Shown here piece by piece: positions 1-33,636 of a DNA stretch of 33,636 bases (its first letter is position 1; every line of letters starts with the position of its first letter). Under the pieces are notes generated by a model. That model did no database searches, was not told where the DNA came from, and saw nothing but the letters and a program-made list of their open reading frames with translations. The position numbers and the translations under genes were made by a program. Source of the stretch: Propionibacteriaceae bacterium (lineage in GTDB: Bacteria; Actinomycetota; Actinomycetes; Propionibacteriales; Propionibacteriaceae). Where the stretch lies: contig JAUNKV010000032.1 of the NCBI GenBank assembly GCA_030532575.1, forward strand, positions 1 through 33,636. Reading direction: 5' to 3'.

Positions 1-704
1 AGGTCGGCGTACCAGTCGTAGAAGCTGGTCATGGCACCGCCGATGAGGTGGGTGAAGCGGGTTCCGATGGCGTGGGAGACCATGCTCATCGCCGGGATCG
101 GGGAGAAGGAGACACAGCGATCCGGCCCGTGGTGCTGGATGGTGTTGACATAGCTGGCGGCCGCGATCTCCAAGGCCTCCTCCCAGCTGATGCGCACCAG
201 CCCGCCCTTGCCCCTGGCCTGCTGGTAGCGACGCCGCTTGACCGGGTCGTTGGTCACCTCACGGAACGCCTCGACGGGGTCTCCCAGACGGGCCTTCGCC
301 TCGCGGTACATCTCGACCAGTACACCGCGGGCGTAGGGGTAACGCACCCGGGTGGGCGAGTACGTGTACCAGGAGAAGGCGGCCCCCCTCGGACAGCCGC
401 GCGGCTCGTACTCCGGGCGATCCGGGCCGGTGGAGGGGTAGTCGGTCTGCTGGGACTCCCAGGTGATGAGTCCGTCCTTGACGTAGACCTGCCATGAGCA
501 GGAGCCGGTGCAGTTCACCCCGTGGGTGGAGCGGACCACCTTGTCATGACTCCAACGATCCCGGTAGAAGACGTCGCCTGCACGATCCCCCTCGCGGAGG
601 ACGGCTCTTCCGTCATCGATGTGATCCCACCTCGTGAAGAATTTTCCGACCTTCAGCAAGGCGTCTGATGCAGGGCCATCCAGGCGCGCGGAATCGGTGC
701 TCAT
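1..704 (-). CDS. narG: Respiratory nitrate reductase alpha subunit, N-terminal part (runs off the window)
   Basis: Catalytic subunit of membrane-bound nitrate reductase, which reduces nitrate to nitrite at a molybdopterin guanine dinucleotide centre using quinol electrons passed through the beta and gamma subunits. About 234 residues are visible. They carry the NarG N-terminal iron-sulfur pattern H61-x3-C65-x3-C69 (STHGVNCTGSCSW), then the conserved EPRGCPRGA, GPDRCVSFSPIPAMSMVS and SFYDWYADL blocks known from Escherichia coli NarG. The start is ATG at 704. A second in-frame ATG at 710 is possible, and neither has a strong Shine-Dalgarno sequence. The gene follows mobA by 57 bp on the same strand, so cofactor synthesis and apoenzyme are probably co-expressed. 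The rest of narG and presumably narHJI lie beyond position 1. Confidence 0.95.
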   Translation of the reverse strand, partial: MSTDSARLDGPASDALLKVGKFFTRWDHIDDGRAVLREGDRAGDVFYRDRWSHDKVVRSTHGVNCTGSCSWQVYVKDGLITWESQQTDYPSTGPDRPEYEPRGCPRGAAFSWYTYSPTRVRYPYARGVLVEMYREAKARLGDPVEAFREVTNDPVKRRRYQQARGKGGLVRISWEEALEIAAASYVNTIQHHGPDRCVSFSPIPAMSMVSHAIGTRFTHLIGGAMTSFYDWYAD

Positions 705-761
705 GGGCATAGCTTGGCATGACTTCGAGGAAATTTCACATGATTGTTGAGTAATCCTCAC

Positions 762-1343
762 CTACGGAGCAGGAAGACCTTCAACTCCGTGCATGCGGGC
801 CAAATCGGGGGTGTCCAGATCGACGGTCGCCAATTTTGGAACATTTTTCCTTGCCAAATTCAAGGGCCTCAGACAACTCCTCAACGACCTGTTCCGCCAC
901 CCCCTGGAACGCCCCAATGCCTCACGCAGCGCAGCAAGTCGATATCGCCCGGCCAGATGCTGCGGCCAGCCCTCCTCATCGACAAGGACAACACCGTCGT
1001 CACGCAACTCGGCATCGAGCAGAAAGGACACCGCCAGGTGTGGATTCGCCAGATCCCCGGCGAGCACCAGCACCTCCGCATCCGCGCTCTCCTCACACAG
1101 TTGCGCGAGCGCTGCTGCCAGCCCTGCGGCTGGACCACCCCCGGGGGGCTCCTCCAGCACGAATCGGACACGAGGATCGTCAAAACCTGTCCTGGCCGGT
1201 GAAACCACACTCACCCATCGTGAGCAACGAAGCGCCGCCTCGACGGCATGTTGGAGCAGTGTGCGTCCCGACATCCTGAGCTCGAGCTTGTCGGTCCCCA
1301 TACGTGACGAACGCCCACCCCCCAGCACGATGCCGATCCGCAC
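762..1343 (-). CDS. mobA: Molybdenum cofactor guanylyltransferase
   Basis: Attaches GMP to molybdopterin to form the guanine dinucleotide cofactor that NarG-type enzymes need. The 193-residue product starts RIGIVLGGGRSSRMGTDKLE, the nucleotide-binding signature of the family (LxGGxSxRMGxDK), and keeps an AGDLANPHL segment where the family has its AGD metal site. The start is a GTG at 1343, four bases after the moaD stop codon begins, so the two are translationally coupled. A longer frame reaching upstream is an artefact of reading into moaD. The length is typical of short actinobacterial MobA proteins. It sits between moaD and narG in an apparent moaA-moaD-mobA-narG operon. Confidence 0.88.
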   Translation of the reverse strand: MRIGIVLGGGRSSRMGTDKLELRMSGRTLLQHAVEAALRCSRWVSVVSPARTGFDDPRVRFVLEEPPGGGPAAGLAAALAQLCEESADAEVLVLAGDLANPHLAVSFLLDAELRDDGVVLVDEEGWPQHLAGRYRLAALREALGRSRGWRNRSLRSCLRPLNLARKNVPKLATVDLDTPDLARMHGVEGLPAP

Positions 1344-1344
1344 C

Positions 1345-1584
1345 TCATCCCCCGGCGAAAGGAGGCAGCACATCGAGCTGCTCCACCCCCGTCGCGTCGA
1401 AGCCGAGATCATTGACCCTGACCCCATCAGCGAGCAGGGAGCTCACCTTCAGCACCTCGCCCAGACGCGGGTTGCCCTCCCCCAGCGTGGCGACGACCTC
1501 GGCAACACTCATCCCGTCGGCGGCCAGAACCCGCTCCTTCATCCCGGCCGCCTCCATGGCGCCCGCGAAGAATCGCACCTTCAT
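1345..1584 (-). CDS. moaD: Molybdopterin synthase sulfur-carrier subunit
   Basis: Small ubiquitin-like protein of 79 residues that carries the thiocarboxylate sulfur used to make the molybdopterin dithiolene. It starts MKVRFFAGAMEAAG and ends in PPFAGG, with the C-terminal Gly-Gly that is adenylated and thiolated in MoaD. The ATG at 1584 has a strong AAGGAGG Shine-Dalgarno sequence just upstream, which rules out the in-frame start seven codons earlier. It lies 17 bp after moaA and overlaps the ribosome entry of mobA. The partner subunit MoaE, and MoaC and MoaB, are not in this window. Confidence 0.88.
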   Translation of the reverse strand: MKVRFFAGAMEAAGMKERVLAADGMSVAEVVATLGEGNPRLGEVLKVSSLLADGVRVNDLGFDATGVEQLDVLPPFAGG

Positions 1585-1601
1585 CCATCCTCCTTCATCG
1601 C

Positions 1602-2621
1602 TCACCCACCGATGGCGCTCATCGTCCGCTCGGGCGGAGTGAATCCAACCTCGTCGATCCCATGCGCCCGTGGCTTGGCTGCATGTGCCCCCACCCAGGC
1701 CGCAACGACCTCGTCGTCACTCCCCCCGGATCGCAGAATTGCCCGCAGGTCGGTCTCCTGCTGCGAGAAGAGGCAGGACCGCACCTGGCCGTCCGAGGTG
1801 ATCCGGGTCCGGTCACAGGCCCCACAGAAGGGTCTGGTGACCGAGGCGATCACCCCGATCAGCCCACCCGGCTGCGTGTCGTCCGGGGCCACCCGCCACA
1901 ACTCGGCCGGGGCCGTGCCACGTGCCTGCTCAGCCGCCGAGAGGGTGAAGTGATTCGCCAGCGTCTCGAGAATCTCCGGCGCGGTGACCATCTGGTCCCT
2001 CCGCCAACCGTGTCTGGGACCGAGCGGCATCTGCTCGATGAAACGCAGCTGATGACCCCGCTCCAGAGCGAACCGGGCCAACGGGAGGATGTCCTCCTCA
2101 TTGACCCCCCTCATGATGACCGAGTTCAGCTTCAACGGGCGCAGACCCGCCCGCTCCACGGCCTCGATGCTGCGCAGCAGATCGGGTAGTCGATCCCTGC
2201 GGGTGAGTTGCGCGTAGCGCACCGGGTCCAAGGAGTCCACGGAGATGTTGACGCGATCCAGCCCCGCTGCCGCAAGCCGATCGATGCGCTTGTCCAGCCC
2301 CAGGCCGTTCGTGGTCAGCGACGCTTCAGGAGCGCCCATGGAACCACCCAGTCCCCTGGTCGCGGCGATGATGCGCTCCAGCCCCGGGCGCAGCAACGGC
2401 TCCCCACCCGTGAACCGGATCCGTCGTATCCCGAGCCGGGTGACGGCCACCCGGAGCACCCGGATGACCTCCTCGTCGCTCAGGGTCTCCTCGGTCGGCA
2501 GCCACTGCAGCCCCTCGGCCGGCATGCAGTAGGTGCATCGCAGATTGCACCGGTCGGTGAGCGAGACCCTGAGGTCTCGGGCGGTGCGTCCGTGGGCATC
2601 CGCCAGTTTCACCGAGTTCAT
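1602..2621 (-). CDS. moaA: GTP 3',8-cyclase (molybdenum cofactor step 1)
   Basis: Radical SAM enzyme that, with MoaC, converts GTP to cyclic pyranopterin monophosphate. The 339-residue protein has the SAM-binding cluster CNLRCTYC (C25, C29, C32) and the second C-terminal cluster site with C266, C269 and C283 (FCGACDRTRITSDGQVRSC). It ends in Gly-Gly, as MoaA does. The ATG at 2621 was chosen because MNSVKLADAHGRTARDLRVS matches the usual MoaA N-terminus. The upstream extension would run into the divergent regulator. It is the first gene of the moaA-moaD-mobA-narG run and is separated by only 42 bp from a divergently transcribed SufR-like regulator. Confidence 0.95.
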   Translation of the reverse strand: MNSVKLADAHGRTARDLRVSLTDRCNLRCTYCMPAEGLQWLPTEETLSDEEVIRVLRVAVTRLGIRRIRFTGGEPLLRPGLERIIAATRGLGGSMGAPEASLTTNGLGLDKRIDRLAAAGLDRVNISVDSLDPVRYAQLTRRDRLPDLLRSIEAVERAGLRPLKLNSVIMRGVNEEDILPLARFALERGHQLRFIEQMPLGPRHGWRRDQMVTAPEILETLANHFTLSAAEQARGTAPAELWRVAPDDTQPGGLIGVIASVTRPFCGACDRTRITSDGQVRSCLFSQQETDLRAILRSGGSDDEVVAAWVGAHAAKPRAHGIDEVGFTPPERTMSAIGG

Positions 2622-2629
2622 GGTGAAAA

Positions 2630-2653
2630 TGCTACAGGTTTCCGTCTGTTGCA
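2630..2653. promoter_or_regulatory. Candidate operator dyad between moaA and the SufR-like regulator
   Basis: An interrupted inverted repeat, TGCTACAG - 8 bp - CTGTTGCA, matches in 7 of 8 positions. It occupies most of the 42-bp gap between the two divergent start codons. Its place fits an operator for the adjacent winged-helix regulator, controlling itself and moaA. This is inference from position and symmetry only. Confidence 0.4.
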
Positions 2654-2663
2654 GAATTCTCCT

Positions 2664-3302
2664 GTGACGACAAGCCATCATGGTCTGGGACCCACCCGCG
2701 CTCGAGTGCTCTCGCTGCTGCAGACGTCCGCATCCCCCATGACGATCTCAGAGGTCGCAGAGCAACTCGACATGCACCAGAATTCCTCCCGCTTCCACCT
2801 CGAAGCACTCGTCGCCTCGGGATACGCGAGCAGCACCTCAACCAGCGCGAACGGCCCCGGTCGCCCTCCGAAGCGTTACCAGGCCACATCCCAGGCGCCT
2901 GAGATGCACCACGCCCACCTGCTCGAGCTCACCCAGGTCCTCATCGGCCAGCTCCAGCAGCTCTCTGCCGATCCCCACGGCGCGGCGATCTCCGCGGGGC
3001 GTACCTGGGGTGGTCAACTCGCGGCCCAGGAGCACTCCCAGCCGAGTCCTGAGAAGATCATCGCCGAACTCACCCGTCACCTGGGGGAACGAGGCTTCAC
3101 CACCGTCGTGGATGAGCAGGGCATGAGTTTTCAACGCTGCCCCTTTCGACAGACCATCCCGAACGATCTGCTGCCCCTGGTGTGCTCGGTGCACCAAGGT
3201 TTCCTCGACGGTGTCCTCGACGGCGGCCCCGTGCGGGGCGGTTCCCTCGAGGTCGGAGATCAGACCTGCCGGGTGGATCTGAACATCAAGGATCAGGGCT
3301 GA
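2664..3302 (+). CDS. SufR-like winged-helix transcriptional regulator with a probable Fe-S site
   Basis: A 212-residue DNA-binding regulator. The N-terminal winged helix-turn-helix (about residues 11-75, TRARVLSLLQ ... MTISEVAEQLDMHQNSSRFH) is followed by a helical section. A C-terminal domain holds C159, C174-x2-H177 and C202 (RCPFRQ, VCSVHQGF, QTCRV), the ligand pattern of SufR-type repressors that bind a [4Fe-4S] cluster and sense iron, redox state or nitric oxide. The GTG at 2664 is chosen because it leaves the helix-turn-helix intact. It has no clear Shine-Dalgarno sequence. The gene diverges from moaA and overlaps the 3' end of cobA by 10 bp tail to tail. The context suggests control of the moa-nar genes rather than suf genes, but the target is not shown by the sequence. 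Confidence 0.75.
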   Translation: MTTSHHGLGPTRARVLSLLQTSASPMTISEVAEQLDMHQNSSRFHLEALVASGYASSTSTSANGPGRPPKRYQATSQAPEMHHAHLLELTQVLIGQLQQLSADPHGAAISAGRTWGGQLAAQEHSQPSPEKIIAELTRHLGERGFTTVVDEQGMSFQRCPFRQTIPNDLLPLVCSVHQGFLDGVLDGGPVRGGSLEVGDQTCRVDLNIKDQG

Positions 3303-4021
3303 TCGATACCGGCGACCTCGCCGATGACCGTGACCGCCGGGGGCTGCACCCCGGCCTGTTCCGCGACCTCTGCCAGCTCGGCGACGGGGGCACGCAGCAC
3401 CCGCATGGTGGGCAGCCCGGCGTTCTCGATGACCGCGGCCGGGGTCGTCGCGGCCAGGCCCGCCTCGACGAGGCGTTCGGTGATCCGGGGCAGGTTCTGC
3501 ACCCCCATCATCACCACGATCGTCAGCCCGGAGCTGGCCAGGTGGTCCCAGTCGATGTCCCCGCGCGGATCACCCGGCGGGACGTGTCCGCTGACGACGG
3601 CGTAGCCTTGGACGAGTCCCCGGTGGGTGACCGGGACCCCGGCAAGCCCCGCCCCCGCGATGGAGGAGGAGATACCGGGCACATAGCTGACCGGGACCCC
3701 GGCCCGCTCGCAGGCCTGCCACTCCTCGAAACCCCGCCCGAACACGAACGGGTCCCCGCCCTTGAACCGGACCACCGTCCGCCCGGCCTGAGCCTGCTCG
3801 ACGAGAATCCGGTTGATGGTCTCCTGCGGGGTGAACTCGCCGCGCGGAATCTTCCCGACGTGGATCACCTCCGCGCCCTCGGCCACCTCGTCGAGCAGCG
3901 CGGTGGGCACCAGGCGGTCCGTGACCACGACGTCGGCGGCCCGCAGCGCCTTCAACCCGGCGACGGTGATGAGGTCAGGGTCCCCGGGGCCAGCCCCGAC
4001 CAGGATCACTCGTCCACTCAT
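3293..4021 (-). CDS. cobA: Uroporphyrinogen-III C-methyltransferase
   Basis: Methylates uroporphyrinogen III at C2 and C7 to precorrin-2, the entry step to cobalamin and siroheme. The 242-residue product shows the SUMT family motifs: GAGPGDPDLIT near the N-terminus, KGGDPFVFGRG in the middle, then VPGISSSIAGAG and GVPVTHRG. It is the single-domain methyltransferase, with no fused uroporphyrinogen synthase. The ATG at 4021 overlaps the stop of the upstream cobB-cobC gene (ATGA), so it is the last gene of the chelatase-cobO-cobBC-cobA operon. An upstream in-frame extension reads through the end of the neighbour and is rejected. It could also supply siroheme for nitrite or sulfite reductases. 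Confidence 0.93.
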   Translation of the reverse strand: MSGRVILVGAGPGDPDLITVAGLKALRAADVVVTDRLVPTALLDEVAEGAEVIHVGKIPRGEFTPQETINRILVEQAQAGRTVVRFKGGDPFVFGRGFEEWQACERAGVPVSYVPGISSSIAGAGLAGVPVTHRGLVQGYAVVSGHVPPGDPRGDIDWDHLASSGLTIVVMMGVQNLPRITERLVEAGLAATTPAAVIENAGLPTMRVLRAPVAELAEVAEQAGVQPPAVTVIGEVAGIDQP

Positions 4022-6420
4022 GCCAGTTCCTCCTTCAACACGTGCAACAGCCGGGCGCGAAGCTCTGGGCCGGGAATCCTCACCCGGAACCATGCATCAC
4101 CCAGCCCCGGGAAGGTATCACCCCGTCTCAGTCCCAGACCACGCGCCCTCACCTTTTCCCTGAGCCCCACCGGTCCCCTGACCAGCAGGAAGGGGGCTTC
4201 AGAGGCCACGACGTGCAGGCCGAGCCCCCGCAGGCCCTCGGTCAGGGCCTCGCGGTCCGACTGCAGCTGTTCCTGCCACAGCGTGACCTCCCGGTGCGCC
4301 CGGTCCGAGCACACCGCCGTCATCGCCGCCAGGGCAGGTGTGCTCACCGCCCACGGGGTCTGCACCGCCTCCAGCTGAGCGATGAGTTCGGCATCCCCGA
4401 CGACGTAGCCGACCCGCAGCCCAGCCAGCCCCCACGTCTTGGTCAGCGACCGCAGCACGAGCAGCCCCGTCAGCCCGCCGACGAGCATCGACTCGCTCTC
4501 CCCCGGCACCGCGTCCATGAAGGCCTCATCCACCACGACGACCCGGCCCGGGCGGCAGCAGCGACGAATCTCCTCCGCCGGGTGCAGCACCCCCGTCGGG
4601 TTGGTCGGGTTGCCGATCATCACCAGGTCCGCCCCGCCGGGCACCCGCTCCGCCTGGAAGGCGAACCCGTCCTCCGGCCAGGTCAGCACCCGCCCGGGCA
4701 CCACCCCCGCCGCCCGCAGGGCCGCCTCGGGTTCGGTGAACTGCGGGTGCACCACGACGGGGTGCCGGTGCGACAGGCCCCGGGCGATGAGGGTGAAGGC
4801 CTCCGCCACCCCCGCCACCGGCAACACGTTGCCCTCCTCGACGCCGTGCCAGGTGGCCAGGGCGGCCCTGGCCGGGCGCGCATCCGGGTAGGCGGCCAGC
4901 GGTGCGGCCTGAATCTCCTCCAGCAGCCAGCCGGGCGGCTCCGGCAGCCTCACGTTCACGGCCAGGTCCACCACCCCGTCAGCAAGCTCCGCATCCCCGT
5001 GGTGGTGCAGGTCAGGCTCGACCTCCCGGTGTTGCACGGCGCCCGGGGTCGCGAGCGGCACTGCCCCGTCGAAGGCATGGACGGCCTCGGCGAAGCGCTG
5101 CGCCAGCTGCGGCTGCCCGGCCCAGTGGACGTGCAGGTAGGAGGCGTGGACGTTCTCGCTGCTCCAGCCGTCGCTCCAGCTCCCGTGTGGTCCCTGCCAC
5201 CGCCAGCCGCTCGTCGCTCCCGGGGGGAACTGGGTGGAGGTGCGGTGGAACTCGTGCCCGGTGATCTCCTCCCCGGTCCTGGTGTAGAAGCCGTCCTGGA
5301 GGGCGGTGGCACTGCGATACCCCAGGGTCAGCCTGGGTCCCATCGCGGCCACCCCGGGGATGGCCCCCACCATCGGGGCGCCGTCAACGCTGCGCGCCAG
5401 GTACAGCATCCCCGCGCACTCGGCGACCACCGGCACCCCGGCGGCGATGTGCTGCCTCAGGTCCGCCAGCAGGGACTCCCGTGAGCTGATCGCGGCCGCG
5501 TGGACCTCGGGGAAGCCGCCGCCCAGGTAGATGCCTGCGATGCCCTCCGGCAGCGCGTGGTCGGCCGCCGGGTCGAAGATCACCGGCTGGCAGCCAGCGG
5601 CCTGAAGCAGCTCCAGGGTCTCGGCGTAGCGGAAGGTGAAGGCCCGCCCCCCGGCCACCGCCACGACGGGGCGGGCGGGTGACGGCGGTCTCACCTCGTT
5701 CTCTGGCCGCCACGGGGGCGCCGTCACCTCGGGGGCGCTCCCGGCGGCCGCGATCAGGGCGTCGAGGTCGATGTGGGTCTCGACCTGCTCGGCCAGGCGC
5801 TGCATCGTCGCCCGGGCGTCGCTGCGTTCCTCGACGGGTACCAGCCCCAGGTGCCGGGAGGGGGCCTCGATGGCGGCGTCGCGGGGCAGGATGCCGAGGA
5901 TCGGCAGGCCGAGCCCGTCCAGCGCGGCGAGCACCTCGTCTCGGTGCCGGGGGGTGGCCACCTTGTTGATGATGATCCCGGCGAAGTCCAGCCCCCGGTC
6001 GTAGTGGGTGAGACCCAGCCCGACCGCCGCGATGGAGCGCGAGGTGGCCGAGGCGTCGAGGCACAGCACGACGGGGGAGGTCGTGAGCGCGGCGACGTGG
6101 GCCGTGGAGCCGAAGCCGTGACGCCCCAGCTGCCCGTCGTAGAGGCCCATCACACCCTCGATCACGCTGATGTCGGCCCCTTCCGCCCCGTGGGCGAGCA
6201 GTGGCGCGATGCGCTGCTCACCGACGAGGAAGGGGTCCAGGTTGCGCCCCAACCGCCCGGAGGCCATCGCGTGGTATCCGGGGTCGATGAAATCGGGGCC
6301 GACCTTGAAGCCCTGCACGGTGAGCCCCCGGGCCGCCAGGGCAGCGATGATTCCCGTGGTGATGGTCGTCTTGCCCTGCCCGGAGGCCGCGGCCGCCACC
6401 ACGATGCGGGGCAGTCTCAC
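4018..6420 (-). CDS. Fusion: cobyrinate a,c-diamide synthase (CobB/CbiA) with CobC/CobD-type PLP aminotransferase
   Basis: One 800-residue frame carries two cobalamin enzymes. Residues 1 to about 455 are a glutamine-dependent cobyrinate or hydrogenobyrinate a,c-diamide synthase, with the ATP-binding loop AASGQGKTT (residues 11-19), GPDFIDPGYH, and a class I amidotransferase site with C335 (AECAGMLYL) and a late His near 430. Residues from about 465 on are a fold-type I PLP enzyme with NPTNPTG (604-610), VVDEAFMD and the PLP lysine K661 in SLTKTWGLAGLRVGY. That half resembles CobC / threonine-phosphate decarboxylase, which supplies the aminopropanol arm. The GTG at 6420 overlaps the cobO stop (GTGA), and the gene overlaps cobA. 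No frameshift or stop separates the halves. Which exact substrate the second half uses cannot be told from sequence alone. Confidence 0.88.
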   Translation of the reverse strand: MRLPRIVVAAAASGQGKTTITTGIIAALAARGLTVQGFKVGPDFIDPGYHAMASGRLGRNLDPFLVGEQRIAPLLAHGAEGADISVIEGVMGLYDGQLGRHGFGSTAHVAALTTSPVVLCLDASATSRSIAAVGLGLTHYDRGLDFAGIIINKVATPRHRDEVLAALDGLGLPILGILPRDAAIEAPSRHLGLVPVEERSDARATMQRLAEQVETHIDLDALIAAAGSAPEVTAPPWRPENEVRPPSPARPVVAVAGGRAFTFRYAETLELLQAAGCQPVIFDPAADHALPEGIAGIYLGGGFPEVHAAAISSRESLLADLRQHIAAGVPVVAECAGMLYLARSVDGAPMVGAIPGVAAMGPRLTLGYRSATALQDGFYTRTGEEITGHEFHRTSTQFPPGATSGWRWQGPHGSWSDGWSSENVHASYLHVHWAGQPQLAQRFAEAVHAFDGAVPLATPGAVQHREVEPDLHHHGDAELADGVVDLAVNVRLPEPPGWLLEEIQAAPLAAYPDARPARAALATWHGVEEGNVLPVAGVAEAFTLIARGLSHRHPVVVHPQFTEPEAALRAAGVVPGRVLTWPEDGFAFQAERVPGGADLVMIGNPTNPTGVLHPAEEIRRCCRPGRVVVVDEAFMDAVPGESESMLVGGLTGLLVLRSLTKTWGLAGLRVGYVVGDAELIAQLEAVQTPWAVSTPALAAMTAVCSDRAHREVTLWQEQLQSDREALTEGLRGLGLHVVASEAPFLLVRGPVGLREKVRARGLGLRRGDTFPGLGDAWFRVRIPGPELRARLLHVLKEELA

Positions 6421-7028
6421 CACTCGATGCCCTTCTGGCCCTTCTGGCCCTCGTCGAAGGGATGCTTGATCTTTGTCATGTTCGTCACCAGCCCGGCCAC
6501 CTCCAGGATCGGCTCGGGGCAGCGCCGTCCTGTGATGACGACGTGCTGGAAGCCGGGGCGGTTGCGCAACACCTCGGCCACCTCCTCGGCGTCGACCCAG
6601 CCCCACTCCATCGGGTAGGTGAACTCGTCGAGGATGTAGAGGGTGTGGGTCTCATCCGCCAGGCGACGCTTCACCTCGGCCCAGCCGTCGCGGGCCGCCT
6701 CGGCCGGGTCCTCGTCATCGCGCTTGCGGGTCCAGGACCAGCCCGATCCCATCTTGTTCCACTCGACGGCCCCGCCCTCGCCGGTGCTGTCGTGGAGCCG
6801 CCCCAGGGCCTCCAGGGCGCTCTGCTCGCCGATCCGCCACTTCGCGGATTTCACGAACTGGAAGATGCCGATGTTCCAGCCCTGGTTCCAGCCGCGCAGC
6901 GCCAGCCCGAAGGCCGCCGTCGACTTGCCCTTGCCCTCCCCCTGGTTCACCAGCACCAGCGGACGGTTGCGGCGCTGCCGGGTGGTCAATCCGTCGTTGG
7001 GGACATTGGTCGGGGTTCCCTGGGCCAT
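6417..7028 (-). CDS. cobO: Cob(I)yrinic acid a,c-diamide adenosyltransferase
   Basis: Adds the 5'-deoxyadenosyl group from ATP to the cobalt(I) corrinoid. The 203-residue protein shows the CobO/BtuR P-loop GEGKGKST (residues 30-37), then FQFVKSAKW and GWSWTRKRDDE, the YILDEFTYPMEWGW block and NRPGFQHVVITGR. It matches the BtuR/CobO/CobP family over its full length. The ATG at 7028 overlaps the stop of the chelatase gene (TGATG) and has an AGGAGG Shine-Dalgarno sequence about 7 bp upstream. A GTG one codon earlier is less likely. The 3' end overlaps the GTG of the cobB-cobC fusion. Confidence 0.93.
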   Translation of the reverse strand: MAQGTPTNVPNDGLTTRQRRNRPLVLVNQGEGKGKSTAAFGLALRGWNQGWNIGIFQFVKSAKWRIGEQSALEALGRLHDSTGEGGAVEWNKMGSGWSWTRKRDDEDPAEAARDGWAEVKRRLADETHTLYILDEFTYPMEWGWVDAEEVAEVLRNRPGFQHVVITGRRCPEPILEVAGLVTNMTKIKHPFDEGQKGQKGIEW

Positions 7029-9034
7029 CACGCCGCCTCCTGGTACTGGCTGCGCACCACCTGGGTGATGGCAGCGGGGTCAAGTTCTGTCATCGGCACC
7101 AGTTCGGCGCCCAGGCGTCTCGCCAGGTCACCGGCCAGGCCGAGCCGCATCGGCCCGACCTCGCAGTCGATCACCACGCAGTCGATGCCACGCATCGACA
7201 AGGCTTCAGCGGCGGCTCGGGACCGGGCGAGTGCCTCCTTGCCGGCGGTGGCGCGGCCGTCGCTGAGCAGCACCAGGATGGGGCGGCGCGTCGGATCCTT
7301 CACCGCCTCGGTCGCCAGCACCTGGGCCGCGCACTCCAGCCCCTCAGCAAGTGGCGTGCGGCCGCCGTGGGGCAGCTCGTCGAGGCGGAGCGCTGCTGCC
7401 TCGACGGAGTTCGTCGGGGGCAGCACCAGCTCGGCGCCATCACCCCGGAAGGTGACCATGCCCACCTTGTCACGGCGCTGGTAGGCATCCAGCAGCAACG
7501 ACAGCACGGCCGTCTTCACGCTCGCCATGCGTCGCCTGGCCCCCATCGAGCCGGAGGCGTCCACCACGAAGAGCACCAGGTTGGATTCGCGTCCCTCCCG
7601 CCGGGCGCGGCGGATGTCCTCGCCCAGGACGTGCAGTTTCTGTCCCTGTTGTTTGCCACGCAGCGCCTGGTGGGGGGCGGCGGCCTTGATGGTGGCGGGG
7701 ACGTGCCAGGAGCCGACCGTGGCGTGGGGGTCGATGCCGACGACGCGGCCGTGGCTGGTCAGTGCCCGGGAACGCCTCCCGGGGCTGCCCTGGCCCAGGC
7801 CCTTGGCGCGCAGCACGCGGGGCCGGTAGGGGGCATCGGCGGTGGCGAGTCCCACCGGGGCAAGTCCTTGCGGGGGTTCCGGTTCCGTGGGCTCCTGCCG
7901 GGGCGGCTCCTGCCCGGGGGCTGAGGGTTCAGACTGTTCGCTCGGGTGGTGCGGGTCCTCCGGCGCCGAGGTGCCATCGTCGGGCTCGGGGGTGTCGTCG
8001 TCCGGCCCCTGGTCCGGGTCCTGAGGGGGTTCGGGGTCGTCGTCGCCCAGCAGCTGGTCGAGCAGTTCCTCGTCGAGGCCCGGGGCGTCGAAGGGTTTGC
8101 GGCGGCGACGGTGTGGCAGCGACAGCAGGGCCGCGACCCTGATGTCAGCCTTGGTGACGCTGGTTCGCCCTTCCCAGGCCGCGTTGGCGACGGCGGCCCG
8201 GGCGGTGACGATGTCGGCCCGCATCCCGTCCACGTCGAAGGCCGCGCAGACCTCGGCGATCTTGGCCAGCATCGCGTCGCTCAGCTCCACCTCGCCGACG
8301 CGGCGCTGGGCCGAGGCAATGCGCCTGGCCAGCTCGTCCTGGCGTTCGGTGTAGTCGGCACGGAAGCCCTCCGGGTCGGCGTCGAAGGCCATGCGTCGCC
8401 TGACGATCCCCACCCGGGTGGCGGGGTCGCGGGGGGCGTGGACCTCGACGGTGAGGCCGAATCGGTCGAGCAGCTGCGGGCGCAGCTCGCCCTCCTCGGG
8501 GTTCATGGTGCCCACCAGCATGAAGCGGGCGGCGTGGGAGACCGACACCCCGTCGCGTTCGACGGTGTTGCGGCCCATCGCTGCGGCGTCCAGCAGCAGG
8601 TCCACCAGGTGGTCGTGGAGCAGGTTCACCTCGTCGACGTAGAGGATGCCCCGGTGAGCGGCGGCGAGCAGGCCCGGCTCAAAGCTGGTCTCTCCCTTGC
8701 CGAGTGCGGCCTGGAGGTCGAGTGAGCCGGTCACCCTGTCCTCGGAGGCCCCCACCGGCAGCTCGACCAGCGGGACGGGCACCGTCGCGACCTCGCGGGT
8801 CACCTCCAGGTCCAGGCATTCGGCATCGAGGTGGTCGGGGTCGCACCGGAACCGGCAGCCGACGAGGACCTGCTGCTGGGGCAGCACCTCCGTCAGGCCG
8901 CGCACGATGGTGGACTTCGCGGTGCCCTTCTCCCCTCTCACGAGCACTCCGCCGATCTGGGGGGAGATGCTGGCCAGGATCAGGGCACGTGACATGTCCT
9001 CGGCCCCGAGGACCGCAGTGAACGGGAACTTCAT
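7028..9034 (-). CDS. Magnesium/cobalt chelatase subunit, ChlI-ChlD fusion
   Basis: A 668-residue motor subunit of a metal chelatase. Residues 1 to about 320 are the ChlI-type AAA+ ATPase, with GEKGTAKST as Walker A, GILYVDEVNLL as Walker B and GTMNPEEGELRPQLLDRFGL as the sensor and arginine-finger region. An acidic, proline-rich linker (about 325-400) follows. The C-terminal vWA domain has a MIDAS site D492-x-S494-x-S496 (VVDASGSMG). In cobalamin-making actinobacteria such proteins partner with CobN-type cobaltochelatase, and the surrounding genes favour that over chlorophyll synthesis. CobN itself is not in the window. The start is ATG at 9034 with AGGAAGG upstream. A cobalamin riboswitch lies in its leader, and the gene leads the operon ending in cobA. 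Confidence 0.88.
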   Translation of the reverse strand: MKFPFTAVLGAEDMSRALILASISPQIGGVLVRGEKGTAKSTIVRGLTEVLPQQQVLVGCRFRCDPDHLDAECLDLEVTREVATVPVPLVELPVGASEDRVTGSLDLQAALGKGETSFEPGLLAAAHRGILYVDEVNLLHDHLVDLLLDAAAMGRNTVERDGVSVSHAARFMLVGTMNPEEGELRPQLLDRFGLTVEVHAPRDPATRVGIVRRRMAFDADPEGFRADYTERQDELARRIASAQRRVGEVELSDAMLAKIAEVCAAFDVDGMRADIVTARAAVANAAWEGRTSVTKADIRVAALLSLPHRRRRKPFDAPGLDEELLDQLLGDDDPEPPQDPDQGPDDDTPEPDDGTSAPEDPHHPSEQSEPSAPGQEPPRQEPTEPEPPQGLAPVGLATADAPYRPRVLRAKGLGQGSPGRRSRALTSHGRVVGIDPHATVGSWHVPATIKAAAPHQALRGKQQGQKLHVLGEDIRRARREGRESNLVLFVVDASGSMGARRRMASVKTAVLSLLLDAYQRRDKVGMVTFRGDGAELVLPPTNSVEAAALRLDELPHGGRTPLAEGLECAAQVLATEAVKDPTRRPILVLLSDGRATAGKEALARSRAAAEALSMRGIDCVVIDCEVGPMRLGLAGDLARRLGAELVPMTELDPAAITQVVRSQYQEAA

Positions 9035-9069
9035 CTGAGCCTTCCTGTGGGTCCGCGCCCACGACTGTT

Positions 9070-9165
9070 TCGGCCGGGCGGATGACCTGGCTCACCCCGA
9101 CGGGGCTCACAGTGGCGGGACCGCTGCGGATTCGCACCGCATTCCTCACCCGGCGAGGCCATTGT
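9070..9165 (-). promoter_or_regulatory. Cobalamin riboswitch upstream of the chelatase-cobO-cobBC-cobA operon
   Basis: The leader of the minus-strand operon, read on that strand, contains GGTGCGAATCCGC (9138-9126), then CCCGCCACTGTGAG (9119-9106), then the B12 box GAGCCAGGTCATCCGCC (9093-9077). These occur in the order and spacing of the adenosylcobalamin riboswitch. Outer arms GCCGGG (9154-9149) and CCCGGC (9078-9073) can close the element. The start codon follows about 40 bases later with its Shine-Dalgarno sequence in between. This suggests repression by cobalamin, at translation or by premature termination. No clear terminator hairpin is visible. The limits are approximate. Confidence 0.9.
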
Positions 9166-9192
9166 TCCACATGATGAGTAGGCTCATGCACT

Positions 9193-10398
9193 GTGATTGA
9201 TGTGGTGGGTGTCCCTGCGGGTGGCCTGGAGGAGTTGCCGGAGCCGTTGCGCGCCAAGGTGCTGGCCGCTCCGGTGGTGGTGGGCGGTCCCCGTCACCTG
9301 GCGATGCTGCCGGACTCCGGCCGGGGGGTCGCCTGGCCGAAGCCGCTGCGCAGCGGGCTGAAGGAGCTGTTCTCCCGGCTCGGCGACGACGTGGTGGTGC
9401 TCGCGACCGGCGACCCGCTGCTGTCCGGGGTGGCCACCACCCTCATCGAGGAGCTGGGGCCGCAGCGGATCCGGGTCCACCCCGGGTTGTCATCCGAGAC
9501 CTTGGCCCGGGCGCGGATGCTGTGGTCGGCGGAGACCACCTCGTGGCTGTCCCTGGTGGGTCGCGACCCGCACCGGGTGCTGGCGCTGGCCGCTCCCGGG
9601 GAGCGGCTGCTGGTGCTCTCCGCCGACGAGCACACCCCCGTCGAGCTGGCCCGCATCCTCTCTGCCACGGGCTGGGAGGCATCGCGACTCACGGTGCTGG
9701 GGAACCTCGGCACCCCGCAGGAGTCCCGGGCCGAGTTCACAGCCGCCGAGTTGGCGACGGCGGAGGTCGCGCTGCCGCGCCTGAACGTGGTCGCCATCGA
9801 GTTCTCCCACCCCGCGCGCCCGCTGGTCCCCGGTGCGTTGCTGCCGGATGCCGCGTTCAGCAACGACGGGCAGCTGACCAAGCAGCCGCTGCGGTTGGTC
9901 GCCCTGGCCGCGCTGGCCCCTGCCCCCGGGCAGGTGCTGTGGGACGTGGGTCTGGGCTCAGGCAGTATCGCCATCTCCTGGTGCCGGGCGGCTGCTCGGG
10001 CTCGCGCCGTCGGCTTCGACAAGCGTGGTGACCGGGCGGCCAGGGCCAGGGGCAACGCGACCCGGCTGGGTGTGGGTGACCGGCTCGAGGTGCGGGTGGG
10101 AGATGCGGCCTCGTTGCTGCAGGACCCGTCGCTGCCAACCCCCGATGCGGTGTTCTTCGGCGGCGGGGCCAGCCGTGAGGCCGTCGCGACCGCGCTGGCG
10201 GCGCTGCGGCCGGGCGGGCGGCTCGTCGTCCACTCCGTGACCCTGGAGACCGAAGCCCTGCTGGCGGAGCTGCACGCCAGGCACGGCGGGGAGCTGATCC
10301 GCCTCCACATGGAACACGCCCGCGCGTTGGGGTCGTTCCGGGGCTGGCAGCCCAGCCGCCACATCACCAGCTACTCACTGACCAAGGAGCAGTCATGA
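9193..10398 (+). CDS. cobL: Precorrin-6Y C5,15-methyltransferase (decarboxylating), CbiE-CbiT fusion
   Basis: Bifunctional corrin-ring enzyme of 401 residues. The N-terminal half (about 1-200) is the CbiE-type methyltransferase, with ATGDPLLSGVATTL and VHPGLSSETLARARM. The C-terminal half (about 215-401) is the CbiT-type methyltransferase and decarboxylase, with the SAM-binding stretch DVGLGSGSIAISW near residue 251 and FFGGGASRE later. The GTG at 9193 is the first usable start after the divergent riboswitch leader. Its Shine-Dalgarno sequence is weak and it may be nearly leaderless. It overlaps cobM by ATGA and diverges from the chelatase operon. The riboswitch lies on the other strand, so this pair need not be under the same control. 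Confidence 0.93.
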   Translation: MIDVVGVPAGGLEELPEPLRAKVLAAPVVVGGPRHLAMLPDSGRGVAWPKPLRSGLKELFSRLGDDVVVLATGDPLLSGVATTLIEELGPQRIRVHPGLSSETLARARMLWSAETTSWLSLVGRDPHRVLALAAPGERLLVLSADEHTPVELARILSATGWEASRLTVLGNLGTPQESRAEFTAAELATAEVALPRLNVVAIEFSHPARPLVPGALLPDAAFSNDGQLTKQPLRLVALAALAPAPGQVLWDVGLGSGSIAISWCRAAARARAVGFDKRGDRAARARGNATRLGVGDRLEVRVGDAASLLQDPSLPTPDAVFFGGGASREAVATALAALRPGGRLVVHSVTLETEALLAELHARHGGELIRLHMEHARALGSFRGWQPSRHITSYSLTKEQS

Positions 10399-11153
10399 CC
10401 GTTCATTTCATCGGGGCGGGTCCCGGTGCCGCCGACCTGCTCACCCTGCGCGGGGCGGAGCTGATCCGCAACTCCCAGGTGTGCCTGTACGCCGGGACCT
10501 ACATCGATCAGGTGCTGGCCCACTGCGCGCCCGATGCGCAGCGGATCGACACCCAGCACCTCAACCTGGATGCCATCACCGAGCACATGGTGCGCGCCCA
10601 CGAGGCGGGCAAGGACGTGGCCCGGCTGTGCTCCGGGGATCCGTCGATCTACTCGGCGATTGCGGAGCAGACCCGCAGGCTGGATGCCGCAGGGGTGCCG
10701 TGGGATGTCACCCCGGGCGTGCCCGCCTATGCAGCCGCGGCGGCGCTGCTGGGCCGAGAGCTCACGGTTCCGGAGGTGGCGCAGACCGTGATCCTGACCC
10801 GCGCCCAGAAGGACTCGACGGCGATGCCGGAGACCGAGCGGCTGGAGCACCTGGCGGCCTCCCGCGCGACGCTGGCGATCCATCTGGCGATCCGCCACAC
10901 CGAGCGGCTCCGCGGCCAGCTGCTCCCCCACTACGGCCCGGAATGCCCCGTGGTGATCGTGGGCAACGCCACCCAGCCGGATCAGACGGTGATCCGCACC
11001 ACCGTCGATGGGATGCACGAGGCGGCGCTCGCCTCGGGCCTCAGGCAGGCCGCCATCATCCTGGTGGGTGAGGCCCTGCGGGCGGAGGATTTCGTGGAGT
11101 CCCACCTCTACAGCTCCCGCTGCGCACCGGAGGGGCCTGTTCGCGACCACTGA
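10395..11153 (+). CDS. cobM: Precorrin-4 C11-methyltransferase
   Basis: SAM-dependent methyltransferase acting at C11 of the corrin ring (CobM in the late-cobalt route, CbiF in the early-cobalt route). The 252-residue product has HFIGAGPGAADLLTLRG at the N-terminus, the SGDPSIYSAIAEQ and VTPGVPAYAAAAALLGREL blocks, and AIHLAIRH, all standard for the family. Its ATG overlaps the stop of cobL, so they form a two-gene unit. The gene ends 93 bp before a convergent metal transporter gene. A weak GC-rich stem in that gap (about 11195-11243) could act as a terminator but is not convincing. Confidence 0.93.
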   Translation: MTVHFIGAGPGAADLLTLRGAELIRNSQVCLYAGTYIDQVLAHCAPDAQRIDTQHLNLDAITEHMVRAHEAGKDVARLCSGDPSIYSAIAEQTRRLDAAGVPWDVTPGVPAYAAAAALLGRELTVPEVAQTVILTRAQKDSTAMPETERLEHLAASRATLAIHLAIRHTERLRGQLLPHYGPECPVVIVGNATQPDQTVIRTTVDGMHEAALASGLRQAAIILVGEALRAEDFVESHLYSSRCAPEGPVRDH

Positions 11154-11246
11154 GCCCAGGTTCGCGACGGTTCGAGACTGCCCAACATCGCGGCTCTGCC
11201 GGTGGTCGTGAGGCGTCGCGGCACCCGTCGAGCACCACCCCGGCCC

Positions 11247-12026
11247 TCACTGCACCATCGCCAGGGAGACCGCCATCACCGCCATGCCTGCGATGAAGCC
11301 GTAGACCGAGGTGTGGTGTTCTCCGTACTCCTTCGCCGCGGGCAGCAGCTCGTCGATGGAGATGAAGACCATCACTCCGGCGATGCCCGCGAACACCACC
11401 CCCAGCAGTGCCGACGACAGCCAGGGCGCCAGCAGCAGGTAACCGATGACGGCCCCCGCCGGTTCGGCCAGGCCGGAGGCCGTGGCCGCCCAGAAGCCGC
11501 GGCTGCGTGATCCCGTCGCCTGGTGCACGGGAACGGCAACCGCCAGGCCCTCCGGGATGTTGTGGATGGCGATGGCCAACGCAACCGCCACGGCGATGCC
11601 CGGTTCCTGGAGCCCGGCGACGAAGGTGGCGAAGCCCTCCGGGAAGTTGTGGATGGCCAGGGCGACGGCGGTGAGCACCCCTGTGTGCATGAGGGCCTGG
11701 CGACGCTGCTGGTCCTGCAGCGAGCCCGGCTCGTGCGGGTTGATGGCTGCTGGCACCAGTCGGTCGATGACCGCGATGAGTGCGATCCCACCGAAGAAGG
11801 CCAGCAGGGTGTACCAGCGCCCGGCGCCCGACCCGAACTGGAGTGCGAGGTTGTCCTGCCCCTTGGGGAGGATGTCAACCAGGGAGACGTAGACCATGAC
11901 CCCGGCGGAGAAACCGAGCCCAAGGCTGAGCATCCGCGTGGAATCAGCCCGCCCAAAGACCCCGATGGCCCCACCGATGGCCGTGGAGAGCCCGGCCAGC
12001 AGCGTCAGCAGCAGGGCGAACCACAT
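11247..12026 (-). CDS. zupT: ZIP-family divalent metal transporter (ZupT-like)
   Basis: Integral membrane importer of 259 residues with about eight hydrophobic segments. The family signatures HNFPEG (126-131) and HNIPEG (155-160), on two neighbouring helices, carry the His and Glu that bind zinc, iron or other divalent cations. This two-motif arrangement is the ZupT subgroup. The ATG at 12026 has no Shine-Dalgarno sequence. A TAAACT hexamer ends six bases before it, which would fit a leaderless transcript, though this is only a guess. A strong terminator separates it from the upstream secreted-protein gene. It lies within 3 kb of a probable zinc-limitation cluster, but no Zur-like site is seen at its own start. 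Confidence 0.9.
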   Translation of the reverse strand: MWFALLLTLLAGLSTAIGGAIGVFGRADSTRMLSLGLGFSAGVMVYVSLVDILPKGQDNLALQFGSGAGRWYTLLAFFGGIALIAVIDRLVPAAINPHEPGSLQDQQRRQALMHTGVLTAVALAIHNFPEGFATFVAGLQEPGIAVAVALAIAIHNIPEGLAVAVPVHQATGSRSRGFWAATASGLAEPAGAVIGYLLLAPWLSSALLGVVFAGIAGVMVFISIDELLPAAKEYGEHHTSVYGFIAGMAVMAVSLAMVQ

Positions 12027-12048
12027 GGTGCGAGTTTAGAGGGTGCAC

Positions 12049-12082
12049 GAAGGGGGTGGAACCCACCGGTTCCACCCCCTTC
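12049..12082 (-). terminator. Strong hairpin terminator after the LPKTG protein gene
   Basis: A perfect 15-bp stem, GAAGGGGGTGGAACC paired with GGTTCCACCCCCTTC, encloses a 4-base loop. It lies 9 bases past the stop codon at 12092, in the direction of minus-strand transcription. There is no clear U-run, which is common in GC-rich genomes. It marks the real end of the upstream gene and separates it from zupT. Confidence 0.8.
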
Positions 12083-12091
12083 AGCGTCAGC

Positions 12092-13855
12092 TCAGGAGCC
12101 GGTCTTCGGCAGACCCGGCTTCACCGGCATCGGCTTCGGCGGCATCGGCTTGGCCGGAGCCGACTTCGACGGTGCAGGCATCGTCGGAGCCGGGTTGCTC
12201 GGCGCAGGAGCGCTCGGGCTCGGAGCCGGGACCGACGGGGTGGGGGTCGGGGTCGGCTTGGCGCACGGCGCAGCCTGACCCGTCCAGGTGAACACCACCT
12301 CACCGTTCACCACGGACCAACCCGCAGGCAACGCAGCCTCATCGATCTTGTACCCAGCCTTCGCCACGGCCTTGACCGTCACCGTCACCGTCGAACCCTG
12401 AGTCGTGACCACCGGAGCCGAGTACTCGATCCCCTCAGTCGTGGCAACCTCCACCGTCGGATCACTCGGCACATCAGCACCCGGCTGACACACACCCGGA
12501 GTCACCACCGGAGCAACCGGAGCAACCGTCTTGGCGCACGGCGCAGCCTGACCCGTCCAGGTGAACACCACCTCACCGTTCACCACGGACCAACCCGCAG
12601 GCAACGCAGCCTCATCGATCTTGTACCCAGCCTTCGCCACGGCCTTGACCGTCACCGTCACCGTCGAACCCTGAGTCGTGACCACCGGAGCCGAGTACTC
12701 GATCCCCTCAGTCGTGGCAACCTCCACCGTCGGATCACTCGGCACATCAGCACCCGGCTGACACACACCCGGAGTCACCGTCGGAGCAACCGGGGTCACC
12801 GTGACCGTCGGCGGCACCGGCGGGGGCGGAGGCGTCGGGGTGGCACCACGTCCGGTGCCAGCACCGGTCTCCACCTTCTCGGCAGTGGCCCGCAGCTGCT
12901 TGCCAGCAGCGTCGGCCTTGTTGTCGAAGGTGTCGCCCACCTTGATCTTCTGGTCGGTCTGGACCAGCAGGTCCATCGCGTACCACAGATCCGGGTCGAA
13001 GCCGTCGGGCGAGGTGATGGTCGCGGTGACGACATCGGCGGCCTCGTCCACCGTCGTGGTGACCGACGGCTTGGTGCCATCGTTCAGGTCCACCCGGCAG
13101 TCATCGCTGTACTGGAGGCTCCAGCACTTGTCGCTGGTCTTCAGCGTGTACACCTGGGGGTACCCGGGGCTCACCGTGAAGTTGTGTCCGGGCATCGCGA
13201 AGGTGTCGGTGATGGTGGTGGAGGTCACACCGGCCAGGTCGGAACCCTTGACCGCGATGCGCCAGAAGACGCCGTTGTCCACCGCGTCGCTGGGCCACCC
13301 CTCCTTCTGGGTGTCAGCCGGCGCAGGCCGGTAGCCGACGTCGATGCCGTTGACCCAGGGCACCGTGACGGTCCCGTTGTTGCTGTAGGTGAAGTCCAGG
13401 GCGTCATCGTCGAAGGTCTCGACGGCCTGAACGGCCAGCCAGAGGTCGCCACCCACGTCATCCTTGCCCTCGACGTTGGCGTTGAGGGTGCACACCAACT
13501 CTTCGTGGCTGACCTCACAGGTGCCATAGGTCAGGGAGTCACCCTGCTCACCCTTGAGCTCAAAGGTGCTCTCGAAGCCGGACAGCTGCTCGGGCAGCCC
13601 AAGCTTGAACTGGTCCCCAGCCTTGCCACTCTGGTTCGGGATCGCCCACTTGGCTTCGACCTTGACGCCATCCCACAGATGGACCGGCTGGCTGGGATCG
13701 CCGTTCCACGGGACGATCTTGACGCTTCCGGGGACGATGCCCTCGATGACATCAGCCTCCGCGCTGGCAGGGAACAACCCCGTGAGCACGAGCGCCGACG
13801 CCAGGAGAGCGAAGATTTTTCTCTTGGGTGCACGTACACCCGTTCTGTCAACCAC
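12092..13855 (-). CDS. Secreted repeat protein ending in LPKTG-S, without a membrane anchor
   Basis: A 587-residue exported protein. The GTG at 13855 is chosen because an AGAGGGGG Shine-Dalgarno sequence precedes it and the product begins with a signal peptide: basic RAPKRK, a hydrophobic core FALLASALVLTGLF, and a likely cleavage near PASAEA-D. Residues to about 340 form a beta-rich region resembling DUF11-like surface domains. A proline-threonine linker follows, then two almost identical 91-residue repeats with conserved cysteines (GVCQPGADVPSDPTVEVATT ... GQAAPCAK). A long Pro/Ser/Ala/Lys tail reaches LPKTG at 582-586, one Ser and the stop. LPxTG is a sortase site, but the hydrophobic segment and charged tail that normally follow are absent. 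It is probably a cell-wall-spanning or surface adhesin. No specific function is recognised. Confidence 0.8.
   Translation of the reverse strand: MVDRTGVRAPKRKIFALLASALVLTGLFPASAEADVIEGIVPGSVKIVPWNGDPSQPVHLWDGVKVEAKWAIPNQSGKAGDQFKLGLPEQLSGFESTFELKGEQGDSLTYGTCEVSHEELVCTLNANVEGKDDVGGDLWLAVQAVETFDDDALDFTYSNNGTVTVPWVNGIDVGYRPAPADTQKEGWPSDAVDNGVFWRIAVKGSDLAGVTSTTITDTFAMPGHNFTVSPGYPQVYTLKTSDKCWSLQYSDDCRVDLNDGTKPSVTTTVDEAADVVTATITSPDGFDPDLWYAMDLLVQTDQKIKVGDTFDNKADAAGKQLRATAEKVETGAGTGRGATPTPPPPPVPPTVTVTPVAPTVTPGVCQPGADVPSDPTVEVATTEGIEYSAPVVTTQGSTVTVTVKAVAKAGYKIDEAALPAGWSVVNGEVVFTWTGQAAPCAKTVAPVAPVVTPGVCQPGADVPSDPTVEVATTEGIEYSAPVVTTQGSTVTVTVKAVAKAGYKIDEAALPAGWSVVNGEVVFTWTGQAAPCAKPTPTPTPSVPAPSPSAPAPSNPAPTMPAPSKSAPAKPMPPKPMPVKPGLPKTGS
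12257..12779. repeat. Tandem 273-bp repeat inside the LPKTG protein gene
   Basis: The bases 12257-12506 recur at 12530-12779 with no difference that I can find over 250 bp. The period of 273 bp is 91 codons, so the frame is kept. The near identity implies a recent duplication or ongoing gene conversion, and it makes the copy number likely to vary between strains and to be collapsed in short-read assemblies. Confidence 0.95.
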
Positions 13856-13972
13856 CGAGGACCCCCTCTGTAGATCTGTCCTTGACCTAAGAAAGTTAAC
13901 TGCACTTGGGAGCATCATGGAGGCGGTTTTTGTGGTCCTTATGGTCAATCGTTATTTTTTCCACTAAAAGTT

Positions 13973-14016
13973 GAGGCCCACACCTGATCGCCACAGGAGG
14001 TTCTGGTATGGGCCTC
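13973..14016 (-). terminator. Terminator of the rpmB-rpmG-rpsN operon
   Basis: The arms GAGGCCCACACC (13973-13984) and GGTATGGGCCTC (14005-14016) pair over 12 bp with one mismatch. On the minus strand the second arm is followed by AACTTTTAG, a short U-run. It lies just after the rpsN stop codon, so it fits a Rho-independent terminator for the ribosomal protein genes. Confidence 0.75.
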
Positions 14017-14032
14017 GACGCTTGCCAGCTCG

Positions 14033-14338
14033 TCACCAACTGGATTTGACGACGCCCGGAAGCTCTCCTCGGTGAGCCAATTGCCTGAATCTCACCCGGG
14101 AAACCCCGGCCACCCTCAGGTAGCCACGCGGCCGCCCGTCGAGGGCATCACGATTGCGCACCCGCACCGGGGAGCCGTCCCGCTTGAGCGAGGCGAGCTT
14201 CCGCACAGCGGAGAACCGCTCGTCGGGCTCCGTGGTCGGATCGGCGATCACCGCCTTCAGCGCGGCCCGCCTGGCCGCCTGCTGGGCGACGATGCGCTTG
14301 CGGCGTTCGTTCTGGACGATCTTCGAGCGCTTGGCCAT
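14033..14338 (-). CDS. rpsN: 30S ribosomal protein S14, zinc-free form
   Basis: A 101-residue S14 ([20 protein letters not shown] ... [34 protein letters not shown]). It is the long form without the CxxC...CxxC zinc ribbon seen in the 61-residue S14 of many Gram-positive bacteria. The ATG at 14338 overlaps the stop of rpmG (TGATG), so the genes are coupled. In actinobacteria, such cysteine-free ribosomal paralogs are usually repressed by Zur and replace their zinc-binding versions when zinc is scarce. The rpmB-rpmG-rpsN order here is the usual one for that set. Confidence 0.95.
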
Positions 14339-14505
14339 CAACGGGTCTCCTTGAACTCGACGTGCTGGCGGATCACCGGGTCGTACTTGCGCAGCGAGAT
14401 TCGGTCGGGATCGTTGCGGCGGTTCTTGCGGGTGACATAGGTGTACCCGGTCCCTGCGGTGGAGCGCAGCTTGATGATCGGGCGCAGGTCGTTCTTCTTG
14501 GCCAT
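14338..14505 (-). CDS. rpmG: 50S ribosomal protein L33, zinc-free form
   Basis: Fifty-five residues, starting [20 protein letters not shown] and ending [10 protein letters not shown]. It is a full-length L33 with no cysteines, the form that does not bind zinc. The ATG at 14505 is two bases after the rpmB stop codon, and the 3' end overlaps rpsN. It is the middle gene of a three-gene set for alternative ribosomal proteins. Confidence 0.95.
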
Positions 14506-14506
14506 G

Positions 14507-14743
14507 TCAGAGCTTCCTTCCCTGGGCGATGAGGTCGGCCACCACCGCGTCGATGCCTCGGGCGTCGATCACCTTGATCCCGCGCGCCGAGACCTTGAGC
14601 TTGATGCTGCGCCCCAGCGACGGCACCCAGTAGCGCTTGGACTGGATGTTGACGTCGAAGCGACGCTTGGTCCTCTTCTTGGACCAGGGGACGCTGTGCC
14701 CGAAACCGGGCACGGCTCCTGTGACCTGACAGTGGCGTGACAT
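14507..14743 (-). CDS. rpmB: 50S ribosomal protein L28, zinc-free form
   Basis: A 78-residue L28 ([20 protein letters not shown] ... [14 protein letters not shown]) with a single cysteine and no CxxC pairs, like the Escherichia coli type. The ATG at 14743 has a GAGGAG Shine-Dalgarno sequence four bases upstream, and the longer upstream frame is rejected. It is the first gene of the rpmB-rpmG-rpsN operon. It diverges from rpmE2 across an 82-bp gap with a candidate Zur site. Confidence 0.95.
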
Positions 14744-14772
14744 GGGACTCCTCGGGTTGTGCGATTGCCGAC

Positions 14773-14790
14773 AGATAATGATAATGGTTC
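14773..14790. promoter_or_regulatory. Candidate Zur operator between rpmB and rpmE2
   Basis: The AT-rich stretch GATAATGATAATGGTTC lies at the middle of the divergent 82-bp gap. It resembles actinobacterial Zur boxes (TGAAAATGATTTTCA-like), but its dyad symmetry is imperfect. The sequence around it is GC-rich, so the AT-rich island stands out. The gene content on both sides (zinc-free L28, L33, S14, L31 and an MRF-like protein) is what known Zur regulons hold. The assignment is inferred. Confidence 0.6.
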
Positions 14791-14825
14791 GCAGTAAAAC
14801 GTCCAACCCGAGCGAGAGGCCCACG

Positions 14826-15074
14826 ATGAAGCCCGACATCCACCCCGACTACCACCCCGTGGTCTTCCGCGACATCTCCACCCAGGCCACCTTCCTGACC
14901 CGCTCCACGATGACCAGCAAGCAGACCATCGAGTGGAGCGACGGGAACACCTACCCCCTGGTGGACGTCGAGATCACCGCCGACAGCCACCCCTTCTACA
15001 CCGGCAAGGCCCGCAGGCTCAGCATCACCGGCCGCGTGGAGAAGTTCCAGCAGCGCTACGGGAAGACGAAGTGA
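14826..15074 (+). CDS. rpmE2: 50S ribosomal protein L31 type B, zinc-free
   Basis: An 82-residue L31 of the type B (YkgM) kind: [14 protein letters not shown] at the start and [11 protein letters not shown] and [13 protein letters not shown] near the end. It lacks the CxxC pair of zinc-binding L31. The ATG at 14826 is preceded by GAGAGG. The upstream in-frame ATG would place the start inside the regulatory gap and is rejected. The stop overlaps the GTG of the next gene, so it is co-translated with the MRF-like protein. Confidence 0.95.
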
Positions 15075-16123
15075 GCTCGCGGATCGTGCTCGTGGCCGCC
15101 TTCGACCAGGTGGCCCGGGCCACGGCGACGAACGCCCTGCTGTTCGACCTGCCCGACTGTGTGGTGGTCCAGCACGACCTCTCCCCCACCGGCGATCTCA
15201 ACCGGCGCACCTGGGATGCCACCGGGGTTCTGGAGTGCGACTCGGTGCTGCTCGGCCACGGCTGCATCTCCTGCGCCACCCGGGAGGACCTGGTACCGGC
15301 CCTCATCCGTCTGCTCGAGGATCGGGCCTGGGGCAACGTCGTGGTCTCGCTGCCCCTGACCGCCGCCCCCGAGGCCGTGACCTGGCAGATCGTCGAGGCC
15401 ATCCACACCGGCTCCCTCCCGGCCCACCTGGCCGCGGTGCTCACCGTCGTGGACGAGACCACCGTCGTCGAGGACATCTTCGGCGACGCCACCCTGGCCG
15501 ATCTGGGCCTCACCCTGTCCGCCCACGACGAGCGGGCCGCCGGGGAGGCGGTGTGTGCGCAGCTGGACTTCGCGGACGTCGTGGCCACCCTGGGGCAGCC
15601 CGACGAGGCGACGGAGACCGCCCTGGGTCACCTGCTGGGGGATCGTCCCCGCTGCGTGATCCACGAGCTGGATGCCCTCGCCCTCATGGAGCGCCGCCAC
15701 GACTTCCGCTCCGCCCAGGCCAGGGTGGACCCGACCGGACCGCACCAGCACACCGCCCACGACTGCAACGGGGTGTGGACGCTGGTGCTCACCAGTGACC
15801 GCCCCCTGCACCCGGGCAGGCTCTACGAGCAGGTGGAGCTGATCGGGGCGGGCAGGCTCCGCAGCCGGGGATGCACCTGGGTGCCGTCGCGGCCCGAGAT
15901 GGTGGTGGCCTGGGACGGTGCCGGGGGTCAGCTGTCCATCGGGGATGCCGGGTGCTGGGGTGGGGCCACCCGCCACACCCGGCTCGTCATCACCGGGATC
16001 GACGCCGACGACCGCGGCCGGGTGGAGCGGGCCTTCCGCGACATCCTGCTCACCGACTGGGAGATGGCCGAGGTCACGAACTGGGAGGGCGACGACGGCC
16101 TGGAGATGTGGCTGGGGGACTGA
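15071..16123 (+). CDS. MRF-like protein (degenerate CobW/COG0523 family), probable ribosome-hibernation recruitment factor
   Basis: A 350-residue relative of CobW GTPases with the nucleotide-binding loop lost. Where COG0523 proteins have GFLGAGKTT, this one reads [10 protein letters not shown] near residues 9-18. The metal motif survives as [13 protein letters not shown] (C65, C68). The second half has [20 protein letters not shown], as in CobW C-terminal domains. From memory it resembles Mycobacterium Rv0106 / MSMEG_6069, the Mpy recruitment factor MRF. MRF is encoded next to zinc-free ribosomal proteins and brings the hibernation factor Mpy to zinc-free ribosomes. The GTG at 15071 overlaps the rpmE2 stop with GGGAAG upstream. 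Zinc chaperone is the alternative, but the missing GTP loop argues against a working GTPase. Confidence 0.75.
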
Positions 16124-16124
16124 C

Positions 16125-17474
16125 TCAGCGCCTGGTCCACACCACCTTCAGGTCGGGGTCCGTCAGGTCGATGGAGGCAGTTGACCACAACATGCCCACC
16201 GTGCGGTAGACCGAGCACCGGCTCGTCTCCCCTGCAGCATTGGTGCATTCGGCCTCGACCCTGAAGTACCCGAAGTCATGTGAGCTGATGACGGTCGGGA
16301 CATCGAAGCCCGCTTTGGGGACGACGTTGTCCAGCTTGCTCTGGCCCTCGGCGTCGAGAATGCGCGTGATGGTTCCCTCGGTCAGGGTCTCGCCCCCGCC
16401 GTCCGAGGCCTCCAGCGCCATCTCACAGCCGGGGTCGAGGTTGGTCGAGGCCAGACAGGCCTTGACCTCGGGCACCACCTTCGAGCGGTACAGCTCGATG
16501 CCGGCCTGGCTCACCTTGATGTCCATGTTGGCGTAGGCGTGGTCACGCGAGCTCCTCCTGAGGACAACACTGTCACCGGTCACCTCCAGGTACTGGTTGG
16601 TGCTCACCACCTCGTAGCTACCGGGGAAGACCAGCGGGGAATCGCTCTCCGGCTCCACGCCGTTGACCTTGATCCCGATCTGCTTGACGAACCTGAGCCG
16701 CAGTTTGGGCAACCCGAACAGGATCTTCTTCTCGCTCATGTCCACGTTGAACTCGTCGGTGACACTCTCGGTGCCGATCGTGTAGGAGGCCGAGATGGTG
16801 GTCAGCGTGGTCGAGCCTCCCGCGCTGCTCACCTTGATGTCACTCATCGGGGCCCGGGTGAGGGATTCCTTGAGCACCTCGTCGGTCAGCAGGGACTCGT
16901 CCGGGGTGTCGGTGTCCGAGATCATCGCCCGCGCCGCTGTGGCATCGCCTGCGGCGACGGCGTTGAGGTAGCGCTCCACCACCTCCTTGGCATCGGCCGG
17001 GGGCTGGTTGGCTGAGGGCTTCTCGGCGGCGGGGGTCATCGCCTCAGCCGTGGCCTCGGGGTCAACTGCCGCCTTGGTGTTGAAGGCCCCTGCTGCGAAG
17101 GCGACGCCGAGGCCGACCAGCAGCACTGCCACCACAACCGCCACGATGATCAGCGGCAGGTTGCGCCGGGGGCTGGGCTGAGGCACGCCGTAGGGGCCAT
17201 AGGGGTTGTGGCCCGGTTGCCCGCCGTGGAACTGCTGCCCACCGTAGTGCGGTTGGGGGCCGTACCCGGGCTGGCCGCCCCAGGCCTGCTGCGGCGGGTA
17301 CCCGGGAGGCGTGCCCGGCCCCGGCGGCATCCCCTGCGGTGGTCCTGCCATGCCGTAGGGCGTACCCGGTCCCGGCGGTGCTCCGTGGCCCTGCGGCGGG
17401 ACGTGCTGAAAGTTGGGGCCGGGGTGGCTGCCTGGGGTCGGCTGGCCGCGGCTGGGATCGTTCGGCGTTGACAT
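16125..17474 (-). CDS. Single-pass membrane protein with Pro/Gly-rich cytoplasmic head, paralog 1
   Basis: A 449-residue protein of unknown function. Residues 1-102 are rich in Pro, Gly and Gln. One membrane helix follows (about 106-130, NLPLIIVAVVVAVLLVGLGV). The extracytoplasmic part begins with a DUF4878/NTF2-like segment (AKEVVERYLNAVAAGDATAA) and holds two cysteine pairs that are probably disulfides (ACLASTNLDPGC and AECTNAAGETSRC). The ATG at 17474 has AGGAAGG upstream. It converges on the MRF-like gene with a one-base gap. The next gene on the same strand (17621-18850) is a paralog with the same layout, sharing LLTDEVLK(E/D)SL(T/S)RAPM, VSQAGI(E/D)(L/M)YRSKV and a DLTDP(D/E)LKV tail, so the pair arose by duplication. 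Confidence 0.8.
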   Translation of the reverse strand: MSTPNDPSRGQPTPGSHPGPNFQHVPPQGHGAPPGPGTPYGMAGPPQGMPPGPGTPPGYPPQQAWGGQPGYGPQPHYGGQQFHGGQPGHNPYGPYGVPQPSPRRNLPLIIVAVVVAVLLVGLGVAFAAGAFNTKAAVDPEATAEAMTPAAEKPSANQPPADAKEVVERYLNAVAAGDATAARAMISDTDTPDESLLTDEVLKESLTRAPMSDIKVSSAGGSTTLTTISASYTIGTESVTDEFNVDMSEKKILFGLPKLRLRFVKQIGIKVNGVEPESDSPLVFPGSYEVVSTNQYLEVTGDSVVLRRSSRDHAYANMDIKVSQAGIELYRSKVVPEVKACLASTNLDPGCEMALEASDGGGETLTEGTITRILDAEGQSKLDNVVPKAGFDVPTVISSHDFGYFRVEAECTNAAGETSRCSVYRTVGMLWSTASIDLTDPDLKVVWTRR

Positions 17475-17559
17475 CAGTTTCCTTCCTGGCAGGAATTGTA
17501 GGACCACCCCCTGTCAGTTTCTCCGCTCCCCTGCAGAAGGCCTCTCGACCCCACGGACC

Positions 17560-17593
17560 GGGGCCGGTCGATGGTCTCCCACCAACCGGCCCC
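17560..17593 (-). terminator. Hairpin after the second membrane-protein paralog
   Basis: The arms GGGGCCGGT (17560-17568) and ACCGGCCCC (17585-17593) are perfectly complementary around a 16-base loop, which can pair further inside (TGG/CCA). It lies 27 bases past the stop of the gene at 17621-18850, between the two paralogs. There is no U-run. It suggests separate transcription of the two genes. Confidence 0.55.
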
Positions 17594-17620
17594 TGCGTCC
17601 TCTCGAGTGCTCAGCTCAAC

Positions 17621-18850
17621 TCACTTGTACTCCCAGATCACCTTCAGTTCCGGGTCGGTGAGGTCAATGGACGCGCTCGGCCAGGACAGGCCGTTGTTCC
17701 CGAATCCGAAGACGCTGCACTCACCCGAGGCGCCATCGGGCTTGGTGCAGGTCGCGGACACCTTGAAGGAACCGAAGTCCTTGCTCGAGATGATCGTCGG
17801 AACCTGGTAACCGGGCTCAGGGACGACGTTCTTCAGCTTGTCCTGTCCCTCAGCATCCTGGGAGCGGGTGATGGATCCCTCGCTGAGCTTGGTGCCGTTG
17901 TCCAGGGTGTCACTCAGCACCATGTTGCAGCCCGGATCCAGGTCCTTCGAGGCCAGGCAGGCCTCGGCCTCGGGAATCACCTTGGAACGGTACATGTCGA
18001 TACCCGCCTGGCTCACCTTGAGCTTCAGGGTCACGGAATCGTAGTCCTTGGAGCTCTTCTTCAGGATCGGGAGCTCCCCCTCCACCTCCAGGTACTCGTT
18101 GCCGCTGGTCACCGCGTAGCTGCCGGGGAACACGGCCGGGTGTTCACTCTTGGCCTCCACCCCGTTGACCAAGGGCTTCGCCTTGTCCACCCCGTAGAGG
18201 TTCAGGTCGCTCGTCGGATTGTTGATCTTCTTGTCGTGCGTGCTGATCGTGTACTCGTCCTCGACGGCCTGATCGCCCAGCTTGTAGGACACCTTCACCG
18301 TCGGGCTGTACTCCGTGCCCCCGGGCTCCGAAACCTTGATCTCGGTCATGGGGGCCCGGCTCAGGGAGTCCTTCAGCACCTCATCGGTCAGCAGCGAGGA
18401 ATCGCTCACCCCAGAGGTACTGGCCAGGGCGAGCGCCGCCTTGGCATCACCCTTGGACAGGGCCTCCAGGTAGGCCTCGACGATGGCCTTCGGGGTCTGC
18501 GGGGCCTCCGGGGCGCTGTCGCCGGCCTCTCCACCGCCCTGCGTGGCAGGGGTGGCCTCGTCCTTCTTGCCGAAGGCCCCGAGCGCTGCGGCGATGCCGA
18601 GTCCCAGCACCGCCAAGGCGACGACGGCGGCCCCGATGATGAGGGGGAGGTTCTTCTTCTTTTGTGGCTGCTCTGGCTGGCCCGGGTGGCCGCCCGGCTG
18701 GTGGCCGTAACCGGGCTGAGGGGTGTGGCCCTGAGGTGCCCCGGGGCTCTGCGGGACACCGTAGCCCTGCGGGGGAACGCTGCCCTGGGGGTGTGGCCCC
18801 GCGGGGAACTGATTCGGTTGGTTGTGATGAGGGTCGTGTGGCGTGGACAT
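17621..18850 (-). CDS. Single-pass membrane protein with Pro/Gly-rich cytoplasmic head, paralog 2
   Basis: A 409-residue protein of unknown function with the same plan as its neighbour. A Pro/Gln/His-rich head (1-63) and a QPQKKK stop-transfer patch are followed by one membrane helix (about 68-93, NLPLIIGAAVVALAVLGLGI). The exported domain has KAIVEAYLEALSKGDAKAAL (DUF4878/NTF2-like), the conserved cysteine pairs ACLASKDLDPGC and ATCTKPDGASGEC, and the end DLTDPELKVIWEYK. The ATG at 18850 has AAGGAG four bases upstream, and a 51-codon upstream extension is rejected. It diverges from the DUF4132-like gene at 18981. The topology would suit sensing or binding at the cell surface, but no ligand can be named. 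Confidence 0.8.
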   Translation of the reverse strand: MSTPHDPHHNQPNQFPAGPHPQGSVPPQGYGVPQSPGAPQGHTPQPGYGHQPGGHPGQPEQPQKKKNLPLIIGAAVVALAVLGLGIAAALGAFGKKDEATPATQGGGEAGDSAPEAPQTPKAIVEAYLEALSKGDAKAALALASTSGVSDSSLLTDEVLKDSLSRAPMTEIKVSEPGGTEYSPTVKVSYKLGDQAVEDEYTISTHDKKINNPTSDLNLYGVDKAKPLVNGVEAKSEHPAVFPGSYAVTSGNEYLEVEGELPILKKSSKDYDSVTLKLKVSQAGIDMYRSKVIPEAEACLASKDLDPGCNMVLSDTLDNGTKLSEGSITRSQDAEGQDKLKNVVPEPGYQVPTIISSKDFGSFKVSATCTKPDGASGECSVFGFGNNGLSWPSASIDLTDPELKVIWEYK

Positions 18851-18980
18851 TGGTCTCCTTCCCGCGAGCATTGTAGGTGGCTGATGGGATGCAGGAGCGG
18901 GCAGCCCCACAACTCGTCGGCCAACTGGCCTCCCACTTGGGACTTCATTTTTGTCAGTGCTCCTCGATAGCTTTGCCCTC

Positions 18981-19826
18981 ATGGAATGGACCCCGACTGG
19001 CACCGGTCACGAGCTGACCATCCGCGACGGCGCGATCATCGCCCGCAACGACAAGGGCAAGGAGCTGGCCTCCGTGCCTGCGAAGGCGAAGAAGAGCCAG
19101 GCCTTCGACGACCTGGACGCCCTGCTGAGCTTCCTGCACCAGCACGACCTGGAGGCGGGCGCGGAGGTGGAGCGGTGGCTGCTGCGTTCCCTGCCGGTAC
19201 CGCGGGCCGTGCTGGCCGAGGTCTGGGCCGATGAGGCGTGGCGGTCGTGGTTGACGGATCTGGTGGTCGCCACCGACGACGGCGTGGCTGGCTTCCTGCG
19301 CTCAGCCGATGCCTCGGGGCTGGGTGTGGTGGACCTCGACGGCGAGTCCGTGACCCTCACCGCCGAGCGGGTGCTGCTGGCCCATCCGGCGCTGCTGGAG
19401 GACCTGGACGATCTCCGGGAGTTCTCGGTGGAGCTCGGCATCACGCAGCGGTTGGATCAGCTGTTCCGGGAGGTGCACCGCAAACCCGCCGATCTGGACC
19501 CGACCACCACCATGCTGAACGACTGGTCCGGGGGCGAGTTCGCAGAGCTGAGGTTCGCAACGGGCAGGGCGCGCGCCGCAGGGTTCAAGGTCTCGGGCGG
19601 TTACGCCACCTGTGTCTGCTTCGAGGAGGGCGAGCCGGTGACGGCCCGGTACTGGATCGGGGCCGACTACCCGGAGGCTGAGACCGTCACCGGCGATCTG
19701 CACTGGACGGTGGCGGATCAGGTGGTCCCGGTGGCCGAGGTCGGTCCGCTGGCCTATTCCGAGGGGGTCAGGATGGCTGCCCACATCTTCGCCGGTCGCA
19801 CGGTGGCCAAGGAGGAGGACCAGTGA
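18981..19826 (+). CDS. DUF4132-like protein, first gene of the MoxR-vWA-SWIM locus
   Basis: A 281-residue soluble protein. The section ELGITQRLDQLFREVHR (151-167), with the following GEFAELRFATGRARAAGFKVSGGYATC, resembles the C-terminal part of DUF4132 (YehI/MolR-like) proteins, which are usually about 1000 residues or more. Here it stands alone. The ATG at 18981 gives an N-terminus starting with MEWTPTG. A TTG ten codons earlier is possible. No Shine-Dalgarno sequence is seen, so the transcript may be leaderless. The stop overlaps the GTG of the 1524-residue gene, so the two are coupled. In enterobacteria, DUF4132 genes neighbour MoxR ATPase, vWA and SWIM genes, as here. The biochemical role is unknown. 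Confidence 0.6.
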   Translation: MEWTPTGTGHELTIRDGAIIARNDKGKELASVPAKAKKSQAFDDLDALLSFLHQHDLEAGAEVERWLLRSLPVPRAVLAEVWADEAWRSWLTDLVVATDDGVAGFLRSADASGLGVVDLDGESVTLTAERVLLAHPALLEDLDDLREFSVELGITQRLDQLFREVHRKPADLDPTTTMLNDWSGGEFAELRFATGRARAAGFKVSGGYATCVCFEEGEPVTARYWIGADYPEAETVTGDLHWTVADQVVPVAEVGPLAYSEGVRMAAHIFAGRTVAKEEDQ

Positions 19827-22800
19827 TCCCGGAGGCCCGCACCGCCGAGCTGGGCGGTGTCGCCGCCACCGCCGTCGCCGACACCGTGGGGCTGCTCGCC
19901 CACAGCTACACCCATCCGATGCTCCAGGGCCGCACCGTCGTGCGGCTGGCCCGAGAGCCCCTGGCCGAGGTGGAGGACCTGAGCCTTGGTGTCCTGGGGT
20001 TCAAGAACGCTGCGTCCGCTCCGGTGGGGCACGTCCGCATCCGGGCCATCGGCTTCCCGGCCTGGCCCATCCTCACCGATCCGGCGAATGCCCGGCACGC
20101 CCTGAACCTCGTCGGTGATCTGCAGCGGGCGGCGACGCTGGCCCGCTCCAGGCCGGGGCAGGCGAAGGAGATGATCGACGAGCTGGCCGTTCAGCTGGGG
20201 GCCTCGGCCCCGCACTTCCTGCCCACCTTCCTGGAGGAGGCGGCCCGCATCTTCCTGGCCCTGGACAACCGCGTCTACGCCAGCCAGTACTTCGGCAGGG
20301 CCCGGGAGGCCGAGCGCACCCACAACGTGGCCGTGGACGAGGAGCGTCACCGTCACGTGCTGCTGGAGTTCGCGCTGGCCGGGGCGCTGAGCGCCAAGGA
20401 GCTCACCACCGAGTCCAAGGCCATGCTGGAGCGCCACAGCCCCGCCGAGGCCCTGGAGCAGTTCATCCGCCTCAACATCGACCGGGTGCGCGGCGGCCTG
20501 CCACCCTACGCGGGGCTCGGGGCCGACCTGAAACGCTTGGTCAAGGCCGCCGGGGCCGATCAGCAGCAGGTGGATGAGTGCCTGCTCCGCGCGCTGCTGC
20601 CCGCCCCGTCGATCAGCAATGCCCCGCAGGCCTTCTGGAACTCCTACATGAAGCCGCTGGCCCGCATGGCCAGGAGCAATCCCGACCTGCGGGACCTGCT
20701 GTTCGACCTCACCCCCGACGGCGCGAGGGCCGCTGGCTGGTTGGAGGTCCTGGAGGCCGCCGGGGTGGCCGACGAGCTGCGCGCCGGAGCGCGCGATGTG
20801 CTCGACTGGGTGGGGCGCTTCATCACCAAGGAGTGCTGGGCCTGGAACAGCGATTTCCCAGCTGAGCTCTCGCAGTTCATCCGCAGCCTGCCCCGGCAGG
20901 CGGGCAAGGTGCTGGAGCTTCCGCTGTTCCTGTACGGCACCGAGCCGGAGCTGATGGATGCGGCCCTGTCCCTGGGGTGCCGGGTGGAGCTCGAGTCCCG
21001 GAGCCACTGGCGTGACCACTTCGACCTGAAGGCCTGGCTGGCCGATGACCGCCGCTCGGAGCTGACCCATCTGGCCGCCAGCGATCACGCGCCGAAGGCG
21101 GCAGCGAGTCTGAAGGAGGTGAAGCTCAGCGAGCACCTGGATGTGCTGCTGGCCCATGAGGGCAGCCGCCAACTGCTGCACCGCTGGGCCACCACCACTC
21201 TCTCCGAGGACTCCACCGCGCCGGAGTTCTTCAAGGAGCTGGAACGCCTGAGGCAGCTCTACACCCCTGCCGCCCGCGCCGAGGTGGCGGATGAGCTGGC
21301 CCGTTTCGAGGCCCTGGCCGACCCGGCGGAGCTCACCGCCAAGGCCCTCCGCGACGGCCTGCTCACCGAGCTCACCTGGCCCGCCCTGGAGGCGGCAGCT
21401 GCCGAGCTGGGCTTCGAGGAGGCCGAGTACGACGAGGTCTCCGTCCAGGAGTCCTGGCCCTGGTTCGGCGTGACCCACAGGAACCGCATCATCTGGGTCA
21501 AAGGCGAGCAACGCGGTGCGGATGTCACCATCGACGTCCCGGGGGCGCAGAAGTTCAGCGAGTGGCTTTGGCTCCTGGTGGCTGGAGACACGGCCTGCCT
21601 GAGCTGGGATTCCTCGTGGTCGAGGCATCTCACCTGGGCCAGCGATCCCGCCACCCACCACAAGCAGGAATTCCACCACTGGCCTTCCGTTGACTTCGGT
21701 GACTTCTCCCTCGAGGTCGAGGCCGGTCGGTTGCGCGGCCCGGGGCTGCTCCGCCCCTCAGCGGCGCAGTTCCCCACCTCCGGGCGGGCCACCGTGTTCC
21801 AGGAGGGTTCCTCCCACTGGAGCCATGAACCGTGGGAACAGCACCCCCATGCCCTTGACCCGGACACCGGAAAACTCGGCCGGGAATCGATGCCCCCGGG
21901 TCTGGCCGCCCTCGTCGAGGCGGACCTTCGCGACGGCTTCTGCCTGGAGTCCCGGCAGACCCAGTGGATGCCAGCCGTCCCCGAGACCTTGGGCTCCCCT
22001 CTGGGGGTTGCTGACGGCCAGCACGGCTGGGTGCTGCTGACGCGCGACGACGACGAGCTGCTGGCCCGTGGCATCGATGGCTTCGCATGGCGGGGGGTGA
22101 CACAACATCATCGCTCATCCTGGCCGAGTGCCCACGTGGCCCGTCCAGGAGGCGGGCACTGGCTGGTCGTGGACGGCATCCTCCAGCTGGAGAGCTCTGC
22201 TCCGCTCCACATCGCCAGCGACGCTCGAGGCCGGGCTCATCTGCTGCACGATCTCCCCGCAGCGGGTTGGCACCATCTCCGCGTCCGCGATGAGGCGGTC
22301 AGTGCCCGGATGCGCGCCATGCAGGCGGCTGACGTGGCGGGGCTTGTCGCGGCACTGCCGCAGTGGTCCCACGACGAGCCCGAATCCCTCCCGGATGTGG
22401 TGGTCGAGGCCGCCGAGCAGCTGCTCGGCACCACCGACCAGGCGTTGACCCACGCCGTCGGCTGGGTGGCGCTGCGCATCAACCGCGCTGTCCAGCAGCT
22501 GCGGCAGCTCCGGGATGACAGCCAGGGCGACACCTCCCGGACCTTCGGGCAGTGGACGCCATCCGCGGAGGCTGTGACCTGGCTGACGGCCATCGACAGG
22601 CACCACAGTGGAGGTGGTGTGCTCAGCCATGAGGACTTCACCCGCATCAACCGGGCGCTCGACGGGCAGCGGTGGGACCGCTGGTGGGTCGGCTTCACGG
22701 CCCGCACCACGCTGCTGCACCCGGAGCTGTTGCTCGCCGGGGCCTGCCGACCGCTGGCCTCCCCGGAGCTGATCCAGGGCACAGCGGCGGCCTTCGGGGC

Positions 22801-24397
22801 CATCAAGGACAGCGGGCTGAACCGCCCGGAGACCGTCACCTTCACGGTGAACCATCCCGACGGATTGTTCGTCTCCGATCTGGAGTACGGGGACCGGGTG
22901 GAGACCCCCACCGGTCCCGCCGTCGTGTTGAACTCCGACTACAACGGCACAGATCGGATCTTCCAGCTCCTCTCCCCGGGGGGCGGTGTCCCCGCTGAGG
23001 TGAACGGGAAGGCCACCGAGCTGGAGGAGCGCTCCAGCGGGGTCGATCTCGAGGCCCACCTCGCGGCCTTCGACGCCTTGCTCGCCGATGGCGGACCGAC
23101 CTGGGACCCGGAGGCCGCGACACGGCTGGCCGAGGGCACCGGCTGGTCCCTGCCAGCTGCCAAGATCGTCCTGGCCGGGATGCCGAACCTCGGTTCGTGG
23201 GAGCACAACTGGCTGCCCAAGGAGCTCCGGGAATTCCTCGGGCTCAAGGTCACCGAGGCCCAAGCAGCCAGGAGATTCCTCCAGGGGCTCACCGACGGGC
23301 TGCTGCTGAAGCTGATCCTGGCCGGGGCCGCCGACCCGATACGGACTGCCCGCGAAGGTCTCGACGTCGATGCGATGATCGCCTGCTGGGAGGAACACAC
23401 CGCTGGCTCGGTCACCCTGCCCGAGGAGATCATCACCGAGGCGCTTCGGGTCATCGCTGGCGTCGGGGGCCACGCCGTCAGGAGGCTCACCAAGGATGAT
23501 GCGAGCCTGGATCAGCTGCCGGGTTGGCTGTGGCTGGCTGCCAGGCTGCCCCTGGACGACCCGCTGCGTCCGTGGCTCGCCGACCGGCTGGACCCCATGC
23601 TCGCGGCCACTCGCGCCAAGGAGTACGAGGAGGACCTGTACTCGGACACCCGGGACACGGTCCGCACCATCCTGGGCCTGCCCACCTTCGCCGCCACCCC
23701 TCAGGGGGCGGTCCAGGAGGTCGGCCCGTGGGCTCTCACCCGGGGCGAGAAGTACGACCACGTGGCCTTCGACCCCGCCAAGGTCGAGGACTGGGAGCTC
23801 GAGCACCAGCGCGCTCACTCCATGCCTGCCGATGGTTTCCACCGAAGCCGCCGCATCGCTGACATGGCCGCCGTGGCGGCAGGACACTTCGTCCCCATCC
23901 AGGAATGGCTCCGCACCCCCGGCGACGGCTGGGCCCAGGACCCCCTGGCCACAGCACCCGAGATCGTCGCCGAGGTGCAGCAGGTGCTCGATCTGCCCGA
24001 GGACTCGGCTCGCTACTGGCTCCAGCTCCTGGCCCTGCCCAACCCCACGGACAAGAACATCGACCTCTGGAACAGCTGGAAGAAGACTCACCGCACCAAG
24101 GCCGCCGCGCCGCTGCTCGAGAAGGGCCTGGTGGTGGAGGCCAAACGCTCCCGCGCCGGAAGGTCATTCTTCCTGCCCGGAGGCTGGATGGAGGCTTCCG
24201 CCCCGCACCTGCCCCTGGAGGTGTGGAAGGCCCCGTTCTTCGACCTCAGGGACACGCCCAAGGTGAGCCCACAGGGCTACGTCGTCGTGCCACTGGTACC
24301 CCTGCCCCAGCTCTTCGCCGACGCCTGGCAGAGATACCGCGACGGCGACGTCCCCGGCTTCAATGAACTCAGAACCGAAAGGTACCGCAGGCGATGA
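19823..24397 (+). CDS. Very large accessory protein of the MoxR-vWA locus (1524 residues, function unknown)
   Basis: A soluble protein without signal peptide or membrane segments. I recognise it from memory as a family found beside MoxR, DUF5682/vWA and SWIM genes in actinobacteria, often labelled only as DNA-binding protein. No known DNA-binding motif is evident to me. An N-terminal helical part (about 1-200) leads into a middle part (about 207-895) shared with the 701-residue gene at 25433. The shared blocks include SWPWFGV, NRIIWV, GQHGWV, RPGGGHW and LLGTT. A C-terminal part (about 900-1524) is unique in this window except for the last about 50 residues, a copy of which is at 25278-25436. 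The GTG at 19823 has AGGAGGAGG upstream and overlaps the previous stop. The end overlaps an ATG (ATGA) that opens a broken paralog. Confidence 0.8.
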   Translation: MIPEARTAELGGVAATAVADTVGLLAHSYTHPMLQGRTVVRLAREPLAEVEDLSLGVLGFKNAASAPVGHVRIRAIGFPAWPILTDPANARHALNLVGDLQRAATLARSRPGQAKEMIDELAVQLGASAPHFLPTFLEEAARIFLALDNRVYASQYFGRAREAERTHNVAVDEERHRHVLLEFALAGALSAKELTTESKAMLERHSPAEALEQFIRLNIDRVRGGLPPYAGLGADLKRLVKAAGADQQQVDECLLRALLPAPSISNAPQAFWNSYMKPLARMARSNPDLRDLLFDLTPDGARAAGWLEVLEAAGVADELRAGARDVLDWVGRFITKECWAWNSDFPAELSQFIRSLPRQAGKVLELPLFLYGTEPELMDAALSLGCRVELESRSHWRDHFDLKAWLADDRRSELTHLAASDHAPKAAASLKEVKLSEHLDVLLAHEGSRQLLHRWATTTLSEDSTAPEFFKELERLRQLYTPAARAEVADELARFEALADPAELTAKALRDGLLTELTWPALEAAAAELGFEEAEYDEVSVQESWPWFGVTHRNRIIWVKGEQRGADVTIDVPGAQKFSEWLWLLVAGDTACLSWDSSWSRHLTWASDPATHHKQEFHHWPSVDFGDFSLEVEAGRLRGPGLLRPSAAQFPTSGRATVFQEGSSHWSHEPWEQHPHALDPDTGKLGRESMPPGLAALVEADLRDGFCLESRQTQWMPAVPETLGSPLGVADGQHGWVLLTRDDDELLARGIDGFAWRGVTQHHRSSWPSAHVARPGGGHWLVVDGILQLESSAPLHIASDARGRAHLLHDLPAAGWHHLRVRDEAVSARMRAMQAADVAGLVAALPQWSHDEPESLPDVVVEAAEQLLGTTDQALTHAVGWVALRINRAVQQLRQLRDDSQGDTSRTFGQWTPSAEAVTWLTAIDRHHSGGGVLSHEDFTRINRALDGQRWDRWWVGFTARTTLLHPELLLAGACRPLASPELIQGTAAAFGAIKDSGLNRPETVTFTVNHPDGLFVSDLEYGDRVETPTGPAVVLNSDYNGTDRIFQLLSPGGGVPAEVNGKATELEERSSGVDLEAHLAAFDALLADGGPTWDPEAATRLAEGTGWSLPAAKIVLAGMPNLGSWEHNWLPKELREFLGLKVTEAQAARRFLQGLTDGLLLKLILAGAADPIRTAREGLDVDAMIACWEEHTAGSVTLPEEIITEALRVIAGVGGHAVRRLTKDDASLDQLPGWLWLAARLPLDDPLRPWLADRLDPMLAATRAKEYEEDLYSDTRDTVRTILGLPTFAATPQGAVQEVGPWALTRGEKYDHVAFDPAKVEDWELEHQRAHSMPADGFHRSRRIADMAAVAAGHFVPIQEWLRTPGDGWAQDPLATAPEIVAEVQQVLDLPEDSARYWLQLLALPNPTDKNIDLWNSWKKTHRTKAAAPLLEKGLVVEAKRSRAGRSFFLPGGWMEASAPHLPLEVWKAPFFDLRDTPKVSPQGYVVVPLVPLPQLFADAWQRYRDGDVPGFNELRTERYRRR
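24313..24359 (+). repeat. 47-bp direct repeat, left copy (end of the 1524-residue gene)
   Basis: These 47 bases match 25352-25398 exactly, and similarity continues through the stop codons of both reading frames. They encode the same peptide, FADAWQRYRDGDVPG. The two copies flank the vapBC pair at a distance of 1039 bp. They derive from duplication of the 3' end of the large gene. Confidence 0.9.
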
Positions 24398-24567
24398 TCG
24401 ACGAGGACCGTCACCTCGAGGCCTTCCTCGAGTTCTCTTTGGTCGGTGCACTCAGCTCCCAGGAACTCAGGCAGTGTTGTTCTTCGACGAGTCGGTCAGA
24501 CGATCTGCAGGCCGAGGACTCGAGCCGACGACTTCAGCCCCTCGTCGAAGGTGGCGATGCGAGCTGA
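24394..24567 (+). pseudogene. Broken N-terminal piece of a large-protein paralog
   Basis: An ATG overlapping the stop of the 1524-residue gene opens a 57-codon frame. Its first 27 residues (IDEDRHLEAFLEFSLVGALS, then SQELRQ) match residues 172 to about 196 of the large protein (VDEERHRHVLLEFALAGALS, then AKELT). After about 24471 the similarity stops, and the frame reads antisense into the 3' end of vapC. So this is the start of a second paralog, cut by the vapBC-containing segment. It might still be translated as a short peptide by coupling. Reading on at 25433 resumes homology at residue 207 or so of the large protein. Confidence 0.7.
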
Positions 24568-24876
24568 GGTCTGCTCGGCTGTCAGCAGCACGCAGCAGTC
24601 AGGCATCTTCGACCCTGTGGTGGCACGAAGCCGCGCCAGCCGAGCGGCAGCATCATCCGGCAGGGGAGTCGTGGTGACACCCAGAGCCCGAAGGTCGGCC
24701 AGCATTGCCAGATCCCGGTTCTCACGCGCAGCCCTGACCAGCACTTCCGCCAAGTTGATCGGACCGATGGTCATCGGCTCAGAAGCATGGTTCACGAACA
24801 GCGCCTCGGCCGCGGCGTGGTGTACGTCACGGGCATCGAACAACGCGATGAGAACCCCCGAGTCGAGAGCGATCAC
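24496..24876 (-). CDS. vapC: PIN-domain ribonuclease toxin (VapC type)
   Basis: A 126-residue PIN domain with the expected acidic metal-binding residues D5 (IALDSGVLIALFD), E44 (INLAEVLV), D93 (KMPDCCVL) and D111 (IATFDEGL). VapC toxins cut specific tRNAs or rRNA. The GTG at 24876 forms a GTGA overlap with the antitoxin stop and gives the usual short N-terminus, with CGGAG upstream. A GTG three codons earlier is also possible. It is antisense to the surrounding locus, and its 3' end overlaps a broken paralog of the large protein. Confidence 0.85.
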   Translation of the reverse strand: MIALDSGVLIALFDARDVHHAAAEALFVNHASEPMTIGPINLAEVLVRAARENRDLAMLADLRALGVTTTPLPDDAAARLARLRATTGSKMPDCCVLLTAEQTSARIATFDEGLKSSARVLGLQIV

Positions 24877-25142
24877 TCGGGCCACTCCGAACGTAGATCC
24901 TCAAGATGGCCCGGCGCATAGAGGCCTGTGTAGGAACCACTGATCCGTCGCACGGCGGCCAGTCGGTTGTTCTGCCGCTCCACGACACCCGGATCGATGC
25001 TCTTGCGCCCCTCCTCAATCAGGCGACGCAGCAGCCGAGCAGGCTTGTCCCGGTCGCCCGGCCATCGCAATGCAGCAGCGCGCAGCGCTTCAGAGACTTC
25101 GGGCGTCTCGGTCACGGGGTGGCGGCGCTTGGTGGTGGGCAT
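24873..25142 (-). CDS. vapB: VapB-type antitoxin
   Basis: An 89-residue partner of the PIN toxin. TKRRHPVTETPEVSEALRAA, then LRWPGDRDKPARLLRRLIEE, is the layout of actinobacterial antitoxins paired with VapC toxins. The N-terminal half probably dimerises and binds DNA. The C-terminal tail (SGSYTGLYAPGHLEDLRSEW) probably wraps the toxin. The ATG at 25142 has no Shine-Dalgarno sequence. A TACACT hexamer ends six bases before it, which fits a leaderless transcript with a promoter inside the paired GTGTWACAC sites. It is the first gene of the pair and overlaps vapC by GTGA. Confidence 0.8.
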   Translation of the reverse strand: MPTTKRRHPVTETPEVSEALRAAALRWPGDRDKPARLLRRLIEEGRKSIDPGVVERQNNRLAAVRRISGSYTGLYAPGHLEDLRSEWPE

Positions 25143-25147
25143 GACCC

Positions 25148-25179
25148 AAGTGTAACACCGGCGAGAAGTGTTACACCTT
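25148..25179 (-). promoter_or_regulatory. Probable vapBC operator: two GTGTWACAC palindromes
   Basis: GTGTAACAC (25150-25158) and GTGTTACAC (25168-25176) are each quasi-palindromic and form an inverted pair. Their centres are 18 bp apart, just under two helical turns. They lie directly upstream of the vapB ATG and overlap its likely -10 region. This is the expected layout for autorepression by the VapBC complex. It is inferred from symmetry and position. Confidence 0.65.
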
Positions 25180-25277
25180 GGATGGGTGGTGGTCAGTGAG
25201 TTGGTCGTCGTGCAAGGTTCGCACCTTTTCTGGGCGAGGGCTTTCTGCACTGTCCAGAGCGCAGGCATGATGGAGAT

Positions 25278-25436
25278 GTGAACCTTGAGGATGCAGCGAA
25301 GGTGAAACCCCGCTGGAGAGTGGTGACCCCCACCACCCCCCTCCCCCAGCACTTCGCCGACGCCTGGCAGAGATACCGCGACGGCGACGTCCCCGGCTAC
25401 GTTGAGCTCAGAACCGAAAGGTACCGACGCCGATGA
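25278..25436 (+). pseudogene. C-terminal remnant of a large-protein paralog (52 codons)
   Basis: An in-frame GTG preceded by GGAGA opens a 52-residue frame (NLEDAAKVKPRWRVVTPTTP, then LPQHFADAWQRYRDGDVPG ...) that matches the last 53 residues of the 1524-residue protein and ends in the same ELRTERYRRR. The stop overlaps the ATG of the 701-residue gene. It may be a dead fragment. With its start and ribosome site, it may also be a leader peptide that couples translation into the next gene. The DNA similarity to the end of the large gene includes a perfect 47-bp run. Confidence 0.7.
25352..25398 (+). repeat. 47-bp direct repeat, right copy
   Basis: Exact copy of 24313-24359, lying in the C-terminal remnant just before the 701-residue gene. 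Recombination between the two copies would delete vapBC and rejoin the 1524-residue frame directly to the 701-residue gene. Confidence 0.9.
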
Positions 25437-27538
25437 GCACCGAGGCACTGTCGCGATGCATCACCTCGGCCATCGAACGTATCGAGGGCGGCACCCCGCC
25501 ACCTGCGAAGCTCGCTGCCGAGGTCAAACAGCTGGCCAAGGACGCCGGGCTGGGCTTCCCCGAGGCCGCCCAACCCCTGGTGGCCCGCGCCCTCCTCGCC
25601 CCCGCCATCCGGCAGGCCCCGCAGGCATTCTGGAGTGGATTCCGCGCCCCCATCACCCAGTGGGCGAAGCAGTCCCGGGAGGCACGCGACGCCCTGTTCT
25701 CGCTGCTCCCGGACATCCCCACCACCCGCTGGTTGCCGATCCTGGAGGTGACCGGGGTCGCCGACGAGATGCGGGCCGGGGAACACGAGACGGCTGATTG
25801 GATTCGACGGTTCATCCACAAGGAGTCCGACCGGTGGCGGCAGCACTTCCCAGCCGAGCTGTCGACCTTCATCCGCACCCTGCCCAGCCAGCAGGGCAAG
25901 ACCCTGGAGCTGAATGTTCCCCTGGCTGATGTGGAGCTGGAGCTGGTGGATGCCGCCCTCAGTCTGGGGCTGGAGGTCACCTTCACCGAACCCGGTGATC
26001 CCGAGTGCTTCTCGTGGCGGTTCTGGCTGGAGGACGAGCGTCGTGGGGACCTCGCGCACCTCGCCGCCAGCGAGCATGCCACCCGCGCCGCCGTCGGTCT
26101 CAACCGCATCGCTCTCGGCCCCCACCTCGACACCCTGCGCGCCCACCCCGGGAGCGCGCAGCTGCTGCATCGCTGGGCGGCGCCTCGCGTGGGCCACGGC
26201 TGCACGGCCGCCGAGTTCTGGGCCGAGGTGGATCGACTGCGCCCCCTGTGCCTGCCCGCCCACCGCGACGAGTTCCGAGATGAGCTGGCCGGACTCGCCA
26301 GCGTCGCCGACCCTGCGGAGCTCACCGCCCAGGCCCTGCGGGACGGCCTGCTGACCGAACTCACCTGGCCCGCCCTGGAGGAGGCGGCACGGCAGCTCGA
26401 CGACGCCGACCCCGGCAGGTTGACCTTCCATGAATCCTGGCCCTGGTTCGGGGTCGCTTCCGGGAACCGGATCATCTGGGTGACCGCCGACACCACCGAG
26501 GCCCTGGTCACCGTGACCCCACCGGAGCGGAGCCACCACGACCACTGGCAGTGGTTCCGAATCGGGGGCGACACCCTGTGCCTGAGCTGGACCCCGGACG
26601 AGGACCCGCACATGACGTGGGCGAGTTCCCCCAGGACCCACCACACCCTGACCCACATCCTGGGCGGCAACCCCGGCTTCATCTCCTTCGAGACCCCATC
26701 CGGTCGGCTCCTCGGCCCCGGCCTGATCCGCCCCGGCGACTCCCGCCTGAAGCTGCGGCTCCGCGAACCGGTGCTGCAGGAGGACGGCGACCACTGGTGC
26801 GCTCAATACCTCCACCCCATACGGGCCGTGGACCCGCGAACGGGCAGGCTCGGCCCGGAATCCCTACCGCCTCGCCTGGCCTCACTCGTCGAGGACGACC
26901 TGCGCCAGGGGTTCACCCTGCGCGCGCTCTCAGTCCAACACTGGATGAGCGTCGTTTCCGGAACGGAGGACTCCCCGCTCGGTGTCCTAAACGGTCAGCA
27001 TGGCTGGGTGTGCCTGCGCCGAGGCCCCCTCCTCAGGTGCCGCAGCATCGACGGCACTGTGTGGGAACGCGAGGATGCGGTGTGGCAGCACAGGTTCTTC
27101 CCCGCCGCCCGCCTCCGACGCCCAGGCGGCGGCCACTGGATCGCCACCGGTACCGGGCACCTCACCCGGGAATCCGGCGAACCCCTGGCCCCCGCATCCG
27201 ACCTGACCGGCCGGGACCACCTGCTGCACCGGCTGCCGGTGGCGGGCTGGCACTTCCTCACACCCCGCGACGAGCAGGTCAGCGCCAGACTGCGGCAGCT
27301 GCTGGCCGAGGACGTGGCCGACCTCCTCGAAGCCCTGGCCGACTGGTCCCCGGAGGAACCGGAGACGCTCCCCGAACCGGTGATCGCTGCGGCACAACGA
27401 CTGCTCGGCACCACCGAGGCGGCCCTCACGGTCGCCGTCGGCTGGCTGGCGCTGCGCATCAGCCGCGCCGTCCAGCAGTTCACCACCGCGACCTCCAGCC
27501 ACGACGACCTGAACATCGAAAGGGAGCCCACACGATGA
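25433..27538 (+). CDS. Paralog of the middle of the 1524-residue protein (701 residues, function unknown)
   Basis: A soluble protein matching residues about 207-895 of the 1524-residue neighbour over nearly its whole length. Shared blocks include QAFW near the start, PAELTAQALRDGLLTELTWP, SWPWFGV, NRIIWV, GQHGWV, RPGGGHW, AGWH and LLGTT...AVGWLALRI. It ends soon after that block and so lacks the 630-residue C-terminal part. The ATG at 25433 overlaps the stop of the remnant before it, with GAAAGG 11 bases upstream. The true ancestral start may be the broken ATG at 24394. Its stop overlaps the ATG of the MoxR ATPase. It is either a functional shorter subunit or a truncated duplicate; the intact 2.1-kb frame favours function. 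Confidence 0.75.
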   Translation: MSTEALSRCITSAIERIEGGTPPPAKLAAEVKQLAKDAGLGFPEAAQPLVARALLAPAIRQAPQAFWSGFRAPITQWAKQSREARDALFSLLPDIPTTRWLPILEVTGVADEMRAGEHETADWIRRFIHKESDRWRQHFPAELSTFIRTLPSQQGKTLELNVPLADVELELVDAALSLGLEVTFTEPGDPECFSWRFWLEDERRGDLAHLAASEHATRAAVGLNRIALGPHLDTLRAHPGSAQLLHRWAAPRVGHGCTAAEFWAEVDRLRPLCLPAHRDEFRDELAGLASVADPAELTAQALRDGLLTELTWPALEEAARQLDDADPGRLTFHESWPWFGVASGNRIIWVTADTTEALVTVTPPERSHHDHWQWFRIGGDTLCLSWTPDEDPHMTWASSPRTHHTLTHILGGNPGFISFETPSGRLLGPGLIRPGDSRLKLRLREPVLQEDGDHWCAQYLHPIRAVDPRTGRLGPESLPPRLASLVEDDLRQGFTLRALSVQHWMSVVSGTEDSPLGVLNGQHGWVCLRRGPLLRCRSIDGTVWEREDAVWQHRFFPAARLRRPGGGHWIATGTGHLTRESGEPLAPASDLTGRDHLLHRLPVAGWHFLTPRDEQVSARLRQLLAEDVADLLEALADWSPEEPETLPEPVIAAAQRLLGTTEAALTVAVGWLALRISRAVQQFTTATSSHDDLNIEREPTR

Positions 27539-28620
27539 CCCCCACCCAGCAGGTACCGCCGCCCGAGGTGCGCCACGCCGACGAGCTGGCCCGGCTCGCC
27601 GCAGAACCCGGGGCCCGGCCCCCCGGCTGGCGGATGACCCCCTCAGCCGTGGTCTCCTTCATCTCAGGCAACGACCGACTGAAGATCAGCCGCAAGTTCG
27701 TCGGTGATGTCTCACTGATCGAACGCTGCGTCATCACCCTGGCCGGGGAGCGGGCCCTGCTGCTGGTCGGCGAACCCGGCACCGCCAAGTCGATGCTCTC
27801 GGAGCTGCTGGCCGCCGCCATCTGCGGCACCTCCGGCCTCACCGTCCAGGGCTCGGCCGGCACCACCGAGGACCAGCTGCGCTACGGCTGGAACTACGCC
27901 CAGCTGCTCGCGAAGGGGCCGAGCCAGGAGGCGCTCGTCGAATCCCCCGTCATGGCGGCGATGCGTACCGGTCGGGTCGCCCGCATCGAGGAGATCACCC
28001 GATGTCTGCCCGAGGTGCAGGACGGCCTGGTCTCGGTGCTGTCCGAGCGTCGTCTCGCGGTCCCCGAGCTCGGCGAGCACGCCGTCCACGCCGCCCCCGG
28101 GTTCTGCATCATCGCCACCGCCAACCTGCGCGACCGGGGCGTGTCCGAGATGTCCGCCGCACTGAAGCGACGGTTCAACTTCGAGGCCGTGGACCCCATC
28201 TCCGACGCCGCCGCCGAGATCGCACTCGTGACCGAACGCACCAAACAGGCCCTGGTCGCCGCCGGGGCCCCCGCCACCGTCGACGAGGTGGTGGTCGAAA
28301 CCCTGGTCACGGCCTTCCATGAGCTGCGCTCGGGCGTCACCCAGGAGGGCTGGGCCGTGGAGAAGCCCTCGACGGTGCTGTCCACGGCCGAGGCGGTGGC
28401 GATCTCCGGCTCCATCGCCCTGGCCGGGGCCTTCTTCCCCCACGCCCACGACGGGGTGCGGCTGATCCCCGGCCAGCTGCTCGGCGCAGTCCGCAAGGAC
28501 GACCCCGAGGACGGTGCCAGGCTGCGCGCCTACTGGGATCAGGTGGTCAAACGCCGCGCCCGGGAGGGCCGCCACACCTGGGTTCAGCTGTGGGAACAAC
28601 GAAACGTCCTCACCCGATGA
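27535..28620 (+). CDS. MoxR-type AAA+ ATPase
   Basis: A 361-residue AAA+ ATPase of the MoxR kind. It shows Walker A GEPGTAKS (79-86), a Walker B of IEE type (RIEEITRCLPE, 149-159), sensor 1 asparagine N197 in ATANLRDRG and an arginine finger in ALKRRFNFE (209-217). MoxR ATPases work as chaperone-like motors with vWA partners, remodelling or metallating target proteins. The partner is encoded directly downstream. It is closest in type to Escherichia coli YehL. The ATG at 27535 overlaps the previous stop (ATGA) with AAAGGGAG upstream, and the long frame running back to 26551 is a shadow. Confidence 0.92.
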   Translation: MTPTQQVPPPEVRHADELARLAAEPGARPPGWRMTPSAVVSFISGNDRLKISRKFVGDVSLIERCVITLAGERALLLVGEPGTAKSMLSELLAAAICGTSGLTVQGSAGTTEDQLRYGWNYAQLLAKGPSQEALVESPVMAAMRTGRVARIEEITRCLPEVQDGLVSVLSERRLAVPELGEHAVHAAPGFCIIATANLRDRGVSEMSAALKRRFNFEAVDPISDAAAEIALVTERTKQALVAAGAPATVDEVVVETLVTAFHELRSGVTQEGWAVEKPSTVLSTAEAVAISGSIALAGAFFPHAHDGVRLIPGQLLGAVRKDDPEDGARLRAYWDQVVKRRAREGRHTWVQLWEQRNVLTR

Positions 28621-28650
28621 CCACCGATCCCGCATGACCACCGACCCCAC
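28617..28650 (+). repeat. 17-bp start-codon duplication with a six-codon minigene
   Basis: The 17 bases from 28617 (ATGACCACCGATCCCGC) recur from 28634 with two changes. The first copy overlaps the ATPase stop as ATGA and reads MTTDPA then TGA. That TGA overlaps the second ATG (28634), which opens the DUF5682-vWA gene. The shift of 17 bp put the original overlapping start out of frame. Confidence 0.8.
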
Positions 28651-31600
28651 GGCCCCGCTGGCCGAGCTCACCGGCTGCCGCTCCCCGCTGCTCGTCGGCA
28701 TCCGCCACCACTCCCCCGCGCTGGCGGTGGCGCTGCCTGCCCTGCTGGATGAGCACCGCCCGGATGTACTGGCCATCGAGCTGCCCGCCGAGGCCGCCGC
28801 GTGGCTGGACTGGCTGACCCACCCCGAGGCGACGGCCCCGCTGGCCCTGGCCTTCTCCGGCCGAGACGGCCTGGCCTTCTACCCGTTCGCGGACTTCTCC
28901 CCGGAGCTGGCGGCGCTCCGATGGGCCCGCAGCCACGACGTCCCCGTGGCCTGCATCGACCTGCCGCTGGCCGCCCCCACCCCGGAGGAGGAGCACCCCG
29001 GGACGGGAGAGACCCTGTGGCAGGAGGCCCTGGCCCGGCGCGCCCGCACCATCCCGGGCGATGTGAACGAGACCTGGGATCGTCTCGTCGAGGCCCCCGC
29101 CCCCGGCTCCACCCCGGAACAGCTGCGGGTCGCCGCGCTCGCCCACGGCTGGGCCTCCCGCCGGGCGAGCACCCCCGATGCCCTCACCCTCGCCCGCGAG
29201 GTCTGGATGCGGGGTCAGCTCGCGGAGCTGCTGGGCAGCGGCCAGCAGGTGGCGGCCGTCGTCGGCTCCTTCCACGCCCCGGCCCTGCTGACCCCCGAAG
29301 GCCCCGACCCCCAGCTCCCGGAGGTCACCGACGCCGAGGTGACGGGCTGCCTGGTGCCCTACACCTTCGCTCAGCTGGATTCGCGCTCCGGTTATCCCGC
29401 AGGCATCCGGGACCCCGGCTGGCAGCAGGCCGTCGTCGAGTCCCTGCTGGACGCCCACCTGATCCACGCTGCCGCCACCGCAGCCATCACCCGGATCACC
29501 CGGGCGCTGCGGGAGGCCACCCACCCCGCCGGTCCCGGCGAGGCCGCCGAGACCGCGCGCGTCGCCCTGGATCTCGCCACCCTGAGGGGCCTGCCCGCCC
29601 CGTCGCGCCGGGAGGTCATCGAGGCCGTGACGACGGTGCTGGCCCAGGGTGAGGTGCTGGGCCGGGGCCGGGTCGTCGCCGACGCCCTGGAGCAGGTGCT
29701 GATCGGGGATCGACGCGGCCAGCTCGCCCCCGGCTCCCCGGTCTCGCCGCTGCGCGAATCCATCACCACCGAGCTGCGCGCCGCGCGGGTCAACCCCGAG
29801 CGCGACGAGGAATGGACCCTCACCCCGCTGCGCGGCGGCCTGGACCTGACCCGCCACATCCTGTTCACCCGGCTCATGGTCGCCGGGATCAGCTTCGCCA
29901 GCCCCACCTCCGGCACCCAGTGGCGGGGCGCGGAGACCACCGCCACCACCTGGACCACCCGGTGGAGCGCCGCCACCGATGCCACCATCCAGCTGGCCAC
30001 CGCGCAGGGCCTCGACGTGGCGCAGGTCGCCACCACCGCGCTGCTCACCCGCAAGGTCGACGATCAGGAGTCCGTGCGTGGCCTGCTCGTCGATGCCGCG
30101 GCCTGCGGCTCAGCGCCCGGCCTGGAGCGGGCCCTGGCGGCGCTGGCCCCGCTGGCGGGCAGCACCTCCTTCCGGGCCGCCGTCCTGGTCCACCTGATCC
30201 TCAGTGACATCGAGCTGGCCCGTATCCCCGGGGCCCGTCTCCTGCCCGCTGATCTCAGGGAGCGCAGCGCCCGGCTACGGGCTGAGTTCACCGCCGCAGC
30301 GGTGCGGGAGCTGAAGGGCATCGAGGGCTCCGACGACCTCGACGACGCCGCCGCCCTGGCCGCCTTCGTGGAGCAGGGCCGGGAGCACGAGCTGAGCCTG
30401 ACCGCGTCGCTGACCCACCTGGCCGCCGAGGGGTCGCCGCTGATGCAGGGGGCCGCCGCCGGGCTGCTGCTGGACGACGACAGGGCCGCATCCCGCATCG
30501 CGGGCTGGCTGGATGCCGCAACCGTCCCGGCGAGGCGGGCGCTGCGCCGTCGCCTGGCGGGGCTGCTGGTCGCGGCCAGGGGACGCTTCGACACCGCCCC
30601 GGCCACCTTGGCCCTGGTGGCGCGCATCTGTGAGATCGACGACGCCGAGTTCGTCGCGCTGCTGCCCAGCCTCCGGGGCGGGTTCGACGTGCTGACCGCC
30701 GAGGCCAGGACCGCGTTGCTGCAGGACCTGGCCAGCGAGCTGGGGCGGGCCCGCAACCTGGCCCTGCCCCCTGAGGAGGCCACCCGGGCCGCCCGGTACG
30801 ACACCGCGGCCCGCTCCCGCCTGGCTTCCTTGGGGCTGGCTGACCTCTCCTTCTCCCCTGCGGAGCGGTGGCGGCTGATCCTGGGAGAACGCGACCGGCT
30901 CTCCCCCGCCGGCAGGCGCATGGCCTCCGCCCTCGATGAGCTGTACGGCAGGGCGGGCAGTGACAGCCTCGACGCCGCCGCGCGCAGTGCGGGCGATGGC
31001 CCGTCGCAGCTGGGGGTCAGGCAGTGGGAGCAGGAGATCGAGGCGCTGTTCGGGAAAGGTGAGGTGACCGAGATCTTCGCCGACGCTGCCGCCGCCGGGC
31101 GGGGCGATGTGCTGGAGCGGCTGGACCCGGAGGCGACCCGGCCGTCGGTGGGGCTGCTCGCCACCGCCTTGTCCCTGACCGGCAGCCTGTCGGAGGCCAG
31201 GCTGGCGAGGCTTCGCCCCCTGGTGCGGCGGATGGTGCGGGAGCTGAGTGAGGAGCTGGCCATCCGGCTGCGCCCTGCGCTGACCGGGCTGGCCGTGGGT
31301 CGCCCCACCCGACGTCGCACGGGACGGCTCGACCTGGAACGCACCATCCGGGCCAACCTGAAGCAGGTGGTGCCGCTCGACGGCCGCGCCCAGGTGGTGC
31401 CGGTGCACCCGGTCTTCCGCGCTCCGGTGGCGAAGGAGATGGACTGGCACCTGATCGTGCTGGTGGATGTCTCCGGTTCGATGTCCGAATCGGTGGTCTA
31501 CTCCGCCCTGACAGCCGCGATCCTGGCCGAGAGCCCGGCCCTCAGCGTCGAATTCCTGGCCTTCTCCACCGAGGTGCTGGACTTCACCGGCCAGGTCACC

Positions 31601-31945
31601 GACCCGCTGCGGCTGCTGCTGGAGGTGGAGGTCGGCGGCGGTACCGACATCGCGGGGGCGCTCCGGGTGGCCCGGTCCCGGGTACGGATTCCGGCCCGCA
31701 CCCTGCTGGTGCTCATCAGCGACTTCGAGGAGTTCGGCTCACTCACCCCGATGCTGGGTGAGTTGGAGGCGCTGCGCGGGGCCGGGGTGCACATGCTCGG
31801 CTGCGCCGCGCTGAACGACTCCGGCACCGGCGTGTACAACATCGGGATCGCCGCACAGGCCGCAGCTGCGGGGATGCGGGTGGCCGCGGTCTCGCCGCTG
31901 GACCTGGCGCGCTGGGTGGGCACCGTCGTTCGGGAGGCGTCATGA
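28634..31945 (+). CDS. DUF5682-vWA fusion protein
   Basis: A 1103-residue soluble protein. The N-terminal part has the DUF5682 (YehM-like) features: SPLLVGIRHHSPALAVALPA, VLAIELPAEAAAWLDWL, FYPFADFSPELAALRWA and AAVVGSFHAPALL. A long helical middle follows. The C-terminal vWA domain, from about residue 935, has the MIDAS motif D945-x-S947-x-S949 (LIVLVDVSGSMSES), GGGTDIAGAL and a LLVLISDFEEFG strand. In Escherichia coli these are two proteins (YehM and YehP), so the fusion implies they touch. The vWA part is the expected partner of the upstream MoxR ATPase. The ATG at 28634 is used because the earlier ATG is out of frame. The stop overlaps the SWIM gene start with GGGAGG upstream. Confidence 0.88.
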   Translation: MTTDPTAPLAELTGCRSPLLVGIRHHSPALAVALPALLDEHRPDVLAIELPAEAAAWLDWLTHPEATAPLALAFSGRDGLAFYPFADFSPELAALRWARSHDVPVACIDLPLAAPTPEEEHPGTGETLWQEALARRARTIPGDVNETWDRLVEAPAPGSTPEQLRVAALAHGWASRRASTPDALTLAREVWMRGQLAELLGSGQQVAAVVGSFHAPALLTPEGPDPQLPEVTDAEVTGCLVPYTFAQLDSRSGYPAGIRDPGWQQAVVESLLDAHLIHAAATAAITRITRALREATHPAGPGEAAETARVALDLATLRGLPAPSRREVIEAVTTVLAQGEVLGRGRVVADALEQVLIGDRRGQLAPGSPVSPLRESITTELRAARVNPERDEEWTLTPLRGGLDLTRHILFTRLMVAGISFASPTSGTQWRGAETTATTWTTRWSAATDATIQLATAQGLDVAQVATTALLTRKVDDQESVRGLLVDAAACGSAPGLERALAALAPLAGSTSFRAAVLVHLILSDIELARIPGARLLPADLRERSARLRAEFTAAAVRELKGIEGSDDLDDAAALAAFVEQGREHELSLTASLTHLAAEGSPLMQGAAAGLLLDDDRAASRIAGWLDAATVPARRALRRRLAGLLVAARGRFDTAPATLALVARICEIDDAEFVALLPSLRGGFDVLTAEARTALLQDLASELGRARNLALPPEEATRAARYDTAARSRLASLGLADLSFSPAERWRLILGERDRLSPAGRRMASALDELYGRAGSDSLDAAARSAGDGPSQLGVRQWEQEIEALFGKGEVTEIFADAAAAGRGDVLERLDPEATRPSVGLLATALSLTGSLSEARLARLRPLVRRMVRELSEELAIRLRPALTGLAVGRPTRRRTGRLDLERTIRANLKQVVPLDGRAQVVPVHPVFRAPVAKEMDWHLIVLVDVSGSMSESVVYSALTAAILAESPALSVEFLAFSTEVLDFTGQVTDPLRLLLEVEVGGGTDIAGALRVARSRVRIPARTLLVLISDFEEFGSLTPMLGELEALRGAGVHMLGCAALNDSGTGVYNIGIAAQAAAAGMRVAAVSPLDLARWVGTVVREAS

Positions 31946-33474
31946 CCACCATCTCCCCCGCCCTGCTGGCCGGGATCGTCGAGGCCCTGGCGCCCCGGGT
32001 CCGAAGGCGTGTGGATGCGCTGCTGGAATCCCCGCCCGAGCTGGGATTGGTGGTGGACTTCGGCAATGCGACGGTGCGCGTGGCCCAGGTGGAGCAGCTC
32101 ACCGAACCTGAGCAGCTGAGCTGTGACTGCCTGCTGGCCCCGGCCTGCGCACACCGCGCTGTCGTCGCGCTGCTGCTGCCGGTGGCCGACGGTGAACCGT
32201 CAACCTCCCCCGAGGTTCCGCAGCCCGCGGCGGAGACTCCCGACAGCCCTCCCCTCAGCCCGGCGCAGCGTGACGCCGTCGCTGTGGTCTCGACCCATCT
32301 GCGGCACGCGCTGCTGGTGGGGTCGGCTCGGCTGAGCGCGGCGGATCGGGGCGAGCTGGCGGCTGATCTGCACCGGCTGCGCACCTTCGGCCTGGTGACG
32401 GCGGATCGGGGGCTGACCGGGTACGTGTCGTCGCTGCAGGGGCGGGGACGCCCCAACCTGCCGGGGTTCGCGGCCGCCCTGCTGAACCTGCACCAGCTGG
32501 AGCGGCTGGGTCCTGAGGACCCGGCCGGGGAGCTGCTGGGGCGGGCCAGGGAGAGCTACCGTGATGTCGGTGGGCTTCGGCTCACCCCGTTGAGCGCGGA
32601 GCCGATCCTCACCGCGTCGGGTTTCGCCGGTAGTCAGGTGAGTTTCCACGACTCCTCGGGCCGGGTCTGGAAACTCGCCAGGGTGCGTCCGGGCACGGCA
32701 CGCGACATCGTGACGCACTACCTGGCCGGGGAGACCTGGGCCGGGATCAGCGACTCGCACGCTGTGCTGTCGAGGCATCGTCTGCTGGTCTCGGATGCCA
32801 CTGCCCGCGACGACGGCAGGTTGGGCGGGGGCCGTCAGGTCCGGGCGGCCCGGGGTGAGGCCGCCATGCTGTGGGAGCAGGTGCCGGACGGGTACCGCGT
32901 CGTCTCAGGGCCGATCACCGGCGGCGACCGGACGTCGCTGGAGGTGGCGGGAGAGGCGCTGCGGCTGCTGCCGGTGGCCAGGGCGTTGGGGGCTGGACTC
33001 GCCACGGAGCTGTTCGGCGCGGCCCTCGGCACCGAGGTGACCTGCCTGGTGCGCGACGAGCACCTGCTGGGGATGCACTCCACCGGCGGGCTGATCCTCA
33101 TCCCTGAGGGCCTGGGTGACATCTGGTGGCCGGGCCTGGACCGGGTGGATCGTTCCTGGGCCAGCACCTTGCCCGAGGTCTCGCCGGTGGAGCCGGACGT
33201 GGACCCCGCCGACTGGATGGCGGTCTCACCCGAGGTTCAGGAGGTCACCGCCCGCTGGTGCGCCCGGGTACTGGAGGCCGGGCAGGTGGCACTCGAAGCA
33301 CCGTCACTGGCGGAGGACATCACCTGGCTGTCCCGGGCCGGTGCCCCCTTCGCATCCGAGCTGCTGCAGTCTCTGGCGGACTCCCGACAAGCAGGCCGAC
33401 GGCGCTTCGACGGCACCTGGGAACCAGACCCCGCCCCCTTGGCCCAAGCTTGGCTGGCCCTCAGCCAGTACTGA
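31942..33474 (+). CDS. SWIM zinc-finger protein
   Basis: A 510-residue protein with a SWIM-type zinc finger near its N-terminus: C61-x-C63, then C69-x-H71 (LSCDCLLAPACAHRAVV). A linker follows and then a long mixed domain without a motif I recognise. SWIM fingers bind DNA or proteins and occur in transposase, SWI/SNF and MEK kinase relatives. SWIM proteins also accompany MoxR-vWA-DUF5682 genes in many bacteria (Escherichia coli YehQ). The ATG overlaps the preceding stop. It is the last gene of the locus, and an intergenic repeat tract begins about 20 bp later. Confidence 0.88.
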   Translation: MTTISPALLAGIVEALAPRVRRRVDALLESPPELGLVVDFGNATVRVAQVEQLTEPEQLSCDCLLAPACAHRAVVALLLPVADGEPSTSPEVPQPAAETPDSPPLSPAQRDAVAVVSTHLRHALLVGSARLSAADRGELAADLHRLRTFGLVTADRGLTGYVSSLQGRGRPNLPGFAAALLNLHQLERLGPEDPAGELLGRARESYRDVGGLRLTPLSAEPILTASGFAGSQVSFHDSSGRVWKLARVRPGTARDIVTHYLAGETWAGISDSHAVLSRHRLLVSDATARDDGRLGGGRQVRAARGEAAMLWEQVPDGYRVVSGPITGGDRTSLEVAGEALRLLPVARALGAGLATELFGAALGTEVTCLVRDEHLLGMHSTGGLILIPEGLGDIWWPGLDRVDRSWASTLPEVSPVEPDVDPADWMAVSPEVQEVTARWCARVLEAGQVALEAPSLAEDITWLSRAGAPFASELLQSLADSRQAGRRRFDGTWEPDPAPLAQAWLALSQY

Positions 33475-33495
33475 TTTCCTCGGCCGAGTTGCACC

Positions 33496-33606
33496 ATTTC
33501 TCCGCTGGCTGAGCGGAATCCTTCTCCGCTGGTCGGAGCGGGACTATTTCTCCGCTGGTCGAGCCGGGATTCCCAATGCGGAGCGAGGGAATCCCGTGTC
33601 GAGACC
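33496..33606. repeat. Short degenerate intergenic repeats with an inverted repeat
   Basis: Three units built on TTCTCCGCTGGTCGGAGCGG-like sequence start at about 33496, 33522 and 33546. The third runs into an inverted repeat, GGGATTCCC (33566-33574) with GGGAATCCC (33587-33595), followed by GTGTCGAGACC. Ctggtcgag...tcgagacc motifs of this kind are scattered between genes in several actinobacterial genomes. Here the tract may end transcription of the preceding locus. No gene is visible in the last 160 bases. Confidence 0.65.
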
Positions 33607-33636
33607 CCGCGACCTTGCGCAGGGACCCGACCCCAG

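Follow-up and report, generated by a model that had tools for sequence, protein, structure and literature searches.

What does a MoxR ATPase do in the company of giant proteins that match no Pfam family above cut-off? The question is raised by a locus in the 3.19-Mb genome of an actinobacterium related to Arachnia, on a contig (C63; 33,636 bases) that constitutes the whole window analyzed here. On the plus strand, the locus encodes a 281–amino acid DUF4132 protein (18981-19826; PF13569 at residues 26-201, E between about 7e-24 and 8e-24), giant protein B of 1524 amino acids (19823-24397), a decayed giant copy (24394-25436), giant copy D of 701 amino acids (25433-27538), a MoxR AAA+ ATPase of 361 amino acids (27535-28620; PF07728, AAA_5, E 2e-38; P-loop GEPGTAKS at residue 79), a DUF5682-vWA fusion of 1103 amino acids (28634-31945), and a SWIM-motif protein of 510 amino acids (31942-33474; CDCLLAPACAH at residue 61). 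The fusion carries its DUF5682 (E 8e-134) and VWA_CoxE (E 4e-55) parts in a single frame. Successive frames overlap, by GTGA at 19823 and by ATGA at 24394, 25433, 27535, and 31942, as read in the sequence; the sole exception is the MoxR/DUF5682 junction, where 13 nt separate the MoxR stop from the chosen start (28634). All frames named in a preliminary description of this DNA are present where they were placed, and Pfam confirms its DUF4132, MoxR, DUF5682, and vWA assignments. The SWIM-motif protein drew nothing in a Pfam search even at E ≤ 10. Its motif takes the form C.CLL[AS]P.C.H in all 18 loci in which the gene was found (the window and 17 others), a count that omits G038 and G658, where the contig or the stretch ends before the gene. 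Elsewhere in the window, at 7028-9034 and beside tetrapyrrole methylase genes, lies a magnesium-chelatase–like protein with AAA and vWA parts; it is a different MoxR-clade protein, outside the locus.

The two giants are the remnant of something larger. Copy D corresponds to residues 207-895 of B only, at 51% identity. Between B and D, the decayed copy retains a 5′ piece (24394-24470, plus strand), whose translation resembles B residues ~171-196 by eye, and a 3′ piece with its stop codon (25281-25436, plus strand), which is 73% identical to B residues 1474-1524 and repeats the end of B as a 108-nt direct repeat (89%). The decayed copy also contains, on the minus strand, a PIN-domain (VapC-like) gene (24496-24885; PF01850, E 1e-12) and a putative antitoxin gene (24873-25142; 89 amino acids, start codon assumed). 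The latter is recognized by its position and its overlap with the PIN gene, a Pfam search returning no match, and an inverted repeat (25145-25181) lies upstream of it. The paralogy of the giants proposed in the preliminary description is thus borne out, while the pair itself is what remains of a tandem array with a decayed third copy in its midst.

The same gene order (DUF4132, giant, MoxR, DUF5682-vWA, and SWIM) is found in the relatives G036, G054, and G105, while G038, G085, and G134 have parts of it at the ends of contigs. In a sample of 396 Actinomycetota genomes, each of the 10 full-length-giant loci read has all five genes, with a DUF4132 relative upstream of the giant. Three more loci have DUF4132, the giant, MoxR, and DUF5682-vWA; SWIM is present in two of them, and in the third the contig ends first. 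Across this phylum sample and an overlapping class sample (393 genomes), DUF5682 lies downstream of the full-length giant, on the same strand and 1.2 to 2.1 kb from its end, in all 26 genomes besides the source, a gap that leaves room for MoxR. Gene content was read in 13 of the 26, all of which have MoxR, the other 13 contributing the position of DUF5682 only. The preliminary description had staked its proposal on these genes being conserved together, and the neighborhood survey finds that they are. Since this order recurs across Actinomycetota, the locus is not a chance assemblage.

A giant was counted as full-length if the match spanned from about positions 3-22 to 1513-1525, and partial or divergent matches were left out of these counts. 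Those of them that were read with the window proteins as queries (G465, G537, G748, G621, G861, the second copies in G726 and G800, and the fragments in G869 and G318) yielded no complete gene set; G537 has a degraded locus, and G861 has DUF4132 and a shortened giant only. Giant matches of any kind were detected in 16 of 396 phylum, 49 of 393 class, and 7 of 147 family genomes (source genome counted each time), in searches that scored two or three candidates per genome and could miss copies elsewhere. Of the 14 genomes listed for the genus, 5 have a giant, source included. DUF5682 as such is commoner than the giant, occurring in 39 of 396 genomes, with 38 matches above the family cut-off, and 28 of these 39 are without a full-length giant.

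Of 20 giant-type loci tabulated, 19 have one open frame across 88 to 99% of DUF5682-vWA (100% in the window); in the remaining locus, the contig end interrupts the gene. The P-loop GEPGTAKS is present in 20 of 20 MoxR proteins, and D.SGS in 19 of 19 vWA domains from these loci. The window fusion has its MIDAS motif, DVSGS, at residue 945 and two GX2H motifs, GIRH at 22 and GSFH at 211. Two such motifs are a signature of the TraB/ChaN/TIKI superfamily. Among 66 sequences, H25, H26, and E49 are invariant and H214 is present in at least 90%. These features weakly suggest that DUF5682 may contain a TraB/ChaN-like domain.

We find that the locus is related to, yet distinct from, the yehI-yehL-yehM-yehP-yehQ set of Escherichia coli. 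Its MoxR is 46% identical to YehL (64% positives over 366 columns) and has the neighborhood of the YehL subfamily: DUF5682, a CoxE-type vWA, and a SWIM-motif protein, on one strand and with DUF4132 nearby. There are several differences, however. E. coli yeh has no giant, and comparison with E. coli proteins brought out no relation to the giants. YehI has 1210 amino acids with DUF4132 near its end, whereas the window DUF4132 protein has only 281 and no BLAST similarity to YehI, its DUF4132 likeness being detected by Pfam. DUF5682 and vWA are separate genes in E. coli but fused in the window, and the window SWIM protein has the motif alone in common with YehQ. The match to the yeh set put forward in the preliminary description therefore holds for MoxR, DUF5682, vWA, and the DUF4132 domain by Pfam, extends to the SWIM component through its motif only, and does not include the giants.

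We rejected a canonical yeh-type assignment, given the missing large (WGR-)DUF4132 component and the fusion of DUF5682 to vWA. The idea that the giant is a split YehI was likewise discarded, profile comparison giving a probability of 17.8% over 68 columns only. A second set in the same genome is E. coli yeh-like (L009, from source-genome contig C55, 71000-90000; at ~1-10171, minus strand). It comprises separate DUF5682 and vWA genes, a WGR-DUF4132 protein, a MoxR, and a SWIM-type gene whose score (15.8 bits) is below the cut-off of 19.6. In both this set and E. coli, a single frame covers only 32% of DUF5682-vWA. Together with the genomes that have DUF5682 without a full-length giant, the second set indicates that the system exists in two forms, E. 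coli–like and giant-type. Genes for DUF5682, vWA, and MoxR are also present on three records filed as E. coli plasmids (CP137936, CP088875, and NZ_CP103756), two of which contain yehM, yehP, and yehL; the canonical yeh system may thus be plasmid-borne.

Neither giant matches a Pfam family above cut-off, and the best named relatives of the giant are two Arachnia propionica records (81% identity). Structure prediction, which the preliminary description had recommended, was more informative for the 1524–amino acid giant. An AF2 model of B residues 1-1200 is confident (mean pLDDT 90.2), and fold comparison of this predicted model points, with middling Z scores, to a TPR-like solenoid and a beta-propeller–like domain, the propeller matches covering residues ~514-818 (21362-22276, plus strand). 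The predicted layout of B is a conserved N-terminal part, the solenoid, the propeller-like domain, helical and beta parts, and a conserved C-terminal part. Conservation is concentrated at the ends (residues 1-236 and 1366-1524), and the middle is more variable. The fourth G036 giant and its G134 counterpart are without residues ~511-821; this gap coincides with the propeller matches, suggesting that the propeller behaves as a unit. Two further relatives of ~1135 amino acids (P0071 and P0089) are without residues ~490-950.

Giant relatives also occur outside the locus. Shorter ones are found at 9502-11613 of L010 (source-genome contig C65), at L112 (G134 contig C123), and at L113 (G036 contig C76). 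By eye, these seem to occupy the same place in the three genomes, with an argG-like neighbor in two and a common downstream gene; a PIN-like gene follows in two of the three. In other Actinomycetota there are divergent stand-alone giants with open frames of 1551 to 1825 amino acids (L085, L114, L115, L117, and L118), and the stretches read around them contain no relatives of the MoxR machine.

In Arachnia, the giants form tandem arrays. Between DUF4132 and MoxR, G036 carries a succession of four intact giants (1517, 1529, 1457, and 1204 amino acids), with overlaps of 4, 1, and 4 nt. In G134, fragments accompany six or more copies, spread over several contigs that end inside giants; two of these contigs are linked by 56 identical bases, and the order of the rest is inferred. 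At least two copies are present in G085, and one each in G054, G105, and G038. Outside the family, all 13 full-length-giant loci read have a single giant. The single giants there and in G054, G105, and G038 suggest that diversification may be special to Arachnia. With one full, one decayed, and one truncated copy, the window is a shrunken version of such an array. Its truncated form has a parallel: a D-type copy on G134 contig C155 starts at residue 208 (207 in window D) and is 80% identical over 690 codons, with a dN/dS of 0.45. A form shortened at the N terminus is thus inherited and under constraint.

The toxin-antitoxin genes do not have a fixed position in these arrays. The G134 array contains a gene 91% identical to the window PIN gene, and the 730-bp piece bearing the VapBC-like pair lies at different array positions in the two genomes. 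This piece (window 24470-25199) is 90.7% identical to 4462-5191 of L110 (G134 contig C155), in reverse orientation. The pair could be along as a passenger, or it could help to stabilize the array. The preliminary description had considered a conflict or stress role possible given this pair, though not proven by the sequence. A pair located inside a decayed giant copy, and elsewhere in the array of a relative, is no proof of such a role, and PADLOC-DB gives no supported model.

Giant copies differ not only in number but also in the descent of their parts. Identity between G036 copy 2 and its G134 counterpart is 90 to 99% across codons 1-600, 62 to 79% across 601-1200, and 96 to 98% across 1201-1500. 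Conversely, the middle is conserved and the ends differ between G036 copy 1 and G134 copy 1. Codons 601-800 of B (21623-22222, plus strand) are near-identical to G036 copy 1 (94 to 99% DNA identity, dS 0.04 to 0.08) while the remainder of B is not, the other 100-codon windows having dS values of 0.25 to 0.68. For the four neighboring genes, dS is 0.33 to 0.69 overall, and the lowest 150-codon window stands at 0.23. Judged from these rates, codons 601-800 of B are the product of a recent exchange with G036 copy 1. In each of three pairs, the observed contrast was reached by 0 of 1000 column shuffles. Shuffling takes no account of selection that varies from one part of a gene to another, an objection to which the dS contrast is less exposed. 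The exchanged segments span the propeller yet extend to other parts. On sequence comparison, the giant copies are mosaics whose segments have been exchanged between copies and between species. There is no sign of positive selection over whole giant pairs, where dN/dS is below 1 (0.30 to 0.47 in four between-strain pairs), a ratio that carries no meaning for single windows with dS near zero.

What, then, are the giants for? They probably serve sensing or conflict, as far as function can be read from such data. Our favored interpretation, offered tentatively and at slightly less than an even chance, is that the YehL-type MoxR-vWA system has a second form in actinobacteria, to which this locus belongs and in which the giants are exchangeable specificity subunits. 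A specificity role is suggested by the tandem, recombining nature of the Arachnia family and by its varying copy number between strains; such reshuffling suggests that the giant acts in recognition and is under pressure to vary. The preliminary description had envisaged an ATP-driven multi-protein system with the giants and the DUF4132 protein as substrates, sensors, or effectors. The system does prove to be a coherent, conserved, yeh-related MoxR/vWA set; in place of that list of roles, the recombining Arachnia giants point to specificity.

In the mechanism we propose, a complex assembled around the giant would be gripped through the vWA module and remodeled by the MoxR ring. Docking to the common machine, consisting of the DUF4132 protein, MoxR, and DUF5682-vWA, would fall to the conserved giant ends (1-236 and 1366-1524), while the solenoid and propeller would bind a ligand and set specificity. 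Arachnia would thereby serve several giants, with different ligand-binding parts, from one shared machine, and segment exchange among copies and strains would supply new variants. Ligand binding would lead to ATP-driven remodeling that switches an effector, for which the candidates are a possible TraB/ChaN-like domain in DUF5682, the SWIM protein, and the DUF4132 protein. A stronger version, which we regard as unlikely, makes the locus one of receptor diversification: the array, including forms without the N-terminal or propeller part, would be a cassette store from which recognition modules are reshuffled while a single ATP-driven machine serves them all, and the toxin-antitoxin pair would help to retain it. 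It would be a recombination-based counterpart of retroelement-diversified MoxR-linked sensors.

Other explanations are compatible with parts of these data. Maturation of protein complexes is the task of known MoxR-vWA pairs (PMC3893208 and PMC7159879, in their available text), and the locus could encode a housekeeping maturation machine like RavA-ViaA that assembles or repairs a cellular complex. The giant would then be a scaffold dedicated to this machine, and the Arachnia copies paralogs for different client complexes. The single giant in every locus read outside the family and dN/dS values well below 1 fit this idea, but the patchy distribution of the giant at phylum, class, and family level does not, and copy number and segments that differ between strains would be unusual in a housekeeping scaffold. 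We consider it somewhat unlikely. Still more doubtful is the proposal that the extra giants are neutral debris left by a repetitive gene that crossed over unequally, with only the first copy working and the toxin-antitoxin pair a passenger. The composition of the window array and the differing positions of the toxin-antitoxin piece would be expected of debris, yet no internal stop interrupts the four G036 copies or the five tabulated G134 copies (the fifth cut by a contig end), copy D and its G134 counterpart appear constrained (dN/dS 0.45), and copy junctions within G036 and within G134 contig C141 preserve start-stop overlaps of 1 or 4 nt. We thus regard this as very improbable.

The alternative that most directly concerns conflict is an anti-invader role, as in ternary MoxR-vWA systems: the giant would sense a phage or foreign protein, and the machine would release a growth-stopping effector. 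Variation by recombination fits such a role, and related systems use hypermutated putative sensors (PMC10907252, available text). The GXXXTAKS MoxR and the predicted TPR-like and propeller-like parts of a third component recall subsystem 4 of Kaur et al. (PMC7159879, available text), and DUF5682-vWA relatives occur on 40 of 72,556 plasmid records. Against it, just 1 of 50,697 phage records has such a relative, Pfam recognizes no effector domain, and PADLOC-DB gives no supported model, only a single weak line (E 0.016) on a 689–amino acid mechanical frame. The vWA is also without a fused propeller, and the bpMoxR score (PF20030) of the window MoxR is 22.8 bits, below the cut-off of 27. We judge this explanation decidedly unlikely. 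The sole phage record concerned, MT835988, is an unannotated 14.2-kb sequence labeled Bacteriophage sp. from human feces.

Many bacteria besides E. coli have a YehL-type MoxR system. In the open-licence papers searched, we found no report of a client for a YehL-type MoxR, and DUF5682 is not mentioned there. In the actinobacterial form, the giant emerges as a candidate client or sensor, whose variable parts are revealed by the Arachnia arrays.

Among known systems, RavA-ViaA resembles the window locus in pairing a MoxR with a vWA cofactor (PMC3893208, available text), but it belongs to a different MoxR subfamily and is a two-gene operon. There is also a likeness to the MoxR-vWA ternary conflict systems described by Kaur et al. 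in 2020 (PMC7159879). According to the available text, their subsystem 4 typically has a TPR and beta-propeller third component, and its MoxR is often of the GXXXTAKS type; the window has a MoxR with this P-loop, a vWA partner, and a third protein with predicted TPR-like and propeller parts. In that description, however, the subsystem 4 vWA strictly carries a propeller, whereas the window vWA carries DUF5682. The vWA_CoxE match covers residues 915-1135 of a 1143-residue frame, with 8 residues after it, and no propeller is fused to the window vWA. Given this and the bpMoxR score, we rejected membership in subsystem 4. The hosts also differ, being mostly bacteroidetes, planctomycetes, verrucomicrobia, and proteobacteria in the available account of subsystem 4 but Actinomycetota in all cases found here, and the window locus adds SWIM and DUF4132 proteins; SWIM, YehL, and DUF4132 do not appear in the available main text of PMC7159879. 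The window system may nevertheless work in a similar way. A further parallel comes from MoxR-linked putative sensors that are hypermutated by retroelements and proposed as MoxR partners (PMC10907252, available text). Both those systems and the window system have a diversified, MoxR-linked putative sensor, but diversity comes from retroelements in the former and from tandem copies and segment exchange in the latter, where no retroelement was noticed in passing. If this variation serves recognition, the giant locus would represent a MoxR-linked system in which recombination among tandem copies diversifies the sensor.
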